Shown piece by piece: positions 1 through 55,824 of a stretch of DNA of 55,824 nt. The stretch's first letter is position 1. Each line of letters opens with the position of its first letter. This DNA is from a virus: the IMG/VR virus record IMGVR_UViG_3300038429_000537, positions 1 to 55,824 of that record. One strand, written 5' to 3'. The notes under the pieces are model-generated. The model saw only the letters and a program-made list of their open reading frames with translations. It made no database searches and had not been told where the DNA came from. The translations under genes and the position numbers were made by a program.

Positions 1-2
1 TC

Positions 3-485
3 GCCATCGGCACGAACCTGATGCTCTATTGGAACGGGTTCCTGCTTGATATAGTGAGCGACAGCGCTATCGCAAGCGGCGCGGCGGGTTGTTGTCTAGG
101 CCCAGTAGGCAATATTGCCAACGCCCAAATCAGCGCATGGTCTGGTGGTAACTTTCGGAATCCCCCAAACAACGGAATACAAGGCGCTCTTGGCGCAGGA
201 GGTTCAGGAGCTACGGTTGCGTGGACGGGAACCTCATCCGGTTCAGTGACTGCGGATGTCTCAGGCAACTACAACACGCTCGAAGTTCTCAATCCATTTG
301 ATGTTCTGAAACTCACGCCGTCTAAGACTGGCTACACCTTCTCCCCGACCAGCGCAAGCGAAACGGTCAACGGCGCGAACATCACGGGCGTTAGTTTCAC
401 GGCGACTCAGACGCCTACCGGTGGTGGTTCCGGTTCCTACATGCAAGCTTTTCGTGGCTTCGTAAACAAGCGAGGAGTAAATTGA
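3..485 (+). CDS. Partial secreted/adhesin-like or tail-associated protein with acidobacterial-type surface repeat
   Basis: The frame is open to the left window edge, so this is the 3' end of a longer gene. The visible 160 residues begin with a segment like the end of a concanavalin-type fold (GNIANAQISAWSGG). They continue with one repeat of the carboxypeptidase-regulatory-like kind (SGSVTADVSGNY, then TPSKTGYTFSPTS, then VNGANITGVSF), which is common in Acidobacteriota surface proteins. The tail is Gly/Ser rich. The stop codon TGA overlaps the ATG of the next gene by one base. A tail or virion-surface carbohydrate-binding role is an inference. Confidence 0.6.
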   Translation, partial: AIGTNLMLYWNGFLLDIVSDSAIASGAAGCCLGPVGNIANAQISAWSGGNFRNPPNNGIQGALGAGGSGATVAWTGTSSGSVTADVSGNYNTLEVLNPFDVLKLTPSKTGYTFSPTSASETVNGANITGVSFTATQTPTGGGSGSYMQAFRGFVNKRGVN

Positions 486-688
486 TGCCGGTGAAAGAAG
501 TGGTTACTCTTCGTCAGGACTTCGTTCAGCGGGCTCTTGCGCTGAGCCACGTTTCGTTTCGGACGCCGTACGCCGCCCTTGATCGCGAGGACGCCATCCT
601 TGACCGGATGACGCAAAACTTAACCCCGGAGGAACGCGAAGCCTTTAAAATTCTTAGTCCAATTATTTACAACGGGTTTGGCCGATGA
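485..688 (+). CDS. Small hypothetical protein (67 aa)
   Basis: A GAGGAG ribosome-binding site lies just upstream, and ATG 485 overlaps the previous stop (TGATG). A TTG codon directly before it is possible but less likely. The protein is short, soluble and mildly acidic, with a probable helical C-terminal half containing LTPEEREAFKIL. The stop overlaps the start of the next membrane-protein gene (ATGA), so the two are probably translated together. I do not recognise the family. Confidence 0.6.
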   Translation: MPVKEVVTLRQDFVQRALALSHVSFRTPYAALDREDAILDRMTQNLTPEEREAFKILSPIIYNGFGR

Positions 689-1038
689 AAAATTTTTTAC
701 GCCAGCGCCGGTTGATGTGGTTTGCGGTTTTATTTAACGTCGTAGGTTATGTTTGTGACTTAACCTCGAGCTACGGCGCGCCGGCGTATCTCTTCGAATC
801 GAATCCGTACACACGCGACATCGTGTACCACTTTTCTTTATTGCACGGTATGATCTATGACTCGATTTGGCTCGGCATCTTCGCCCTGGTGGGATGCCTT
901 CTGTACTTCGGCACTAGGTGGTTTGACGAACTTATCGCGCAGCTAGCTTTTGCTGCCTTACCGTTGGTTGCCGGCATCGGTGGTTTTTCGGCCGCGGTTC
1001 ACAACGTGTGGTTGAGATTAGGATGGTACGTGCGATGA
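685..1038 (+). CDS. Small integral membrane protein
   Basis: The 117-residue protein starts with a basic stretch (KNFLRQRR) followed by about three or four hydrophobic segments (near residues 10-28, 58-75 and 82-105), as in a small polytopic membrane protein. ATG 685 overlaps the preceding TGA. Its own stop overlaps the phosphatase start at 1035. Holin-like function is possible but the position, far from the lysis genes, does not support it. Function unknown. Confidence 0.6.
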   Translation: MKNFLRQRRLMWFAVLFNVVGYVCDLTSSYGAPAYLFESNPYTRDIVYHFSLLHGMIYDSIWLGIFALVGCLLYFGTRWFDELIAQLAFAALPLVAGIGGFSAAVHNVWLRLGWYVR

Positions 1039-1874
1039 AACTCGATGACGTAATTTTCTTTTTCATGCGTCACGGCGAAACCGCCGGCAACAAGAAGAAC
1101 GTCTACCGTAGCTGGAGCAACGCTCCCGACGCGCAGCTCGATGCCGCCGGCCGCAAGTCGGCCGAGAAGGGCGGACAGTACCTCGCGACGATCGGCGCGC
1201 CGATCGAGTTGATCGTGGCGGATTCATTGGATCGCGTGCAGGAAACGGTTGAACTCGTTGCCCGAAGTTTTCCTGAGGCGCGACTCGAGTTCGTTCGTGC
1301 CCTCCACCCGTTAAACATGGGTGATTGGACGTTGCAGTCGAAGGACGAGCACCCCGTGCAGCCCTACCTCGACGAACCGAGCAAGCAGATACCCGGCGGT
1401 GAAAAGGTCGACGAGTTCAACGACCGCGAGGCGCAGATCTTTCAGACGATCTTTGCCCTGGCGAAGGATTTAAAAGGTGGTAAGATTTTGGTGGTAGGAC
1501 ACGGGTCGAACGTGGCTTACCTCCACAACCACGTGTTTAACCGAGGAAAGGCGCGAGTCGGCTATGAAGGACTCGTTGATCCGGGAGGCATCATTGCTTG
1601 TACACCCGGTGGGATGATTCCGCTGACCCTCTCGCGAGAAAAGTCAAGTAAGGGCGATGAGCATCTCACGCAACTCGGTCCGAACGTAACCTATCCACCG
1701 GATCACGAACCCGGACTGAAGGTCCCGAAGGGTGGCAGCATGTGCGCGAATTGCGAGTATCACAACCCGGATGGTAACACCTGTAAGAACGAGTACTTCA
1801 TTCGCTGGAACGGTTCGGACAAAATTCCCGCGCCGGCGGATCAGTACTGTTCTGATTGGTACGAACCTAAATAA
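1035..1874 (+). CDS. Histidine-phosphatase domain fused to a C-terminal four-cysteine module
   Basis: The start at 1035 is chosen because it gives the ATGA overlap with the previous gene; ATG 1023 is an in-frame alternative. The N-terminal part (residues about 1-190) has the histidine phosphatase (phosphoglycerate-mutase-like) hallmarks: RHGET with the nucleophilic His, then VVGHGSN with the second His. The last about 45 residues hold a compact Cys module (CANCEY, then C, then YCSDWYEP) resembling the small Cys-rich domains found in phage and iron-sulphur proteins. The phosphatase assignment is firm; substrate and purpose of the fusion are unknown. Confidence 0.8.
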   Translation: MKLDDVIFFFMRHGETAGNKKNVYRSWSNAPDAQLDAAGRKSAEKGGQYLATIGAPIELIVADSLDRVQETVELVARSFPEARLEFVRALHPLNMGDWTLQSKDEHPVQPYLDEPSKQIPGGEKVDEFNDREAQIFQTIFALAKDLKGGKILVVGHGSNVAYLHNHVFNRGKARVGYEGLVDPGGIIACTPGGMIPLTLSREKSSKGDEHLTQLGPNVTYPPDHEPGLKVPKGGSMCANCEYHNPDGNTCKNEYFIRWNGSDKIPAPADQYCSDWYEPK

Positions 1875-1884
1875 GGAGATTAAG

Positions 1885-2109
1885 ATGGCTTTTCAGTTGC
1901 ACAAAGTCAACGCTTCGGCGTTTGCTAAGGACCCCACCCTGCGAGACGCCAAGTGTACCTCTTATGCGACTCTAGCACTAGCTTGCGATGCTAGAGAAGC
2001 ACTAAGCGGAAAGCTTGACTCGCTCAACGGAGATTATTGGAACGCGATAATCTTCGACACAGTGACCCCGGGCGCTCCCGTGGTTAATTTCGTCCAGAGC
2101 GTAGAGTAG
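1885..2109 (+). CDS. Small hypothetical protein (74 aa)
   Basis: ATG 1885 follows a strong AAGGAG site with normal spacing, eleven bases after the phosphatase stop. The protein (MAFQLHKVNA..., ending ..VNFVQSVE) has no signal peptide or membrane segment and no motif I recognise. Its place among small genes before the packaging genes is typical of phage accessory or structural small proteins. A longer reading frame from 1732 overlaps the phosphatase and lacks a ribosome-binding site, so it was not used. Confidence 0.6.
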   Translation: MAFQLHKVNASAFAKDPTLRDAKCTSYATLALACDAREALSGKLDSLNGDYWNAIIFDTVTPGAPVVNFVQSVE

Positions 2110-2180
2110 AGGACTAAGTTTTTCAGCCGTCGGGCAACCGGGGCTGAGCAGTTAGACAGAAATAGATAGAGGAGAAAGAA
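2110..2180 (+). other. Intergenic leader with weak hairpin
   Basis: The 71 bases between two small genes contain a modest inverted repeat (TCAGCC near 2123 pairing with GGCTGA near 2142) and end in a good ribosome-binding site (GAGGAGAAAG). I see no convincing sigma-70 promoter. Confidence 0.3.
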
Positions 2181-2447
2181 ATGTCAACCAAGCGCGACAG
2201 TAAGGACCCCTTGCCCGAAGCGGCTAACACGCAGCGCCAGGGTGGTGGGAACGAGCCGTACCCAGCCGGTGCCGAGGATCACGGTCAGAAAAAGGCCGCG
2301 AAGATCCCGGAAGATAGTCGCTACACTCTGCGCACCGGTGGTGAATCACAGCCGACGCGGCAAAAGGGTGACGGCAACACCCCGGTCACGGGCGAGACGC
2401 ACGACTCGAAGAAGGCCGAGAAGGTCACTGAAGATCGTCGGTACTAA
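2181..2447 (+). CDS. Small hydrophilic repeat protein (88 aa)
   Basis: The start follows GAGGAGAAAG. The protein is almost entirely polar and probably disordered. It contains two related units: K-I-P-E-D-S-R-Y near residue 41 and K-V-T-E-D-R-R-Y at the C-terminus, each preceded by a Gly/His/Asp plus Lys run. The same K-x-P-E-D-x-x-Y motif recurs in the gene at 2747. A role as a small virion or assembly protein is an inference from position just before the terminase. Confidence 0.6.
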   Translation: MSTKRDSKDPLPEAANTQRQGGGNEPYPAGAEDHGQKKAAKIPEDSRYTLRTGGESQPTRQKGDGNTPVTGETHDSKKAEKVTEDRRY

Positions 2448-2459
2448 GGAGCGAATCCG

Positions 2460-2750
2460 ATGCCCGATAAGAAGAAGGCACCACCTTCGCATCTTGACCT
2501 GCTCGGCGGCAAGAAGGAAGCCGAGAAGGGTAAGGACGTGAAGAGCAAGGCGCACGGCTTTCACGCCCGGAAGGTAAAGGGCGGCTGGCACGTGCAGCAC
2601 CACGATGAGACGAACGCACCGGTTCAGGGCGAAGAGCACGTGCTTCCCGACACCGACGCGCTGCACGATCACATCGAGGAACACTTCGGTGAACCGAACC
2701 AGGGTGAGGAAGCACCGGCAGCAGCCCCGGCTCCGGGAGTACCAGCATGA
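2460..2750 (+). CDS. Small hydrophilic protein with Pro/Ala-rich tail (96 aa)
   Basis: ATG 2460 follows AAGGAGCG. The chain is Lys/His/Glu rich with a central segment HARKVKGGWHVQHHDET that could form a short beta unit, and an AAPAPG tail. It may relate to small phage proteins of unknown role found upstream of terminase genes. The stop overlaps the next ATG (ATGA), which fits translational coupling. Confidence 0.6.
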   Translation: MPDKKKAPPSHLDLLGGKKEAEKGKDVKSKAHGFHARKVKGGWHVQHHDETNAPVQGEEHVLPDTDALHDHIEEHFGEPNQGEEAPAAAPAPGVPA

Positions 2751-2986
2751 TCGGCGCTCCCGTGAAACCCGGTGGGTTGACTAACCCGTTGCGACCACTA
2801 GGAGGCAAGCAGACGGTTGGCAGCATCCTGGGTAATATGCACCAGGGGGGTAAGGTCCCGGAGGACGGTGTTTATGAACTCAAGAAGGACGAAGAGGTCA
2901 CGCCGCCTTCGAAGAAAAAGAATCCGACCCCAGCCGGTCGTAACTCCAAGTACCGCAAGGTGTACCTCGATCGAAAGAAAAAGTAA
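2747..2986 (+). CDS. Small basic protein with PEDGVYELKK motif (79 aa)
   Basis: ATG overlaps the previous stop, and its TAA overlaps the terminase ATG (TAATG). Residues about 35-50 carry KVPEDGVYELKKDEEVTPP, which matches the short 'ED..Y.L.KGE.V.P' motif seen in many phage structural proteins and is shared with the gene at 2181. The C-terminus is strongly basic (RKVYLDRKKK). By position it could be a small terminase-associated DNA-binding subunit, but no helix-turn-helix is visible. Confidence 0.55.
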   Translation: MIGAPVKPGGLTNPLRPLGGKQTVGSILGNMHQGGKVPEDGVYELKKDEEVTPPSKKKNPTPAGRNSKYRKVYLDRKKK

Positions 2987-4821
2987 TGGCCTTTCCTCCC
3001 GGCTTCAATCCACTGTGGGCCCAGCCGCTAGCTGATGGCACACCCGGTCCCGGTCCGAGTCTCGACGAGCTTAAGAGCTTTCGCTTAACCGAAAGTGACG
3101 CGCGAAAGCTCACGCCCGATGAGGCCGCCCTGGTTCGGTACCTTTGCCTAACGAGCTTACGGTTCTTGGTCAACAGCGTGCTGCGGCCGGCGTCGCAGAA
3201 GTTTTTGCCGTTCACCGAGAAGTGCCACGGCCGAATCTTCGACTCGTTTCTGCGACCGATTCCGGGGAAGACCTATGACCAGTGGAGTGACGTCAAGGAA
3301 CGAGCTACCCTGGCGTTTCGTGGCGCCACTAAGTCAACCATCGTGGGAGGCTTCTTAACCCAGGTTGTGTTGACCGACCGGGACATTCGGATCCTGATTC
3401 TATCGGGAAAGTTGCCGCACGCTAAGACCATCATGGCTCTGGCACGGCAGCCGTTCTTCACGAACGGGGTTGTTCGTTGTCTCTTTCCGGAGTGGGCGAT
3501 CGAGTTGGACCAGGTCTCGGGTGATTCGTTTACCTGTCCTTGTCGTACGGCTGAGTTGAACTTACGTGATCCCACGTTGGGCATCGCAACCTTTGACTCG
3601 GTGAAGGCCGGCGGGCACTACGAGCTCTTGGTGTTCGACGATTGTACGAACGAAATTAACTGTGCCACGCCCGAGTTGGTAGATAAAAATGAGCAGCACT
3701 ACGACGACACGGAAGGCTTGATCGAGCCCGGTGGTTATCGGCACTTCTTTGGAACCACCTGGGCACCGGTCGAGACGGACCTTCCGCAGATAATTCGTCA
3801 GCGTGGTGAGGCTTACGCGGCTGAACATAAGGGTGAGAGGAACACCGAGTATAGCGAGACCCCGGTCTGGACGCTTCGTACCGATGGAACACCTGAGGAG
3901 CAGGCCGACCGGTTGGAGCGTGACCGGAAGAACACGCTTCACCCCGAGGACGTCATCTTAACCTGGCCGGAAAAGTTGACGGTTAAGTTCCTTTGGCCCA
4001 AGTATCGGGCGAACCCGCAGAAGTTCAACGGTCAGTACCTGCTGCGTTGGCGGGGAATGTACCTCACCGAGTCGTTCACGATGGACCTATTGATGCGGAA
4101 CACTCGGCCCTTCGCTGAGGGCATGCCGCTGCCGCACGATCGCTTCATGGTGATCAACTGGGACATGGGTGGCATCTATACCGGTCGGCGGGCTAAGAAG
4201 GGCTTTGACTTTTCTTGCGGCATCGCGGGGATGTTTGAGTTGAGTACGCGTCGGTTGTTCTGCTACGATGCTTTTTTAGAGGTGTTTGTTTCTTCTACGG
4301 ACGCGGCGACGGCAATCGTTCAGTTTTACGAGCGGCAACTAAAGATTGGACCGGTAGGCATCTGTCGGATTGAGGATTCTTTCGGCGTTCGAATGTTGGA
4401 GGGTGAGCTTAACTCGGTCGCCAAAAAGTTGAAGGTACCACTGCAAATTGTTTGGGATCCACCGGAGAACACGGACAACTCAAAGAACATCGCGATTACG
4501 ATGGCTGCTGGAGCGATGAAGAAGGGTTTGATTCAATTTTCAAACTCGATGCCTTACCGTGACGAGATCTTTAAGATGTTCGTCAACTGGTCGCCCCAAC
4601 CGGGTTTGCGGCGCAAGGACGACGGACCGGACAACATCGCGCAAATTTGGAAGTGTTACAACGGACAGATCTTTCCGAACCAGGTGGGGATCATGCAAGC
4701 CAGCAGCAACGAATTTTCCTTCGCTCCAGAGATACCCGAAGAGGTCGACCCTCACGCGGATGAACGGCTTTACGCAGACTTCGGTCTGTTGCAGAGGATG
4801 ACGGTGGATCATGCTTCTTGA
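2986..4821 (+). CDS. terL: Terminase large subunit
   Basis: This 611-residue ATPase-nuclease would pack phage DNA into the prohead. The Walker A-type loop is RGATKST (residues 112-118), the Walker B segment ELLVFDDC (213-220), and a coupling-type motif GTTWA follows near 256. The nuclease domain has an early acidic residue in NWDMGG (Asp393) and a later IEDSFG. Size and motif order resemble the T7-like podovirus terminases. The start overlaps the previous stop by one base; the 3' end overlaps the portal gene by 11 bases. The small subunit was not recognised. Confidence 0.88.
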   Translation: MAFPPGFNPLWAQPLADGTPGPGPSLDELKSFRLTESDARKLTPDEAALVRYLCLTSLRFLVNSVLRPASQKFLPFTEKCHGRIFDSFLRPIPGKTYDQWSDVKERATLAFRGATKSTIVGGFLTQVVLTDRDIRILILSGKLPHAKTIMALARQPFFTNGVVRCLFPEWAIELDQVSGDSFTCPCRTAELNLRDPTLGIATFDSVKAGGHYELLVFDDCTNEINCATPELVDKNEQHYDDTEGLIEPGGYRHFFGTTWAPVETDLPQIIRQRGEAYAAEHKGERNTEYSETPVWTLRTDGTPEEQADRLERDRKNTLHPEDVILTWPEKLTVKFLWPKYRANPQKFNGQYLLRWRGMYLTESFTMDLLMRNTRPFAEGMPLPHDRFMVINWDMGGIYTGRRAKKGFDFSCGIAGMFELSTRRLFCYDAFLEVFVSSTDAATAIVQFYERQLKIGPVGICRIEDSFGVRMLEGELNSVAKKLKVPLQIVWDPPENTDNSKNIAITMAAGAMKKGLIQFSNSMPYRDEIFKMFVNWSPQPGLRRKDDGPDNIAQIWKCYNGQIFPNQVGIMQASSNEFSFAPEIPEEVDPHADERLYADFGLLQRMTVDHAS

Positions 4822-6925
4822 GCAACCTAACGATACACGGCAACCGCTTAACCAACTTCCGCAGGAGTTCGCGCTTCCTACCGAAGGTGCTAAGAAGGAA
4901 ATCGACAAGGATGATGTCGCGCTGTCCCTCGTAGTCCAGGATACCCAACGCGCCGAGAAGTTTGTGATGGCCCGCCTGTGGCTGACGGAGTGGCGCATCG
5001 CGAAGGCTCTTTACGAGGCGGCGGTCAAGCAGGAATACTGGCGCGATACCCTAGTCCCGAGGGCCAGTAATGCTTATCCGTTATCCTCGCAGCACGTTCG
5101 AGCGATTCTTGACCAGACGATGGAGGCTCTCTTTCCGGAGAACCCGCCTTTCGCCGTGAATCCCACCGAGGGCACGCCACGGCAAGTTGCCCGAGGCTGG
5201 GAGTCCATCATTAGTTACCAGCTGCTTCAAACGCGGTTTAAGCAGCAGCTGCGGTTGGTAGCCAAGGACGCGGAGATCTTTGGAACCGGTATCGCGAAGT
5301 GGGGCTGGGAGAAGTTTCCCGTCAAGCGCCGTTTTTACCGTCGTGCTGCCGCCGCTCCCACCGTTCCAGCCACAATTCCCGGAGCTGCTGACCAACAAAT
5401 TCCGACCACCGAGTCGGACGAGTTAGACGAAGTGGAGTTTGAAGAGATCGTCTCACGACCGTTCTTTACGCGCTGCGAGATCAACCACGTGTTGGTTAGC
5501 CCGGGTTTACGGCAGCCGGACATTCGCCGAGCGCAGTACGTGGTTTACCGTGATTATCTCACCATCCGTGACCTGAACAAGCTGCGGGATTTTGAGGGCT
5601 ATGAAATTCCGTCGGAAGAGGAGCTGAAGCAACTCGCCGTTCCACCGGCCGAGCAACCACCTAGCTCGGTGGTCGAGTCGGAGAGCACGGCCTTTCCGGC
5701 GCAGGGTCACCGGGCGTTGCCACGGTACCTTGACGAGTCGGAAGACCCGCTTGACCACAAGTTGGAGGTTCTCGAACGTTGGTCGAATGACACCGTCATC
5801 GTAGCGCTGCAGCGAAAGAAGGTAATTCGCAACGAGTCGAACGAACTGGGTGAGTTGCCGTTCTTGTCGGCCTTTTGGGACGACATTCCGGGTACGTTCT
5901 ACGCTTTCGGTATCCCGCGGCGAATCGGTAGCATCCAGACCCACGTGCAGGGACTGCGTAACTTGCGGCTGGACGACATCAACCTGAACCTGCAAAACGT
6001 TTACCTGGAGAAGCAAGGCACCAACCTGACGGGCCAACCGATGCGGATGTACCCCGGCGCTCGAATTAAGGTTACCGACCCGGAAGGTGTCAAACCACTA
6101 ATCAAGCAGCCGATTTTGGCAGAGGCTTACCGCGAAGAGGCGGTTTTGGCCGCTGACGCCGAGAAAACTACCGGGGCTAACGAGCAAACGGTCCAGGGCG
6201 CGATGCCCGAACGGGGCCGCTCGTCACTCGGTCGGACCGCTACCGGGGCCGGTATCCTAGGCGGAGCGTCGAGTAGCCGGATTCAGAGCTTTGTGAACGT
6301 GATCGTTGACCAGATCTTTCTACCGACGCTGTACGCGTTCCTCCACATGGACCGGCGGTTGCTAGAGCCGAAGTTGATGCGGCAAATTATCGGCAAGACG
6401 TTGTGGGAGTCGATGGAGGCTGATCACAACGGTGACCTGTTGGTTGACATGTGCAACTCGGTTGACATTCAATTCGTCATGCAAGCCGGCACGAGTCTCG
6501 CGGCCCGCCGGGCGATGGCTTCGGCGCTGCCCCTGGAGATGCAGATGTACATGGCTCCGGCCGTGCAAGGTGGCTTGGCCGACGCGGGCTTGAAGGTCAA
6601 CTGGCTGGAACTTTCGCGCCGGATGGAACAGGCCACGGGTTGGAAGTCACAGGATGACGTCCTCGTGCCCATGATGCCGGACGACGTGAAGCGCCGGATG
6701 ATGTCGAATCCTGAGGTGCTGAAGGCCCAAGCTACCCAAACGCGAATCGCGCAACTCCACCAGGGCAAGAAGGAGCTCTCGGCTCAAGAACACGAGCAGA
6801 AGCTAGCGGAGATCGACGCGAAGGGGTTGGCGGGAGCCGGATCAACGATCGTCACGAAGAGTTTGGAACGGGCAGCCGAGCGTGAAGAGATGCAGCAGAT
6901 CTCGGGCTCGTTAGCGGGAGTGTAA
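4811..6925 (+). CDS. Portal protein (head-tail connector)
   Basis: A 704-residue protein immediately after the terminase, the usual place and size for a large podovirus-type portal that forms the dodecameric DNA channel. Supporting segments include SSQHVRAILDQTMEALFPENPPF near the N-terminus, an RTATGAGILGGASSSRIQSF stretch near residue 480, and a long helical, charged C-terminus. There is no catalytic motif. The assignment rests on position, size and general sequence character. Confidence 0.75.
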   Translation: MLLEQPNDTRQPLNQLPQEFALPTEGAKKEIDKDDVALSLVVQDTQRAEKFVMARLWLTEWRIAKALYEAAVKQEYWRDTLVPRASNAYPLSSQHVRAILDQTMEALFPENPPFAVNPTEGTPRQVARGWESIISYQLLQTRFKQQLRLVAKDAEIFGTGIAKWGWEKFPVKRRFYRRAAAAPTVPATIPGAADQQIPTTESDELDEVEFEEIVSRPFFTRCEINHVLVSPGLRQPDIRRAQYVVYRDYLTIRDLNKLRDFEGYEIPSEEELKQLAVPPAEQPPSSVVESESTAFPAQGHRALPRYLDESEDPLDHKLEVLERWSNDTVIVALQRKKVIRNESNELGELPFLSAFWDDIPGTFYAFGIPRRIGSIQTHVQGLRNLRLDDINLNLQNVYLEKQGTNLTGQPMRMYPGARIKVTDPEGVKPLIKQPILAEAYREEAVLAADAEKTTGANEQTVQGAMPERGRSSLGRTATGAGILGGASSSRIQSFVNVIVDQIFLPTLYAFLHMDRRLLEPKLMRQIIGKTLWESMEADHNGDLLVDMCNSVDIQFVMQAGTSLAARRAMASALPLEMQMYMAPAVQGGLADAGLKVNWLELSRRMEQATGWKSQDDVLVPMMPDDVKRRMMSNPEVLKAQATQTRIAQLHQGKKELSAQEHEQKLAEIDAKGLAGAGSTIVTKSLERAAEREEMQQISGSLAGV

Positions 6926-6928
6926 GAT

Positions 6929-7426
6929 ATGGCAGCAGCTGACAACTCGTGGTACACGGACGTTGTTAACGCTCAGGAGAAGTTTGACTTAAACGCACCA
7001 CTCACCGACGAAGAGTTGGTTGCTGCCGGTATGTTGGCGGTGCTGCCGTCCAAGCTCACCCAAGAGGCCAGCGGTCCGGTGCTGAAGGACCTCGACGACC
7101 TCGACGACGCTGTTCCTACCGACGCGGTCGCGGACTTTATCGACGGGGACAGCTACAACGGTCGGTACGCGCACTACCTAAAGTGTCAGGCATTGGCAGC
7201 ACTGGTAGCCTTCGACGAAGGTTGGAGTAGCTTTGAGGAGCTGATCCTTAAGCCCTACGTGCGAGAACGTAAACGGGAGAACGCGGAGTACCGTGGTGAG
7301 GATCCAAACAAGGCCTTCTCACTACGGCTGCGGCAGCAGGCGGCTGAAGACTTTGTACGATTCATTCGCTACATGATCAACGAAGCGGTGGCAACACCTA
7401 AACCAGCTTTAGAGGTAAAGAAGTAA
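6929..7426 (+). CDS. Hypothetical head-module protein (165 aa)
   Basis: Starts three bases after the portal stop. The N-terminal half is acidic (KDLDDLDDAVPTDAVADFIDGD), and the C-terminal half is predicted helical with many Arg and Glu residues. No signal peptide or membrane segment. Its position between portal and scaffold suggests a head-assembly or connector function, which is inference only. Confidence 0.6.
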   Translation: MAAADNSWYTDVVNAQEKFDLNAPLTDEELVAAGMLAVLPSKLTQEASGPVLKDLDDLDDAVPTDAVADFIDGDSYNGRYAHYLKCQALAALVAFDEGWSSFEELILKPYVRERKRENAEYRGEDPNKAFSLRLRQQAAEDFVRFIRYMINEAVATPKPALEVKK

Positions 7427-7467
7427 GTACCGCCCGTAGCCGGATTGCTGCGGAGAGAAGGTGTTAA

Positions 7468-8532
7468 ATGTCAAACGTTCGAGATGTTCTGAAGTTTAAA
7501 GACGGTGGTCTGTCGGTTGAGGAAGCTCGCCGGAAGATGTTGGAAGCTGGGGAGGCGCCGCGAGGGCTAAATCCTACCGGTATTCCGGCACTCGTCAAGG
7601 AAGAGGTAGCTCCTGTGGTGGTTCCGACCGCGGTAGCCGACGCTATCGAACCCGAGTTTGAGGAAGAGGTGCCCGTCGTGCCGGTCGTTCCGGTAGCGGT
7701 TGCTCCTATGGTCCCGACTCCACCGAAGGTTGAACGTGTCGAGACGGACCAGTTCGTCGGTGAGATCAAGCAAGAGGGTGGCAAGTGGGTAGCCGAACTG
7801 CGCTACAAGACCGGTGGCGGCACCGAGCGGTTCATTAAGAGCACCAAGAATGAGTTGATGCTTGCCCTCCTGGAGGGTAAGGGCCACGCCACGATGCGAG
7901 TACACAAGGCCGTGCGGCGTGAAAAGCTCGGTTGGTCAGAGCTCGATCGGCAGTATGCGCTTCCCGCGGGAGTGACCGCTGAAGATTTTGAAAAAATGCC
8001 CGATAAGCAGCAAGATGCGATGCTTTGGACGATCGCGTCGCAACAAACGCTTCTCTTCAACGAGGCACACCCTGAGTTTTACAAGACGCCTAACAACGCT
8101 AAGGCGATCGACAATTTTCTGACCGAGCACAAACTTCCGATCACGCTTCGCAACCTGGAATACGCCTTTGAAGACCTGACGGAAAGTGAGTTGCTTGAAG
8201 TAAGGCCTACGGAGCCTGCACGTGAGGCTCCGATAACGAGTTCTGCACCAGCAGCCGCACCGGTCCCGACGGATTCGGCACCGGCGTCCGCAACACCACC
8301 CGCCGCACCAGCGGCGGTATCGGGAGTTGTGACACCTGCGGTCACGGTGCGAAAGAGGGGAACTACTGGTTTGCAACCGGGACAGTCGAGCTCGCCAACT
8401 GAGCTAGGCGGTCCAGAGGACGGCGGCAAACCGAGAGAACTCTCAGAAGCGGAATTACGCAAACTTCCGATGTCCGAGTTGAAGAGGATTTCTGACCAGG
8501 ACAGACGGCAGCGAGCCGGAACCCAGCGATAA
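7468..8532 (+). CDS. Putative capsid scaffolding protein
   Basis: 354 residues with GAGAAGGTG upstream of ATG. It has long Pro/Ala/Val-rich low-complexity linkers (residues about 35-85 and 255-290) around a mixed core, and a charged helical C-terminus (SEAELRKLPMSELKRISDQD...). This architecture and the position directly before the major capsid gene fit a scaffold, whose C-terminal helix usually contacts the capsid protein. No protease motif was seen. The identification is by context rather than by family signature. Confidence 0.65.
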   Translation: MSNVRDVLKFKDGGLSVEEARRKMLEAGEAPRGLNPTGIPALVKEEVAPVVVPTAVADAIEPEFEEEVPVVPVVPVAVAPMVPTPPKVERVETDQFVGEIKQEGGKWVAELRYKTGGGTERFIKSTKNELMLALLEGKGHATMRVHKAVRREKLGWSELDRQYALPAGVTAEDFEKMPDKQQDAMLWTIASQQTLLFNEAHPEFYKTPNNAKAIDNFLTEHKLPITLRNLEYAFEDLTESELLEVRPTEPAREAPITSSAPAAAPVPTDSAPASATPPAAPAAVSGVVTPAVTVRKRGTTGLQPGQSSSPTELGGPEDGGKPRELSEAELRKLPMSELKRISDQDRRQRAGTQR

Positions 8533-8534
8533 AG

Positions 8535-8553
8535 CCAAGTTTGAAAAACTTGG
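8535..8553 (+). promoter_or_regulatory. Hairpin upstream of the major capsid gene
   Basis: CCAAGTTT (8535-8542) and AAACTTGG (8546-8553) form a perfect 8-bp stem with a GAA loop, followed by TATTCTTT. It starts three bases after the scaffold stop and lies just before the capsid ribosome-binding site. It may be an attenuator or an RNA processing/stabilising hairpin for the capsid message. Confidence 0.5.
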
Positions 8554-8576
8554 TATTCTTTGTGTGAGGTGACAAA

Positions 8577-9632
8577 TTGTCTGTAAGTAACGCTCAGGCA
8601 TCATTTGTCATTGGCACTACCCTTCCATCTACCCAAGCGGTCTTTTACGATCGTTTGGCCGTAAGAGCGCTGTTTGCGCACCTGGGTTTCCAGGGCCTGA
8701 CGGCGGAACGGCAGATCCCAAAGAATGCTGGTCGTACGACACAGATTTACACCTATAATCTGTCGCCGTTTACGGCTAACGTCGTGGCTGCCGGTACCGA
8801 CCTCGGCGGCAGTATCCTTGATACTGCTCCGTCGACAGCGACCGAAGGCGCCGTGGGCACGCCGATCACACCGACCGAAGCAAGCATCCAGGCCACCCTG
8901 GGACAGTACGTTGACTACGTCAATGTGTCTGACTTTGCTCTCGCGGTGGATATCGGCAAGCCTCTCGAACAGCTCAGCGAAATGCTGGGTTATCGAGGCG
9001 CACTCGTAGTCGACACGTTGATTCAGCAAGGCTTTGACGCGGCTGTCTCAACTGACACGACTGCCAGTGTGACGGTAGCGGACGGATCTTACGTGACCCG
9101 TGCGGTTATCAATACCGCCGTGGCGACGATTCGCGGGAAGAACGGGCGGCCTTTTGCCGGCGGACGGCATCGTGGGATCATGCATCCCTATATTCTGTCT
9201 GACGTGGCGAACGACCTAACCCACAACGGTGTTCTTGACACCGAGAAGTTTACCCGTGAAGGGCAGAAGTGGATCGAAGCCGGCCTTGCCGAGGATAACG
9301 AGATCATTCCGATCGCAGGAGTGGACTTCGTGATGTCGACGAACGTTCCCCTGATTTCGAATATCCCGGCCTCTGGCAAGTCAGCCTACGCAACCTACAT
9401 CACGGCGGACGAGGTAATGTTCTCGATCGCTTTGGGCGGGTTCGAAGACGTACCGGATGAGTCCAACTTCAAGGCCAACATTTACCAATTCGCCCCGAAC
9501 TCGTTTGACCCAGGCGGCGAAATTGGTGGAGCGGTGAGTTACAACTTTAAGTTCGTTGTGACTCCGCGTCCGGCAGCCGGTGGGACCTACCTACCGTTCC
9601 GTCGGATTCTTAGCGAAACTGCTGTCGCGTAA
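8577..9632 (+). CDS. Major capsid protein, N4-gp56-like
   Basis: 351 residues resembling the N4-gp56 family of HK97-fold capsid proteins: YDRLAVRALFAHLGFQ near the N-terminus, a beta segment TTQIYTYNLSPF, LGQYVDYVNVSDFALAV, and a C-terminal domain with beta-rich stretches. The only possible start is TTG 8577, because an in-frame TGA lies four codons upstream; GAGGTGA provides the ribosome-binding site. It is flanked by hairpins on both sides, as expected for a very abundant message. Confidence 0.8.
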   Translation: MSVSNAQASFVIGTTLPSTQAVFYDRLAVRALFAHLGFQGLTAERQIPKNAGRTTQIYTYNLSPFTANVVAAGTDLGGSILDTAPSTATEGAVGTPITPTEASIQATLGQYVDYVNVSDFALAVDIGKPLEQLSEMLGYRGALVVDTLIQQGFDAAVSTDTTASVTVADGSYVTRAVINTAVATIRGKNGRPFAGGRHRGIMHPYILSDVANDLTHNGVLDTEKFTREGQKWIEAGLAEDNEIIPIAGVDFVMSTNVPLISNIPASGKSAYATYITADEVMFSIALGGFEDVPDESNFKANIYQFAPNSFDPGGEIGGAVSYNFKFVVTPRPAAGGTYLPFRRILSETAVA

Positions 9633-9645
9633 GGCGACGTCACGG

Positions 9646-9721
9646 CCAGGATGAATCCTGGTGGCTTGACCGGCCGTTAAGGTCTTTGAGAAGGGAGGGT
9701 GGGCTACCTCGCTCACCCTCC
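9646..9721 (+). terminator. Two hairpins after the capsid gene
   Basis: CCAGGA (9646-9651)/TCCTGG (9656-9661) with loop TGAA is followed by a longer stem, 9694-9704 with 9711-9721 (11 bp, one G-U pair, six-base loop). No T-run follows, so the pair is more likely a partial terminator or RNA-end stabiliser than a full rho-independent terminator. The 111-base gap otherwise holds only the next ribosome-binding site. Confidence 0.5.
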
Positions 9722-9743
9722 AACTCTAATGAGGAATTGAAGC

Positions 9744-10472
9744 ATGGCACTTGCCGATAGTTACGTTAAATTCGAATTTGCTCCTGAGATGGATCTCGAA
9801 GAGCAACGCAAGGCTGCCCTCTTGGAAGAGATGGGCATCAACCAGAACGATACGGACAAACTTCGTAAGATGATGCTCAGTGCCGATGAAGCCGTTTGCG
9901 CTAGGCACGAAGAGCAAGTCAAGATTCGACAACACAAAGGCCGGAAGGACCAGTGGGAAGAGTTTATCGACGCGAAGCGTCGTATGGGGCGGGTGCTGCA
10001 TCACTCGGAAATTATCGAACGGTTGCGGCAGATCGTTCCCTCGTTGATCGTTGCCCCAGGCGCGCAGCAGAACCGAGTGGGTCTTTACGTGATACGTAAC
10101 ATGGCGGTGAGTGAAATACCCAACTACCCGCTAACCGCCAACGGGTTGGCCTACACGGACGTGCCGATTTACATCGGCTGGCTGGAACTTGGTGAGTCAC
10201 CGGAGTACGAAATCGATCTAGTGAATGACGTGGACGTGGCTATTGGGCAGCGTCGTGGTTGGCGAACTTTGCTGCTGCGCTTGATTGCCCGGCGCGCCGC
10301 TCACTGCAAGCAGTGTGAGCTCAACCCGAAGTTTCACTCAGGCCAGAAGGGCCGCTCAACGTCGTTGGTTAGCGAGCAGCAGGCCGAAAAAGTTTTTGGA
10401 TACCCGAGCAACGGACCGACGGCGAGCAACTATCGCCGGCAGCTTTGGGAGTTTCGCAACGGTATTCTTTAA
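9744..10472 (+). CDS. Hypothetical head-module protein (242 aa)
   Basis: Starts after GAGGAATTGAAGC and follows the capsid gene. The N-terminal third is charged and helical, the middle has beta-type segments (LTANGLAYTDVPIYIGWLEL), and the C-terminal part has a Cys pair (HCKQCEL). It ends in SNYRRQLWEFRNGIL. The position fits a head-completion or decoration protein, but I recognise no family. Confidence 0.6.
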   Translation: MALADSYVKFEFAPEMDLEEQRKAALLEEMGINQNDTDKLRKMMLSADEAVCARHEEQVKIRQHKGRKDQWEEFIDAKRRMGRVLHHSEIIERLRQIVPSLIVAPGAQQNRVGLYVIRNMAVSEIPNYPLTANGLAYTDVPIYIGWLELGESPEYEIDLVNDVDVAIGQRRGWRTLLLRLIARRAAHCKQCELNPKFHSGQKGRSTSLVSEQQAEKVFGYPSNGPTASNYRRQLWEFRNGIL

Positions 10473-10540
10473 AGACGGCGTCCGCGAATTACTAGCAGGC
10501 ACGATCAGCTAGAATCAACACGGCCCGTAGGAGAAACAAA

Positions 10541-11017
10541 GTGAAAGACCAAAATGAAGATGTAGTGTCCAAGGTTGACTTCCCGGTGACGTTGACCACA
10601 GATCAGGTGATGCGGATGCTCTTGCAGACGCAGGCCGACCTGGCAAAGTCGCAGCAGCAACTGGCGGATGCTATCCTGGAGTCGCGGAAGCCTTACGTTG
10701 ATCCAAAGGTACTTGCGCAAAAGCAAAAGCAACTCGAGGAGCGGCGCCAGCAAATCGCTCACGATCAAGCGGTAAAGATCGCGACGAAAAAGCAGTGCCC
10801 GCACACCCGTGAAAACGGCACCTCGAACATCAAGTGGATGGAGCACAGCAACGGGATCATCCTCGGTGTTTGCGGAACTTGCGCTTCACAGTTCTGCGCC
10901 AAAGGTCCGGACGCCACGGCCAGTGATCGTGATCTGCTACGGAAGGATCTCAAGTCGCTCAAGAACATGGGTCGCGCCGGCCAGCACGCTCAAGCCGGGG
11001 CAATAATTGAGGGATAA
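10541..11017 (+). CDS. Coiled-coil protein with C-terminal zinc-ribbon-like motif
   Basis: GTG start at 10541 after TAGGAGAAAC. The first two-thirds are Gln/Lys-rich helix with heptad character (LLQTQADLAKSQQQLADAI...). The C-terminal third has CPHTRENG, then after about 20 residues CGTCASQFC, a likely zinc site (C-x2-H ... C-x2-C). Head-tail joining or nucleic-acid contact are both possible; function unknown. Confidence 0.6.
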   Translation: MKDQNEDVVSKVDFPVTLTTDQVMRMLLQTQADLAKSQQQLADAILESRKPYVDPKVLAQKQKQLEERRQQIAHDQAVKIATKKQCPHTRENGTSNIKWMEHSNGIILGVCGTCASQFCAKGPDATASDRDLLRKDLKSLKNMGRAGQHAQAGAIIEG

Positions 11018-11020
11018 GCG

Positions 11021-11224
11021 ATGAACGATCCTAACAACAAGTTCGTGGTGAACGACCAAAAGGTTTCGCACCTGCGGGTTCATACGTGCCCAATTTGCGG
11101 TAATCGTCACGAAGGACTCGTTCCTGACGTTGAGGTTACTTCTTCCACAGATGATGAGCATAAGAATCGTTTTGACCTGCATGATGCTCAAACTAAGGCG
11201 CGGCGCCGAGGCGAAGTCAGGTAG
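11021..11224 (+). CDS. Small zinc-knuckle protein (67 aa)
   Basis: Starts three bases after the previous stop. Contains HTCPICGNRHEG, a Cys-x2-Cys...His pattern consistent with a small metal-binding knuckle, and a polar tail. It precedes the glycan gene cluster and probably belongs with the 10541 gene, which also has a Cys cluster. Confidence 0.55.
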   Translation: MNDPNNKFVVNDQKVSHLRVHTCPICGNRHEGLVPDVEVTSSTDDEHKNRFDLHDAQTKARRRGEVR

Positions 11225-11226
11225 AG

Positions 11227-12177
11227 ATGGCGCGTAAAGACGTTAACATCGTCACTTCTCTCGTGGGAAAGGGCCTCGAACGTGAGGCCCTACTCCTGCG
11301 TGAGTTGCTCGCGACTCACGATGTCTATACTAACTTTTATCACTATTGTAATTATGCCGGTTCAAATTTTGTACGGGCAGATATTAATCTCTTCCTTGAA
11401 GTGATGATGCCCAACGTGCTCACGCTCTCGCGAGAAAACTGGCTTTTTCCGAACGACGAGTGGTGGAACAGTCTCAACGACCAATTTTTGCCACGCATCA
11501 CCAAAGTTTGCTGTAAGACGCAGGATTCTTTTCGCCACTGGTGTCAGAAGGTCGACCCAGCGAAGTGTGTGTACGTGGGCTTTGAAGCCCGTGACCTTTA
11601 CCACCCGGAAATACCGCGAGAGAACAAGTTCTTGCACCTGGCGGGTGGCTCGGAGTTTAAGAATACCGAGGCGGTCATCCAAGCGTGGAAAAACGGTAAC
11701 TGGGCCTACAAGCCGTTTCCGTTGACGGTGGTCACGCTGCAAAAGAAGTGGCAGGCGCTGTGTGAGGACGTCGATAATGTCACATGGATCCCGCGAGTGA
11801 ACGAGGATGAGTTGGTACAGTTGATGAACTCGCATCGCTTTCACTTGATGCCGAGTGCCTATGAGGGGTTTGGGCACGCGATTCACGAAGGGCTAGGCTG
11901 CGGTGCCCTAGTGTTGACAACCGACGCGCCGCCGATGAACGAGTTTGATGGGATCGTAACCGAGTGGAAGATACCGGTCGTGAGTCAGACGCCGCGGTCC
12001 TTAGCTCAACTTAATCAAGTAAGTCTAATAGGAGTGCAAGCGGCGGTGTGCAAAGCTATCGAAACAACGAGTCATCCTAACGAGTTGGAACGACGGTCGT
12101 GTGCAGCCCGTGAAGCTTTCTTAGTTGCGCGTCAGGACTTTCGGCAGAAGTTTTTGTCGCTGGTAGGAGTAGCGTGA
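11227..12177 (+). CDS. GT-B fold glycosyltransferase, GT4-like
   Basis: 316 residues. The C-terminal half has the GT4-type signature EGFGHAIHEGLGCGALVLTTDAPPMNE with the two Glu residues spaced seven apart (E-x7-E) that contact the nucleotide-sugar donor. The N-terminal acceptor half is divergent. There is no membrane segment, so it should be cytoplasmic. It opens the + strand glycan cluster, and its TGA overlaps the GTG start of the radical SAM gene. An 8-bp hairpin (AGGGCCTC/GAGGCCCT, about 11270-11291) lies in its first codons. Acceptor unknown. Confidence 0.82.
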   Translation: MARKDVNIVTSLVGKGLEREALLLRELLATHDVYTNFYHYCNYAGSNFVRADINLFLEVMMPNVLTLSRENWLFPNDEWWNSLNDQFLPRITKVCCKTQDSFRHWCQKVDPAKCVYVGFEARDLYHPEIPRENKFLHLAGGSEFKNTEAVIQAWKNGNWAYKPFPLTVVTLQKKWQALCEDVDNVTWIPRVNEDELVQLMNSHRFHLMPSAYEGFGHAIHEGLGCGALVLTTDAPPMNEFDGIVTEWKIPVVSQTPRSLAQLNQVSLIGVQAAVCKAIETTSHPNELERRSCAAREAFLVARQDFRQKFLSLVGVA

Positions 12178-13637
12178 AGCTCTGCCTAATCGTTCCGCCC
12201 TCCGTGTTCCTGCTCGATGAGCGCGTGTTCATGACGCTGGGCATCCTTCGGGTGGCGGCGGTACTAGAAAACGCGGGGCACCAGGTTGAAGTCTTAGACC
12301 TTTCGGGCGTGGCTAATTACGGGGAAGCGGTTCGGGACTATGTTCTCAGTTCGGAGGTAGAACTTTTTGGGTTGACGGCCACGACCCCCCAGTTACCGGC
12401 AGCGATCGAGGTTGCCACCGTAATTCGGCTGAACAAACCCGGCGCTCGGCTGATTTTGGGTGGTCCGCACGTCACCCTAGTTAACGCGGCCCGGAAAAAG
12501 GGTATCAGTAGGGCCGAAAAAGCCTTTAGGCAGCTACAGGCCCACTTTAACCAGCTAGTGGCCGGGGACGGCGAAAAGGCCGTTTTTCAGGCCCTTTCGA
12601 ACCCGTCGACCACCCTGGTGGATGCCGACGACCTCCAATCGGACCTGTTTTTGATCAACCAGGTGCTCTCGGAGCTACCCTTTCCGGCTCGGCACCTAGT
12701 GGACGTGGGCAGTTACCACTACCAGATTGACGGAGCCCGGGCCACGAGCCTGATCGCGCAGCTGGGTTGTCCCTTCGGGTGTGGGTTTTGCGGCGGACGG
12801 AGTTCGCCAACGTTCCGCAAGATCCGAATGCGGTCAATTGAGAGTATCGTCGCTGAGCTAAGACACTTGTACGAGACCTACGGGTTCACCGGGTTCATGG
12901 TTTACGACGACGAGTTGAACGTGAACCCGCAGATGGTAAAGCTGATGGGCGCGATTGGGCAGCTCGCTCAAGAACTTAATGTCGAGTTCAAGCTGCGGGG
13001 TTTCGTGAAGGCCGAGTTGCTCACCGACGAGCAGGCAGCGGCGATGTACCGGGCCGGCTTCCGGTGGATTTTAGTAGGTTTTGAGTCGGGGTCACCGCGT
13101 ATCTTGAAGAATATCCAGAAGAAGGCCACGCGAGAGGATAACACGCGGGCGGTTGAGATCGCGCGACGTCACGGGCTGAAGGTCAAGGCGTTAATGTCGC
13201 TCGGCCATCCCGGTGAATCGGCTGCGACGGTCCTTGAAACCTACGACTGGTTGCTGAAGGTCCGTCCGGATGACTTCGACGCGACGATCATCACCCCGTA
13301 TCCCGGCACGCCTTATTATGACAACGCTTTCCTCGTGTCACAAGAGGAAGGAATCTGGAAGTACGTGATAAACGGTGACGCACTTTATAGCCTAGAAGTG
13401 GATTACACCAGAGTTGCAGATTACTACAAAGGCGATCCGAATGACGGGTACGTGTCCTACGTGTTTACGGACTTTTTAAGCTGCGTAAAGTTAGCTGAGT
13501 GGCGTGATTGGCTTGAGAAGAAAGTGCGTGAGACTTTGAACATTCCGTTTAACCCGTCGTTGCCGGCGCAGCGCTACGAGCATTCGATGGGGTGTTTGCC
13601 GCCGAGTATTTTAAGGGTACAGCATGTCGCCAATTAA
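12174..13637 (+). CDS. B12-binding-domain radical SAM enzyme
   Basis: 487 residues, GTG start overlapping the previous TGA (GTGA). Residues about 1-135 form a cobalamin-binding-like Rossmann domain (ILRVAAVLENAGHQVEVLDL, LILGGPHVT), without the base-off DxHxxG His. The radical SAM core follows, with the iron-sulphur ligands Cys199, Cys203 and Cys206 in GCPFGCGFCGG, then a YDDE-type segment and GFESGSPRILKNI. Such enzymes often methylate unreactive carbons or rearrange sugars. Its place among glycosyltransferases suggests it tailors a sugar or a lipid/peptide acceptor; that part is inference. Confidence 0.88.
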   Translation: MKLCLIVPPSVFLLDERVFMTLGILRVAAVLENAGHQVEVLDLSGVANYGEAVRDYVLSSEVELFGLTATTPQLPAAIEVATVIRLNKPGARLILGGPHVTLVNAARKKGISRAEKAFRQLQAHFNQLVAGDGEKAVFQALSNPSTTLVDADDLQSDLFLINQVLSELPFPARHLVDVGSYHYQIDGARATSLIAQLGCPFGCGFCGGRSSPTFRKIRMRSIESIVAELRHLYETYGFTGFMVYDDELNVNPQMVKLMGAIGQLAQELNVEFKLRGFVKAELLTDEQAAAMYRAGFRWILVGFESGSPRILKNIQKKATREDNTRAVEIARRHGLKVKALMSLGHPGESAATVLETYDWLLKVRPDDFDATIITPYPGTPYYDNAFLVSQEEGIWKYVINGDALYSLEVDYTRVADYYKGDPNDGYVSYVFTDFLSCVKLAEWRDWLEKKVRETLNIPFNPSLPAQRYEHSMGCLPPSILRVQHVAN

Positions 13638-14523
13638 CGTCGTCTGGAGTGAAGGAGTATTGGGGGGTGACGGGCGATCGCGCTACGCAACGAACACGCT
13701 GTTGAACACTGCCATCGATCGGGCGGAGGTGGGATTCGTCCATAGAAATGGATGGGCTGAGCTGCCGAGTGATGCCTCGGGTGCGGTGGTCGTTATCCAA
13801 GGCGAGCACCTGGCGGGTCAAGAAGCTGACCTGCTAAACCGGATGGCTTCTTTTTCTTGGGCGTTGACGGTCGTGATGGGCGACGAGTGCCGGAGGTTCA
13901 ACTCCCGTCCCTTTGTTGGTCCGAGGCGTAAGGTTTGGCGCCAGTATCCCATCCCTGGAAAGCACGACTATGAGGATCGTCGGCTAACGGCGGGCTATCC
14001 TCAAGACTGCCCCATGTACCTTGAGCATCTACAAGACGTGCTGGCGAACAAGACGCTCGACTTTTCTTACGCCGGGCAGGTGAACAGCGCCACTCGCCAA
14101 GCGTGCGTGTCCCAGTTAAGATCGTTGCCCAACGGCTACGTTTACCAGTCCTCGGGGTTCTGGCAAGGTCTGCCGCGGGACGAGTACTACCGCAAGGTGG
14201 CCGAGTCTAAGGTGATCGCCTGTCCGGGTGGGGCGGCTTTTCCCGAGAGCCTTCGCATGGGTGAGGCCCTCGAAGCCGGCTGTGTGCCGGTGGTAGAAGA
14301 TTGTTTCATCGTAGGTACGAGCTATTGGAAGTACGTGTTGGGTGAAGAACTGCCGTTTCCCACCCTGACGAACTGGCAGGATTTCCCGCGGTTGTTAGAG
14401 CAGGTCTTGAGGGAGTGGCCGGCAAACCGCAATAGGTTGCAAACCTGGTGGGCGGGTTACAAGGCGAGGATGCCGCGGTGGTTTGAAGAGGACCTACGAG
14501 CGGTGGGAGCCTTAGATGCTTGA
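13624..14523 (+). CDS. Exostosin-like (GT47-type) glycosyltransferase
   Basis: 299 residues, start overlapping the radical SAM gene by 14 bases. The C-terminal signature SKVIACPGGAAFPESLRMGEALEAGCVPVV matches the donor-binding region of exostosin/GT47-like GT-B enzymes. The N-terminal part has FSYAGQVNSATRQACVSQL, also typical of that family. Cytoplasmic, no signal peptide. The stop region overlaps the next gene by eight bases. Confidence 0.75.
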   Translation: MSPINVVWSEGVLGGDGRSRYATNTLLNTAIDRAEVGFVHRNGWAELPSDASGAVVVIQGEHLAGQEADLLNRMASFSWALTVVMGDECRRFNSRPFVGPRRKVWRQYPIPGKHDYEDRRLTAGYPQDCPMYLEHLQDVLANKTLDFSYAGQVNSATRQACVSQLRSLPNGYVYQSSGFWQGLPRDEYYRKVAESKVIACPGGAAFPESLRMGEALEAGCVPVVEDCFIVGTSYWKYVLGEELPFPTLTNWQDFPRLLEQVLREWPANRNRLQTWWAGYKARMPRWFEEDLRAVGALDA

Positions 14524-15250
14524 TGACCAAGTCACCGCGCTCATTCCTACCAGCCCCATCCCGCGCCACCCGGATACGGGATTGATCGAGGAGTGCATCG
14601 GCGGTATTCGCTCTTATTTTCCCGAGGCACGGATCATCGTAATGGCCGACGGGATACGGCCTGCGGTGGAGCACCGCCGCGGCCAGTATGAGGAGTACAA
14701 AAAACGGTTGGCCGAGAAGATTGACTCACACCAGTTGGGTCGAACCGAGCTGATGCTTTTTGACGAGCCGTGGCAGCAAGCAGAAATGACGAAGAGAACC
14801 CTTGAGAAGGTTACCACCCCGTTGATTCTCTTCGTGGAACACGATGCGGTTTTTCAACCTGAAACCAAGGTCGTCTTTTCCGACATCTTCGACCTGCTGC
14901 TGAAAGGCGATGCCAACATTGTTCGGTTCTACAATTGGAAGGACATTTGGTGGGAGCATGCTTACCTGATGCGGGGTGAGTTTACCCACGGCAGTTCACG
15001 CTTTGTCAAAACGGTACAGTACTCACAATGGCCGCTAGTGTCGCGAACGGACTATCACCGAAAGATTTTGAGCGAATACTTTGCTCCCTTTGAGCGCAAG
15101 ATGATCGAGACGAAAATGTACGGACCGGTAGCTAGCTCACAGTGGGAAGAACACAAGATTGTGATTTACCTCAACGGCGAGCTTCCGTTTATGCATCACG
15201 ATGGACGCACAGACCGAGTCACCGGTCGACGCGACCCGGCGGAGTGGTAG
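14516..15250 (+). CDS. GT-A-like glycosyltransferase, paralogue of the 17066 gene
   Basis: 244 residues. It begins with ALIPTSPIPRHPDTGLIEE and RIIVMADGIR, a nucleotide-sugar-binding first half, then FVEHDAVFQ, which can serve as the acidic metal-binding motif. The gene at 17066 shares the same skeleton (TSPVPSHPSTWLLE, RIVVLADG, MVAEGDW), so the two look like paralogues. Glycosyltransferase is the best reading; donor and acceptor unknown. Confidence 0.65.
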   Translation: MLDDQVTALIPTSPIPRHPDTGLIEECIGGIRSYFPEARIIVMADGIRPAVEHRRGQYEEYKKRLAEKIDSHQLGRTELMLFDEPWQQAEMTKRTLEKVTTPLILFVEHDAVFQPETKVVFSDIFDLLLKGDANIVRFYNWKDIWWEHAYLMRGEFTHGSSRFVKTVQYSQWPLVSRTDYHRKILSEYFAPFERKMIETKMYGPVASSQWEEHKIVIYLNGELPFMHHDGRTDRVTGRRDPAEW

Positions 15251-15252
15251 CC

Positions 15253-15957
15253 GTGAGCATGGGCGACCTGAACACAAACATGCGGGAACGGTATGAGCCG
15301 AGTGTGTTTAACAGCGTACGTGGTCTCTTGAAACCAGGTGAGTTGGTGTTTGACGTGGGCGCGTATGATGGGATTACCTCGGACATTCTTGCTACGATCG
15401 TCGGCCCCGAGAACGTCGTGATCGTCGAGCCCGGAGAAATGGATTGGGGAACCATCCGGGCTTACTGGAACGCCCAGGGTCACGTGGCGCCTCGGGCAAC
15501 CTACGCGGGGTTTTTAAACGATACCGATCGGCCCGGCCTGGACCCTCGAAGTGTGGTGCACGTTGGGAAGTTTCCTCCGGAGGCGGAACAGTCAATCGTG
15601 GCTCAGGCGGAGGAAGGGTTAAATTTTCGCCTACTAAGTGATCGTGAGAAGTACCCCGAGGTGATGGCCCGACCCTGGCTCAGGCTTGACACGGTCGTTT
15701 CAATCACGGGCACTCCGGCCGGGATCGTGATGGACGTGGAGGGTGCCGAACTGTTAGTCCTTCGCGGGGCAGAAGAAACGCTTAAGAGCGGCCGGCCGTT
15801 AGTGTGGGTTGAGGTTCATTTGAAGCAAATGCCGGAATTTTTTGGGACGAGTGACGTGGAACTACACGCTTTTATGAAGGGGCTAGGTTACCGAGAGACC
15901 TTGCTCGATAACGCTATTCAAGAGCATTGGTTGTTCGAGCCAGAGGAACGTTCCTGA
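15253..15957 (+). CDS. FkbM-type SAM methyltransferase
   Basis: 234 residues from GTG 15253, which has GGAG eight bases upstream; ATG 15259 is an alternative. The SAM-binding loop is LVFDVGAYDGITS. The C-terminal signature GIVMDVEGAELLVLRGAEETL is characteristic of FkbM-family methyltransferases, which O-methylate sugars or other small acceptors. In this cluster a role in methylating a glycan residue is likely. Longer upstream reading frames overlap the preceding gene and were rejected. Confidence 0.85.
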   Translation: MSMGDLNTNMRERYEPSVFNSVRGLLKPGELVFDVGAYDGITSDILATIVGPENVVIVEPGEMDWGTIRAYWNAQGHVAPRATYAGFLNDTDRPGLDPRSVVHVGKFPPEAEQSIVAQAEEGLNFRLLSDREKYPEVMARPWLRLDTVVSITGTPAGIVMDVEGAELLVLRGAEETLKSGRPLVWVEVHLKQMPEFFGTSDVELHAFMKGLGYRETLLDNAIQEHWLFEPEERS

Positions 15958-17069
15958 TGATCCTTCCACCCGTATCGCTAGTCATAATCTATAAGGATCG
16001 CGCGGCGCAGCTCGTGAAAAGCTTGGATTCGATTGCGCGCCAAAATTATCCTGCCCTTGAGGTTGTTATCGTCGAGGACGGGGATGATGGTGGGGTGGTT
16101 GCCGAGATCGCCCAACGTTACGGTGCGCGGCACCTGAGTGTTCCGGCACGGCCCGCGCCGATTGAGTCAGGCCGCGATCATTACTGGACGGCGAATCAGC
16201 CGTTCGGCAACCTGTCGGTGCTGCACAACCGGGCTATCGCGGCGGCGTCAAATGAGGTTGTCCTTTTCCAAGATGCTGAGTTTAGGCACGATACTCCTCG
16301 AGTCATTGAGGAGTTAGTTGCGCAGGTCGTGGATAACCCGCGGGTGCTCATGACTTGCTCGACGGGGTACGAGACTGACGCGACAGGAAAAGTTAGGGTT
16401 AGCTGCGGGCTGCCCTATTCTAGCTTTGGCTGTATGCAAAAGTCGACGCTGTTGGCGGTGGGCGGTTTTGAGGAGGCGATGGAGGGCTACAGCTACGACG
16501 ACAACTACTTCGCGTTCCTGTTAGGAAAAAACAAGATTGAGGTGCGGACTCTAGTACCCGTTGTCGTTACGCATCAGTGGCATCGGTCCATCGGGGGATA
16601 CAATTATCCGACGGGGCGGGCAGGTCGGGCGTTGTGCACGCGTTTGATGCACGAGATAAACAAGGGGTTAAGACCGCCGATTGCCAACTATCGGGTGCGT
16701 GAGGTTTTAGACGCCGCTGATTTTTCAACGGTCGGGCGCAAGGACGTTGAGACCTTGGTCAGGAAAGGAATTGATGCTTTTCGCACGGCTCCCCCAATAA
16801 ATAGTTATGATAGATGGAACGCCTGGGCTACAGAATGGCTTGCCGGGAAGTATGATGAGCACGGCGACATCGCACAAGGGGTGATTGAGCGAACGCCGGC
16901 ACCGACCCGGGAGGATGCGACGATGATCTCGGTCGTTGAGACGGCCTGGGCTTTGCGATGTTGGGAGAACGTGGTGCAGGCGGGAGCGACGACGCCCGCC
17001 GAGCACCTCATGGACTGGGCGCGGACCGCGGCGACGTGCGCCCAACGTGGCGAGGCACCCAATCGATGA
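15957..17069 (+). CDS. Family 2-like glycosyltransferase (GT-A)
   Basis: 370 residues; ATG overlaps the FkbM stop (TGATG). The N-terminal GT2 core reads VSLVIIYKDRAAQLVKSLDS, then EVVIVEDGDDGG, then LFQDAEFRHD containing the acidic metal site. GGFEEAMEGYSYDDNYFAFLL is the galactosyltransferase-type acceptor segment with catalytic-base candidates. The about 120 C-terminal residues are helical with no recognised domain. Stop overlaps the next ATG (ATGA). Confidence 0.85.
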   Translation: MILPPVSLVIIYKDRAAQLVKSLDSIARQNYPALEVVIVEDGDDGGVVAEIAQRYGARHLSVPARPAPIESGRDHYWTANQPFGNLSVLHNRAIAAASNEVVLFQDAEFRHDTPRVIEELVAQVVDNPRVLMTCSTGYETDATGKVRVSCGLPYSSFGCMQKSTLLAVGGFEEAMEGYSYDDNYFAFLLGKNKIEVRTLVPVVVTHQWHRSIGGYNYPTGRAGRALCTRLMHEINKGLRPPIANYRVREVLDAADFSTVGRKDVETLVRKGIDAFRTAPPINSYDRWNAWATEWLAGKYDEHGDIAQGVIERTPAPTREDATMISVVETAWALRCWENVVQAGATTPAEHLMDWARTAATCAQRGEAPNR

Positions 17070-17890
17070 TACGAACTGACGACGACGCACGTTTCGCCGT
17101 ACCGTTGCCGCTCGACGTAAAGGCCGTCATGCGGCAGGGGGCGCGGCCGTTTACCCCAGCCGATGAGTTCGTACAGGTTAACCTAACGACCGTGATTTTT
17201 ACTTCGCCGGTGCCGTCGCACCCAAGTACCTGGCTGCTGGAAAACGTTTATGACTCGATCCGCTATCACCTACCCAACATGAGGATCGTGGTATTAGCGG
17301 ATGGGACGGATGGGGATGAGCCTGGGAGCTATGTTGAGTTTAAGAACCAAGCGCGACGAAAAGGTTGGGAGCTACTAGCATTCAAGGGGCGGCACCTCCA
17401 GTCCCTGATGCTACGTGAGGCACTTTTGAACGTGGTAAAGACACCACTAGTCATGGTTGCGGAAGGCGATTGGGGGCTTCGAAAATTGTATGTCGATTGG
17501 TGCGGGATCGCTGAGGTGTTGCTGGACCCAACGTGTCGTTACAAACTAGTTCAGTTACGGCAGGATCGCTTAGGGGACTGGGAACTAACCAGCCGGGATC
17601 ATAGTTTTGGCGCCCTGGAATGCTACCACGGGGTCAACCTGTTGCCGACGACGTGGTTCCAGTGCCCGACACACGTTGCGAACAGCGACTGGTACCGCCG
17701 GCTGGTTCCGTTCATGCTCACGCCACAGTTTCTTGAACGTGACGAGTTGACCGAGGGAATGAGGTTCATCGGGGCCCTTGATGAGATGGCTTGCTATATA
17801 CCGCCTGGACCGATGATGGGGCGGTGCTACCATCTTGACGGGCGAAACGTAGTGAATATCCGTCAAGCGGACGGCCTAGACTATGCCTAA
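17066..17890 (+). CDS. GT-A-like glycosyltransferase, paralogue of the 14516 gene
   Basis: 274 residues; the start at 17066 gives an ATGA overlap, while a longer frame from 16958 is a shadow over the previous gene. Shares the order TSPVPSHPSTWLLE, IRYHLPNMRIVVLADG, PLVMVAEGDW and a late aromatic/His segment with the 14516 protein. A short unique N-terminal extension (about 35 residues) is present. Probably transfers a related sugar or acts on the neighbouring position of the same glycan. Confidence 0.65.
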   Translation: MIRTDDDARFAVPLPLDVKAVMRQGARPFTPADEFVQVNLTTVIFTSPVPSHPSTWLLENVYDSIRYHLPNMRIVVLADGTDGDEPGSYVEFKNQARRKGWELLAFKGRHLQSLMLREALLNVVKTPLVMVAEGDWGLRKLYVDWCGIAEVLLDPTCRYKLVQLRQDRLGDWELTSRDHSFGALECYHGVNLLPTTWFQCPTHVANSDWYRRLVPFMLTPQFLERDELTEGMRFIGALDEMACYIPPGPMMGRCYHLDGRNVVNIRQADGLDYA

Positions 17891-18794
17891 ACTCTTACTT
17901 ACGGGCGCGACTAGCTTTATCGGCAGAAGATTTCTCGAGGACGTTCTCGAGGGTACCGATTGGGAGGTCTATTCAATCGAACGGCAATACCAACCTGACC
18001 TGCCCCGGGTGCTTCGCTTCTACCACGATCTGCGAGCTGAGGTACCAACACAGCTCGTCGAACGAGTTAAGGATGCCGATTACCTAGTTCACCTAGCGGC
18101 GGACGTGTCCGGCATCAAGTCCCTAGCAGACCCGGTGTTGACGGTTACCACAAATGTGGTAGGGACCTACCACACCCTGGAATTGGCCCGAAAGTTAGAG
18201 CTGAAAAAGTTTGTCTACGTGTCAAGCGGGGAGGCAGTGGGGGCGGCTCCTTTTCCGACGTGTCTGGTTGAAGATGCCTCGTTGCGGCCGTCAAATCCCT
18301 ACGCAGCTAGCAAGGCGGCTGCCGAAGCCCTAGTGAACAGCTACCGAGTTTCATTTGGATTGCCGGCCGTCACCGTGCGAATGATGAACATCTTTGGGCC
18401 GGGGCAGCAGTTAACACGCTTCGTGCCGATGGCAGTTAAGAACTTGCTTGAGAAGCAGATAATTAAGTGCCACGTTGGCCCAGACGGGCGGTGTGGTTCA
18501 CGAAACTGGCTGCACGTTGGTCACTTCTCACAAGCATTATTGAACCTAGTTGGTGTTAAGCCTGGAATCTATCACGTGATCGGACCGGAACGTAGCAATC
18601 TAGACATCATCTTAGGGTTGGCTAAAGCTTTGGATGTGTCGTTTTGCGTCAAGAACGTGGTTCCTGGCCCGTCACATGACCTGCGGTACGCTTTAAAGGA
18701 TACGAAGTTGGGCTTAGACTTTAGCGCTGATTTTGACGAGACTCTAGCGGCTACCGCGCAGTGGTACGACGTCCACCGGGAGGCGCTCGTATGA
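17883..18794 (+). CDS. Extended SDR (NAD-dependent sugar epimerase/dehydratase family)
   Basis: 303 residues. Nucleotide-binding loop TGATSFIG (the middle Gly of TGxxGxxG is Ser), catalytic YVSSGEAVG and YAASK (Tyr-x3-Lys). It lacks the Thr-Asp-Glu triad of 4,6-dehydratases, so epimerase, reductase or decarboxylase activity on an NDP-sugar is more likely. The segment GSRNWLHVG is shared with the next gene (GSRNWAYVG), suggesting tandem duplication. Start overlaps the previous gene by eight bases. Confidence 0.82.
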   Translation: MPKLLLTGATSFIGRRFLEDVLEGTDWEVYSIERQYQPDLPRVLRFYHDLRAEVPTQLVERVKDADYLVHLAADVSGIKSLADPVLTVTTNVVGTYHTLELARKLELKKFVYVSSGEAVGAAPFPTCLVEDASLRPSNPYAASKAAAEALVNSYRVSFGLPAVTVRMMNIFGPGQQLTRFVPMAVKNLLEKQIIKCHVGPDGRCGSRNWLHVGHFSQALLNLVGVKPGIYHVIGPERSNLDIILGLAKALDVSFCVKNVVPGPSHDLRYALKDTKLGLDFSADFDETLAATAQWYDVHREALV

Positions 18795-19720
18795 GCCGCT
18801 TTCTGGTTACCGGCGCCGCGGGTTTTGCCGGGTCGCACATCGTAGAAGAATTACTGCGTCAGGATCACGAGGTCCTAGGTTTGGACTGTCTAACTTATGC
18901 CGGCCCGTTAGTGAACTTAGCCAATCTAACGGGGTTGCGGTTCAAGTTTGTCTACCATGATTTTACGCAATCGTTGCCCGACCTTGGCCCGGTAGACTAC
19001 GTGATCCACAACGGGGCAGCGAGTCACGTGCTGCGGTCGCTACAGGATCCGGAGACGTTCGTGCGATCGAACGTGTTGGGCACTTTGAACGTATTGGAGT
19101 GGGCCCGAAAATATCCGGTTAAAAAGTTTGTCTACGTGTCGACGGACGAGGTTTTTGGGCCGGCGGGCAACGAGCCGTACCACGAGGGTGATCGGCTGCG
19201 GCCGACGAACCCTTACTCAGCCAGCAAGGCCGGCGGAGAGTTTTTAGTTCGTAGTTACTTTCGGTCCTTTGGCATACCGGCGCTGATTACCCGGACGATA
19301 AATATGTACGGCGAGCGTCAACATCTTGAGAAGTTTGTGCCTTTAGTCGTCGGTCGATTACTACGGGGTGAGACGGTCGACATCCACGCGGAAAGCGGCA
19401 AGGTAGGTTCGCGTAACTGGGCTTACGTGGGTGAACAGGCTCGGGCGTTGATTTACCTCGCCGAAGAGGGCGAACCGGGCAAAGCCTACCACGTGGCTGA
19501 GGGCGTCAGGAAAAACAACCTAGAGATGGCGCAACTAGTGGCTGGCATTTTGGGTGTTGAACTTAAATACCGGCTGATCGAGTACGCTTGGCCAGGACAC
19601 GATTTTAGCTACAGCTTGAGCGTGAAAGGTACGCCACAGCACGTTCATTGGAAGATGTCGGAGAGTTTTGAAGAGTTGCTTCGCAAGACGGTGTGGTGGT
19701 ACCGGGAGCAGTTGTCATGA
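18791..19720 (+). CDS. NDP-glucose 4,6-dehydratase-like SDR
   Basis: 309 residues from ATG 18791 (ATGA overlap). TGAAGFAG at the N-terminus binds NAD; YVSTDEVFG supplies the Thr-Asp-Glu triad typical of dTDP-glucose 4,6-dehydratases (RmlB type), and YSASK the Tyr-x3-Lys. RTINMYGERQHLEKFVPL matches the family's substrate region. It would produce a 4-keto-6-deoxy NDP-sugar for the surrounding transferases. UDP-glucuronate decarboxylase is an alternative within the same fold. Confidence 0.85.
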   Translation: MSRFLVTGAAGFAGSHIVEELLRQDHEVLGLDCLTYAGPLVNLANLTGLRFKFVYHDFTQSLPDLGPVDYVIHNGAASHVLRSLQDPETFVRSNVLGTLNVLEWARKYPVKKFVYVSTDEVFGPAGNEPYHEGDRLRPTNPYSASKAGGEFLVRSYFRSFGIPALITRTINMYGERQHLEKFVPLVVGRLLRGETVDIHAESGKVGSRNWAYVGEQARALIYLAEEGEPGKAYHVAEGVRKNNLEMAQLVAGILGVELKYRLIEYAWPGHDFSYSLSVKGTPQHVHWKMSESFEELLRKTVWWYREQLS

Positions 19721-20631
19721 AGATCGTTTTTCTGGGCAACTTTTCGGTTCCTTTTTCCACGGAGTCACACCACCGTTGTACCTGGGAGAAATTAGGGCAC
19801 CAGGTGGTGGCACTGCAGGAGAACCGGGCGACTACGGATGAGGTAGTTAACGCGTGCCACGGTGCTCAGCTTTGCCAGCTAACCCACACCCACGGGTGGT
19901 CAACCCCGGGATCGTTCTCCTGTGAAGAGATGATGCGCCGGATTAAGGACCTGGGCGTCCCCACGATGTCCTACCACTTGGACTACTACCACGGGCTGAG
20001 CACCTGGGACAAGCGAGCGGACCGGGTAGGACAGGCCTGGGACTGGAAGACGGACTACTGGTTCTCGACGGACGGGGCTCACGACGATTGGTTCAAGGAC
20101 CGTGGTGTTAACCATCATTGGCTACCGCCCGGGGTGGTTGAGTATGGTTGTTATGAGGGAAACCGGCAACCGGGCTTGGCGGTCGACGTTGGTTTTGCGG
20201 GAAGCGCGAACTACCATCCGGAATATCCGTTTCGTGGTATAATGGTTGCAGCACTTCAGCGGCACTACGGACCTCGGTTTCGAGTCTTTCAGGGTTACCG
20301 CGAGCAGAACCTCAACAATTTGTACGCGTCGGTAAAGGTGATGGTGGGCGACCACTGTTTCGCCGGGCAACCCAAGTACTGGAGTGATCGTTTACCTGAG
20401 ACCTGTGGGCGGGGCGGATTCATCCTCTATCCGCGAACCGAGGGAATGGCCATTCCCACGGCCACGTACGAGCCGCAAAACGTGGCTGACCTGATTGCGA
20501 AGATTGATTACTACCTAGCCCACGAGACCGAGCGTGAAGAGATTCGGAAGCGCTGCTTTGAGTACGTTAAGGCCCACGATACCTATACTCATCGGTTGCA
20601 AGAGGTTCTTCAGGTGATGGAACTTGCATGA
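19717..20631 (+). CDS. GT-B glycosyltransferase, CgeB-like
   Basis: 304 residues; ATG 19717 overlaps the previous stop. N-terminal MKIVFLGNFSVPFSTE and a later VDVGFAGSANYHPEYPFRG are typical of CgeB/DUF3880-type GT-B proteins, and RLPETCGRGGFILYPRTEGM is the donor-binding segment. The C-terminal helix (REEIRKRCFEYVKAHDTYTHRL) matches the end of that family. Likely part of the same glycan assembly. Confidence 0.75.
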   Translation: MKIVFLGNFSVPFSTESHHRCTWEKLGHQVVALQENRATTDEVVNACHGAQLCQLTHTHGWSTPGSFSCEEMMRRIKDLGVPTMSYHLDYYHGLSTWDKRADRVGQAWDWKTDYWFSTDGAHDDWFKDRGVNHHWLPPGVVEYGCYEGNRQPGLAVDVGFAGSANYHPEYPFRGIMVAALQRHYGPRFRVFQGYREQNLNNLYASVKVMVGDHCFAGQPKYWSDRLPETCGRGGFILYPRTEGMAIPTATYEPQNVADLIAKIDYYLAHETEREEIRKRCFEYVKAHDTYTHRLQEVLQVMELA

Positions 20632-21398
20632 AAATTTCGATTTGTATACCGGTGATGGGGATTTCCAGTGCTAAGGTGCTGTGTAGTGCACTGCACTCGA
20701 TCCTCTTGCAAGAATACAATGACGTGGAGCTCATACTGCAGGACGGTGATCCGGAACGCTCGATCGTAAGTGACTCACACGTTGACCTGCTTCTTAGCTT
20801 GTTTGACTTTAAGTACGCGGTGGGTCGTGACGGAGGCATTTTTGACGCAGTTAATAAATGCCTTCAACAATCGACCGGCAACATTCTGTACTTCATGTGC
20901 TCCGATGATCTCTTGTGCCCAGGGGCTTTAACGGCAGTGAATGCGGCTTTTGAGGCAGAGCGCTTCGGTGGTCCTTATTGGTTATATGGCCAGACGGTTT
21001 CGGCCGACGTTACCGGTAAGACGTTGGGAATTGACGGCGCGCCGACGACCTACGAGCAGCTTCTAGAGCGTAATTGCATCGGAGAGCCCGCGGTGTTCTG
21101 GAACCGGCAGCTGATGGAGCTAGCGGGAAAGTTTGACCTGCGGTACCGTCACGCGGCTGACTACGAGTTGTGGTTGCGATTTTGGGAACGGCGCGAACCG
21201 CTGTTCTTGGAGCAAACGTTGGGAATATTTCGGCACCACGCGGATCAGCATTCTAAAGTGAACGCTGCCGCGCTCGAAGTTGAAGCTAAGAAGATCTCAA
21301 CGCGGCACCAAAATTTTAGCGGTTTGATTGCCCGGGCGCACAACGTTCTCGCGCTACGACGATCTTATCCTGACGGAATTCCGGAGAGTGGGAACTAA
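20628..21398 (+). CDS. Family 2 glycosyltransferase
   Basis: 256 residues with a clear GT2 core: ISICIPVMGISSAKVLCSAL, then ELILQDGDPE, then a GRDGGIFDAVNKCLQQSTG segment, LYFMCSDDLL with the metal-binding acidic pair, and IGEPAVFWNRQL plus HAADYELWLRF for the acceptor side. No membrane anchor. It closes the + strand glycan cluster; the next gene, three bases on, is a tail adaptor. Confidence 0.88.
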   Translation: MKISICIPVMGISSAKVLCSALHSILLQEYNDVELILQDGDPERSIVSDSHVDLLLSLFDFKYAVGRDGGIFDAVNKCLQQSTGNILYFMCSDDLLCPGALTAVNAAFEAERFGGPYWLYGQTVSADVTGKTLGIDGAPTTYEQLLERNCIGEPAVFWNRQLMELAGKFDLRYRHAADYELWLRFWERREPLFLEQTLGIFRHHADQHSKVNAAALEVEAKKISTRHQNFSGLIARAHNVLALRRSYPDGIPESGN

Positions 21399-21401
21399 AC
21401 T

Positions 21402-22124
21402 ATGTCGAACACAACCATCAAGATTCAGGACACGCTCAACTGGGTTGCGGCCTTCGTTCAGCAGCGGCCGACGACCGGGGTGGCTGGCATCCCAAACGAA
21501 CCGGGCCTGACCGCGGCCAACAAGGTGATGCAGTCGATCCTCGCGCCGCCGTTCAAGTGGAGCTGGAATCGCAAGGAAGATTCGACCCTCACCTGCACGG
21601 CGGGAACTACCGACTACGCCGTATCTTTAAGCGATTGGGGATTTCTGGAAAAAGCTTACGGAACCTTAGCTTCTAACGACCCGCCGGTGTTCGAGATTGA
21701 AGTAGCCCAAGTACTGTCAAAGGAGTCGAAGGAGAACCGGCCGCAAAAGATCGCACCGATCACCGACGACAACAACGGTACGATCACCTTTCGATTGCTG
21801 CCGGCACCGGATAAGGCCTATGTGATCACCCTGGAGTACCAGAAGGCTGCCATCCTAGCTAGTTCGGTGGGCGCCACTTGGGCACCAATTCCCGACCGGT
21901 ACGCTTTTCTCTACGAGGCGGGACTGCTAGCCTACATGCAAGGAATTTATTCAGCCCAGCTCTACATGGCCAACATGCAGATCTTTTTCCGCCAGTTGGT
22001 AGGAGCGGCCGAAGGATTGACTGCCACGGAGAAGGCTATCTTCCTGGAGGATCAGCTCCGGATCCTTCGGACCCAGTCGAACTCGGCGATGGACGCCGCC
22101 CAAGGGAAGCAGGTGAGGTTATAA
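21402..22124 (+). CDS. Tail adaptor / tubular-A-like protein 1
   Basis: 240 residues. Segments ANKVMQSILAPPFKWSWN, TTDYAVSLSDWGFLEKAY and IPDRYAFLYEAGLLAYMQG recall the tail tubular/adaptor proteins of podoviruses that join the portal to the nozzle. The following gene is a longer paralogue with the same order of segments. The glycan cluster thus interrupts an otherwise ordinary head-to-tail gene order. Confidence 0.65.
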   Translation: MSNTTIKIQDTLNWVAAFVQQRPTTGVAGIPNEPGLTAANKVMQSILAPPFKWSWNRKEDSTLTCTAGTTDYAVSLSDWGFLEKAYGTLASNDPPVFEIEVAQVLSKESKENRPQKIAPITDDNNGTITFRLLPAPDKAYVITLEYQKAAILASSVGATWAPIPDRYAFLYEAGLLAYMQGIYSAQLYMANMQIFFRQLVGAAEGLTATEKAIFLEDQLRILRTQSNSAMDAAQGKQVRL

Positions 22125-22125
22125 C

Positions 22126-23142
22126 ATGCCTAGTACAACAGGATCTACGCTTACAGCACAAAAGTTGGTTGACTACGCTCGAACGTTCCCGTGGACCACG
22201 CCGGTGGTCGGACTCGCCGGTTACGCGGATCAGCCGGCCGTGTCCTTTCTCGACGAGGTGGTGAAGAAGATCCTCGCTAAGACTAACCCCTGGAAATTTA
22301 ACGCGGCGAAGTTCCCGGTCATTGAAACTTCTCCCTACCAGCAAGATTACCCAACATCGATCAGCCAGAATAACTTAGGCTGGTTGCAGGCAGCAATAAT
22401 CGCGGACATCAACAACACAGCTGTCCCGACGCCAATCCTGCCGATCAACACAGTGAACAGCTTGCTGCCGACGATGATTCCCGGCCGGCCACAGAAGGTC
22501 TCGTGGATTCCCAACGCTATTGCACAGACGGGAGTTTGGGGCCGCGGCCAACCGGCCGATCCCGGGCCGACTACAGCTTACACCAACCCGCTTGTCCTCC
22601 AGGGTGGCGGACCGACACTCAACAAACTGACGGCTATCACGGATCCGAACGGTAACATCCTCGTTGTGACGACTTACGGGATCACGGGTGCTACGGCGCC
22701 CACTTGGCCGGCGGCGAATGCTGCCGCTGGTACGACGGTGCTCGACGGTACGGTCACCTGGACGGTGGTGGACCCGAACGGGGTCGCACTGCGCGTGGAT
22801 TTCTTGGCTACCTACCAGTCGGTGGTGTGGGAGCTGCGGGTACTTTATCAACAGAAGCCACCGAACATCACTACGTTGACCCAGACGATCACGCCGATCC
22901 CGGATGACCTCAACTACTTGGTGAAGCAGGGCTTCTTGGCCTACTGTACCAAGCAAACTGACCGGGCTAAGTTTCCAGCAGAGTTTGCCCAGTGGATGGA
23001 AGACATTCAGATGGCGATGGGCGCGTCCGACCGTGAGTACCAAGAGTTCGGTTTCTACCCGTCGGCGCCGATCACCGGTGGTTCGGGTGAGGGTGGTGGA
23101 GTTGGAACTTGGGGGTACCCAGGGTGGCCGTCGTGGCAATAA
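22126..23142 (+). CDS. Tail adaptor / tubular-A-like protein 2 with inserted beta module
   Basis: 338 residues, one base after the preceding stop. Shares with its neighbour the order KKILAKTNPWKFN, QDYPTSISQNNLGWLQAA and IPDDLNYLVKQGFLAYCT. It differs by an insert of about 100 residues containing YGITGATAPTWPAANAAAGTTVLDGTVTWTVV, a module seen in many phage tail proteins and again in the 26699 protein. Gly-rich C-terminus. Its end overlaps the homing-endonuclease start. Confidence 0.65.
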   Translation: MPSTTGSTLTAQKLVDYARTFPWTTPVVGLAGYADQPAVSFLDEVVKKILAKTNPWKFNAAKFPVIETSPYQQDYPTSISQNNLGWLQAAIIADINNTAVPTPILPINTVNSLLPTMIPGRPQKVSWIPNAIAQTGVWGRGQPADPGPTTAYTNPLVLQGGGPTLNKLTAITDPNGNILVVTTYGITGATAPTWPAANAAAGTTVLDGTVTWTVVDPNGVALRVDFLATYQSVVWELRVLYQQKPPNITTLTQTITPIPDDLNYLVKQGFLAYCTKQTDRAKFPAEFAQWMEDIQMAMGASDREYQEFGFYPSAPITGGSGEGGGVGTWGYPGWPSWQ

Positions 23143-23867
23143 AAATTACCTGTATTTATTGCCTCTATGATCCGCGTGATCCTCAACAAATTCCTATGTA
23201 TGTAGGAAAGGGCTTGGCTAATCGGGCCCAGTCGCATTGGAAGTATTTCTTGCATACCGGAAAAACTGTAAATCCGCTTCTTTATACCTGGTTTGAGCAA
23301 CTTAAGTTAGAGGGTGTTGAACCTCATTGGAAATTTCTTGAAAAAGAAGTACTAATGAATAGATGGCAAGAAGCTGAAAAACTTTGGATTGGTTTATCTC
23401 GTGTGGTTAATCCTAAGTTATGTAATGTATCTTCTGGTGGAAATGCTTTTCATATTTCACATATTAGAGCCGTTGAACTGGGAAAAAAGTATGGAATGCT
23501 GGGCGGATGTCGTACTCATGAGCATGCGGTAAAAATGGGACAAATAGGTGGTAATCGTTCGAAAGAGTTATACCCTGAAATGGCGCGTCAATGTGGACTT
23601 AATCTAAATTCTCTCGCAGCGTTGGCAAAATCTCGCACACCTGAGCATCAAAAAGAAGCTAGCGACAAAGGTGGATGGGCACTTATGCATAAAAATAATC
23701 CGGGAAAAGCACGTGAGTTAGGACTTAAATATGGTCATCTTAGCCAAGAGTCAGGAAGACATACTCGTTGGCACGTTGCCCGTCATCAATTCAATCCCGA
23801 CTGTTCTCTGTGCCAGGCTAAGTTAAATCTTAAGCTAGATTTTTTCAGCGCCGAGGAGCAGCAGTAA
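23133..23867 (+). CDS. GIY-YIG homing endonuclease, free-standing
   Basis: 244 residues from GTG 23133 (GGGTGG upstream); GTG 23124 is possible. GIY-YIG signature: CIYCLYDPRDP ... MYVGKG, then Arg and the following helices. The C-terminus ends in HQFNPDCSLCQ, a Cys motif shared with the minus-strand endonuclease at 52831. The gene is visibly richer in A/T than its neighbours on both sides, a sign of recent transfer. It is placed between two coding genes without splitting either. Confidence 0.85.
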   Translation: MAIKITCIYCLYDPRDPQQIPMYVGKGLANRAQSHWKYFLHTGKTVNPLLYTWFEQLKLEGVEPHWKFLEKEVLMNRWQEAEKLWIGLSRVVNPKLCNVSSGGNAFHISHIRAVELGKKYGMLGGCRTHEHAVKMGQIGGNRSKELYPEMARQCGLNLNSLAALAKSRTPEHQKEASDKGGWALMHKNNPGKARELGLKYGHLSQESGRHTRWHVARHQFNPDCSLCQAKLNLKLDFFSAEEQQ

Positions 23868-24691
23868 TGCTCTCTGTCGTAATTACAAGTTGCCACGACG
23901 ACAAAGCTTGCTACTTAACGGCCTTCGCCGTCGCCTGCCAGCTCGAACAACTAGCGGCGCCGCACGAGATCATCATCGTAGCCGACGGCGGGACGGAAGT
24001 TAAGTGGGAAAATCAAGGCTTTCGCTGCCTCCGCGGTAACTTCGGCTCACCGCAGGCTTCACGCGACGCGGGCATTCGGGTAGCGCGCTACGCTGACGTT
24101 CTCGTCCTGGAGTCGCACGTGGTGGTTGACGACGTACCGAAACTTTTATTGGAGCACCAGTACCTACGCGCAGCCCTAACCTTCTGTTCACGTCGGGCCG
24201 AAGGCCCGGAGATGTTCGACGTCTACGGAGCGACCACGGACTGGGATGGAAGTCTCTGGTACAAGCGGCTGCTGTATGAACCTTGTAGCGATAAGCCGTA
24301 CCGGGTGAGCCAGTTCGGCAACTCGTGTTTCATCGTGAACCGGGAGTGGTACCTGAGTTCGGGCGGGTATACCAACCTGATGACCGGTTGGGGTGGTGAA
24401 GAACCGTTCTTGTGTCTGAAAGCTTGGATGACGGGCCGTGAGTGTTGGCTGGTGCCAACCGTCGCGCACTACCACTACCTCTCACCTGGGGCGCACGGTG
24501 GCGAGATCTTAGGCCAGAGTGAGAGTTACAAGCGAAACTTTCAGATTCTTGGTTACGTTATGGACGGTCGACCGATGCCGAACGTGACGCCGGAAATTAA
24601 AGCCGAGCGGCAAAAAATGTTGGATGGACGTTTTGCCGGAAGCACTGAGCGGTTACGGGCGTACTTTCAACGAGAGGGAGTGGTGAGCTAA
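23867..24691 (+). CDS. GT2/GT27-like glycosyltransferase in the tail module
   Basis: 274 residues; ATG overlaps the endonuclease stop (TAATG). GT-A features: LSVVITSCHDDKACYLTAF, HEIIIVADGGTE, SPQASRDAGIRVARYADVLV, and GGYTNLMTGWGGEEPFLCLKAW, the acceptor motif of galactosyl/GalNAc-type transferases. The usual acidic metal site is reduced to LVLESHVVVDD. Its location next to the tail fibre genes suggests it may modify a virion protein or belongs with the main glycan cluster. Confidence 0.78.
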   Translation: MLSVVITSCHDDKACYLTAFAVACQLEQLAAPHEIIIVADGGTEVKWENQGFRCLRGNFGSPQASRDAGIRVARYADVLVLESHVVVDDVPKLLLEHQYLRAALTFCSRRAEGPEMFDVYGATTDWDGSLWYKRLLYEPCSDKPYRVSQFGNSCFIVNREWYLSSGGYTNLMTGWGGEEPFLCLKAWMTGRECWLVPTVAHYHYLSPGAHGGEILGQSESYKRNFQILGYVMDGRPMPNVTPEIKAERQKMLDGRFAGSTERLRAYFQREGVVS

Positions 24692-24692
24692 C

Positions 24693-26699
24693 ATGGCGCT
24701 GATAACGATCTCGGGGTACCTGAAGGACAACCAAGGTAACCCGCTAGCTTCGACTGACGTGACGTTTGACCTAGTGAACTACGCCCCGAACCTGCCAACT
24801 GTGTCGGGCACCAACGTCCTCGTGCCGATTTCCACTACTTTGACTACTGACGCTACCGGTTTGTTCAGTGGGTCGATTCAGGGCAACGACACGATCTCAC
24901 CCGCCTCGACGCTGTACCAGGTTTCGTTTGGTTCCAAAGCGATGGCTATCTACAGTTTGATCGGAGCGGGGCCGATCGACCTTGACAGTTATCCGCCGGT
25001 CTCGGTGATCCCGGTTCCCGCCGGTCCGGTTCCGACAAGCATCCTCACGGGCAACAACATCTTCAGTGGGACGAATGCGTTTACTAATAACGATAGTCAT
25101 AGTGGAACAGAGACCTTTACCGGAAACGTAGTTAAGTCTTCTTCCGGGTTGTTTACTCCAGGGTCTATGCACCTTTACTTGGAATCGTTAATAAATAGTG
25201 CCGATCCTTTGACGGAATATCAGTTCTATTCAGGCGCGGCTTGGCAAACTGAAGCTATCACCGGGGCAATTATCGTTCCAAACGGCGCGAGTACGTTTAT
25301 CCAAGGGGTGGGAGTGCAAGGTTACGCGAACAATTTATCTTCTACTGCTCCGGCAATCGGCGTGCAAGGAATGGCACGTTCTGCTGTGAATGGCGCGTCG
25401 GTTCACGGAGGAATTTTTATTGGTTCTGACGGGGGCGCGGGCTTTCCGAATAATAACTATTTTGGCGCTGAAACTTACGTCTTAGCTACTAACACTACCT
25501 CAGCTCCAGTAGCACACATAGTTGGCGGTGCTTTTACCGCTCAACCGACGACGGCTATCGGCATTTACATTTCTCAACCAGCTGCTAATTCTGGTGGCCC
25601 CTATCATTGGACAAAAGGACTTCGTTTTGATGTTGGCGCCACGTTAGCTCCCACGATTGCTAATTTTTCAGCCGGTAAAGCTGGAATAGAGTTTAATCCT
25701 ATTGCTTCTGGGCCAAGTCAACCGTCCCAGGGGATTTGTTTTCTTTCTAACTTTTCTGACAGTACTGGAAATTTAGCGTGTATTGGAGAGTTAGCAACCG
25801 GAAACGTAGACATTTCGACAAGCAGAGCGAATACGGGACTTTCAATCAACGGGGGAACGGGTTTAGTAACTTCAAATCAAACAGGTACGGGCGACATTGT
25901 TCTAGCATATAATCCTACTCTTACCATTCCTGTTTTGGGCGTAGCAACCGGAACGTCATTGAATATTGTTGAAGGTTCTTCTGCAGAGGTTCCTTCTGTT
26001 GTTGCCCCTAATTTTACAATTATTGGTAGTAATGACGGGATGGGCGGAAGCGGCACGGCTAAAATTTATGCTGTTATCGGAGCAACTCACATCGGTTCAG
26101 ACACCGAGGGTGATAAGGCTTACGCTGGATGGTTCAAGGCTGCTGCTTCAAATACTACTAGTGCTGAAATTGCTATCCACGCAGAAACGGCTGACGCAGC
26201 GGGAGTAGCAGGAGAGTTCACCAAAGGTGGAGTAGTTGTCGGTGCTCCATCGAGTGGGAGTAAAGGTACCGGTACGCTTAACGTTCAGACCGCTTACTAT
26301 GCTAACGGAACGATAGGTGTTACTCAAACAGTCGGTACGCCGGCAACCCTAGCGACGATTGGGGGCATCGTTACAACCTTTACTATTACTTCGGATGAAC
26401 GATTGAAAGACCATACATCCTATGAGGGCGGTTTATCCGAGATACTCGCTCTTCATCCTATTCGCTACAAGTGGAATGAACGCGGACAGGAAGTCACCGG
26501 TGATGCTAGTGGCACTGAATATGTGGGCTTTGGGGCACAAGACGCTCAAAAAGCGATACCTGAATCGCAAGTAGGTAAACAAGTGGCAAAAGATGGAACG
26601 GAGTATTTGGGCTTTGACGATAGGCCTATTATTGCAGCGCTAGTCAATGCTGTGAAAGAGCTTAAAGCTGAAATTGAAGAACTCAAAAGGAATAAGTAA
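24693..26699 (+). CDS. Tail fibre/spike with C-terminal intramolecular chaperone (S74-type)
   Basis: 668 residues. Residues about 1-125 form a conserved attachment-type N-terminus (ISGYLKDNQGNPLASTDVTFDL). The middle is Ser/Thr/Gly/Asn-rich fibre with a more A/T-rich base composition. The last about 105 residues are a peptidase S74 intramolecular chaperone: SDERLKD carries the catalytic Ser and Lys, and the domain ends in a coiled coil (VKELKAEIEELKRNK). The chaperone trimerises and then cuts itself off. Host-receptor binding is the likely role. Confidence 0.85.
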   Translation: MALITISGYLKDNQGNPLASTDVTFDLVNYAPNLPTVSGTNVLVPISTTLTTDATGLFSGSIQGNDTISPASTLYQVSFGSKAMAIYSLIGAGPIDLDSYPPVSVIPVPAGPVPTSILTGNNIFSGTNAFTNNDSHSGTETFTGNVVKSSSGLFTPGSMHLYLESLINSADPLTEYQFYSGAAWQTEAITGAIIVPNGASTFIQGVGVQGYANNLSSTAPAIGVQGMARSAVNGASVHGGIFIGSDGGAGFPNNNYFGAETYVLATNTTSAPVAHIVGGAFTAQPTTAIGIYISQPAANSGGPYHWTKGLRFDVGATLAPTIANFSAGKAGIEFNPIASGPSQPSQGICFLSNFSDSTGNLACIGELATGNVDISTSRANTGLSINGGTGLVTSNQTGTGDIVLAYNPTLTIPVLGVATGTSLNIVEGSSAEVPSVVAPNFTIIGSNDGMGGSGTAKIYAVIGATHIGSDTEGDKAYAGWFKAAASNTTSAEIAIHAETADAAGVAGEFTKGGVVVGAPSSGSKGTGTLNVQTAYYANGTIGVTQTVGTPATLATIGGIVTTFTITSDERLKDHTSYEGGLSEILALHPIRYKWNERGQEVTGDASGTEYVGFGAQDAQKAIPESQVGKQVAKDGTEYLGFDDRPIIAALVNAVKELKAEIEELKRNK

Positions 26700-29284
26700 T
26701 GCTTGATCCGGGTCTTTTAGAGCTCAAAGGTGCACGAGTAGAAACGAAGTACACTACCCTTGCGACCATCAAGTTCCTTAGCGGATTGATGACGCAGCGC
26801 TCACCGTTTGCGGGCATCGACACCCGCTACGGCACTCGGTTTATGGGTGGCCGGCCCGATGCGCTGTTGGCTGGTAGTAACTGTGAGATCTCGAACAAGT
26901 TGACCTTGCAGCGTCGTCCGGGCTTAGTGGCCTACGGTACTTCTTCTATTCCGGCGCCGTTGACCTTTTACGAGTGGCAGTCCGTCAAGCCCTTCGGTTT
27001 GGTGTTGATGGTGGACACGGCCTCGGCGGTTTACAATTACAGTACCACCCATGCTGGCATCTATCTTGACAAGGCCACTTCAGCCGAGCAGACCAACTTC
27101 CTGGACCTAGTGGACACGCTTTACATGTACGATGGGGTCGAGGCGTATAAGATCGTCGGCCCGAACCTGCTGACTTACTCAAATACTTTCACCAACGCCG
27201 CTTGGGCGAAAGCCAACGCGCCGTTGACGGCGGGACAGACTGACCCGCTAGGTGGCACGGCTGCGACCAAGATTTCTTGGGTCTTTGCCAGCAGTCTGTC
27301 AAACGTTCAGCAGGTGGTGACGCCGAACTACACACCGGTGCCGAGCAACACCTTTACGTTCTCCGTCTGGCTGAAGGTAGCTAGCGGGGCGGAGTCGGTA
27401 ACCCTGGAGATCATTGACCAGGTTAACTTCGTTGCGGTTAGTAGCGTAAAGGCACTCACTACCTCCTGGGTTAAGTACCAGGTCACGGGTACGATGAGCT
27501 CCGGTTTGTCAACCTCGGGGCAGCAAAGTTTGACGGTTGTGATTACTACTCCGACGGCAACCACCCCGGTTTACGTGTACGGGGCACAGCTCGAGGTGGG
27601 AGGCCCGGCAACCCCGACCCAGCTCACCACGACCAAGCCGCAGGGCGTTTACCTCACCGGCATCTTGGCCCCGGTTACGGCGCCGACGCTTTCCTTCTCG
27701 TCCGTAGGTAGCGCTTGGGTTCACTCACACGCCTACAGCCTGGGCAATCAAATTATCGACTCGAACGGGAACCTCCAGCAGGTTACTACGCCCGGCACCA
27801 GTGGCGGAACGGCTCCCGTGTGGGCTACGTCGCAAGGATCGACCACAGCCGATGGCGCTACCCTAGTGTGGACGATGCAGGCTCCGAGTGGGTTTCTTAG
27901 TCCGAAGACCGGGTATCAATACTACTACGCGTTTTTGAACAGCGCTACCGGTCAACCGTCGAACGTGTCACCGGTCAGTGCCGCCACTGGACCGTTGCTG
28001 GGACAGAGCATCACGGTGGACGGTGACGGTTCGACCGATCCGCAGGTTGACGAGGTCGCCATTTATCGCAACGTTGACGGGGGCGCGTTCTTCTACCAGT
28101 TAGCTACGGTTACTAACCCGGGCGCCGGCACCTGGACCTACGTTGACACCGTGCAAGACTCGGGGCTGAACACTTCGATCTACGCGCCCGTTGGTTTGTT
28201 GAACACCCCGCCGCCTACCGGGGCGCTTGACCCGGTGTTTCACTCCGGCCGGGTTTGGGTGCACTCAGGTAACAACGTGTACTACTCGGCGGGACCGGAC
28301 AACGCCGTTTCGTTGAACGTCATTCTCAACGCCGTTTCGGCCGAGTCTTGGCCCGCGCTAAACCTCGTGCCGTTCGACGCCCCGGTGGTTCGGAAGCTGT
28401 CGACCGCGGCGGGATTGTTGGTTTGGACGACCTCGGACATTTGGATCGTAACCGGTAGTGACCTGTCGTCTTACAGCCCGACTAAGATTTTCAGCGGCCA
28501 CGGGTTGCGCTCTTGGAACGCGTTGGACGTAGAGGGCAGCAACCTTTACATGTATCTGGCGGACCGTCAATTCTTGATGATCAACCTCAGCACCGGTTCC
28601 CTGGAGATGGGCTTTCCGGTAGGCGACGTCCTCGAGACGACCTTTGACCCCACGGAGGTGTACGTGGCGCGACACATCGCCGGGTCGCAGGACAACGCGA
28701 TCTATTTTGCCGATGGCAGTACGGGGTGGTACCGGGTCAACCCGAACCAGGTAGGCGCGAGCATGTCGGGTGAGCAGACGCCGCTCTGGTCGCCAAAGGC
28801 GACGGTGGCCAACGGTGTTGGCGCGATAGCTTCGGTTGAGACCACTCCCGGGGTGTTTCAACTCCTAGTGGGACAGACGAGTACCGGTGTGGTACTTGTT
28901 CGAGATATCACGGTGTTTGAGGATAATGGGGCGTCCTACACCTGGGATGGCACCATCGGTTGCGTTGTTCTAGCAACGGCGGGCACGCTAGCCGAGACGG
29001 AATCGATCACTACGGAGATGGTGGCCGTCGGTACGACGGCTAAAGTTGAAGTGTTGCTTGACGAGATCAGCGGTACGTTCGAAGAGTTGAAGCAGAAGGT
29101 CAATGACCCACCGCAACTCGTGCCGAGCACTTCGGTTTACTCGAACCGGTTTTATCTCTCGCAGGGGCCGGTGCCACCACTGTGTCGGTACTTGCAAATT
29201 AAACTTAGCGGCGCGGCTAACGACACGAAGGATGAACTGCTAGCCCTTTCGATTCGAGGAGTGCTAGTTCCTGAGCAGGTTTAA
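26699..29284 (+). CDS. Tail nozzle / tubular-B-like protein with carbohydrate-binding-type inserts
   Basis: 861 residues; TAATG overlap with the fibre gene. The N-terminus (GLMTQRSPFAGIDTRYGT, NKLTLQRRPGLVAYGTSS) and beta-rich C-terminal two-thirds (RVWVHSGNNVYYSAGPDN, ISRAxxx-type repeats absent) resemble podovirus tail nozzle proteins. Residues about 160-310 carry an insert (NLLTYSNTFTNAAWAKAN ... VYVYGAQLEVGG) of the carbohydrate-binding jelly-roll kind. Then comes a TPGTSGGTAPVWATSQG module also found in the 22126 protein. Confidence 0.7.
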   Translation: MLDPGLLELKGARVETKYTTLATIKFLSGLMTQRSPFAGIDTRYGTRFMGGRPDALLAGSNCEISNKLTLQRRPGLVAYGTSSIPAPLTFYEWQSVKPFGLVLMVDTASAVYNYSTTHAGIYLDKATSAEQTNFLDLVDTLYMYDGVEAYKIVGPNLLTYSNTFTNAAWAKANAPLTAGQTDPLGGTAATKISWVFASSLSNVQQVVTPNYTPVPSNTFTFSVWLKVASGAESVTLEIIDQVNFVAVSSVKALTTSWVKYQVTGTMSSGLSTSGQQSLTVVITTPTATTPVYVYGAQLEVGGPATPTQLTTTKPQGVYLTGILAPVTAPTLSFSSVGSAWVHSHAYSLGNQIIDSNGNLQQVTTPGTSGGTAPVWATSQGSTTADGATLVWTMQAPSGFLSPKTGYQYYYAFLNSATGQPSNVSPVSAATGPLLGQSITVDGDGSTDPQVDEVAIYRNVDGGAFFYQLATVTNPGAGTWTYVDTVQDSGLNTSIYAPVGLLNTPPPTGALDPVFHSGRVWVHSGNNVYYSAGPDNAVSLNVILNAVSAESWPALNLVPFDAPVVRKLSTAAGLLVWTTSDIWIVTGSDLSSYSPTKIFSGHGLRSWNALDVEGSNLYMYLADRQFLMINLSTGSLEMGFPVGDVLETTFDPTEVYVARHIAGSQDNAIYFADGSTGWYRVNPNQVGASMSGEQTPLWSPKATVANGVGAIASVETTPGVFQLLVGQTSTGVVLVRDITVFEDNGASYTWDGTIGCVVLATAGTLAETESITTEMVAVGTTAKVEVLLDEISGTFEELKQKVNDPPQLVPSTSVYSNRFYLSQGPVPPLCRYLQIKLSGAANDTKDELLALSIRGVLVPEQV

Positions 29285-31102
29285 ATGCCGACGATTGACG
29301 AAGCGGTAAACGCTAACAAAATTTATCAGGCTAACCTCGCGGCGCGACCTGCGCAGGCGGAGGCTGCTGCTCCCGTGTCACAAGTGGCGCCGATGCCGCC
29401 CGTCTCAACTAAAGTTTCGCTCCTTCCCTCGCGCGGAGTCTTTCCACCGGGGATTGCCAACAACAGCGCTGATTCGGACCTCAACCCGCCGAGCAGCATT
29501 CAGTCGAGCGTTCCGAAGATTCCTTCTAACCTCGGAACCCTCGTCATCGCCACCGGTACTTCACCGGCTACGCAGCAAGCTTCAGCTGGGACAACCGTAG
29601 CTCCAACTGCTGCGGCCGGCACGCCTAAGCAAGTGACTAATCTAGTGGTTACCGAAGTGCCGACCAAGTTGAACGGCCAGATGGTGGCGGTGGTTACCGC
29701 TACGTGGCTGCCAGCCTCGGGAGATTCCCTTTACAGCTTTGCCCAAATTTGGGTAACCGGCTACCACTCGGTCACCGGGGCACAACTAGTGGCGAGTGGT
29801 TCTTCTCCTTTGACCTTCAGCATGGATGCCACGGACGAAACGGTTACGTTTTACGCGGTGGCCTGTTCAGCCTCCGGTTTGAAGACTTCAACCTCCGGGG
29901 CGCCCACCGCATCCTGTGTTTTGTCGCCTACGACGGGCACGCCACCGGCCCCTACCGTCACAGTGCCCCTGGCGGCGGTGCCGACCGGTTACCAGTTTAC
30001 GTTTGCGTTCGACACGGGCATTCTGGGCAACATCATTCAGTGCTACAACGTCTACCGTAATACGTCAAACACGGTGGTGGGAGCCACGTTGATTCGCACG
30101 GTGCCGCAGCCGCAAACCAACACGGGTAGCTACGTGTTCCAGGACAACGTGGGGGTGCTGACGGCACAAACCTATTATTACTTCGTTTCTTGTGTGGATG
30201 TCAACGGTGCGGAGTCGGCCGCGACGGCAGCGCAGTCTGGCGCAGTGTCGACCGCTACGACGATCAATAACGTGCCGGATGGAACGACGAAGTTCGGTGA
30301 GACGGCGGGCAGCATCACCTACCGCCCCTTGACGAACATGTTGACGGCGACGGACGCCGGATCAAGCGCCACGATCAACGTTACTTCCTTTACGATGCGG
30401 ACGGTTGAGAAGGGTGACGTCGTCGTCAACACCGGCAGTATAACGGCTCTATCCTACGCTACGCTTTACTACGTTTATTATGACGATCCAACCGTAGCGG
30501 GTGGAGCGGTAGCCTACGCGGCGACGACGGTCAAGGCCACGGCGATCAACGGCACCGGCCGATTTTACGTAGGTAGCATCGTTACCCCGCCCGCAACGGG
30601 ACCGAACACGGTGGGCAACAACGACGGTGGCGCGGGGGTTCAGGTTGGTTCAACTCAAATTTTTCTCTTTGGTGCGACGGCAAATAATTCTGTAGCCGGT
30701 GCTACGACCAACAACCCGGATTATGCGATTGACGGCAACCTGGCCGATTACGCCGAGGTAATTGGCTCGACGAGCTCAACGGGTAACTACACCTTTACTC
30801 TGTCAGCGCCGAGTCCAACCTCAGCACCCTGGTCTTCACTGGTATTGAACATTCGGTCGGCGGTTACCGCTAATGATTCAGACACCGTAATTAAATTAGC
30901 TTATGGGACGGAGGGTGGTGCCGCGACCAACACGGTTTATTCTCTTACCGGCACCACTCGGGCCTTGACTACCGACTCATTTACCCTGTCCAACAGTCAA
31001 AATCTAGCTTTAATCACCGTGGTACTTTCAATCAAACGAACCTCGTCGTCAAATGCGGGCCACGCGTTGTTATACGAAGCGTGGATCGTAGGGCTACAGT
31101 AA
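29285..31102 (+). CDS. Tail protein with fibronectin-III-like repeats
   Basis: 605 residues, start directly after the previous stop. A Pro/Ala-rich linker (about 1-120) precedes two fibronectin-III-like domains (VTNLVVTEVPTKLNGQMVAVVTATWLP; then TGYQFTFAFDTGILGNIIQCYNVYR) and beta-rich C-terminal modules. The C-terminal 130 residues look like a galactose-binding/jelly-roll receptor-binding domain (ATTNNPDYAIDGNLADYAEV). Probably a tail fibre or baseplate-like appendage. Confidence 0.65.
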   Translation: MPTIDEAVNANKIYQANLAARPAQAEAAAPVSQVAPMPPVSTKVSLLPSRGVFPPGIANNSADSDLNPPSSIQSSVPKIPSNLGTLVIATGTSPATQQASAGTTVAPTAAAGTPKQVTNLVVTEVPTKLNGQMVAVVTATWLPASGDSLYSFAQIWVTGYHSVTGAQLVASGSSPLTFSMDATDETVTFYAVACSASGLKTSTSGAPTASCVLSPTTGTPPAPTVTVPLAAVPTGYQFTFAFDTGILGNIIQCYNVYRNTSNTVVGATLIRTVPQPQTNTGSYVFQDNVGVLTAQTYYYFVSCVDVNGAESAATAAQSGAVSTATTINNVPDGTTKFGETAGSITYRPLTNMLTATDAGSSATINVTSFTMRTVEKGDVVVNTGSITALSYATLYYVYYDDPTVAGGAVAYAATTVKATAINGTGRFYVGSIVTPPATGPNTVGNNDGGAGVQVGSTQIFLFGATANNSVAGATTNNPDYAIDGNLADYAEVIGSTSSTGNYTFTLSAPSPTSAPWSSLVLNIRSAVTANDSDTVIKLAYGTEGGAATNTVYSLTGTTRALTTDSFTLSNSQNLALITVVLSIKRTSSSNAGHALLYEAWIVGLQ

Positions 31103-31113
31103 GGAAGGGCAAG

Positions 31114-31398
31114 ATGAAAACACTTAAGATCAACGAGACTGAAGTTGCTTGCACCCACGAGGTGAAGGTTGATGAAAAGACCCATCACACTTCAATCTGT
31201 GTAACAGTTAAGGCCGGTGACGGGCCTGACACGGTGGAGCTAACACAGGTAATGACCATCGGCAGTGAAGATGAGCCTCTTCCCGCAAACTATGATACTG
31301 TGGCAGCGCAAAAAGATCTTGACGTTTTTCGCCTTAAGCATGCCACTTTGGCTGAGTCTAGGTTGCGCGCCAAGAAACTGGCCCAGACCCTGGAGTAA
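31114..31398 (+). CDS. Small hypothetical protein (94 aa)
   Basis: ATG 31114 follows AAGGAAGGGCAAG. Beta-rich first half (INETEVACTHEVKVDEKT, SICVTVKAGDGPDTVELTQVM) and helical, basic C-terminus. No signal or membrane segment. Function unknown; a small structural protein is plausible from position. Confidence 0.55.
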   Translation: MKTLKINETEVACTHEVKVDEKTHHTSICVTVKAGDGPDTVELTQVMTIGSEDEPLPANYDTVAAQKDLDVFRLKHATLAESRLRAKKLAQTLE

Positions 31399-31402
31399 TT
31401 TT

Positions 31403-32266
31403 ATGCCTGGTGAAAAGACTTTCGACAGTGGCCACGTCATCGTTCCGGTTCGCCACCCGGACACCGGTGAGATGCACCACATCGCGGTGCCACCGGACAC
31501 GGACATGGGTGACTTTCACAGTGCGCTGATGGACGCAGGCTACGCTAAGGCGGCCACCTGGGCCGGGGACGCGCCGGGTCTCGTTACTCCTGGAAACCTC
31601 CATCTCTACAACCGTCCTGCCCCCGCGGTTACGAGTTTTGACGACAACGGAAAAACAGTCCTAGTTCCCAAAACGATCGATGGTGAAACGCTGTCCGACC
31701 AAAGTGCCATGTATCGATACTACCGCACCGGGGAACACCTCGGCGTCTTCGAGTCTCCTGAGCACGCCGCTGCTTACGCGCAGCAGTTACACGAAGATTA
31801 CGCTGCCGGCAAGTACAACCGGCCGACGGCCGAGGGTTCCCAGGAACACACTAAAGAGTTCAAGGACAACGCTCGGCGCTTGTGGGCCCTAGCGGGTGGT
31901 CCCAACTCTCGCGCCGAGGCGGGAAACTTCTTGGACTGGAACGCCAAGTTTTCCGAACCGGTAGTGTCAAAGAATCTCGAAAGTGGTCAGGGGCAGATTA
32001 GCTTCGGTCCGCGACCTCCGGGTGCCGAGTCGGTGATTCACACTCACCCGCGAACGGGTGGTCCTTCGGAGCAAGATAAGGCCACCGCTAAAGAGAATCG
32101 GATCAACGTTTACGTCGTCGACGCTGACGGACTGCACCTAGTCGAACCCGACGGGAAGATCACGAAAGTTTACGACGCCGTGGGCGGGGCAACGGCCGAG
32201 ACGCCGAAGCCCAAACCAAAGTGGGTCCCCAAGTACGATCCTAAGACCGGTCACCGGCTTAATTAA
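31403..32266 (+). CDS. Virion-associated protein with JAB/DUF4329-like HTHP domain
   Basis: 287 residues from ATG 31403; the longer frame from 31265 overlaps the previous gene. Contains AMYRYYRTGEHLGVFESPEHAAAYAQQLHEDYAAGKY, a segment common in phage internal or hydrolase-type proteins. The C-terminal domain reads VIHTHPRTGGPSEQD, a His-x-His-Pro...Ser-x2-Asp pattern like JAB/DUF4329 metal sites, although the spacing is one residue shorter than in the canonical JAMM motif. A hydrolase role (peptide or peptidoglycan) is possible but unproven. Confidence 0.65.
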   Translation: MPGEKTFDSGHVIVPVRHPDTGEMHHIAVPPDTDMGDFHSALMDAGYAKAATWAGDAPGLVTPGNLHLYNRPAPAVTSFDDNGKTVLVPKTIDGETLSDQSAMYRYYRTGEHLGVFESPEHAAAYAQQLHEDYAAGKYNRPTAEGSQEHTKEFKDNARRLWALAGGPNSRAEAGNFLDWNAKFSEPVVSKNLESGQGQISFGPRPPGAESVIHTHPRTGGPSEQDKATAKENRINVYVVDADGLHLVEPDGKITKVYDAVGGATAETPKPKPKWVPKYDPKTGHRLN

Positions 32267-32284
32267 AAGGAAAGAGGAAACTTT

Positions 32285-32725
32285 GTGATTGATCAGCCCA
32301 CGTTTTGGCAATTAGTTGAGTCGCACGTCCCAACGGTCGGCTGGTCGCTCGTCGGTGCCTGTGCCGTTTTTTGTCTTCGCCTCGCTTGGCGCGCCCGAGG
32401 ACACCTTGATCACTACGTAACTCAACAGCAAGTAGCCCACGACTTAGCCACCAAAACCTTAGCCGAGGTTGAAGCGGCAAAGCAAACAGCTTTGACAACC
32501 GTGGCCGAAGCCCAAGCTCACGGCGCCGCTAAGGCCAACGAGATCCTCCAGCAGGTGGGTGAACTCAACAACAATCACTTAGGACACATCGAGACCGGTA
32601 TTCAAACGTTAAACGATACCCAAGAGCGGTTGATCGACATGCAAAAACGGCACCTCGAGGTTGCTAGTGACATGAAAGAATCGTTGGCGATCCTACGGGA
32701 TCGTAGCAGCAGAGGAAGGAAGTAA
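32285..32725 (+). CDS. Membrane-anchored coiled-coil protein (holin/spanin-like)
   Basis: 146 residues from GTG 32285 after GGAAAGAGG. One hydrophobic helix (VPTVGWSLVGACAVFCLRLAW, residues about 15-35) is followed by a long Ala/Glu/Lys coiled coil. The topology resembles small lysis accessory or spanin-like proteins and phage membrane-anchored structural factors. Its spacing to the next genes is one base, in one operon with internal virion genes. Confidence 0.6.
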   Translation: MIDQPTFWQLVESHVPTVGWSLVGACAVFCLRLAWRARGHLDHYVTQQQVAHDLATKTLAEVEAAKQTALTTVAEAQAHGAAKANEILQQVGELNNNHLGHIETGIQTLNDTQERLIDMQKRHLEVASDMKESLAILRDRSSRGRK

Positions 32726-32726
32726 G

Positions 32727-33170
32727 ATGGCACACCAAGTGTGGATTCGTCCGTTTAACAAGGACACTGACGCGCGGTTGCTGGTCGAGTGGCTCTTTGC
32801 CGGCCGCGAGCAGAACCGCTTCGACCCCGAGCAGTTCAAGAAGGGCCAGGTGCGGGTGTTTACCGCGTTCGACGAAAGTGGTATAATTGGTTTCATTCCC
32901 GTTGCCCGTTGCTACCTCGTCGAGTCGCTAGCTTTCAAGCCCGGCCTGTCGCCCGTTACCGAGGCGCAGGCGCTGCAAGCGTGGCAGCGGGTGTTCGTTA
33001 ATGAGGCCTTCGAGACGAACACGAGCGACGCGTTCTTCGTCACTTACGATGAAACGGTTTTGGAGTTTGCCAGGCGCTACGGTTGGCGAGACGTGACGGT
33101 GCCGATGGTGAACTTACGCTTCGCGGAGCTGGAAGGAAAGCCGGAGGAGCAGCATGAAGATCACGATTAA
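32727..33170 (+). CDS. GNAT-fold-like protein
   Basis: 147 residues. The pattern VWIRPFNKDTDARLLVEWLF, a strand with AFDESGIIGFIPVARC, then a helix and DAFFVTYDETVLEFARRYGWRDV is that of the GNAT acetyltransferase fold, as in phage proteins of this genome position. A clear acetyl-CoA Q/R-x2-G-x-G/A loop is not visible, so activity is uncertain. The 3' end overlaps the next gene by 17 bases. Confidence 0.55.
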   Translation: MAHQVWIRPFNKDTDARLLVEWLFAGREQNRFDPEQFKKGQVRVFTAFDESGIIGFIPVARCYLVESLAFKPGLSPVTEAQALQAWQRVFVNEAFETNTSDAFFVTYDETVLEFARRYGWRDVTVPMVNLRFAELEGKPEEQHEDHD

Positions 33171-33864
33171 TCCCGTCCTCGACCTAGAAACGATGCGCTG
33201 GGTCTCGAACGACGGCACTTATGAATACGACGGTCCCGTCCTGCTCTTCGGCGGTCCGTCAGCTGAAAGTAAAGCTAACGAAGCAGCTCAAACTGCTTTT
33301 TACCAGCAAACAACCCAACAGCAACAGCAGATTTATGGGGAACAGCAACAGCTCTACAACACCGTCATCGGTGCCACGGCTCCGATCATCGCTAAGGGCC
33401 CCCAACAGTATGGGTACACACCCGAGGTCGACGCGTTGCTGCGCAGCACCATCACCGACACGGCCAACCAAGCCACGGCTAACGCAATTACCGGCACCCA
33501 ACTGCGTGAGCAGCAAAAGACGGGCGGCACGGACGTCCTGGGCACCGGCGGACAAGCACAGTTAGAAGCCCAAGCTAACGTCCTCGGTGAGCAGAGCAAG
33601 GCCAAGCAACTCTCGGCCGAAAAACTTTCGGGCTACCAAGCCGGCCAGCAGCTTTACTCCGAGGCCCTAGGCGCGCTCTCCGGCGTTACTGGCAACCCGA
33701 CGGCGTACACCTCGGCTGCTACTGGTGCCGGTCAAGGCGCGACGAGCGCGATCAACCTAGCCGACAGCGAGCGGTCGACGCTGCTGACCAGCCTGCTGGG
33801 TGGGGCGATCCAAGGTGGGTTGACGTTAGCGACGGGCGCTGCTAGTAAGGCGTTGGGAATTTAA
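33154..33864 (+). CDS. Internal virion protein, gp14-like in position
   Basis: 236 residues. An N-terminal beta segment (MKITINPVLDLETMRWVSND) is followed by Gln-rich helical regions (QQTTQQQQQIYGEQQQLYN) and a C-terminal Gly/Ala hydrophobic stretch (LLGGAIQGGLTLATGAASKALG). This is the profile of the smallest ejected core protein of T7-like phages, which inserts in the host outer membrane. Family membership is not certain. Confidence 0.6.
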   Translation: MKITINPVLDLETMRWVSNDGTYEYDGPVLLFGGPSAESKANEAAQTAFYQQTTQQQQQIYGEQQQLYNTVIGATAPIIAKGPQQYGYTPEVDALLRSTITDTANQATANAITGTQLREQQKTGGTDVLGTGGQAQLEAQANVLGEQSKAKQLSAEKLSGYQAGQQLYSEALGALSGVTGNPTAYTSAATGAGQGATSAINLADSERSTLLTSLLGGAIQGGLTLATGAASKALGI

Positions 33865-33865
33865 A

Positions 33866-34291
33866 ATGAAACGACTTGAAGCTTTAGCCGACGCTCTCGC
33901 GAAGATGAACGGGGCCCTCGACCCGCAGTTCGACGCCTACCAGCTCCGCAACCCGGGACTGTTGCGGGCGTTCTCACCCAAACACGCGCGTGACGAGAAG
34001 GGAAGAAGAATCTTTTCTTCACTGGTGGCGGGCTACGAGAACCTACTGCTTGACCTGCGGATCAAGTGCAGCGGGCAGAGTCGGGCGAAGTTGACCCCGG
34101 AGAGTCCGTTGGTCGATCTCATCACCACCTACGGCAACCCGGTGGCCGCGACCCGCTACGTCGTTAACTTCTTGCGCCACGCGTTGAAAGATGCTACGCT
34201 TCGTGAAGATGTGAAGCTTGGTTGGTTCTTAGAAGAAGAGGAGAAATCTCATGCCGGACCCGATTGTGCAACCGAACAACCCGCAGCCTAA
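33866..34291 (+). CDS. Hypothetical protein in internal-virion operon (141 aa)
   Basis: Starts one base after the previous stop. Mainly helical and soluble: ADALAKMNGALDPQFDAYQLRNPG, AGYENLLLDLRIKCSG and RYVVNFLRHALKDATLREDV. The 3' end overlaps the next gene by 41 bases, but the ATG at 34251 has a strong AGGAG site, so both are probably real. Function unknown; a small virion or assembly factor is plausible. Confidence 0.55.
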   Translation: MKRLEALADALAKMNGALDPQFDAYQLRNPGLLRAFSPKHARDEKGRRIFSSLVAGYENLLLDLRIKCSGQSRAKLTPESPLVDLITTYGNPVAATRYVVNFLRHALKDATLREDVKLGWFLEEEEKSHAGPDCATEQPAA

Positions 34292-36248
34292 CGCTCCAAT
34301 TCCAACCGACGTGGCCCCGGGCGCTGCCCCCGACCTCGGTGGTGGTACGCCCGCTCAACCCACACCCGTCTCGGGCGGCGCGCCTGCGGGTCCGACCCAG
34401 CCTCCTCGGGAGACCTTCACCCAAGGTCTCGCTCGCGGTGGTGCGGGTGAGCGTTATGTTGTCGACGCTCAAGGCAACGTAACCAATGCCCGTACCACGA
34501 TGCCCTCCGGCAAGGGCATGTTCGGCAGCATTCTAGGCGGCGTGGTGATGGGTGCGCTAGCCGGCGCGCACGCCGCGCGGCCCGGTGGCATTCCGTCGCA
34601 CGAGTTGGGTGGTGGCGCAGGGCAGGGCGCCGAGGCTGCGGCGGAGATGCTGAAGCAGCGCGACGAGCGGGCTCGTGGTCAAGCGCAGCAGAACTTCCAG
34701 AACCAACAGGTGGCCAAGAAGCAGCAGAACGAGGACCTGATGTACCAGGCTGACCTGCACATCAAGGACCTCAACCAAATCAAGTTGGCCCACGAGATCG
34801 CCGAAGCGCAACGCAACGAGCCCTTCACGCACGCCCAGTTGGTCAACTCGGCCACGGCGGCGAGCCTTCAGTTGGAGAACGAGGCTAAGAACCTCGGGCT
34901 GATCAACCCGCGGGAGTACGCTGACTACTCGGAGATTCCCAAGGCGGACCAGGATAAGTTCGTCCGGGGCCAGGTTAAGCTCGTCACCCTGCCCGACGGT
35001 AAGGTTCGGGTTTACGACCGCACCTTCGACGCGCGGACCACGCCGAACTCGGCCGACTTCGAGGTGAAGGACCTCGTCGGGCTCGACCCGAAGACCGGTA
35101 AGCCCGAGTGGAAGACCGTGGGTCACGTCAAGGCGGGTGCCGGTACGGCCGCGCAGCAGGAAGCTGAGCTCGACAAGGAGCGGACGCAGCTGCAAGCGTC
35201 GGCTACGAGCAACGCGACCATCGAGAAGGAAAAGGCCCAGGCTGAGCAGGCCGGCGCTGCTGCCGAGCTAAGTCGCTCGCAGGCTAAGTTGATGAAAACG
35301 ATGGGCGTGGACGTACCGCCGGGCTATCGGCCACCGGCCGACGCCTTTAAGATGGACGCTACGACGCTACAGAGTGAGATTACCAAGTCGGGTGTGACTG
35401 CTCCGCCTGACTTCCAGACGCTCTACGCGATCGGGCACTACGACGCTGACCTCAAGACGCTGACCACCAACCCACGGAAGGGCATGCCGGTCCGTGACCA
35501 GAATTCGGCGTTAAGTTACATTCGGACGTTCGTCAACCCGAACTACGACGCGAAGAACTACGACGCGGTGAAGAACATGGAGAAGGAGTTCGCCTCCACT
35601 CGGCAGGGCACGGCGGGCGGCAACCTACTCAGTTTCAACGCGGCCATCGGCCACCTCGGACAGTTGTACAAGGCCTCACAGGCGTTGCAGAACCAAAACC
35701 TGACCTACCTGAACACTCTAGCTAACCAGGTGGGTGCTAAGACCGGTAAGGACCCGCTGCCCGTTTACAACGCGGTTCGTAGTGTGTTGGTTGGTGAAGC
35801 CGCGCGGTTGTTCAAGCAAGCCGCACCGGACATCCAAGAGATGAAGGAGATCAGCACCGCGCTCGACAGCTCAAATAGCCCTGACCAGTTTAAGGGCGTG
35901 GCCGGCATGTTCGCCCACACCTTCTTGACGAAGGGTGAGCAACAAATCTGGCAGTACTACAACTACACGGGTAAGCTACCACCGTCAACCTTCAACCCCA
36001 ACACGGTTAAGACGCTGCAGGACCTGGGTATCGACGTGTCGAAGTCGTTTCCCGAGGGCGCGCAGGTCGCGGTCGGCGGGACAGCTAACCAAGCGGTACG
36101 ACAGCTCGGTGCCTCGGCTGCCGGCGGCGGACAGTTGAAGAACTTACACACCAACGGTACGGTCACCATCGGGCAGAACGACGCCGGGCAGTGGATCGAC
36201 CAAGCTACGGGCCAGCCTTACGTAGCACCTACCGGAGGGAGAAAGTAA
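34251..36248 (+). CDS. Large internal virion/ejection protein A
   Basis: 665 residues. Pro-rich N-terminus, then a hydrophobic Gly segment (GMFGSILGGVVMGALAGAHA, near residue 90), long Gln/Glu/Ala helices, a small beta domain around 230-290, and a helical C-terminal half. No lytic transglycosylase motif was seen. The size, helical content and place after the tail genes fit a DNA-ejection protein. Confidence 0.6.
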   Translation: MPDPIVQPNNPQPNAPIPTDVAPGAAPDLGGGTPAQPTPVSGGAPAGPTQPPRETFTQGLARGGAGERYVVDAQGNVTNARTTMPSGKGMFGSILGGVVMGALAGAHAARPGGIPSHELGGGAGQGAEAAAEMLKQRDERARGQAQQNFQNQQVAKKQQNEDLMYQADLHIKDLNQIKLAHEIAEAQRNEPFTHAQLVNSATAASLQLENEAKNLGLINPREYADYSEIPKADQDKFVRGQVKLVTLPDGKVRVYDRTFDARTTPNSADFEVKDLVGLDPKTGKPEWKTVGHVKAGAGTAAQQEAELDKERTQLQASATSNATIEKEKAQAEQAGAAAELSRSQAKLMKTMGVDVPPGYRPPADAFKMDATTLQSEITKSGVTAPPDFQTLYAIGHYDADLKTLTTNPRKGMPVRDQNSALSYIRTFVNPNYDAKNYDAVKNMEKEFASTRQGTAGGNLLSFNAAIGHLGQLYKASQALQNQNLTYLNTLANQVGAKTGKDPLPVYNAVRSVLVGEAARLFKQAAPDIQEMKEISTALDSSNSPDQFKGVAGMFAHTFLTKGEQQIWQYYNYTGKLPPSTFNPNTVKTLQDLGIDVSKSFPEGAQVAVGGTANQAVRQLGASAAGGGQLKNLHTNGTVTIGQNDAGQWIDQATGQPYVAPTGGRK

Positions 36249-37826
36249 ATGCCGAACGACACGCTGACCGCGCCTCCGCCGGGCTTCACGCCCGTCGCAA
36301 CTAACGCCGCACCCCCGCCGGGTTTTTCGCCGGTGGAGGACAAGGGTGATTTAACCGACCCGAACAACCCGAACAACCCGAACTTCGTCCCGCCCCCGGC
36401 GCGATTAGGTGTGGGCATCGTCAAGGAGGCCGGGAAGACCCTCGGTGGCGCCACCAGTTTAATCGGTGAAGCGTTGAATAAAATTCCCTACGTCGGTGAG
36501 ACCTTAGCGCCGAGCGCCGGGCTCGAGGCCGAGAAGAAGTGGCTGGCCGAAAAAACCCAACTCGCTACCCCTGGTGAGAAGGTTGGCGCTGTAATCGAGC
36601 AAGGCGCCGAGTGGATGGGCGGTGACGCGGCCCTCAAGGCGTTGGGTAAGCTCGGCGCGGTAGCTAAGAACGCACCGGAACTGTTGGAGATCGCCGAGAA
36701 GTATCCCGTGTTGACGAAACTCTTCCTCGGTGGTGGCAAGGGCGCCGTGATCGGCGGCACTCAAGCCGGGGTGAAAGCTGAAGCTGAGGGTAAGGACGTC
36801 GGTAAAGCAGTAGCGGGCGGTGCTGCCGGCGGGGCCGCGGGCGGCGTCATCGGTGAGGCTGTTCCCCTGGCTGTCGAGTCAAAGATGGCCCGCAGTTGGA
36901 TCAACCGCAGCGTAGGCGCCGCGGCTCGTGACGTAACCTACGGCAATCCCGCTAAGGGAATACTGGACGAGGACATCAAGGCCATTACCACCGGTGACAT
37001 CGAGCAGTACAAGACAGCCTTACGCTCGGGTAAAAGCATGGAAGAAGCAGCCCAAGTTGCCGGCGGGCGCATCGCGGCCGTCAACGGGCGCATCAACGAG
37101 CTAAAGCCGCAACTCGACGACCTACTAGAAAAGTCGACCGCTAAGATCTCGTTTAAGGACGTGGTGGACCAAACCATCTACGACGCTCGTAAAGACGTTC
37201 TCAACAACCCGGCGATGACCCAGGTCGAGAAGGACACAGCCGACAAGCAGCTCCAGGGTCTCTACGACGCCATTCGCGAGCAGTACTCGAAGACCAACCT
37301 CACGCCCGAGCAGGCCAACAGTTTGGCCAACGCCATCGGTGACCGCGTTTCTTGGGGTGGCACGGCTGCCGTGGGTGACGAGGTCAAGCCGCTCTATCGA
37401 AAGCTCTACGGCACGATCAAGCAAGCCGTACACGAGGCTGTGCCCGAGGCCGGACCGCTCGACGTGCGCATGACGAACCTGATGGCAGCGTGGAAGGACG
37501 TCATGCCGCTAGCGCGCAAGGAGGAGGTCGGCGCTGGAACGGGTGTTACGGCGGGCTTCGTGTGGGACGTGCTCCGTCGGTTCGAAGCTGAGGTGGGCCG
37601 GGTAATTCCTGCCGTGCGGGCCGCTGCGCGACCGGCAGCCGTGAAAGCCGCCGTCGGACTGGCGGGCGAGAAGGCTGGAACATCTCTATCAGAGGGTGGA
37701 GGATTACCTCCACTCTCTGATGGCTTTGTCCGCTTCCGCAGTTCGGTGGGTGGTATCCACGACGTGCCCCAGGAGAGTTTGGACCAGGCGAAAGGGATCG
37801 ATCCGGGACTGCAAGTGATTCAATGA
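36249..37826 (+). CDS. Internal virion/ejection protein B
   Basis: 525 residues, start directly after the previous stop. The N-terminus has two PPPGF[TS]PV units. A hydrophobic Gly/Ala stretch (VAGGAAGGAAGGVIGEAVPLA, near residue 195) could insert in membranes, and the rest is helical. The C-terminal about 35 residues (FVRFRSSVGGIHDVPQESLDQ ... DPGLQV) form a short motif seen in several phage virion proteins. A strong hairpin lies in the coding DNA just before this motif (37688-37721). Confidence 0.6.
   Translation: MPNDTLTAPPPGFTPVATNAAPPPGFSPVEDKGDLTDPNNPNNPNFVPPPARLGVGIVKEAGKTLGGATSLIGEALNKIPYVGETLAPSAGLEAEKKWLAEKTQLATPGEKVGAVIEQGAEWMGGDAALKALGKLGAVAKNAPELLEIAEKYPVLTKLFLGGGKGAVIGGTQAGVKAEAEGKDVGKAVAGGAAGGAAGGVIGEAVPLAVESKMARSWINRSVGAAARDVTYGNPAKGILDEDIKAITTGDIEQYKTALRSGKSMEEAAQVAGGRIAAVNGRINELKPQLDDLLEKSTAKISFKDVVDQTIYDARKDVLNNPAMTQVEKDTADKQLQGLYDAIREQYSKTNLTPEQANSLANAIGDRVSWGGTAAVGDEVKPLYRKLYGTIKQAVHEAVPEAGPLDVRMTNLMAAWKDVMPLARKEEVGAGTGVTAGFVWDVLRRFEAEVGRVIPAVRAAARPAAVKAAVGLAGEKAGTSLSEGGGLPPLSDGFVRFRSSVGGIHDVPQESLDQAKGIDPGLQVIQ
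37688..37721 (+). repeat. Intragenic 15-bp inverted repeat
   Basis: Arms 37688-37702 and 37707-37721 pair over 15 bp with one G-U pair and an ATTA loop. It encodes the linker LSEGGGLPPLSD before the conserved C-terminal motif. It could be an attenuation or RNA-processing hairpin, or the join left by addition of a C-terminal module. Confidence 0.6.
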
Positions 37827-39706
37827 GCACCACACCCGCACCAGTTACGACACAGACTCCACCGACTGGATTTGCGCCTTTGAAGTCGGATGAACCCAGT
37901 TCATTCGACTTTAGTGGCATATCCGGTCACCAAGCGCACGGGCCCGACCCGTCCGTCTGGCAGAAGGCTTCGACCTGGTTGCACGACTGGTACAGCATGC
38001 CCAGCGACCAGTTCGCGGCGAAGTACCCCGACCAGGGAGACAAGATCAGTGACTTCGTCACCCGCTTGATTCCCTTCGGCCACGAGGCTCACCAGCTCGA
38101 TCAGCAACTCAAGCAAAATCCTAAGTACAAGGAAGTAGCCGGTAAGGCTGCCGCACAGGTCGACCCCTTCATCGCGGGCATGGCCCAACCGGGTGAACTC
38201 GGTGGTCCGGGTGGTAACCTCGCCCGGGGTGTCATCGAGAAGGCGGGGCTGGTCTATAAGGGTGAGTTGACGAAGGGCAGTGGGGTGCACATGTTCGAGC
38301 ACCCCAACCACCCCGGCGTCACCGCTGCGATGAACGCCGAGGAGATCAACCCAGCTAGCGTGCGCGAGCACATGGATGTTAAGCTAAAAGATTCTAACCT
38401 TGGTAAAATCGAAGGTAGCATTAACCACGGGCAACCAACCGGTAAACCAGAGTTGGATCAAGCTATCCGCGCAGGTGGTGGCTTGCCGGGTGGGGTGCAG
38501 CGAGGCCTGCCTGATAAGGGTATCAGCGACCTCGTCATGTTCCACGACCCGCAAACCGGTACCACCCTCGCCCTACCAGCCGAACAAATAACGGCAGAGA
38601 ACGTAACGAAACGGCTAACGGAAAGTCGAGCGGAGTTCGCGGCGAAGGCTAAGCCTGAAGCAACTCACGTTTATAACCCCGCCACGAAGAAGATTGAACC
38701 GATGGCTGCTAAGCAGCCGCCTATCAAGTCCATCGGACAGTTCGAGCCCGGTGACATGGGCTACATGCGCCCGGACGGGACACACGTAGCGCAACTTAAA
38801 GGAGAAAAATCACAGCTGACCCATGAGGAACTAGCGGGTCAAAATAAAGAAGACCTAAACAAGATCCTGGACGAGGGTGGGGTCCGTTATCGAATTGATA
38901 GTCACGCGGTAAAAACTAGATTGACTCCCGAAGAAAGGGCCCAAGGTGCACGACCCGCGGTAGGAATTGTGCAGATTGTCGGGCTTTCGGATAAAGCGAT
39001 AACAAATGCCAAGAATGTCATCGGTAAAATGCCCACCGACGACATCATCTTCGAATCGTATCCCGAAAAAGGCGGCCAACCCGTCTCCTTCAGCGGCACG
39101 CCCAAGGAAGTCGAGGCTCAAATCAACCGCCACGTGCGCGCGAACCGCGGGGAGCGGTATGAACTGGGAGAGGTTGAACCTGAGATTGGCAAGTCTCAGG
39201 CCGAAGTCTCGGTGAAACAGGCTACCCCGGTGAAAGAAAAAGATATTCTTGGAGAAGGAAACGCTAAGATCATCTATCCGGATGGAAAAATTGAATCAGG
39301 TAATACTCATGGAGAACTTTTAGGTTTAAGTGAAGAAGAGGTTCTTGACCTTGACCCAGATTCAACTAGCTATAATGATGAAATTGACAAAATGCTAAAA
39401 AAGTCCAAAGGTATTAGTGTTAGGGCAGGACCAGATGACACGGACATCTACGTCCGAGTTCCAAGAAAGCTGACCTCTGAACAAATGCAAGGAATAGCAC
39501 AAATTTACAAAGAGGCTAAAGAAAACTATAGCGGACCTTATCAAATAGTAGCTGATTTTCCAAAGACAAAAACTAATGCTTTTAAGTCCTTTGGAGATTT
39601 TCAGCGAAAACATGACGAGGTATTTAGTGCTACCCCTCCAGCTCGTAGACCGTCGGCTGCTGCCGAAAAGTTGAGTGGGAAGCGACGCGTGCCGAAGCCT
39701 GAGTGA
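37823..39706 (+). CDS. Internal virion/ejection protein C with A/T-rich C-terminal domain
   Basis: 627 residues; ATGA overlap with the previous gene. N-terminus has PPTGFAPL, matching the PPPGFxPV units of its neighbour. Residues 1-about 460 have the G/C-rich codon use of surrounding genes. From about 39230 to 39660 the sequence becomes A/T rich (DILGEGNAKIIYPDGKIESGN ... KSFGDFQRKHDEVF), suggesting a domain acquired from elsewhere. No catalytic motif recognised. The C-terminus is basic (KLSGKRRVPKPE). Confidence 0.6.
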   Translation: MSTTPAPVTTQTPPTGFAPLKSDEPSSFDFSGISGHQAHGPDPSVWQKASTWLHDWYSMPSDQFAAKYPDQGDKISDFVTRLIPFGHEAHQLDQQLKQNPKYKEVAGKAAAQVDPFIAGMAQPGELGGPGGNLARGVIEKAGLVYKGELTKGSGVHMFEHPNHPGVTAAMNAEEINPASVREHMDVKLKDSNLGKIEGSINHGQPTGKPELDQAIRAGGGLPGGVQRGLPDKGISDLVMFHDPQTGTTLALPAEQITAENVTKRLTESRAEFAAKAKPEATHVYNPATKKIEPMAAKQPPIKSIGQFEPGDMGYMRPDGTHVAQLKGEKSQLTHEELAGQNKEDLNKILDEGGVRYRIDSHAVKTRLTPEERAQGARPAVGIVQIVGLSDKAITNAKNVIGKMPTDDIIFESYPEKGGQPVSFSGTPKEVEAQINRHVRANRGERYELGEVEPEIGKSQAEVSVKQATPVKEKDILGEGNAKIIYPDGKIESGNTHGELLGLSEEEVLDLDPDSTSYNDEIDKMLKKSKGISVRAGPDDTDIYVRVPRKLTSEQMQGIAQIYKEAKENYSGPYQIVADFPKTKTNAFKSFGDFQRKHDEVFSATPPARRPSAAAEKLSGKRRVPKPE

Positions 39707-39833
39707 CCGAGCCCACCAGGGCAGCCGTTTGGCGGATGTTACCCTCGGAGACTACCACGACCTCAATGTCTTCGTACTTCACCCCGGTCTCGGGGTCAAC
39801 GAAATCAGGAACCTTCATGACGACGGCGCTCAT
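39630..39833 (-). CDS. Small hypothetical protein, convergent with the virion operon (67 aa)
   Basis: ATG complement(39833) has AGAGG about ten bases upstream. The protein starts MSAVVMKVPDFVDPETGVKYEDIEVVVV, which reads like a real folded beta segment rather than a shadow. Its 3' end overlaps the end of the 37823 gene by 77 bases on the opposite strand. A + strand frame (39675-39872) covers the same bases but lacks a ribosome-binding site and looks less protein-like. Confidence 0.45.
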   Translation of the reverse strand: MSAVVMKVPDFVDPETGVKYEDIEVVVVSEGNIRQTAALVGSVTQASARVASHSTFRQQPTVYELEG

Positions 39834-39938
39834 CGGTTTTCAACCTCTGACGTTATTCTAGCCTACGGCTAGGCTGGTGTAAATGGTACTCGAGTTCCAA
39901 TCGTAGGTACTAGACAGGTCTAGTACTAGGAGCGCATT
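39834..39938 (+). promoter_or_regulatory. Intergenic control region with palindromic operator-like sites
   Basis: Contains the hairpin CTAGCC-TAC-GGCTAG near 39859 and a nearly perfect dyad GTACTAGAC-AG-GTCTAGTAC (39907-39926) just before the ribosome-binding site of the next gene. The TAGTAC core recurs upstream of the serine recombinase (43399-43412). Probably a protein-binding operator or promoter region; no clear -35/-10 pair could be fixed. Confidence 0.4.
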
Positions 39939-40634
39939 ATGCCGTTTTCTAAAGAGTGGACGTGGCTCAAGGCTCACGAGCGGTTTCTCATGTTCCTCGT
40001 GACGATTGCCTTTCTCGTCCTAACCGTCCGGTGGGGCCTCAACGCGTGGAACGCCCACGACCAAAAGGTGTACGACGCCTCGCACGCCGCGGCCGTCGCT
40101 GCCAACCAGCAAAACGCGGTCGTACAGGCCCAAACCCAGCAGCAGGTCGCGGCCCTAGCCGCTGAAAATCTGCAGCTTAAAGCGATGATCACCCAGCTCA
40201 CCCTGGCGCTGACCGCCCGTCAGAAGGTCGAGCAAAAAATACCGCAGGTAGTTCAGGCGTTGCCTATTTCTGAGGTAGCCCGGCAACTGGGTGGAACGAC
40301 CGACGCGCTCAACAACGTGGTGCTGCCGCTGCCGGCCGCGCAGCACGTGCTGGAGATGGTCCAACTGGTGCCGCTACTGCAGCAGGATAAGGCTGACCTG
40401 GTTCGAATCAATCAGAATCTGAGTGATGAGAACACTAATCTGGTCACCGCTAACGGCGCGCTCACCACGGCGCTAACCAGTGAGAAGGACGCTCACGCGA
40501 AGGACAACAAAGTCAACACGGACCAGGTCAACCTGCTGAAGGCTAAGAACTGGAAGAGTAAGTTCAAGTGGTTCGGCATCGGGTTCGTCACCGGCTACGT
40601 GACGGCGACGGCGCAACGATTGGCGGGGTTCTAA
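39939..40634 (+). CDS. Membrane-anchored coiled-coil protein, Rz/spanin-like
   Basis: 231 residues. A transmembrane helix (FLMFLVTIAFLVLTVRWGL, residues about 16-34) with a basic front is followed by Gln/Ala coiled coils (about 45-95 and 140-195), and a shorter hydrophobic C-terminus (WFGIGFVTGYVTATAQ). The topology and pairing with a small membrane gene next door suggest lysis functions (i-spanin or holin partner). TAATG overlap with the next gene. Confidence 0.6.
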   Translation: MPFSKEWTWLKAHERFLMFLVTIAFLVLTVRWGLNAWNAHDQKVYDASHAAAVAANQQNAVVQAQTQQQVAALAAENLQLKAMITQLTLALTARQKVEQKIPQVVQALPISEVARQLGGTTDALNNVVLPLPAAQHVLEMVQLVPLLQQDKADLVRINQNLSDENTNLVTANGALTTALTSEKDAHAKDNKVNTDQVNLLKAKNWKSKFKWFGIGFVTGYVTATAQRLAGF

Positions 40635-40876
40635 TGCCTGATACTAAGTTCAGTTTTGACAAGATCCTGACCAACTTCAACGACTATCACATTCCTTGTG
40701 CTGGGTTCATCTTCACCGTGGGTTCAGTCCTTCAGTGGTTTCACCACTTGGATCCGACCTACGTGGCCTTTACCTCTACCGTGTTGGGCTTCCTCGGTGG
40801 CCACGCTTACCTCAAGTCTCGGAACGGGGTGGACGACAGTCGAACCGACGGTCAACCGACTAACCCTAGTGCCTAA
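40634..40876 (+). CDS. Small membrane protein, candidate holin (80 aa)
   Basis: ATG overlaps the previous TAA. Two hydrophobic segments (HIPCAGFIFTVGSVLQWF and YVAFTSTVLGFLGGHAYL) and a short polar tail fit a small class II-like holin. It is the last gene of the + strand operon, immediately before the terminator cluster. No endolysin was identified beside it. Confidence 0.55.
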   Translation: MPDTKFSFDKILTNFNDYHIPCAGFIFTVGSVLQWFHHLDPTYVAFTSTVLGFLGGHAYLKSRNGVDDSRTDGQPTNPSA

Positions 40877-40899
40877 CCTGTTTGTTTCAAACAGGTTAG
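40873..40899 (+). terminator. Hairpin 1 at operon end
   Basis: CTAACCTGTTTG (40873-40884) and CAAACAGGTTAG (40888-40899) make a perfect 12-bp stem with a TTT loop; the gene's stop codon lies in the left arm. ACTAAAAT follows. Confidence 0.65.
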
Positions 40900-40906
40900 A
40901 CTAAAA

Positions 40907-40932
40907 TCACTGCCTGACGTGTCAGGCAGTGA
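40907..40932 (+). terminator. Hairpin 2 at operon end
   Basis: TCACTGCCTGAC and GTCAGGCAGTGA form a perfect 12-bp stem around GT, almost a continuous palindrome. There is no T-run, so it may work with its neighbours in both directions. Confidence 0.55.
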
Positions 40933-40957
40933 AATAAGTCCTTTGTTTTCAACAACA

Positions 40958-40995
40958 ATGGCCCGGTGGCTGGAACCGCTGCCGGGCCATTTTTG
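40958..40995 (+). terminator. Rho-independent terminator of the + strand late operon
   Basis: ATGGCCCGG (40958-40966) pairs with CCGGGCCAT (40982-40990), with extra pairing inside, and is followed by TTTTT. This is the classic form for + strand transcripts. The minus-strand genes end at 41046 and converge here. Confidence 0.8.
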
Positions 40996-41045
40996 ATCCT
41001 CTGGATGGGTTAGAAACCGCGGTTGGCAGCGGCTACAGCAACCCT

Positions 41046-41339
41046 TTAAGGTTGATGTGGGACGGGTGGTTTTCCCAGCAGAGCGGATAGTTTGAGCGAT
41101 CGTTCATCGACCCGTTTGCCGATGAAATTTGCATAAAGAATAGCGGGCTCATCTGATGGATGTTGAAACAACTCCATGATGCCCGTGGAAATCCGTTCCT
41201 TTCGAAATTTTTTCCACCGCTCTAGTCCATACTTTTCAACGAACACTTCACGCGCAAGTCTTTGATCTCGGGCCGTGGCATTAAAGAGTAGCCAGAAAAG
41301 ATCAGGCATGTTTTTACTTTTAGGCTCGTAAGCTTTCAT
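41046..41339 (-). CDS. Hypothetical protein (97 aa), last gene of minus-strand block
   Basis: Start at complement(41339) is favoured because GGAGG lies seven bases upstream; the longer frame from 41360 lacks one. The protein is basic and helical (ARDQRLAREVFVEKYGLERWKKF). No motif recognised. The 169-base gap beyond its stop holds the three terminator hairpins. Confidence 0.6.
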   Translation of the reverse strand: MKAYEPKSKNMPDLFWLLFNATARDQRLAREVFVEKYGLERWKKFRKERISTGIMELFQHPSDEPAILYANFIGKRVDERSLKLSALLGKPPVPHQP

Positions 41340-41340
41340 T

Positions 41341-41589
41341 TTATTCCTCCAACCAGTCAAGTACCAACCTCTTCAGGTTCCGCCACGCCTGCTGCCGGCC
41401 GGGGTAGGTCAACACGGCGTTCTCGTACCGCAGCTCGGCTAGCTCGTTCTCAATTTTTTTCTTCACGCTCAGGACGTTCTCGAGCTGTTGCCGCAGTCCC
41501 ATTTCAATGACGTGTGCCGTAGCCAACGCTCGGTTGCGGCAGTCGAGCTCGTCCTGGAGCCACGCGATCTTGTCGCGCTTCAACCGCAT
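41341..41589 (-). CDS. Small coiled-coil protein (82 aa)
   Basis: ATG complement(41589) follows TAGGAGATAG. The chain is a nearly continuous charged helix (KIAWLQDELDCRNRAL, ENVLSVKKKIENELAEL) without a membrane segment. It lies between a tiny membrane peptide and the next small gene in the same operon. Function unknown. Confidence 0.6.
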   Translation of the reverse strand: MRLKRDKIAWLQDELDCRNRALATAHVIEMGLRQQLENVLSVKKKIENELAELRYENAVLTYPGRQQAWRNLKRLVLDWLEE

Positions 41590-41590
41590 A

Positions 41591-41674
41591 CTATCTCCTA
41601 GGGTGGCGTGGCGGTCGGAACAAAACCAACCACGCCAGAATGGTCGTCACGAAGATCGCAGCGACCGTGGGCAC
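41591..41674 (-). CDS. Tiny single-span membrane peptide (27 aa)
   Basis: GTG complement(41674) lies directly against the stop of the secreted protein gene, with GAGG nine bases upstream. The reading frame gives VPTVAAIFVTTILAWLVLFR then PPRHPRR: one hydrophobic helix with a positively charged cytoplasmic end, stopping just before the next ATG. The exact fit into the gap supports it as a real short gene. A role in lysis or membrane modulation is possible. Confidence 0.4.
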   Translation of the reverse strand: MPTVAAIFVTTILAWLVLFRPPRHPRR

Positions 41675-42346
41675 TTACTTGACCTCACAGGCCTGAGCTG
41701 CTTTCGCCTCCTTGGTCGAACAGAGCAGCTTGTGCGCTGCCGCCATGTCGCCGATACTGGCGAAGCTACGAGCTAGTTCGCGGAGCGTGCAACCCTTGTC
41801 CTCACGGGATTGTGAGAGGCTGAAGGAGAAAAAGCCACTTGACCCACCCTGAGCGTTCGCTACCCGGCACGGGGCCGTAGGAACGGCAAAGGCGTAGGCT
41901 GACGGAGTTTCTCGCGGTGTCGATTCAGTTACGGTTGTGGTGTTACCCGAACCACTGCTAGAACTTCCTGAAACGGACTGAGAAGTGCTACTGGAGTTTC
42001 CGGAGTTCTTAATTGTGCTGTTACCGGAGTCCTTTACCGTAGCGGTTGAGGAAGAGTTGCCCGAGTCCTTCACCGATCCACCGGTGCCGCCTAGGGCTGT
42101 GTTAGTGTTGGTCGTTTTAGAGTTGTCCGTCACGCTACCGCCGTTCGCTACCGGTGCGTTGACGTTCGTGTTGGTGCTTCGGTTGGTGTTCAAGTTTTGG
42201 TTGAGGTTGTCGTTCGTAATCACCACGTGGTTGGTTAACGAAGTAGTGACCGGAGGGACTGTCTTGTCCGGGCAATCCTTGTCGGCGTAAGCTGCTACGC
42301 CTCCGAGGGTGAGTGCTAGGATGGTGAAAATTGCAAACTTACGCAT
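41675..42346 (-). CDS. Secreted Ser/Asn/Thr-rich repeat protein
   Basis: 223 residues from ATG complement(42346), with GAGG upstream. Signal peptide MRKFAIFTILALTLGGVAAYA, probable cleavage after AYA. The middle is low-complexity NTN/SGNSSS repeats (DNLNQNLNTNRSTNTN, VKDSGNSSST twice). The C-terminal part has Cys residues and GFFSFSLSQSREDKGCTLRELARSFASIGD, a small domain seen in other phage exported proteins. Likely in periplasm or envelope; possibly a lysis or superinfection factor, unproven. Confidence 0.65.
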   Translation of the reverse strand: MRKFAIFTILALTLGGVAAYADKDCPDKTVPPVTTSLTNHVVITNDNLNQNLNTNRSTNTNVNAPVANGGSVTDNSKTTNTNTALGGTGGSVKDSGNSSSTATVKDSGNSTIKNSGNSSSTSQSVSGSSSSGSGNTTTVTESTPRETPSAYAFAVPTAPCRVANAQGGSSGFFSFSLSQSREDKGCTLRELARSFASIGDMAAAHKLLCSTKEAKAAQACEVK

Positions 42347-42365
42347 TGACTTCTTATCCTCTCTG

Positions 42366-42545
42366 CTACTTTGCCACACGATGAGGCTGCGTGGTCAAAC
42401 TTTTTCGTTCACGGCGCAGGATCTTGTAGGCCGTCGGCCGGCTGCAACCCCTCTCCCGGATGATCTCGTGGAGTCGGAGATTCGTAATGGGTCGGCCCCG
42501 TTTCATCGGACCGCGATTGTGAACACAATTGCGGTTCGCTGTCAC
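42366..42545 (-). CDS. Small HTH DNA-binding protein (59 aa)
   Basis: GTG complement(42545) overlaps the upstream stop (GTGA) with GGAGGAG in front; GTG 42557 is an alternative. The core KRGRPITNLRLHEIIRERGCSRPTAYKILRRER is a helix-turn-helix with a basic lead. A strong 11-bp hairpin (about 42510-42535) covers its first codons and may regulate translation. Likely a phage transcription regulator. Confidence 0.55.
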   Translation of the reverse strand: MTANRNCVHNRGPMKRGRPITNLRLHEIIRERGCSRPTAYKILRRERKSLTTQPHRVAK

Positions 42546-42748
42546 AGGCTCCTCCACTCCGTCGGGCCGTCACCCACGCCTCGGACGCACTCTACGAGGT
42601 GCAGTTTCTCGAGGTCCTCGAGTCGGGCGGTGATGACCACCCGCAACACCTCGGGAAATCGCTCTAGGAGTTGACCCTGGATTTGACCGGGGGTTAGCGC
42701 ATTAGGCTCGGCCGCGCGAAGCACGTCGAGGATGTCAAGGTAGTTCAT
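42542..42748 (-). CDS. Small winged-helix-like protein (68 aa)
   Basis: ATGA overlap with the recombinase stop. The sequence LDILDVLRAAEPNALTPGQIQGQLLERFP ... VITARLEDLEKLHLVECVRG has the alternation of a winged helix (helix, helix, recognition helix, short wing). Probably a DNA-binding regulator; paired in the operon with the HTH gene at 42366. It resembles in style the 43461 protein. Confidence 0.55.
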   Translation of the reverse strand: MNYLDILDVLRAAEPNALTPGQIQGQLLERFPEVLRVVITARLEDLEKLHLVECVRGVGDGPTEWRSL

Positions 42749-43362
42749 TTCTGTCCTCTCTCCGTTCGGATAGCCCTCACCCGGTGGTTCAACTCGTAAG
42801 CCTTGCCGTAACTAATCCCCAGTGCCTTAGCAGCCTTGGCGACCGAGCCGTCGTGTGCGTCGACCGCTTGTCGGACCGTCTCAGCCATCACTTGGCAGGC
42901 GGGTCGGCCTAGCTTTTTGCCCTTCGCCACAGCGTTCCGCAGCCCGGCGCGGACGCGCTCAACGATGATCTCCCGCTCCATTTCGGCGCAGGCACCCAGG
43001 ATGGTAAAGACCAGCTTGCCGGCTGGGGTGGAGGTGTCGACCTGCTCGGTCATCGAAACGAAGGCGATGCCCAGGCCCTTAAAGAACTCCAACGCCTGTG
43101 CCAGGTGAATCGTCGACCGGGCGAAACGGTCAAAGCGCCAAACCATCACGACGTCGAACCGGTGAGCCGCGGCGTCGGCCATCAGCCGGTCGAGCTCGGG
43201 GCGGTGCGACTTAGTGCCGGAGATCCCAGTGTCAACGTAAGTGTCAACGATTCGCCACTCGCGTTGCTGACAGTCTCGTCGCATGTCTCGGAGTTGTACC
43301 TCCGGGTCCTGTCCGTGGTTTTGGGTTGATACCCTGGCGTAAAGTGCGACGCGTTTCAGCAT
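42745..43362 (-). CDS. Serine recombinase (resolvase/invertase type)
   Basis: 205 residues. ATG complement(43362) is chosen because the codon track upstream only adds TTG-ACC. YARVST holds the catalytic Ser12 and Arg10; DVVMVWRFDRFARS gives the active-site arginines; EMEREIIVERVRAGL is the long dimer helix; GSVAKAAKALGISYGKAYEL is the C-terminal HTH. The size and architecture are of small resolvases/invertases, which act on nearby res/inversion sites. Candidate site lies just upstream (43363-43460). Confidence 0.88.
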   Translation of the reverse strand: MLKRVALYARVSTQNHGQDPEVQLRDMRRDCQQREWRIVDTYVDTGISGTKSHRPELDRLMADAAAHRFDVVMVWRFDRFARSTIHLAQALEFFKGLGIAFVSMTEQVDTSTPAGKLVFTILGACAEMEREIIVERVRAGLRNAVAKGKKLGRPACQVMAETVRQAVDAHDGSVAKAAKALGISYGKAYELNHRVRAIRTERGQK

Positions 43363-43460
43363 GGTCAAATTCTACACCGGTTCACTCTTTATGTAAATAG
43401 TACTTTAGTACTGGATTTGAAGACAGCAATTCGGTACCAAGGTACTGGTACCGGACGGTC
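43363..43460 (-). promoter_or_regulatory. Recombinase promoter/possible res site
   Basis: The 98 bases between the recombinase and the next gene hold AGTACT-TT-AGTACT (43399-43412) and GGTACC-AA-GGTACT-GGTACC (43433-43452), a cluster of GTAC-centred dyads, as well as A/T-rich TTTACATAAAG on the minus strand that could be a -10 region. They could be subsites for the recombinase or operators. Related TAGTAC dyad occurs at 39907-39926. Confidence 0.4.
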
Positions 43461-43661
43461 TTACTTCGTCGTTAAGTGCCAGTCGTTCGCGGTGAAGATC
43501 ACCTTCCTGTCGGCTTGCAGTTCATTTAGCAATCGCACGGCCTGCTCCACCCCGATGCCGGGGTAGCGGTGGAGGATCGCGTCGATGGTACTGCCGACTC
43601 CGAGGTCAGCTTCGCGCTCGGCCATCATCTTCAAGATGTCTTCGTGTTGCGTCGGCCACAT
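43461..43661 (-). CDS. Small winged-helix-like protein (66 aa)
   Basis: ATG complement(43661) overlaps the preceding TGA by one base; GGGAGGGAG is upstream. The sequence HEDILKMMAEREADLGVGSTIDAILHRYPGIGVEQAVRLLNEL ... is helical with a possible winged-helix layout. It may be a regulator of the recombinase operon. Function unknown. Confidence 0.55.
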   Translation of the reverse strand: MWPTQHEDILKMMAEREADLGVGSTIDAILHRYPGIGVEQAVRLLNELQADRKVIFTANDWHLTTK

Positions 43662-44005
43662 CACTCCCTCCCGTGGGCCAAACCGAGGCCCTGTAAAACG
43701 TAGGTGTCGTCACCACAGCGAAACGCCACTTGAAAGACTCGTCCCGTTCGTAGGTTGAACTGCCGGCAGAGCATGTAGTCACCGGGGGCTAACGGTGCTT
43801 GGGACGTCGGTCCTTCCAGTGGCTTGAGGCTGAAGAAAACCGTGGCCTTCGGCTCGACCACCTTCTGCCCGTTCTCCAGTCGCTGCACCTGCATCACGAC
43901 CTGCGGGCCGTATTCGGTTTGCTCCTGGCTGAGGGCGGCACCGACGAGGATGAGACCCAGTTCGACCGCGATGAACAACAACCCGAGTAAGATTTTACGC
44001 TTCAA
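43661..44005 (-). CDS. Small exported or membrane-anchored protein (114 aa)
   Basis: TTG complement(44005) is chosen because AAGGAGG stands at good spacing; upstream ATG/other codons lie inside the nuclease gene. N-terminus MKRKILLGLLFIAVELGLILVGAALS is a signal peptide or anchor. The rest is beta-rich (PQVVMQVQRLENGQKVVEPKAT, DTYVLQGLG) with two Cys. Envelope-located; function unknown. Confidence 0.55.
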   Translation of the reverse strand: MKRKILLGLLFIAVELGLILVGAALSQEQTEYGPQVVMQVQRLENGQKVVEPKATVFFSLKPLEGPTSQAPLAPGDYMLCRQFNLRTGRVFQVAFRCGDDTYVLQGLGLAHGRE

Positions 44006-44438
44006 AGTATTCCTCCTTACGTTCGACCAACTCAACGAGACGTTTAATTACCGGGTCAAAATAATCCAGGTAAGAGGCTGAATTGAAGAAGATGTTGAGG
44101 TTGAGGTCCTTTCGTCTTAGGCAGTTACTTATAACTTGCGGACTGTAAACTCCTAACTCCGATGAATCTTCATCAACCACGACATAAATACAGTGAACTT
44201 GTCGCTCCAACAACTGGCAAGTAGCGAGTTGTACCTTGTCAAAGTGCTTCCGCAGAGAGGACGGAGTCTCGTGAGCCTTTAACAGCTTAACCTCAACCCA
44301 AATGGTCTTGCGGTTATGGTTGACCACCAGGTCGGGAATGCCAGTGGTCATGTAATCCTGCAGCTTGAAAATCACAGCTGTCGGTAGCTGCTTTTGCAAC
44401 TCGGTCTTAATCTTCGTGACGGCGTCAGCTTCTCTCAC
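43995..44438 (-). CDS. VRR-NUC/PD-(D/E)xK nuclease
   Basis: 147 residues from GTG complement(44438), with GGAGGAGAA upstream and GTGA overlap. Residues 33-51 contain GIPDLVV (Asp36) and WVEVKL (Glu49, Lys51), the PD...ExK core of VRR-NUC-type Holliday-junction or flap nucleases. Such enzymes work with phage replication and recombination. The C-terminal half is A/T rich and divergent. The 3' end overlaps the next gene by 11 bases. Confidence 0.75.
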   Translation of the reverse strand: MREADAVTKIKTELQKQLPTAVIFKLQDYMTTGIPDLVVNHNRKTIWVEVKLLKAHETPSSLRKHFDKVQLATCQLLERQVHCIYVVVDEDSSELGVYSPQVISNCLRRKDLNLNIFFNSASYLDYFDPVIKRLVELVERKEEYFEA

Positions 44439-45319
44439 TTCTCCTCCAGTCCCGACGGGCCGATGTAGATGCGCGGGCTGCCGAAGTCTTGTTTGTCGGT
44501 CCAGTCCTTCGTGCCGGCCTTCTCGATCAGCGCGGTGATCTTGCCGATGGCCGCGTCGACCCCGTCGAGGTTGCTAAACACCTGAGCCTCGAGGATCGCC
44601 GGTTGCTTGATTGCGCCGAAGTTCAGGTTGCCGTGGTGAGAACCGATGATGTGGAGGACGGTTAACTTGAGTTCAGGGCTAAACTCAAGTTCATCCATCC
44701 ACTTCGCCACGCGCAACATGCCGATCGCGATGTGCCCGAGCAACTCTCCCGGGGTGGTGTATTCGATCGTAGTCCCGCAGCTCATCTCGTCCTGCTTGCC
44801 GATGTCATGCAGCACGGCACCCGTGATCAGCAGGTCGCGCCGCAGGATGGGGTATAGCTTCGCGACGGCATCAGCCAGCCGGCACAGGTTGACGGTGTGC
44901 TCCAACAGTCCGCCGAGGTAAGCGTGGTGCATCTGTTTAGCAGCCGGGGCACGCTTCCAGCGCTGATCGTCAATGGCCACCTCAAGAAGTTTCTTGAGGT
45001 GATCATTGGTAACGGAGGTCACAAACACTTTTAGCTCGTCATACAGCCCGTCTACGCTTTGTGTCGTCCGTGGCAGGAAGAGCTCGCCCGGGTCGTCCTT
45101 CGTTACCCGCGCGGCCTTGATCGTCAGCTGCGCCTCGCCACCGAACTCCGACTCCTCGGTCAGCGCGTCGATCACCTGGCCCGACTGGTACTCCGTCGTA
45201 CCCGGATCCCAGAAGACGGCTTTCCAGCTCTTCCCCCCGGGCTCGTACAACTGCATCCGTAGGTAGGCCTTACCTCGCCCGGTGGTTGCTTTCGTCACGC
45301 TGTTGATCAGGTATTTCAT
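44435..45319 (-). CDS. OB-fold plus HD-domain nuclease, YhaM-like
   Basis: 294 residues. Residues about 1-75 form an OB-fold-like nucleic-acid-binding domain; the HD domain holds His131-His132, LLEHTVNL (His141) and VLHDIGK (His171-Asp172), plus later HIIGSHHG metal ligands. This domain order is that of YhaM 3'-5' exonucleases. It lies between polymerase and VRR nuclease in one operon, so it probably processes DNA or RNA ends. Its coding DNA contains two inverted repeats (44664-44691, 44978-45001). Confidence 0.8.
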   Translation of the reverse strand: MKYLINSVTKATTGRGKAYLRMQLYEPGGKSWKAVFWDPGTTEYQSGQVIDALTEESEFGGEAQLTIKAARVTKDDPGELFLPRTTQSVDGLYDELKVFVTSVTNDHLKKLLEVAIDDQRWKRAPAAKQMHHAYLGGLLEHTVNLCRLADAVAKLYPILRRDLLITGAVLHDIGKQDEMSCGTTIEYTTPGELLGHIAIGMLRVAKWMDELEFSPELKLTVLHIIGSHHGNLNFGAIKQPAILEAQVFSNLDGVDAAIGKITALIEKAGTKDWTDKQDFGSPRIYIGPSGLEEK

Positions 45320-45329
45320 TCGTCTCTCC

Positions 45330-47195
45330 TTAGTGCGCCTCGCTCCAATTTTTTCCCACGCCCGTCTTCCACATGATCGGTGCCAGTAGTTCGATCGTCT
45401 GCTCGTTCAGCAGTTGGTCCCAAGCCTTCAGCGCTTCAGCATCCGGCAAGCAGCCGTTAAACTCGTCGTGAATGGTGTTGCGGATGATCAACCCCAACCG
45501 CTTTCGCGCGCGGTAGGTCTCCAACAGCTTGATCTTCATCGCGTCGGCCGCGCCACCCTGGAGCACGGCGTTCAAGGCTGAATAGTGCCGAGTATCCTCG
45601 GCCGTGTAGCGTCGCCGCCGACCCATAAAGGTCCGCACGTAACCGATTCGTAGCGCCTGGTCCTCGGCTAGCTTTAACAGTCGCTTAGCCTCGGGAAACT
45701 CGCGATCGTACTGGTCGTTGATGCGCTTGCCTTCCGCTTCGGCTACCTTGCACATCCACGCAACCTTCTTATACCCACCGCCGTATGTTTTACAGAACGT
45801 CACGTTCTTCGCGAAATCGCGGATCAGGCCTGTCCACTCGACCATCAACCGGTGAAAGTCTACCCAAGGATCAGCCGCGTAAGCCTTCGCCAGCCGCGTC
45901 ATGCCCAACATCGCGGCGTGATGGGCCAAAAACCGCAGTTCGATCTGTGAGGCGTCGGCGCTGGCCCACACCCGGCCCGGTGGGGGAATGAAGAGTTCCC
46001 GCACGTCCCACCGCTGCAGTAAGAGAGGCTGCTTCTCTCGCTTACTGACCTGTTGAATGTTGATGCCGATGCCGTTCTTATCCTTGCTGGAGCTGTACCG
46101 CCCGGTGATCGTACCGTACTCGTCACCTCGGAGCTGGTGGAGCTGGTAGGTGATCTTGCCGTCGGGCGCGACCTTCTCCAGGTACGGATCGAGGTACTTC
46201 GCCTTCAACGATGCGAGTTGCCGACCCTCTAGAGCTAGCTGAACTGCTGGATTGTCGACAATCCAGCAGTTACCAGAATCCTGTCGTACCCAGTGTCCGG
46301 CGATCGGCTCCAGGGCCTCCTCGGCGAAGGATTCGTTGCCCGACTCGGTCGTGAAGCCCGTGTGTTGCAGCCCGAGGTGGCGGAACAGCTTCGCCATGTC
46401 GTTTGCCGAGGTGGGCTTTATTCGCAACCCGGTTAGTTCGTACAGCCGCATGACCCGTTGGTTGTACTCCTCGGTGACCTCAGCCCGCCACTTAATCAGT
46501 TTCGGTACGTCGAGGTAGGCACCGGAGCGCTGCATCGCTGCGGTGCAGTACACGAGGTTGTCCTCGAGGTCCTGAACGTCTCCGAGATCCTCGGCCGTGA
46601 TTTTGGGGGTGTACGACTCGTTGATCAACCACGTCAGCTCGGCGTCTTCGATGGCGACCGGCGCGGCTTGCGCTGCCGTCATCTGGTGAATCGTCGCGTG
46701 GTCCACGTCCTGCATCTCGTAGTTGAGTTCTTCCTGGGCCAAGAGACGCAGGTTGAGACGATAACGATGATCGTTGAGCAGCGCTGCCGCGTGGAAAACG
46801 TCGCGGAAGCTACAGTCCTGCTCCTCGAGGTCAACGCCAAATTTGAGAGCCGTGTCAATTTCGAATTTGGCGTTGGCCACGATGAGTTGCTTGCTTCGTA
46901 GTTCGCAGCGTAGCCACTCGCGTACGTTTGCTTCCGGGTAATTGCCCCCACCCGGGTGGCGGATCGGCACGTACTGCTTTCGGCCCGACGGCAACCGGAA
47001 GGACAGACCGACGAGGCTACGCTCTTCCATCCGCTTTTCAACTGTGGTCTCAGTGTCGAAGGCCAAACTTTCGACGTTGCCCAGCTCGGGCAATGCCGAA
47101 AGAGAGTTGCCTATTGCCGGCGCGACGACCGGGTTCACGTTGAATTGTAAATTTAGGGAATTACATACTTCGCAATTGAAAGATTTTTCAAACAT
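45330..47195 (-). CDS. Family A DNA polymerase with 3'-5' exonuclease
   Basis: 621 residues. AAGGAGATAA precedes ATG. A short A/T-rich N-terminal extension carries CEVC. Exonuclease motif I is LAFDTET (Asp46/47 region), motif II NAKFEIDTA. Polymerase motif A is Asp414 in DASQIELR, motif B Arg459-x3-Lys463-x3-Phe467-x3-Tyr471-Gly, motif C HDE (576-578). Phe467 sits where Phe in Pol I disfavours dideoxynucleotides. No 5' nuclease domain. It is the replicative polymerase of the phage; primase and helicase are outside the window. Confidence 0.9.
   Translation of the reverse strand: MFEKSFNCEVCNSLNLQFNVNPVVAPAIGNSLSALPELGNVESLAFDTETTVEKRMEERSLVGLSFRLPSGRKQYVPIRHPGGGNYPEANVREWLRCELRSKQLIVANAKFEIDTALKFGVDLEEQDCSFRDVFHAAALLNDHRYRLNLRLLAQEELNYEMQDVDHATIHQMTAAQAAPVAIEDAELTWLINESYTPKITAEDLGDVQDLEDNLVYCTAAMQRSGAYLDVPKLIKWRAEVTEEYNQRVMRLYELTGLRIKPTSANDMAKLFRHLGLQHTGFTTESGNESFAEEALEPIAGHWVRQDSGNCWIVDNPAVQLALEGRQLASLKAKYLDPYLEKVAPDGKITYQLHQLRGDEYGTITGRYSSSKDKNGIGINIQQVSKREKQPLLLQRWDVRELFIPPPGRVWASADASQIELRFLAHHAAMLGMTRLAKAYAADPWVDFHRLMVEWTGLIRDFAKNVTFCKTYGGGYKKVAWMCKVAEAEGKRINDQYDREFPEAKRLLKLAEDQALRIGYVRTFMGRRRRYTAEDTRHYSALNAVLQGGAADAMKIKLLETYRARKRLGLIIRNTIHDEFNGCLPDAEALKAWDQLLNEQTIELLAPIMWKTGVGKNWSEAH
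46242..46271 (-). repeat. Perfect 30-bp palindrome inside the polymerase gene
   Basis: Left arm AACTGCTGGATTGTC (46242-46256) is followed without spacer by its exact reverse complement (46257-46271). It encodes NCWIVDNPAV, in the stretch between exonuclease and polymerase motif A. Perfect, spacer-free palindromes this long are unusual in coding DNA. Confidence 0.85.
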
Positions 47196-47237
47196 TTATC
47201 TCCTTTGTTTTCAATGTTCCTTGTGAGGTTCGTGCGC

Positions 47238-47441
47238 TCAGTTTCTCGCAATTTTTATAGAATTTTTACGCCGTCGTGCGGCGGTTAATCGAACTTTTCT
47301 AAAAGCCCGAAATTGAATTTTATCTTTGACTATTCTAAAATCAACGATGTGAGTAAGTAAGCAATCGCAGCAACCCAGCACAAAACCTTTATTATTTTTC
47401 GGTTGAAGCCACTCACCATCTTTGGCTTTATAGATTCTCAT
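47238..47441 (-). CDS. Small phage protein with CCDC motif (67 aa)
   Basis: MRIYKAKDGEWLQP ... GCCDCLLTHIVDFRIVKDKIQFRAFR matches a widespread small phage protein type of unknown function with a conserved CCDCxLxH centre and Arg-rich C-terminus. ATG lies in the overlap with the upstream small frame (14 bases). It lies just before the polymerase gene. The Cys/His cluster could bind metal. Confidence 0.7.
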   Translation of the reverse strand: MRIYKAKDGEWLQPKNNKGFVLGCCDCLLTHIVDFRIVKDKIQFRAFRKVRLTAARRRKNSIKIARN

Positions 47442-47615
47442 AAATCCATTTTTCTTCTTTCATGTCATCCTCATCTGGTTCTTTTGAAGTTAAGAAATTT
47501 TCAACATTAGCTAAATGAGAATCGATACTAATTGGTCCGGGAGCACAGAGTTTAATAAGAAACGGGCAAAACCACTTTGAATAATTGTAGTGTCACGCCA
47601 AAATCGAGTCTTCAT
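47428..47615 (-). pseudogene. Small gene apparently split by a -1 frame change
   Basis: ATG complement(47615) overlaps the hydroxymethylase stop (ATGA) with GGAG upstream, and begins MKTRFWRD. That frame soon gives a poor 34-residue product. The neighbouring frame continues HYNYSKWFCPFLIKLCAPGP ... EEKWIYENL, which looks like a real protein and ends inside the start of the next gene. It has no start codon of its own. A one-base deletion, sequencing error or programmed frameshift would join them. Confidence 0.4.
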
Positions 47616-48487
47616 AGCGTAGCTCCGATCAACAAGCGTCGAGCCTCGGACCAAGTCTTCGCGCCTAACACCGCGGCGTACACGCTCCAGGGATGGCGTA
47701 AGTATTCAGGTGGATACTTACCCGGGTTCTCGAGGTAGTCGGTCAAGCAGTACGGATTTTCGATTGACAGGTTCGGGTTCGGCATGTAGGGCAGCGACGG
47801 ACTCGTGATCCCAGGATAGTGTTGCGGGTCAGCCAACACGTTGTGTGCTTTTTCGAAGTCCGTCGCGTAGAGATGGCTGCTACCCAGGTTGAATTGAAGG
47901 TAACCCGGTGTCAGACCGAGCACGCCGGTTAGCCCATTTGCCAGTTGTGCGAAGGTGAAGCAGTCGTACGGCAGGCCCAGCCACACGTCCGATGACCTCA
48001 TCGTCACGATACAATGAAGCTGCATATCCCTACAAATAAATTGTAGGGATATGGTGCAGGGAATGTCCTTCGACGGCGCCGGACACGGCGTCCAGATCGT
48101 TGCTACCCCCTGGCGGGTAAATTCATCCTTCGCAATCGAGTCAACCACGTACTGCCACTGCTTGCTCAACCGCGGCCCGTAGGCGCCGGCTAACGTCTTC
48201 CCGTCGTCGGAGAACCGACCCATCTGCCCGTTGTACGGTGTCAGCGTGGCGAGGTCCTCGCGACCTAGGGCTATCCAGAGCCACTCGGCAACTAAAAATC
48301 TGTAGTTCAGATTCCTAAGGGGGTGGTAGAGGATGTTGTTTCTCAGATCCTGAACGCGCAGCGTGACCCCGGTGATCTCGTGGGTCAACAACCCCCGCGG
48401 CTGGGGCTTGAACTCGGGTTCGTTCAAGAGTTGCTCCAGAAGTTTCAACCACACCTCGTTGATCGACCGTCCTTCGATGGTCAGCAT
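47612..48487 (-). CDS. Thymidylate-synthase homologue, predicted dCMP C5-hydroxymethylase
   Basis: 291 residues, TGATG overlap with the kinase gene. The TS fold is clear: nucleophile Cys144 in DIPCTISLQF, Arg164 in MRSSD, phosphate and folate region YGPRLSKQW, and HLY (His205, Tyr207). The base-specifying Asn of thymidylate synthases (LGxPFN) is Asp175 here (LGLPYD), as in T4 dCMP hydroxymethylase, where Asp reads cytosine. So it likely acts on dCMP, making hydroxymethyl- or methyl-dCMP. Which product forms cannot be told from sequence. Confidence 0.75.
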   Translation of the reverse strand: MLTIEGRSINEVWLKLLEQLLNEPEFKPQPRGLLTHEITGVTLRVQDLRNNILYHPLRNLNYRFLVAEWLWIALGREDLATLTPYNGQMGRFSDDGKTLAGAYGPRLSKQWQYVVDSIAKDEFTRQGVATIWTPCPAPSKDIPCTISLQFICRDMQLHCIVTMRSSDVWLGLPYDCFTFAQLANGLTGVLGLTPGYLQFNLGSSHLYATDFEKAHNVLADPQHYPGITSPSLPYMPNPNLSIENPYCLTDYLENPGKYPPEYLRHPWSVYAAVLGAKTWSEARRLLIGATL

Positions 48488-49407
48488 CAGTTCGCACCTC
48501 TGAACCGCTGCAACAGTTCCACGTACTTGTCACGACTCTTGGACTTAAAGCGCTTAAAAAAAGCAGGATGTGGGATTTCTAACCGAGGTACTCCTAGATT
48601 GTGGCAACGATTGGAGGCTACCTTGCCTAGAGCGATAATAGTCTGTGCTGGGTTATTTCGGTAAATAGCTCGAATGTCGTTGTAAGTAGCATCCATCGTC
48701 ATGATGTTGGCAAAGGCCAGTTCCTCTTCCTGGTAGCCGGCCTCCCAGAGACACTCGTTTAAGAAGTGACTAGATTTCTGGTCGGAGTAAAACGCTAGGT
48801 CCGCACCGCAACTGTCCTTTCCGTCGGCGCGCTCACCGACGAGGAGGAACCTTGCACGGGGACTGCCGATCACGCCGGGCCAGCACTTTCGGCTGCACAA
48901 CACCTCAGGAAAAGGATGCTTTTCCTCGAGGTGCTGTGGTAACAGGCTGGTCCGGTAGTCGAAGTAGACAACGTCGCGCAGGGTGAAGAACTCGGCAAAA
49001 AGAGTACGAAAGTTGCTAGCAACCTTTCGTAATCTTTCCGTGTTGTCAACGTACTCCCGCGCTTGTCGCTTCTTCCAGTTCTCTTCGATGGCCGCGTCGT
49101 CCGTGTCACAGAACACGAACTTCGTACCAAGCGAAAACAGCAGGCGGTTCAGCAGTTTCATCTGCTCGACGGAAATCTTCGAGCCCGTTCGCATCACCGG
49201 CCCGTAGGCCATCTCACCGAGGTGCAGGCGATCGAACACGACATTCGCGCCTCGGGCGTTCAGAACACACTGGGTGTAGTACTCAAATATGTTGACACCC
49301 TCGGCCGGCACACCTTCGTGGCGGTACTCGAACCCGCGCTTCTCGAGGGCGCGCGCTAGCGTAGTTTTGCCCGTCCCGTCGGGACCTTCAACGACTATGC
49401 AGCTCAT
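48487..49407 (-). CDS. dNMP kinase fused to a uracil-DNA-glycosylase-like domain
   Basis: 306 residues; ATG complement(49407) gives ATGA overlap. Residues 1-about 150 are a thymidylate-kinase-like P-loop domain (VEGPDGTGKTT, residues 7-16; then FDRLHLGE). Residues about 155-306 resemble the uracil-DNA-glycosylase superfamily: FLLVGERADGKDSCG in place of motif A, FANIMTMD, TIIALGKVA and IPHPAFFK in place of the HPS motif. Adjacent to the dCMP hydroxymethylase, it could phosphorylate the modified nucleotide. The glycosylase-like half may bind, check or process bases. Two hairpins lie in its coding DNA. Confidence 0.75.
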   Translation of the reverse strand: MSCIVVEGPDGTGKTTLARALEKRGFEYRHEGVPAEGVNIFEYYTQCVLNARGANVVFDRLHLGEMAYGPVMRTGSKISVEQMKLLNRLLFSLGTKFVFCDTDDAAIEENWKKRQAREYVDNTERLRKVASNFRTLFAEFFTLRDVVYFDYRTSLLPQHLEEKHPFPEVLCSRKCWPGVIGSPRARFLLVGERADGKDSCGADLAFYSDQKSSHFLNECLWEAGYQEEELAFANIMTMDATYNDIRAIYRNNPAQTIIALGKVASNRCHNLGVPRLEIPHPAFFKRFKSKSRDKYVELLQRFRGAN

Positions 49408-50582
49408 GACTTGGGCCTTTCTCGCCACTTTTCAGGCGTCCGTAGGTCAGCTGTTTCATTGGGTTGAATCGTGATGGTTTGTAATCGTCCTGACGTTACG
49501 TCATTCACGACGTCAACATCACAAGACTGGGGTCTTGCGATGCCAAAGACATTTGCCGAGATCTCCCGCAGTATCCACCGTGCCACCGGCGGACAGACAC
49601 CCTTCGAGAGCAATACAAAGGTCAGCCGCGGCTTGTGGTACCGGTAATCCGCCGGAAACCCCATGATTCGTTTGTAGTCCGCGTAGCCTAGCTGCCGCTT
49701 GCCTAACCACCACCAGCAGGGGCCTAGAAGGACTGGTGCCAGTCCGTTCGGGTTCAGCACGTGCAGCGCGCCGGAGAGGAAGTTGCCACCCACGATGTAA
49801 TCGTGCAGCTTGCCGAACGGCGGCCAACCCTTCGTATGCTCGTACCCGTGAGCCTCGGCTAAGATGTGGATTATGTTTCCGTAGGTAGTAGTGCCACTGA
49901 GAAGTTCCCGTAGGGACTTCTCTGTGTAACCCAATTCCTTAAGCAAATCTAATTGCTTCCCCCACCGCGTCGTGTGAGTGATGTCCAGCTCACCCTCCGC
50001 CGCGTCCACGCCTAACACGTCATTCAAGTACCTAACGTTGTGGTTTAGGACGAAGGTAAACTCTCGCTTTCGCCCCGGCTGCTGCTTCACGAAGATCGCC
50101 CAGAACCGCCGCCGCCACTGGGGCACGCCGAAACTGGCCGCGTTCTGGAGAACGCGGTACAAGTCGTAGCCGTGGGCGGCGGCGTAGAAGTCGTGCACGT
50201 GCCGGGCACCCTCCAGCGCGCCCGGGACGGACTCGATGGCTACGGCCTCGGGCCGGCGGGGCATCACGTGTTCCAGCAGCCGGGTGGTACAGGCGAAGGC
50301 CTCGGCTCCCGGGCCGCGTTTGCTGGCACTGCCTCGATTCTGGGAAGAGAAGGCCGCACAGGGCGGGTGCGCTATTACGATCGCGCCCTTCAAGTCCATG
50401 TCCAAATCCCAGTCCGCCAGTTCGGACCGATAGTTGAGGTGCGGGAAGTTCAAGCGTTGTGAATCCAGGCCAAAGTTGTGGTCCTCGCAACTCGCTAGGA
50501 TAGGGTGCTCCTCCTGCGTAGCAGCTAAGGTGATGCTGCCACCGTATGAATTGATGATCAATACAGGTGGCTTAGTTACCAT
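49404..50582 (-). CDS. C5-cytosine DNA methyltransferase-like protein
   Basis: 392 residues from ATG complement(50582); ATG 50624 is possible but overlaps more of the upstream gene. Divergent SAM loop IINSYGGSITLA, catalytic PPC with Cys75, Glu117 in ESV (for ENV), QWRRR (155-159) for motif VIII, and GVCPPVARWI for motif X. The target-recognition region is long. It is ATGA-coupled to the kinase-glycosylase gene. It may be an ordinary protective methylase or act on an already modified cytosine. Confidence 0.82.
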   Translation of the reverse strand: MVTKPPVLIINSYGGSITLAATQEEHPILASCEDHNFGLDSQRLNFPHLNYRSELADWDLDMDLKGAIVIAHPPCAAFSSQNRGSASKRGPGAEAFACTTRLLEHVMPRRPEAVAIESVPGALEGARHVHDFYAAAHGYDLYRVLQNAASFGVPQWRRRFWAIFVKQQPGRKREFTFVLNHNVRYLNDVLGVDAAEGELDITHTTRWGKQLDLLKELGYTEKSLRELLSGTTTYGNIIHILAEAHGYEHTKGWPPFGKLHDYIVGGNFLSGALHVLNPNGLAPVLLGPCWWWLGKRQLGYADYKRIMGFPADYRYHKPRLTFVLLSKGVCPPVARWILREISANVFGIARPQSCDVDVVNDVTSGRLQTITIQPNETADLRTPEKWRERPKS

Positions 50583-50986
50583 AGGCTGTTGAACGCCCCC
50601 TGGTTGGCTAGCCGTAGCATGCAAGCCTGGAACTTCGGACCGTGGTCGTCAAACTCCTGGCCCCACGTGGCGATGTGACACTGCTCGTGCAGCATGTTCA
50701 TCTTCAGGTGAGTGTCGGCTTGGTTGTACTTCGGGTTGAACTCAGTGATAAACCGTCCGTCGTGCATTCGTGTGATTGCCATGTTTGAACGACCTTGCAC
50801 GTCAACGGCTGGTCCGTAGCGCAAAATGACGTCCTTCGGTAACTCGTCGCCGAACCACCACCCGTTGTATTGGTCGTAGATGGTCTGAAGGTAATCATCC
50901 CGGTCCTTCGGTAGCAACCGCTCAACGAGGGCAGAATAAACCGCGGCCAATAAAATTATGAGTACGATCTTCTGCCAGGTCTTCAT
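50576..50986 (-). CDS. Exported or membrane-anchored HExxH zincin-like protein
   Basis: 136 residues; ATGA overlap with the gene before. N-terminal signal/anchor KTWQKIVLIILLAAVYSALV. HEQCH (100-104) plus His115 ten residues later forms a SprT-like zinc site, with the GxKF residues after it. The N-terminal hydrophobic segment suggests activity at or outside the membrane, unlike cytoplasmic SprT. Could be a peptidase for cell-envelope proteins; the family link is moderate. Confidence 0.6.
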   Translation of the reverse strand: MKTWQKIVLIILLAAVYSALVERLLPKDRDDYLQTIYDQYNGWWFGDELPKDVILRYGPAVDVQGRSNMAITRMHDGRFITEFNPKYNQADTHLKMNMLHEQCHIATWGQEFDDHGPKFQACMLRLANQGAFNSLW

Positions 50987-51354
50987 GTCTTGGTGAACCT
51001 CGCGCGGACGGCGGCCTTCTGCTCGGGCGTGAGCTGCCGCTTGGTTCGGATTTTAGCCAAACGGAGAATTAGTTTCACTAATTCTGCGTTTTCCGGGTCA
51101 AAGCTGAGATAGCCATCTACCTCGCAGGTGATGTAGGGCTTCGCGCCCTTCTCAATTAACTTTTTCCGCACGTTGTTCCACTTGCCCACGGTGAGGAAGT
51201 TGAAGTAAACGTAAAATTCTCCGTCCGCCTCGAAGACGTTGTGGTTGTCCTCGAGGTGCTTGGCCCACTTCACTCGCCCGGCGACGATGGGATCGTCACA
51301 ACTATCTTTCCGAATCTTAACCTTATACCGTTCGGCAAACTCTGTTAAAGTCAT
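50983..51354 (-). CDS. Hypothetical protein (123 aa)
   Basis: ATG complement(51354) overlaps the previous TGA. Sequence MTLTEFAERYKVKIRKDSCDD ... GEFYVYFNFLTVGKWNNVRKKLIEKG ... KRQLTPEQKAAVRARF; basic, mixed alpha/beta, with a helical basic C-terminus that could contact nucleic acid. A near-perfect 13-bp inverted repeat lies at 51061-51089 (one mismatch). Function unknown. Confidence 0.6.
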   Translation of the reverse strand: MTLTEFAERYKVKIRKDSCDDPIVAGRVKWAKHLEDNHNVFEADGEFYVYFNFLTVGKWNNVRKKLIEKGAKPYITCEVDGYLSFDPENAELVKLILRLAKIRTKRQLTPEQKAAVRARFTKT

Positions 51355-51602
51355 TGGATCTCCGTGACCGGGATGTGGACGATCGCGCCGGCAGCAACGG
51401 ACTTCTCGTGCATCTCGCACAACAGTTGAAACAACCGGGCATCTCCGGCGTCGACGCAGTTGCCGAAGTTGACGACGAAGGACGGAACGGCGGCGAACAT
51501 GTAGCCCGCCACGATCACCTTGTGACGGTTCGCCACCCGCAGCAGCATCTCGGCGGCTGACTGAACCTCAAGCGGAATGCCGTGATTTTCTAGAACGTCC
51601 AC
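51351..51602 (-). CDS. Hypothetical protein (83 aa)
   Basis: GTG complement(51602) is chosen because GGGGAGG lies just upstream, inside the end of the previous gene. The chain (GIPLEVQSAAEMLLRVANRHKVIVAGYMFAAVPSFV...) is a mixed alpha/beta sequence with two short helices. It is coupled to the next gene by ATGA. Function unknown. Confidence 0.55.
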   Translation of the reverse strand: MDVLENHGIPLEVQSAAEMLLRVANRHKVIVAGYMFAAVPSFVVNFGNCVDAGDARLFQLLCEMHEKSVAAGAIVHIPVTEIQ

Positions 51603-52834
51603 TGATAACCTCCCCACTCACCCTTACCCGCTAGGGCTTGCTCCAACGGATCGAAGTTCGGCGTGCTCTTCTCGCGCAGCTCCTCGACGTAGCCCTTGGC
51701 TTCCGACCACGGAATTTCACCCCAGTCTTCGAACTGGCTGATGCGAGCGGGGTGATTATGACAGAGATATCTATTATCTCTGTCATAGTGAAACCTCCCG
51801 AATGAAACGGGCCGTGGTAGCGCACCCGCCACGACGTACTCCCGCAACTTGCCGGTGGCGAAGCCCGCCTCCAGAGCGATCATGGGCCCCTGCGAAGCCC
51901 GTTGTAAGATGCCTTGGACCTCATCGTGTTTCACGCAGCCCTTCCAGTGGGGGTTGTTACGGACCACCACGTGGCCCGTAGCCACCTGGTGTTGGTCAGC
52001 CTCAACCGGCGACGCAAAGTTTTTCGTCGGTTGGCACGTCGCGCAGTAGCACCACCCGTGGCCGTAAACCTCGTAGGCCGATCTACATCGGCCTAAAACC
52101 GCGTCCCACGTCTTGGCTCGCTCCGGCCCGTATACCCGCAGGTCGTGAAAGTGGCCGTGGGCGATCACCACCACTCCCTGCCGAGGTTCGTCAAGCGGTG
52201 CTAGGGGCATCCCGAAAGTCCACCAATTCTCGCAGGCGGCGTAGACCTCTTCGCGCCGCATCTTCCGCTCGCGGGTCTCCCAGTAATTCACTCTGCTACG
52301 TTGCGAGAGGACCGCCGCTGGCAGCGTGTACGGCCAGTAGTGGTTCTCGTGTTCCCGGGGCAGGTTGCGCGGGTCGTTGATGATTACTACCCTGCGAAGA
52401 TGTAAATCTTCGCATGCTTTAAGACAGGGTAGGTTGGTCGTGATCGCCGTCCGTAACGGACTCGTGCCCCAGGGATTGCACGGGTTCGAGTGCGAGGGCT
52501 GCTGGCCCGCGACGTTGACGACTACGTCGGGGCACCATTGCTTTAACTCCGTTAAAGCAATGTTGATCCTGAAGACGTACTCCTCAGCCTCGGTCGTCTC
52601 GTACGGCGTGCCGGCGAAATCAACGCCAAAGCTGGGTATGCCCGAGAAAGTTCCGGCACCACAGAGAGTTTTTCCATTCAATCCGTAGGGCGCGGGGCCG
52701 AAGAGACACACGTCGTGCCCCGACTGTTTTAGGTAGCGCAGCACGCCTAGAGCGTCTTGATTTCCGGCAGTTGGAGACGCACCGTGATTATCTTCATAAA
52801 GTACTGTGCCCGTTCTACACAGCGCAATTCTCAT
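51590..52834 (-). CDS. GT-B-like glycosyltransferase with zinc-knuckle insert
   Basis: 414 residues; ATG complement(52834) overlaps the endonuclease stop. N-terminal Rossmann half (MRIALCRTGTVLYEDNHGASPTAGN ... LKQSGHDVCLFGPAPYG), with VVVNVAGQQ and RRVVIINDPRN. C-terminal half has VVIAHGHFHDLRVYGPERAKT and RASQGPMIALEAGFATGKLREYVVAGA, typical of donor-binding GT-B loops. Between them lies WCYCATC ... HQVATGH, a Cys-x2-Cys...His-x5-His zinc site. Four strong inverted repeats lie in the coding DNA. DNA as acceptor is a hypothesis from the operon and the zinc site. Confidence 0.6.
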   Translation of the reverse strand: MRIALCRTGTVLYEDNHGASPTAGNQDALGVLRYLKQSGHDVCLFGPAPYGLNGKTLCGAGTFSGIPSFGVDFAGTPYETTEAEEYVFRINIALTELKQWCPDVVVNVAGQQPSHSNPCNPWGTSPLRTAITTNLPCLKACEDLHLRRVVIINDPRNLPREHENHYWPYTLPAAVLSQRSRVNYWETRERKMRREEVYAACENWWTFGMPLAPLDEPRQGVVVIAHGHFHDLRVYGPERAKTWDAVLGRCRSAYEVYGHGWCYCATCQPTKNFASPVEADQHQVATGHVVVRNNPHWKGCVKHDEVQGILQRASQGPMIALEAGFATGKLREYVVAGALPRPVSFGRFHYDRDNRYLCHNHPARISQFEDWGEIPWSEAKGYVEELREKSTPNFDPLEQALAGKGEWGGYQWTF

Positions 52835-53406
52835 GAAATCTCCTGGCAAAGCTTACAGTTAGGATTCTTAATTCCTTTGTTAAGATGAAATCGTTTGTGA
52901 TTTCCCGCTAAGGAAGCTTTTCTTTGATGCTCTTTATCTTGGTGAGCTTTGATTAAAACTTTTCTACGCGCCTCGTCAAATGATTTTGAAGTAGTGGCTG
53001 TTATATGCCCACCTTTTGCCCTAGTTTCATAAGTTGTAAACGGGATGCTAGCCTTTCCAGATCGTACCTTATCCTCATGCGAAGCATTCTTCCCGCCGAT
53101 TCGTCCTGCGGCAGCACGATCACATCCACCTGCTGGGTCGCGGTTTAAACCTCCTAGCTTAACTCGAGTGCATAAAAAGTCAATGAAAAAATTTTCACGC
53201 TCATACAGTTCTTGGACATCCTCATAGAAAAAATTTTCTATCTCTCGTGGAAAAGGAGGGTTTTCGAATGAGCGTAGCCACTTAGCAATTCTTGTTTTTG
53301 CTTTTAAGTGGCAATGATGCCTGCGTACTAAGTTATTTGTGGACCCGACATACACCGGACGGCCGCTATTCGGATCGACATACGCATATATTGTTCCTAG
53401 AAGCAC
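52831..53406 (-). CDS. GIY-YIG homing endonuclease
   Basis: 191 residues from GTG complement(53406), one base overlap with the HAD gene stop. IYAYVDPNSGRPVYVGST is the GIY-YIG core (GTIYAY...YVG), followed by NNLVRRHHCH with the conserved Arg. The middle is a Gly/Lys region, and the C-terminus has NPNCKLCQ, shared with the + strand enzyme at 23133. A/T-rich composition relative to neighbours. It sits in the operon without breaking a gene. Confidence 0.82.
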   Translation of the reverse strand: MLLGTIYAYVDPNSGRPVYVGSTNNLVRRHHCHLKAKTRIAKWLRSFENPPFPREIENFFYEDVQELYERENFFIDFLCTRVKLGGLNRDPAGGCDRAAAGRIGGKNASHEDKVRSGKASIPFTTYETRAKGGHITATTSKSFDEARRKVLIKAHQDKEHQRKASLAGNHKRFHLNKGIKNPNCKLCQEIS

Positions 53407-53771
53407 TAGACGATCCCTTCAGTGTTCTCAAAACCTTTGTCCCGCTGCACGTTGAAAGAAAGGGCCATCGGCGTGTTCGGGTCGTAAGGCTTCGTGTCAT
53501 TAATCAAGTAACGTCGCCCACTAGTGAGCCCCATGACGAGTTGGTGGTAGTACAAGCCTGCAGCCTCGAGCTGCGCCACGACCTTCGCGCGGATGCACTC
53601 GGGCCGGCCGGTGGTGATGATGATCAGCGCGCCGGAGTTCCACCACCGAACCATTTTCTCTGGCACACCGGGTAGTACGTGCATCGGGTCATCCCACGGT
53701 GGAGCCTGGTGTTTGATCAACGTTCCATCTAAGTCGACGAAGATCGTCGCGTGGTGGTGACTCTGCATCAT
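53406..53771 (-). CDS. HAD-family phosphatase
   Basis: 121 residues from ATG complement(53771), ATGA overlap; the longer frame from 53912 overlaps the kinase gene. Motif I FVDLDGTLIKH has the two catalytic Asp residues, ITTGRPE is motif II, and LINDTKPYD supplies the late acidic/Lys region. It is of the small sugar-phosphate or nucleotide phosphatase kind. With its two neighbours it could complete the activation of a sugar or alcohol. Confidence 0.8.
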   Translation of the reverse strand: MMQSHHHATIFVDLDGTLIKHQAPPWDDPMHVLPGVPEKMVRWWNSGALIIITTGRPECIRAKVVAQLEAAGLYYHQLVMGLTSGRRYLINDTKPYDPNTPMALSFNVQRDKGFENTEGIV

Positions 53772-54460
53772 GGTTTCAGTTCCTCGAGAACGACGAACCC
53801 CGACGCGATGTCCAACTGCGGCCAGTGAGGCAAGAGACGTACCCAGTGAGTCACGAGGAAAGCCCAATCCGTCGCGTCGGCCCAGTCGGGCCACGTATTG
53901 GGACGCTCCCATGGATAAGGCACTTTGATACTTAAAAATTCAACTTGCGGACCCCAACGTTCCTCCCACCGCATGACCACACTTTGGAGCAACTTCCCTC
54001 GGTCCAGGGCCGGGGTGACCATTTCCCGAGGATAGCCTGGGTCGATCAACACCACGTTACCGGTCGGCTCGATGACGACGTTCTCCAGGGTCAGGTCAGC
54101 GTGCACCAACCGCGCCCGTGGCAGCTCGACCGCTTGGATGACGTTCAACGCGTCGCGCACAACCTCCACAGCCTCAGGTTTCAACCCCGCTGTTCTCTCG
54201 GCCACATACTCGCAGTAACGGAGCTTTTCGGCCATCGTCAGCCGACCGTGTTGGTACACGTCCCACACCAACTCCATCGTCCGCAAGATCTCTGGCACGT
54301 CCGCCACTGTGGCTTGCCGGCCCGTCACGTAGCGATAAAGGTAGTGCTCACCGTACTGGCGCACGAACCGAGGAATGTATTGCCACGGAGCGTGAATGTA
54401 GAAGTCCGGTATCCGACCCGGCTTGATTACCACGTCAGTATCGATTATCTGTCCTTGCAC
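53768..54460 (-). CDS. APH/choline-kinase-type small-molecule kinase
   Basis: 230 residues from GTG complement(54460), GGAGGAA upstream, overlapping the nucleotidyltransferase end by 16 bases. RLVHADLTLENVVI (Brenner-type His-x-Asp...Asn) followed by VLIDPG is the catalytic and metal site of the aminoglycoside/choline kinase fold. The N-terminal lobe is reduced, lacking an obvious Gly loop. It probably phosphorylates a sugar, amino alcohol or similar hydroxyl compound, before transfer by the neighbouring nucleotidyltransferase. Confidence 0.75.
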   Translation of the reverse strand: MQGQIIDTDVVIKPGRIPDFYIHAPWQYIPRFVRQYGEHYLYRYVTGRQATVADVPEILRTMELVWDVYQHGRLTMAEKLRYCEYVAERTAGLKPEAVEVVRDALNVIQAVELPRARLVHADLTLENVVIEPTGNVVLIDPGYPREMVTPALDRGKLLQSVVMRWEERWGPQVEFLSIKVPYPWERPNTWPDWADATDWAFLVTHWVRLLPHWPQLDIASGFVVLEELKP

Positions 54461-55059
54461 CCGTTCCTCCAGTAGGCGGCGTAGGTCTCCGGCACGCCGA
54501 CGTCCCACCACCCGTCACCGGGTCGGATCACTGGGGTCAGTCCCGAGAAGTGATCCCAACCCTCACTCGAAATCGGTTCGTTGCAATCCTCGGTCAGAAA
54601 CCACGGTGTCGACAGCGCGTGCGTACCCGGTCCGGTGCGCGTTAGGTGGTTGTGCTTGCCCAACCGCACGAGGTGCGGCATCCGCCACGCCGGTACTTGC
54701 CGAACCACGGCCCAACAGTAACTCGAGTCAGTAGGTAGGAGCTCGCCTTGCGGGTAGACGTTGTCGGCCATCACAATCAAGGATGATTGGCCATCGCGAT
54801 TGACTAAATTCAACGCGTCGCCTACTCCGGTCGGCTCGGGTTGGTAAATAAAATCGAGGTCAATTTTGTCCCCGTAGACCTTGTCAATCACGTCCACGAT
54901 CACTGAGCTTGGTGGGGTGACCACCGCGACGTGGTCGACTTCGTGCCGGAGCAGGTAGTCCATCCCGGAGAAGCAGACGGGCCGCAAGTCGCGCATCGGC
55001 AGCAGCGGCTTGTTGGGCAACCGCGTGGCGGCGCCCCCAGCGAGTAAGATGCCGATCAT
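54445..55059 (-). CDS. NDP-sugar (or NDP-alcohol) nucleotidyltransferase
   Basis: 204 residues; ATG follows AAGGAGACCT. The signature LLAGGAATRLPNKPLLPM is the nucleotide-binding loop of sugar-1-phosphate nucleotidyltransferases; LIVMADNVYP has the metal-binding Asp; WWDVGVPETYAAY is the sugar-pocket motif. The family makes NDP-sugars or, in related forms, CDP-choline-like donors. With kinase and HAD phosphatase it forms a compact activation triad. It may supply the GT at 51590 or the + strand transferases. Confidence 0.83.
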   Translation of the reverse strand: MIGILLAGGAATRLPNKPLLPMRDLRPVCFSGMDYLLRHEVDHVAVVTPPSSVIVDVIDKVYGDKIDLDFIYQPEPTGVGDALNLVNRDGQSSLIVMADNVYPQGELLPTDSSYCWAVVRQVPAWRMPHLVRLGKHNHLTRTGPGTHALSTPWFLTEDCNEPISSEGWDHFSGLTPVIRPGDGWWDVGVPETYAAYWRNGCKDR

Positions 55060-55068
55060 TAGGTCTCC

Positions 55069-55167
55069 TTAGCAATTCAGATTTGGTGGACCATCGGTCC
55101 GGCAAATAGAAAAATAACCGATGGCAGCAAAGGCTAGAAGCAGTAAACCAGGTAACAAGTTGATCAT
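55069..55167 (-). CDS. Tiny membrane peptide (32 aa)
   Basis: ATG complement(55167), one base after the pentapeptide-gene stop. MINLLPGLLLLAFAAIGYFS then ICRTDGPPNLNC: one hydrophobic helix or signal anchor with a polar tail holding two Cys. It fills the 109-base gap between two genes almost exactly. The ribosome-binding site is weak, so translation may be coupled. Function unknown. Confidence 0.45.
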   Translation of the reverse strand: MINLLPGLLLLAFAAIGYFSICRTDGPPNLNC

Positions 55168-55168
55168 G

Positions 55169-55824
55169 TTAATATCTTTCCGCTTCTATGCGGGTAAGGA
55201 AAAAATGAATACCGCCCCCGCATTCCTGCCAGCGGTCTTCATTCCATTTGTCACATTTCACCGTTTCGCCCTTGCGGTACTTCGTGTTTCGGTCGTATCG
55301 CGAAATGCCTTCTTCCGCACCGATTACTTGGAGCACCAATGCTTCACTGGCGCGGCACTTGCGACCAGAAGCATTAGAGCGCTGTGCCTTGGCAGGAATT
55401 CGGAGACGGACTATTACGCCGTTCAAACACTTCTTCCAACCTTGAAAGCCTCCAGTTTCGGGCACGATGGTGGTTTGCGCAAGAGAGTATTCGGCTTCCT
55501 TGGCATCTTTGAGGTTCGCCCCGCTGAGGTTCGCCCCGCTGAGGTACGCCCCGCTGAGGTTCGCCCCGCCGAGGTTCGTCCCGCCGAGGTTCGCCCCGCC
55601 GAGGTTCGCCCTGCTGAGGTTCGCCCCGCCGAGGTCCGCCCCGCTGAGGTTCGCCCCGCTGAGGTACGCCCCGTCGAGGTACGCCTCGCTGAGGTTCGCC
55701 TCGCTGAGGTTCGTCCCGCTGAGGTACGCCCCGCTGAGGTTCGCCCCGCCGAGGTTCGCCCAGCTGAGGTACGCCCCGCTGAGGTCCGCCCCGCTGAGGT
55801 TACCCACGATCAGGATCGCCCAGT
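55169..55824 (-). CDS. Pentapeptide-repeat protein with DUF5758-like C-terminus, 5'-truncated at window end
   Basis: The frame stays open to the right edge, so the start is outside; GTG at complement(55807) is only an internal codon. At least 20 A(D/N)LSG-type pentapeptides form a right-handed beta-helix. The C-terminal about 95 residues ([41 protein letters not shown]) match DUF5758, often attached to such repeats in phages. Some relatives mimic DNA or bind gyrase; role here unknown. Confidence 0.8.
55516..55803 (-). repeat. Tandem 15-bp repeats coding the pentapeptides
   Basis: About nineteen near-identical 15-base units (GCTGAGGTTCGCCCC type on the + strand) run in register, each giving one pentapeptide. 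Uniform third positions suggest recent expansion by slippage or unequal exchange, so repeat number may vary between relatives. Confidence 0.85.

Follow-up and report, generated by a model that had tools for sequence, protein, structure and literature searches.

To our knowledge, glycosylation of phage virions has been established experimentally in few phages, mainly phages of mycobacteria. In the mycobacterial siphophage Corndog (Cluster O), an O-methyltransferase gene and three glycosyltransferase (GT) genes lie between the portal and capsid protease genes (PMC4351075). Protein glycosylation in Corndog, with the GT gp38 being essential for capsid glycosylation, is described in a passage of PMC12363180 that cites Freeman et al. 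2023. In phage Che8 (Cluster F), gp110 has been reported to be essential for capsid glycosylation (PMC12363180). In chloroviruses, typified by PBCV-1, an exostosin GT and a GT-A enzyme are found in all 43 viruses and the other GTs are variable (PMC5408694). PBCV-1 also has a predicted methyltransferase domain attached to one GT as well as nucleotide-sugar enzymes, and its major capsid protein (MCP) is glycosylated in the cytoplasm (PMC5408694).

Here we analysed a soil phage sequence, an IMG/VR virus record of 55,824 bases that we refer to in full as the window. ORF calling identified eleven consecutive plus-strand ORFs at positions 11227-21398. Combined with Pfam/NCBIfam searches, AlphaFold2 prediction and a paralog profile, it bore out the original prediction of eleven overlapping genes. 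The cluster consists of seven GTs, two nucleotide-sugar SDRs, an FkbM methyltransferase and a B12/radical SAM enzyme, and all genes are intact (Table 1). As in Corndog gp35-38, a methyltransferase and several GTs are located inside the virion structural operon, although the window has eleven genes instead of four, and this comparison is one of gene descriptions, not of sequences. Che8 gp108-110 is likewise a phage GT set, but its genes lie at the far genome end, outside the structural operon, whereas those of the window lie inside; the Che8 GTs and the gp110-family profile gave no match to the window. The likeness to PBCV-1 is confined to enzyme classes: it is a eukaryotic virus whose GT genes are early, and it would be a system that works alike rather than a member of the same group. 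In the Streptomyces phages Yara and Gibson, the tail-gene strand carries a GT-B homolog (~30%) with another small gene and then a methyltransferase gene behind it; the GT47-like and GT-A core enzymes are unmatched in these phages.

Table 1. Features of the window discussed in the text, with the evidence for each assignment.
Feature	Position	Strand	Evidence
Major capsid protein (MCP), candidate glycan acceptor	8577..9632	+	phrog_1357 major head protein E=5e-13
g14, conserved late gene	9744..10472	+	kept in clade and in Tunturi_3 (28%)
g15, last conserved gene before cluster in relatives	10541..11017	+	synteny, alignment
GT4-type (GT-B) glycosyltransferase	11227..12177	+	PF00534 E=5e-9
B12-binding radical SAM enzyme, accessory, sugar/glycan tailoring (predicted)	12174..13637	+	PF04055, PF02310
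RXYLT1_C/exostosin GT47-like glycosyltransferase, core module	13624..14523	+	PF24785 E=2e-8; alignment
GT-A fold glycosyltransferase, core module	14516..15250	+	AlphaFold2 fold; ADG and E-H/Q-D motifs conserved
FkbM-type methyltransferase	15259..15957	+	PF05050 E=5e-11; longest ORF from 15142
GT2 glycosyltransferase, accessory	15957..17069	+	PF00535 E=4e-9; longest ORF from 15927
GT-A glycosyltransferase, paralog of 14516	17066..17890	+	profile of 14516 family E=1e-78; longest ORF from 16958
Extended SDR, sugar-nucleotide epimerase/reductase-like	17883..18794	+	PF01370 E=2e-36; YAASK, no TDE
Extended SDR, NDP-hexose 4,6-dehydratase signature	18791..19720	+	STDEVFG, YSASK; longest ORF from 18761
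GT-B glycosyltransferase (Glyco_trans_1_2), core module	19717..20631	+	PF13524 E=2e-11; longest ORF from 19693
GT2 glycosyltransferase, accessory	20628..21398	+	PF00535 E=6e-7
SU10-type neck adaptor, downstream boundary	21402..22124	+	PF24175 E=3e-7
Eighth GT, galactosyltransferase-like	23867..24691	+	PF02709 E=7e-4, below cut-off
Predicted dCMP hydroxymethylase, thymidylate-synthase homolog	47612-48487	opposite to cluster	best solved relative CMP 5-hydroxymethylase

Neither ORF 14516 nor the ORF called from 16958 had a Pfam match. AlphaFold2 predicted a GT-A fold for 14516 (pLDDT 91.9), and SpsA, B4GALNT1 and TarS were among the best PDB matches of the predicted structure, together with other GT-A enzymes. 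Since 14516 folds as GT-A and 16958 matches its profile, the count of seven GTs is correct. The core GT-B enzyme matched phrog_28745 (E=6e-38), and profiles of the GT47-like and GT-B enzymes found no matches among PDB sequences. Both SDRs are dTDP-glucose-dehydratase-like by Pfam/NCBIfam. The one called from 18761 matched TIGR01181 (E=6e-71, below the family cut-off), and its closest PDB entries are dTDP-glucose 4,6-dehydratases. The pair probably yields a 6-deoxyhexose nucleotide, because 18761 carries the 4,6-dehydratase signature and 17883 lacks it. The radical SAM enzyme has a CxxxCxxC motif at residue 199 and a B12 domain, with AprD4 as its nearest solved protein. Most junctions within the cluster are overlaps of 1-14 bases at the likely starts. 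For the genes with long overlaps, the true starts are probably 15259 or 15253 (FkbM), 15957, 17066, 18791 and 19717, the last four giving overlaps of 1 or 4 bases.

Upstream of the cluster lie the terminase, portal and MCP genes, followed by g14-g16. The cluster had been placed between head-completion and tail-adaptor genes. The SU10-type adaptor supports the downstream limit, but the head-completion label was not sustained, as g14, g15 and g16 match no family in profile searches; conserved C/H residues in g15 suggest a zinc ribbon-like pattern. Beyond the adaptor, more virion genes follow, among them one for an S74-type fibre, as does an eighth GT. The latter is conserved in the clade of relatives described below, with homologs at 47-61% in contigs L022, L024 and L027. 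The GC content of the cluster equals that of its flanks.

The clade was gathered by MCP and portal searches of viral contigs. Contigs L001 and L002, from two other metagenomes, have the gene order of the window, L002 extending into GT2a. Every clade member long enough to include the GT4 gene, that is, all contigs continuing well past g15, carries it there, and in each contig reaching the adaptor a GT cluster sits between g15 and the adaptor. When presence and absence were compared at this exact junction, the cluster was found in all close relatives spanning it, and the more distant L051/G021 (portal 48%, MCP 73%) was empty. Its junction consists of ~100 bases between g15 and the adaptor and holds a terminator-like inverted repeat; the eighth GT is also absent from this relative (L113 checked). 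The nearest cultured relative is the Tunturiibacter phage Tunturi_3, a podovirus with an Acidobacteriota host (PMC11924767), whose major head protein is 29% identical to the window MCP. By annotation, Tunturi_3 has a GT neither at that junction nor elsewhere. A single gain within the clade is the simplest history, because the L051/G021 junction is empty and Tunturi_3-like outgroups lack the cluster. The recurrent genes in the clade are those for GT4, the GT47-like enzyme, GT-A, at least one SDR, GT-B and the eighth GT. The radical SAM, GT2 and FkbM genes and the second SDR are variable. Among the clade contigs and the 71 wider contigs described below, the radical SAM gene is confined to the window and to L002, which is nearly identical to it.

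For the core GTs, distances correlate with those of the portal (Mantel r 0.82-0.92, n 6-9), which is not so for FkbM (n=4). In every cluster gene tested, the substitutions that separate the window from its relative G004 fall mainly at third codon positions. These data show that coding constraint acts on the cluster genes, that they keep to one junction within the clade, and that they are inherited together with the portal gene. An assembly join to host DNA, named with the original prediction as what would refute it, is ruled out by L001 and L002, which come from independent metagenomes, and by diverged relatives with the cluster at the same place. A recent host-derived island is also unsupported: GC matches the flanks, divergence tracks the portal, and the GT-B enzyme was found in one genome contig only, itself a phage, in a two-pattern scan that would miss distant homologs. 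A nucleotide search of the phage collection with the cluster region gave no match, and a search with the adaptor alone found no relatives.

We used alignments of the GT-A and GT47-like enzymes to retrieve further viral contigs, and co-occurrence with GT-B was taken from profile searches. The core module (GT47-like, GT-A, GT-B) was recovered on 71 dereplicated contigs outside the clade, many of them related to one another, so that the counts are not fully independent. The complete trio was present in 62/71, always on a single strand and with a median span of 3.8 kb. The GT47-like and GT-A enzymes were fused into one polypeptide in 41 of the 71 contigs, and an FkbM gene lay near the module in 48. 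Judging by their IMG numbers, the module contigs L133, L161, L164, L186 and L190 appear to derive from genomes of isolates. Terminases and portals beside the module belong to several unrelated types, for example mycobacteriophage-like, Gordonia-phage-like and Vibrio-phage-like. Queries with the GT47-like and GT-A enzymes matched none of 50,697 records of cultured phages. In the case of GT-B, nine Streptomyces phages encode distant homologs. The core module is widespread in uncultured phages, and the eleven genes of the window represent an elaboration of it. The earlier remark that phages rarely carry so many such genes needs to be qualified accordingly.

We then considered the position of the module relative to virion genes. 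The TerL_ATPase Pfam model was too insensitive on the module contigs and was replaced by profiles built from identified terminases. TerL, portal or MCP genes were recognisable in the 8 kb flanks of 39/71 contigs, all on the strand of the module, and no virion gene was recognised within these flanks in the other 32. The portal (PF04860) was on the same strand in 12/13 contigs, and both on the same strand and within 10 kb in 11/13 (null mean 4.3, P=1e-4). The MCP (PF05065) was also on the same strand in 12/13 contigs and within 10 kb in 8/13 (null mean 3.9, P=0.014). In G045 (L142), portal and MCP are distant and on the opposite strand. Ten module contigs have an ortholog of Che8 gp110 downstream of the trio (E 1e-41 to 1e-66; 46% identity for L133). 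Most of these contexts hint at capsid modification without being specific to it, because the region upstream of terminase is a common site for accessory genes. Because dozens of other uncultured phages have the core next to their capsid, portal or packaging genes, the cluster most likely decorates the virus particle. We consider it probable that the cluster encodes a pathway for glycosylating a virion protein in the cytosol, with the capsid as the likeliest target and with acceptor and glycan deduced indirectly. The earlier suggestion that its products act on the virion thus gains support from junction conservation, the empty-site relative, the module beside virion genes and the co-occurrence with gp110 orthologs, while the target protein stays a matter of indirect reasoning.

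By adjacency and precedent, the MCP would be the first candidate for the acceptor. The module directly follows the MCP gene in five contigs, starting 1-684 bases after it (L119, L138, L139, L144 and L171), and known mycobacteriophage glycans are on the capsid and tail tube (PMC12619734, PMC12363180). Both points weigh against a sub-case of virion glycosylation in which a tail fibre or decoration protein, not the capsid, is the acceptor and the glycan tunes receptor binding. This sub-case draws on the eighth GT, which sits among tail genes and adjoins the S74-type fibre gene, on the high S+T content of the proteins encoded at 24693-31102, and on the Streptomyces phages, where the GT-B homolog directly follows a large gene ending the tail region. 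On balance we regard a tail or decoration acceptor as unlikely. Between cluster-bearing and empty-junction phages, few loop residues of the MCP differ and no obvious new acceptor segment appears, a comparison that is not decisive.

Under glycosylation of a virion protein, the genes, presumably expressed late, would supply soluble enzymes acting in the host cytosol during head and tail assembly. The SDR pair, a predicted NDP-hexose 4,6-dehydratase and an epimerase/reductase-like enzyme, would provide a 6-deoxy sugar nucleotide. The core GTs (GT47-like, GT-A and GT-B, plus GT4 in the window) would build an oligosaccharide directly on the virion protein. Methylation or deoxygenation of the sugars may fall to FkbM and the radical SAM enzyme, and extension of the chain to GTs specific to each lineage. 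The benefit could be a shield against surface recognition, or adhesion or stability in soil. Because carrier-lipid and membrane enzymes are absent from the cluster, the simplest route is stepwise cytosolic transfer onto protein, as in chloroviruses. A Kyte-Doolittle scan of the cluster proteins found no clear membrane segments; only 19693 and 20628 gave borderline hydrophobic values, in both cases at the N-terminus. No flippase, polymerase, undecaprenyl-phosphate sugar transferase, GtrA-like membrane protein or multi-TM glucosyltransferase family was detected among the cluster proteins.

GT4, GT2, SDR and FkbM are families typical of surface-glycan loci, and all four are found in the cluster. 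The GTs might accordingly alter LPS or capsule in the infected host, for superinfection exclusion or mimicry. The lack of flippase, polymerase, sugar transferase and GtrA-like protein speaks against such a role, as does the placement in the structural operon, which would leave little time for re-coating the host. In addition, the only genome contig in which the two-pattern scan found the GT-B enzyme is a phage. We judge alteration of the host surface to be very improbable, and the host-surface mimic proposed earlier received no specific support.

In a wider reading of virion glycosylation, the GT47-like and GT-A pair (often fused), GT-B and FkbM would constitute a widespread, previously undescribed phage glycosylation system that places a methylated oligosaccharide directly on the MCP. 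Such a system would be for viruses of bacteria what capsid glycosylation is for chloroviruses, and the window would rank among its most elaborate members. The chances for and against this reading seem to us about even. If glycosylation of a virion protein is the right reading, a conserved module for it would be common in uncultured phages, having been missed because the cultured phages in the searched collection lack it. It would offer a sequence signature for finding sugar-coated phages and a soluble GT set that may modify proteins with no need of a lipid carrier. It would also give a testable idea, namely an influence of capsid glycans on the survival, adhesion or recognition of phages.

In T4 and its relatives, hydroxymethylcytosine carries one or two sugars that block restriction. 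DNA glycosylation had not been considered in the original prediction. The predicted dCMP hydroxymethylase of the window makes it a genuine competitor: the phage would make and incorporate 5-hydroxymethyl-dCMP, and the GT cluster would build oligosaccharides on hydroxymethylcytosine, blocking restriction. The predicted hydroxymethylase has Asp at the thymidylate synthase (TS) nucleotide-specificity Asn position (lpyDcf versus pfNias). Its same-strand neighbours encode a C5-cytosine methylase homolog and a protein that resembles thymidylate kinase and has a UDG-like domain. There are known cases of viruses whose own GTs hypermodify DNA (Pyle et al. 2024, as cited in PMC12619734). The window thus shares a predicted (d)CMP hydroxymethylase and GTs with T4-type glucosylation, but no T4-type DNA glucosyltransferase family had a Pfam match among the cluster proteins, and the cluster is unlinked to the hydroxymethylase gene, lying 26 kb away on the opposite strand. 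Moreover, the module occurs in phages lacking a TS-family gene. PF00303 was found in 0/50 other module contigs, many of them 50-98 kb long, against 9/14 control genomes, and a GT-cluster relative covered over ~60 kb (G007 and G020, joined on 99.97% identity over 8.8 kb) had no TS or C5-methylase match. TET/JBP dioxygenases were found in 0/50 module contigs and in none of the control genomes. The missing TS genes lower the standing of DNA glycosylation without removing it, because contigs may be incomplete; we consider it distinctly unlikely as the function of the cluster. Judging from the specificity residue and the gene neighbourhood, the DNA of the window phage may well contain hydroxymethylcytosine.

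The major capsid protein (MCP) gene of the window is uninterrupted, whereas in many relatives it is broken by one to three gaps of approximately 0.2-1.1 kb each. In one of these, the phage locus L029, a group I intron lies inside an MCP gap. The window MCP shares 82-92% identity with its clade relatives, and the large terminase (TerL) of the same relatives just 40-71%, the opposite of the usual pattern. One idea to explain an MCP more conserved than TerL is homing-intron co-conversion.

The glycosyltransferase module (GT47-like, GT-A and GT-B genes) was also found immediately 3' of the MCP gene in L119 (JAHFUP010000058.1), which carries protease/portal-like, MCP and adaptor genes and is a phage contig, though binned in an Acidimicrobiia MAG. 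In the Streptomyces phages Yara and Gibson the tail region ends with a large gene, which is followed immediately by a homolog of GT-B, a gene of unknown function and a methyltransferase gene; these culturable phages are candidates for virion glycosylation.

The window gene at 23109-23867 looks mobile, because its homolog (38%) sits between TerL and portal in the relative G004. On the minus strand, the predicted DNA-modification genes within 47612-50624, listed in the table below, together likely constitute a DNA hydroxymethylcytosine set. Consecutive nucleotidyltransferase, APH-like kinase and HAD-like genes, with weak family matches, are possibly a second sugar-activation set.

Coordinates of the features discussed
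Feature	Position	Strand
TerL	window 2986-4821	
MCP	window 8577-9632	+
Interrupted MCP	L029:11358-14000	
Group I intron	L029:12907-13116	
Interrupted MCP	L022:17545-19292	
Interrupted MCP	L026:14493-16003	
Interrupted MCP	L027:16249-18047	
Interrupted MCP	L028:12009-14159	
Interrupted MCP	L118:8173-11180	
GT-B homolog set, Yara	L032:13920-16124	
GT-B homolog set, Gibson	L033:13914-16158	
Homolog of 23109-23867, G004	L023:4087-4683	
Thymidylate-synthase homolog, cytosine-type specificity residue	within window 47612-50624	-
Thymidylate-kinase-like protein with UDG-like domain	within window 47612-50624	-
C5-cytosine methylase homolog	within window 47612-50624	-
Possible sugar-activation genes	window 53406-55059	-

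Follow-up and report, generated by a model that had tools for sequence, protein, structure and literature searches.

Gene content of the locus

The window, a 55,824-nt stretch of viral DNA forming positions 1 to 55,824 of IMG/VR record IMGVR_UViG_3300038429_000537, carries on its minus strand a single unit of 11 overlapping genes at 47,612-55,059 (Table 1). No intergenic gap was found from 55,059 to 47,612, and with the longest ORFs each junction overlaps by 1-67 nt. The first-pass annotation had proposed one overlapping gene string; all the genes it named were found in order, and a GIY-YIG gene, an SprT-like gene and two small genes were added. No homologue of the GIY-YIG gene was found in two other viral contigs, L030 and L034, and the gene is probably a mobile insertion that separates the donor genes from the transferase. 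A PolA-type DNA polymerase, matched in 66 of the searched loci, lies downstream and is kept in one module with a VRR-NUC nuclease. The window's structural module holds a large glycan cluster with several glycosyltransferases, two NAD epimerases, an FkbM methyltransferase and a B12-radical SAM protein.

Table 1. Genes of the candidate modification operon and the adjoining module, with positions in the window
Feature	Coordinates	Strand	Basis
NTP, sugar-1-phosphate-type nucleotidyltransferase, 204 aa (GGAATRL...KPLLP)	54445..55059	-	Pfam NTP_transferase 2e-4
APH, aminoglycoside/choline-kinase-type phosphotransferase	53768..54511	-	HADLTLEN and LIDPG motifs; Pfam APH 2.5e-3
HAD phosphatase, small, DLDGT motif	53406..53771	-	phrog_1238 5e-7; hhalign 9e-6
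GIY-YIG endonuclease-like gene	52831..53406	-	Pfam GIY-YIG 3e-4
GT, candidate GT-B glycosyltransferase with window-specific zinc-finger-like stretch	51590..52834	-	alignment with L030/L034 GT; same neighbourhood
Small gene, function unassigned	51351..51617	-	ORF, translationally coupled
Small gene, function unassigned, ATG 51354	50983..51354	-	ORF, ATGA overlap
SprT-like metalloprotease-type protein	50576..50986	-	Pfam SprT-like 1.2e-5
MT5C, C5-cytosine methyltransferase homologue	49404..50582	-	Pfam DNA_methylase 2e-11; PPC, ESV, RxR catalytic motifs intact
KU, dNMP kinase (residues 9-183) and family-4 UDG/UdgX-like domain (175-313)	48487..49428	-	AF2 model, structure and profile matches
TS, predicted dCMP 5-hydroxymethylase	47612..48487	-	best PDB match MilA CMP hydroxymethylase 2e-26
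PolA-type DNA polymerase, downstream of operon	45330..47195	-	NCBIfam PolA 1e-56
VRR-NUC nuclease, kept with PolA in module	43995..44438	-	homologues in L030, L034, L031, L033

The predicted hydroxymethylase, the kinase-UDG fusion and the methyltransferase homologue

TS matches the thymidylate synthase family (Pfam 6e-22, PHROG 4e-40), and the fold with its catalytic Cys was confirmed, C144 being present in 90 of 91 aligned rows and the remaining row being a gap. T145, D167 and D175 are also conserved. Asp175 sits at the E. coli N177 position, which governs cytosine specificity, and is aligned with the Asp of T4 gp42 and that of RB69; it is held by 89 of the 91 aligned sequences, the window counted, the exceptions being one gap and the SPO1-type dUMP hydroxymethylase, which has Asn. 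In MetaGPA, positions 177 (Asp) and 147 showed the strongest association of all residues with virome contigs whose cytosines were modified by experimental evidence (PMC8670742). Judged from these residues, the first-pass prediction of a dCMP hydroxymethylase is strongly supported by Asp175, as in the T4 enzyme. The TS profile gave 418 IMG/VR matches, with Asp in nearly all the loci kept. The annotation as dUMP hydroxymethylase carried by PW916 and others was rejected on account of the Asp at the specificity position.

The AlphaFold (AF2) model of KU (pLDDT 88.7), built from an alignment without two rows from annotated records, confirms the fusion of a dNMP kinase with a UDG-like domain that was first proposed. 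Its kinase half resembles the dNMP kinase YorR (Z 17.7 to 3kb2) and its second half family-4 UDG/UdgX (Z 13.6 over 135 residues at 2.6 A to 4zby). The profile matches were 2axp (1e-16) and 1ui0 (3.8e-6), and Pfam/PHROG searches gave a kinase plus a UDG superfamily match at 2e-4. The UDG motif, an acid after G (GE), Asn and HP..R, is present, with E199 (E/D), N241, H287 and R293 conserved in 31-34 of 35 sequences. Beyond residue 150, Cys is absent or scarce in several relatives; since the four-Cys Fe-S cluster of family 4 is not kept, this half is regarded as a UDG-superfamily domain and not as a standard family-4 enzyme. The fusion had been counted at first among the parts of an unrecognised combination; it is widespread in related phages, occurring in 46 of 82 kinase-bearing loci, those of phages AXL3, PW916 and G among them, and no paper naming a kinase-UDG fusion was found in the open-access literature.

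MT5C, whose better start is ATG 50,582, is the C5-methyltransferase homologue that was predicted, with its catalytic residues kept. Motifs IV (PPC), VI (E-x-V) and VIII (RxR) are present, and PPC89, E131, R171 and R173, counted from TTG 50624, are invariant in 25 sequences. In place of the classical SAM motif I (DLFxGxGG) stands NSYxGS, of which one Gly is invariant. When this family was searched alone, TS was found on the same contig in 18 of 23 records, the other five not being known to be complete.

The proposed donor triad and the candidate transferase

All three members of the kinase-phosphatase-nucleotidyltransferase triad named in the first-pass annotation are present; the library matches of HAD, APH and NTP are weak but their motifs intact. 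NTP matches RmlA structures (3e-4) and has homologues in the same neighbourhood of L030 and L034. APH, with a probable start at GTG 54,460 and GGAGG upstream, matched a profile built from the L030, L034, S-CBWM1 and RB69 kinases (hhalign E 3e-11); phrog_1238 is the family of RB69 ORF051c and S-CBWM1 gp10. The APH-type donor pathway, likewise counted at first among the parts of an unrecognised combination, has a counterpart in RB69/Mosigvirus arabinosylation, whose module contains TMK-TS-HAD-APH-NTP-SIS. An APH tblastn among phage records for relatives of the triad gave S-CBWM1 only (gene set TAGT-HAD-NTP-APH). Since S-CBWM1 has the triad and no detectable TS homologue, the triad needs no TS.

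GT, for which ATG 52,834 with AGGAGA upstream is the better start, gave no Pfam, PHROG, NCBIfam or PDB profile match. It was aligned over about 330 aa with the GT of L030 and L034 (hhalign P 1.4e-5); repeat scans of viral contigs gave only these two relatives, and a genome_contigs scan gave none. Its AlphaFold model, built from 3 sequences, is poor (pLDDT 35) with Rossmann-like secondary structure. No similarity to T4 beta-GT, RB69 ORF003c or phage G gp313 was found by hhalign with a shallow profile that leaves room for distant homology. It had been described as a GT-B-like protein with a zinc site: a zinc-like motif, C269-x2-C272-x14-H287-x5-H293 (numbered from TTG 52,849), does exist, in a stretch without counterpart in L030/L034. 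The GT-B label finds no support in family matches; its basis is the alignment with the L030/L034 proteins and the Rossmann-like secondary structure of the poor model.

Conservation of the neighbourhood

A search for co-occurrence of these families was proposed with the original annotation; in L030 and L034 the NTP, APH, HAD and GT genes adjoin the hydroxymethylase in gene orders that differ from that of the window. Only the replication/modification module is common to these contigs and the window, and the window's virion-glycan genes were not found on them by tblastn. The full gene set was found in three contigs only. A family designated c10 and the triad appear to exclude each other, a suggestive pattern that cannot reach significance with three triad contigs. 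Relatives carry NTP-PPase (dCTPase-like) and dCMP deaminase genes for which the window, possibly a fragmentary record, gave no homologue. AXL3, a relative available in culture, shares its TS type and the kinase-UDG fusion with the window and also encodes ThyX; of 37 enzymes, only 2 were reported to cut its DNA, and both recognise A/T-only sites.

Proposed pathway and its alternatives

Cytosine hypermodification, as originally read from the locus, is well supported by the Asp at the specificity position, the conserved neighbourhood and the published restriction resistance of AXL3. The operon probably serves to make 5-hydroxymethyl-dC, which would be built into DNA and glycosylated there from an activated donor of the phage's own making. 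The residues of TS argue strongly that it would convert dCMP to 5-hydroxymethyl-dCMP. The kinase half of KU may then phosphorylate this product, followed by a host NDP kinase, and the phage PolA would incorporate it into DNA. By the precedent of RB69, APH would phosphorylate a sugar phosphate or a similar polyol phosphate, HAD would strip one phosphate, and the nucleotidyltransferase would yield an NDP-activated donor. In the last and most tentative step, the GT-B-like protein might move the group onto the hydroxymethyl that cytosine carries in DNA. For the UDG half, the putative role is to check or flip bases or to clear away unwanted ones such as U; the C5-methyltransferase would act on any C left unmodified. 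Phage DNA so modified may evade restriction and other DNA-targeting bacterial defences.

It is unlikely that hydroxymethylase, kinase-UDG and methyltransferase make plain 5-hmC DNA while NTP, APH, HAD and the GT-like protein, merely adjacent, build a surface or virion glycan. The glycan cluster of the structural module and the phosphoheptose-related PHROGs annotation of the HAD family favour it; however, L030 and L034 hold the four genes inside the TS-PolA module and gave no tblastn match to the window's glycan genes, and the triads of RB69 and S-CBWM1 sit among DNA-modification genes.

Quite unlikely, too, is that the fusion and the methyltransferase take an active part in the base chemistry. 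The UDG half might, for example, ensure complete replacement by excising unmodified cytosine (or uracil), either in DNA or in the nucleotide pool, and the MTase-fold enzyme might act on hydroxymethylcytosine itself. If true, this would constitute, together with the donor route, a cytosine modification chemistry not previously described.

A non-glycosyl end group, in which the GT-like protein transfers an activated polyol or alcohol phosphate of the CDP-choline or CDP-ribitol type to hmC, is improbable. APH with a MobA/RmlA-like NTP also follows the LicA-LicC choline logic, and the L030 NTP best matches NTP_transf_3 and also IspD-like cytidylyltransferases; against this, the window NTP best matches RmlA-type structures, and a HAD phosphatase would better suit a sugar-bisphosphate route.

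Little chance is given to an RB69-like outcome, in which a hydroxylating TS homologue would lead to arabinosylated 5-hydroxy-dC, despite the identical triad order. D167 is shared with T4 and is Asn in the RB69 enzyme (TS048), so the hydroxymethyl product is favoured over the hydroxy one; moreover, no A5P isomerase (SIS) was matched in the window, possibly a fragmentary record, or in the searched L030 and L034 loci, and GT is not detectably related to ORF003c. Ordinary nucleotide metabolism, with a thymidylate synthase and TMK feeding dTMP synthesis as relatives are annotated in databases, is hardly credible given the near-invariant Asp175 and, in AXL3, ThyX besides restriction-resistant DNA.

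Significance and comparison with known systems

The theme of glycosylated, phage-made cytosine is already known from phages T4 and RB69. The combination had been called one not recognised as described, which fails for the kinase-UDG fusion and the APH donor route singly but stands for the whole set of hydroxymethylase, kinase-UDG, intact C5-methyltransferase, unfamiliar GT and separate NTP, APH and HAD, to which the searches made gave no match. A large phage family, that of the 418 TS-profile matches, probably has cytosine-replaced DNA, with final-step enzymes that are interchangeable and a conserved kinase-UDG fusion that seems to lack a name. Its core pathway is open to nucleoside mass spectrometry in AXL3, which is in culture. 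The dedicated donor route and unfamiliar transferase predict a new DNA sugar, relevant to restriction escape and a possible source of enzymes.

The T4 glucosyl-5-hydroxymethylcytosine system (gp42, gp1, alpha/beta-GT) shares with the window a dCMP hydroxymethylase bearing the Asp for cytosine specificity, a dNMP kinase and, as proposed here, GT-B-type transfer as the last step. T4 takes UDP-glucose from the host without donor genes, its cluster lacks the kinase-UDG fusion and the C5-methyltransferase, its polymerase is of family B and not PolA, and no relation between its beta-GT and the window GT was detected.

The RB69/Mosigvirus arabinosyl-hydroxycytosine module (ORF045c-055c, ORF003c) likewise has a TS homologue, a TMK-like kinase and NTP-APH-HAD in the same order, adjoining DNA-modification genes. 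It differs in its SIS isomerase, in a variant TS whose reported product is 5-hydroxy-dCMP, in an APH and NTP only distantly related to those of the window, and in the arabinosyltransferase ORF003c, to which the window GT shows no detectable relation.

The MetaGPA 5-carbamoyloxymethyl-dC phages (PMC8670742) have the Asp177-type TS homologue as well; their PRA-PH and dCMP deaminase neighbours are shared with the window's relatives and not with the window, and their second enzyme on the hydroxyl is a carbamoyltransferase, none of which was found in the window operon. In the gp27-gp31 cassette of Stenotrophomonas phage AXL3, a Class I SAM methyltransferase replaces the C5-methyltransferase, and NTP, APH, HAD or GT was not recognised in the examined part of the record; like the window, AXL3 has the D-type TS adjacent to the kinase-UDG fusion, in a phage whose DNA is reported to be restriction-resistant.

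Organization of the operon

The IMG/VR viral record spans 55,824 bases, is classed as linear and is possibly a fragment. As computed from its sequence, an overlapping, gapless gene string on the minus strand encodes, in order, a nucleotidyltransferase (NTP), an aminoglycoside/choline-kinase-type phosphotransferase (APH), a HAD phosphatase, a GIY-YIG protein, a candidate GT-B glycosyltransferase (GT), two small proteins, a SprT-like protein, a C5-cytosine methyltransferase homologue (MT5C), a dNMP kinase fused to a UDG-like domain (KU) and a thymidylate synthase homologue (TS), with PolA and then VRR-NUC downstream of TS. The first-pass annotation had read this string as a candidate cytosine hypermodification operon, and its gene assignments were borne out by family searches throughout, save for GT, which found no family match. 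The operon is a real finding and worth follow-up. What the computation establishes is which genes are present and how they overlap, the identities of key residues, the folds of both KU halves, and how the genes recur and are linked in other viruses. In the pathway inferred from this, TS would hydroxymethylate dCMP, the modified nucleotide would be incorporated into DNA, and the NTP/APH/HAD triad would synthesize an activated donor for transfer to the DNA; MT5C may take part as well, as may the SprT-like gene and the small genes.

Coordinates and gene orders of the window features and of the compared viral loci
Feature	Record or locus	Coordinates (strand)	Content
Operon	window	55,059-47,612 (-)	NTP to TS
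PolA	window	45330-47195 (-)
Serine recombinase/DNA invertase-like gene	window	42745-43368 (-)
Glycan gene set within the structural module	window	11227-21398 and 23867-24691 (+)	GT4, B12-radical SAM, GT47/RXYLT1-like, FkbM methyltransferase, GT2s, two NAD-dependent epimerases, GT1
Pentapeptide-repeat type ORF	window	55169-55822	many copies of a 15-bp unit; ended by contig edge
Relative	L030 (IMGVR_UViG_3300037468_000341)		KU-TS-APH-HAD-NTP-GT-dCMP deaminase-PolA-VRR-MT5C
Relative	L034 (IMGVR_UViG_3300009167_000126)		APH-HAD-NTP-x-GT-kinase-TS-dCMP deaminase-PolA-VRR-MT5C
phrog_14998 member	L014	7786-8796
phrog_14998 member	L060	8410-9435
phrog_14998 members	20 further loci
Triad block	L096 (Synechococcus phage S-CBWM1)	4727-7441	TAGT-HAD-NTP-APH

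The large glycan gene set of the structural module probably serves a virion or surface glycan. The best score of PolA went, marginally and far under the cut-off, to the aminoadenine-polymerase model DpoZ; none of the genes scanned was noted as PurZ-like.

The predicted hydroxymethylase and the kinase-UDG fusion

The closest solved relative of the window TS is MilA, a CMP 5-hydroxymethylase. Alignment places an aspartate at position 175, as in T4 gp42 and RB69 ORF048c, where the SPO1-type dUMP hydroxymethylase has asparagine; this aspartate occurs in 89 of 91 aligned TS sequences, the window included, and only the SPO1-type enzyme and a single gapped row lack it. Where E. coli TS has His147, the window enzyme has Thr145. 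In the MetaGPA study, the TS positions of Asp175 and Thr145 were those that best separated TS genes on cytosine-modified virome contigs from other TS genes (PMC8670742). D167 is kept in the window TS and in T4; at the same place the RB69 enzyme carries asparagine, and the RB69-type (Mosigvirus) enzyme has been reported as a 5-hydroxy-dCMP synthase (PMC13390438). Hydroxymethylation of dCMP by the window TS is the activity to which these residues point.

A predicted structure of KU, built from a 33-sequence alignment with a mean pLDDT of 88.7, resolves two folds, in which residues 9-183 resemble YorR and thymidylate kinases (Z 17.7, 162 residues, 3.4 Å) and residues 175-313 resemble family-4 UDG and UdgX (Z 13.6, 135 residues, 2.6 Å). 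The sequence profile agrees with both (2axp, 1e-16; 1ui0, 4e-6). The UDG motif residues are kept in the KU family, and the Fe-S cysteines of family-4 UDG are not conserved in it. The fusion is a recurrent architecture and no oddity confined to the window contig: of 82 loci with a kinase, 46 carry it, among them AXL3 gp29, PW916 and phage G gp315. The UDG half may have a role in the pathway.

Linkage in related viruses

Relatives in which the genes occur independently would have spoken against the first-pass annotation by its own criterion; the outcome favours linkage instead. A scan with the MT5C family alone, albeit seeded with TS-linked sequences, returned 23 contigs, 18 of which also encode a TS homologue; the remaining five, 14-43 kb in length, are not known to be complete. 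Motifs PPC, ESV and RxR of MT5C are invariant among 25 sequences.

Two viral loci, L030 and L034, carry the triad together with GT. In the TS tree, several nodes of which are poorly supported, the window phage and these two do not group as each other's closest relatives. By tblastn, TS, KU, MT5C, NTP, PolA and VRR are common to the window and these relatives, and none of the tested plus-strand window genes, virion-glycan genes included, was found on either. APH and GT match their counterparts at profile level. The HADs of L030 and L034 are longer and of another type than that of the window, so that homology is limited to the superfamily level.

A family of about 340 residues with a GT-B-like N-terminus, phrog_14998, lies near the hydroxymethylase in 22 TS loci and never together with the NTP/APH/HAD triad among them; it is a candidate alternative final-step enzyme.

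AXL3 is the best cultured relative among those examined. Of 37 enzymes, only TasI and Tru1I, both with A/T-only sites, cut its DNA (PMC7504290), as cytosine (or guanine) modification predicts. This pattern supports the shared core of TS and kinase-UDG, not GT and the triad, neither of which was recognised in the examined part of the AXL3 record.

Comparison with known systems

Phage RB69 holds, in a single cluster, TMK, a TS-like gene, HAD (051c), APH (052c), NTP (053c) and a SIS isomerase (055c), and published work connects these genes with cytosine arabinosylation (PMC6024577, PMC13390438, PMC12838424). In Synechococcus phage S-CBWM1, HAD-NTP-APH adjoins a TAGT-family gene (Pfam PF20691, 3.5e-10); no TS homologue was detected in its record, and the block is a candidate separate DNA-modification module. 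Both phages carry triads, so this type of donor logic has precedents; the window carries a distinct, non-T4 version of it with a GT of its own. In conclusion, cytosine hypermodification with a phage-made donor is already known as a kind, and the finding is not categorically new.
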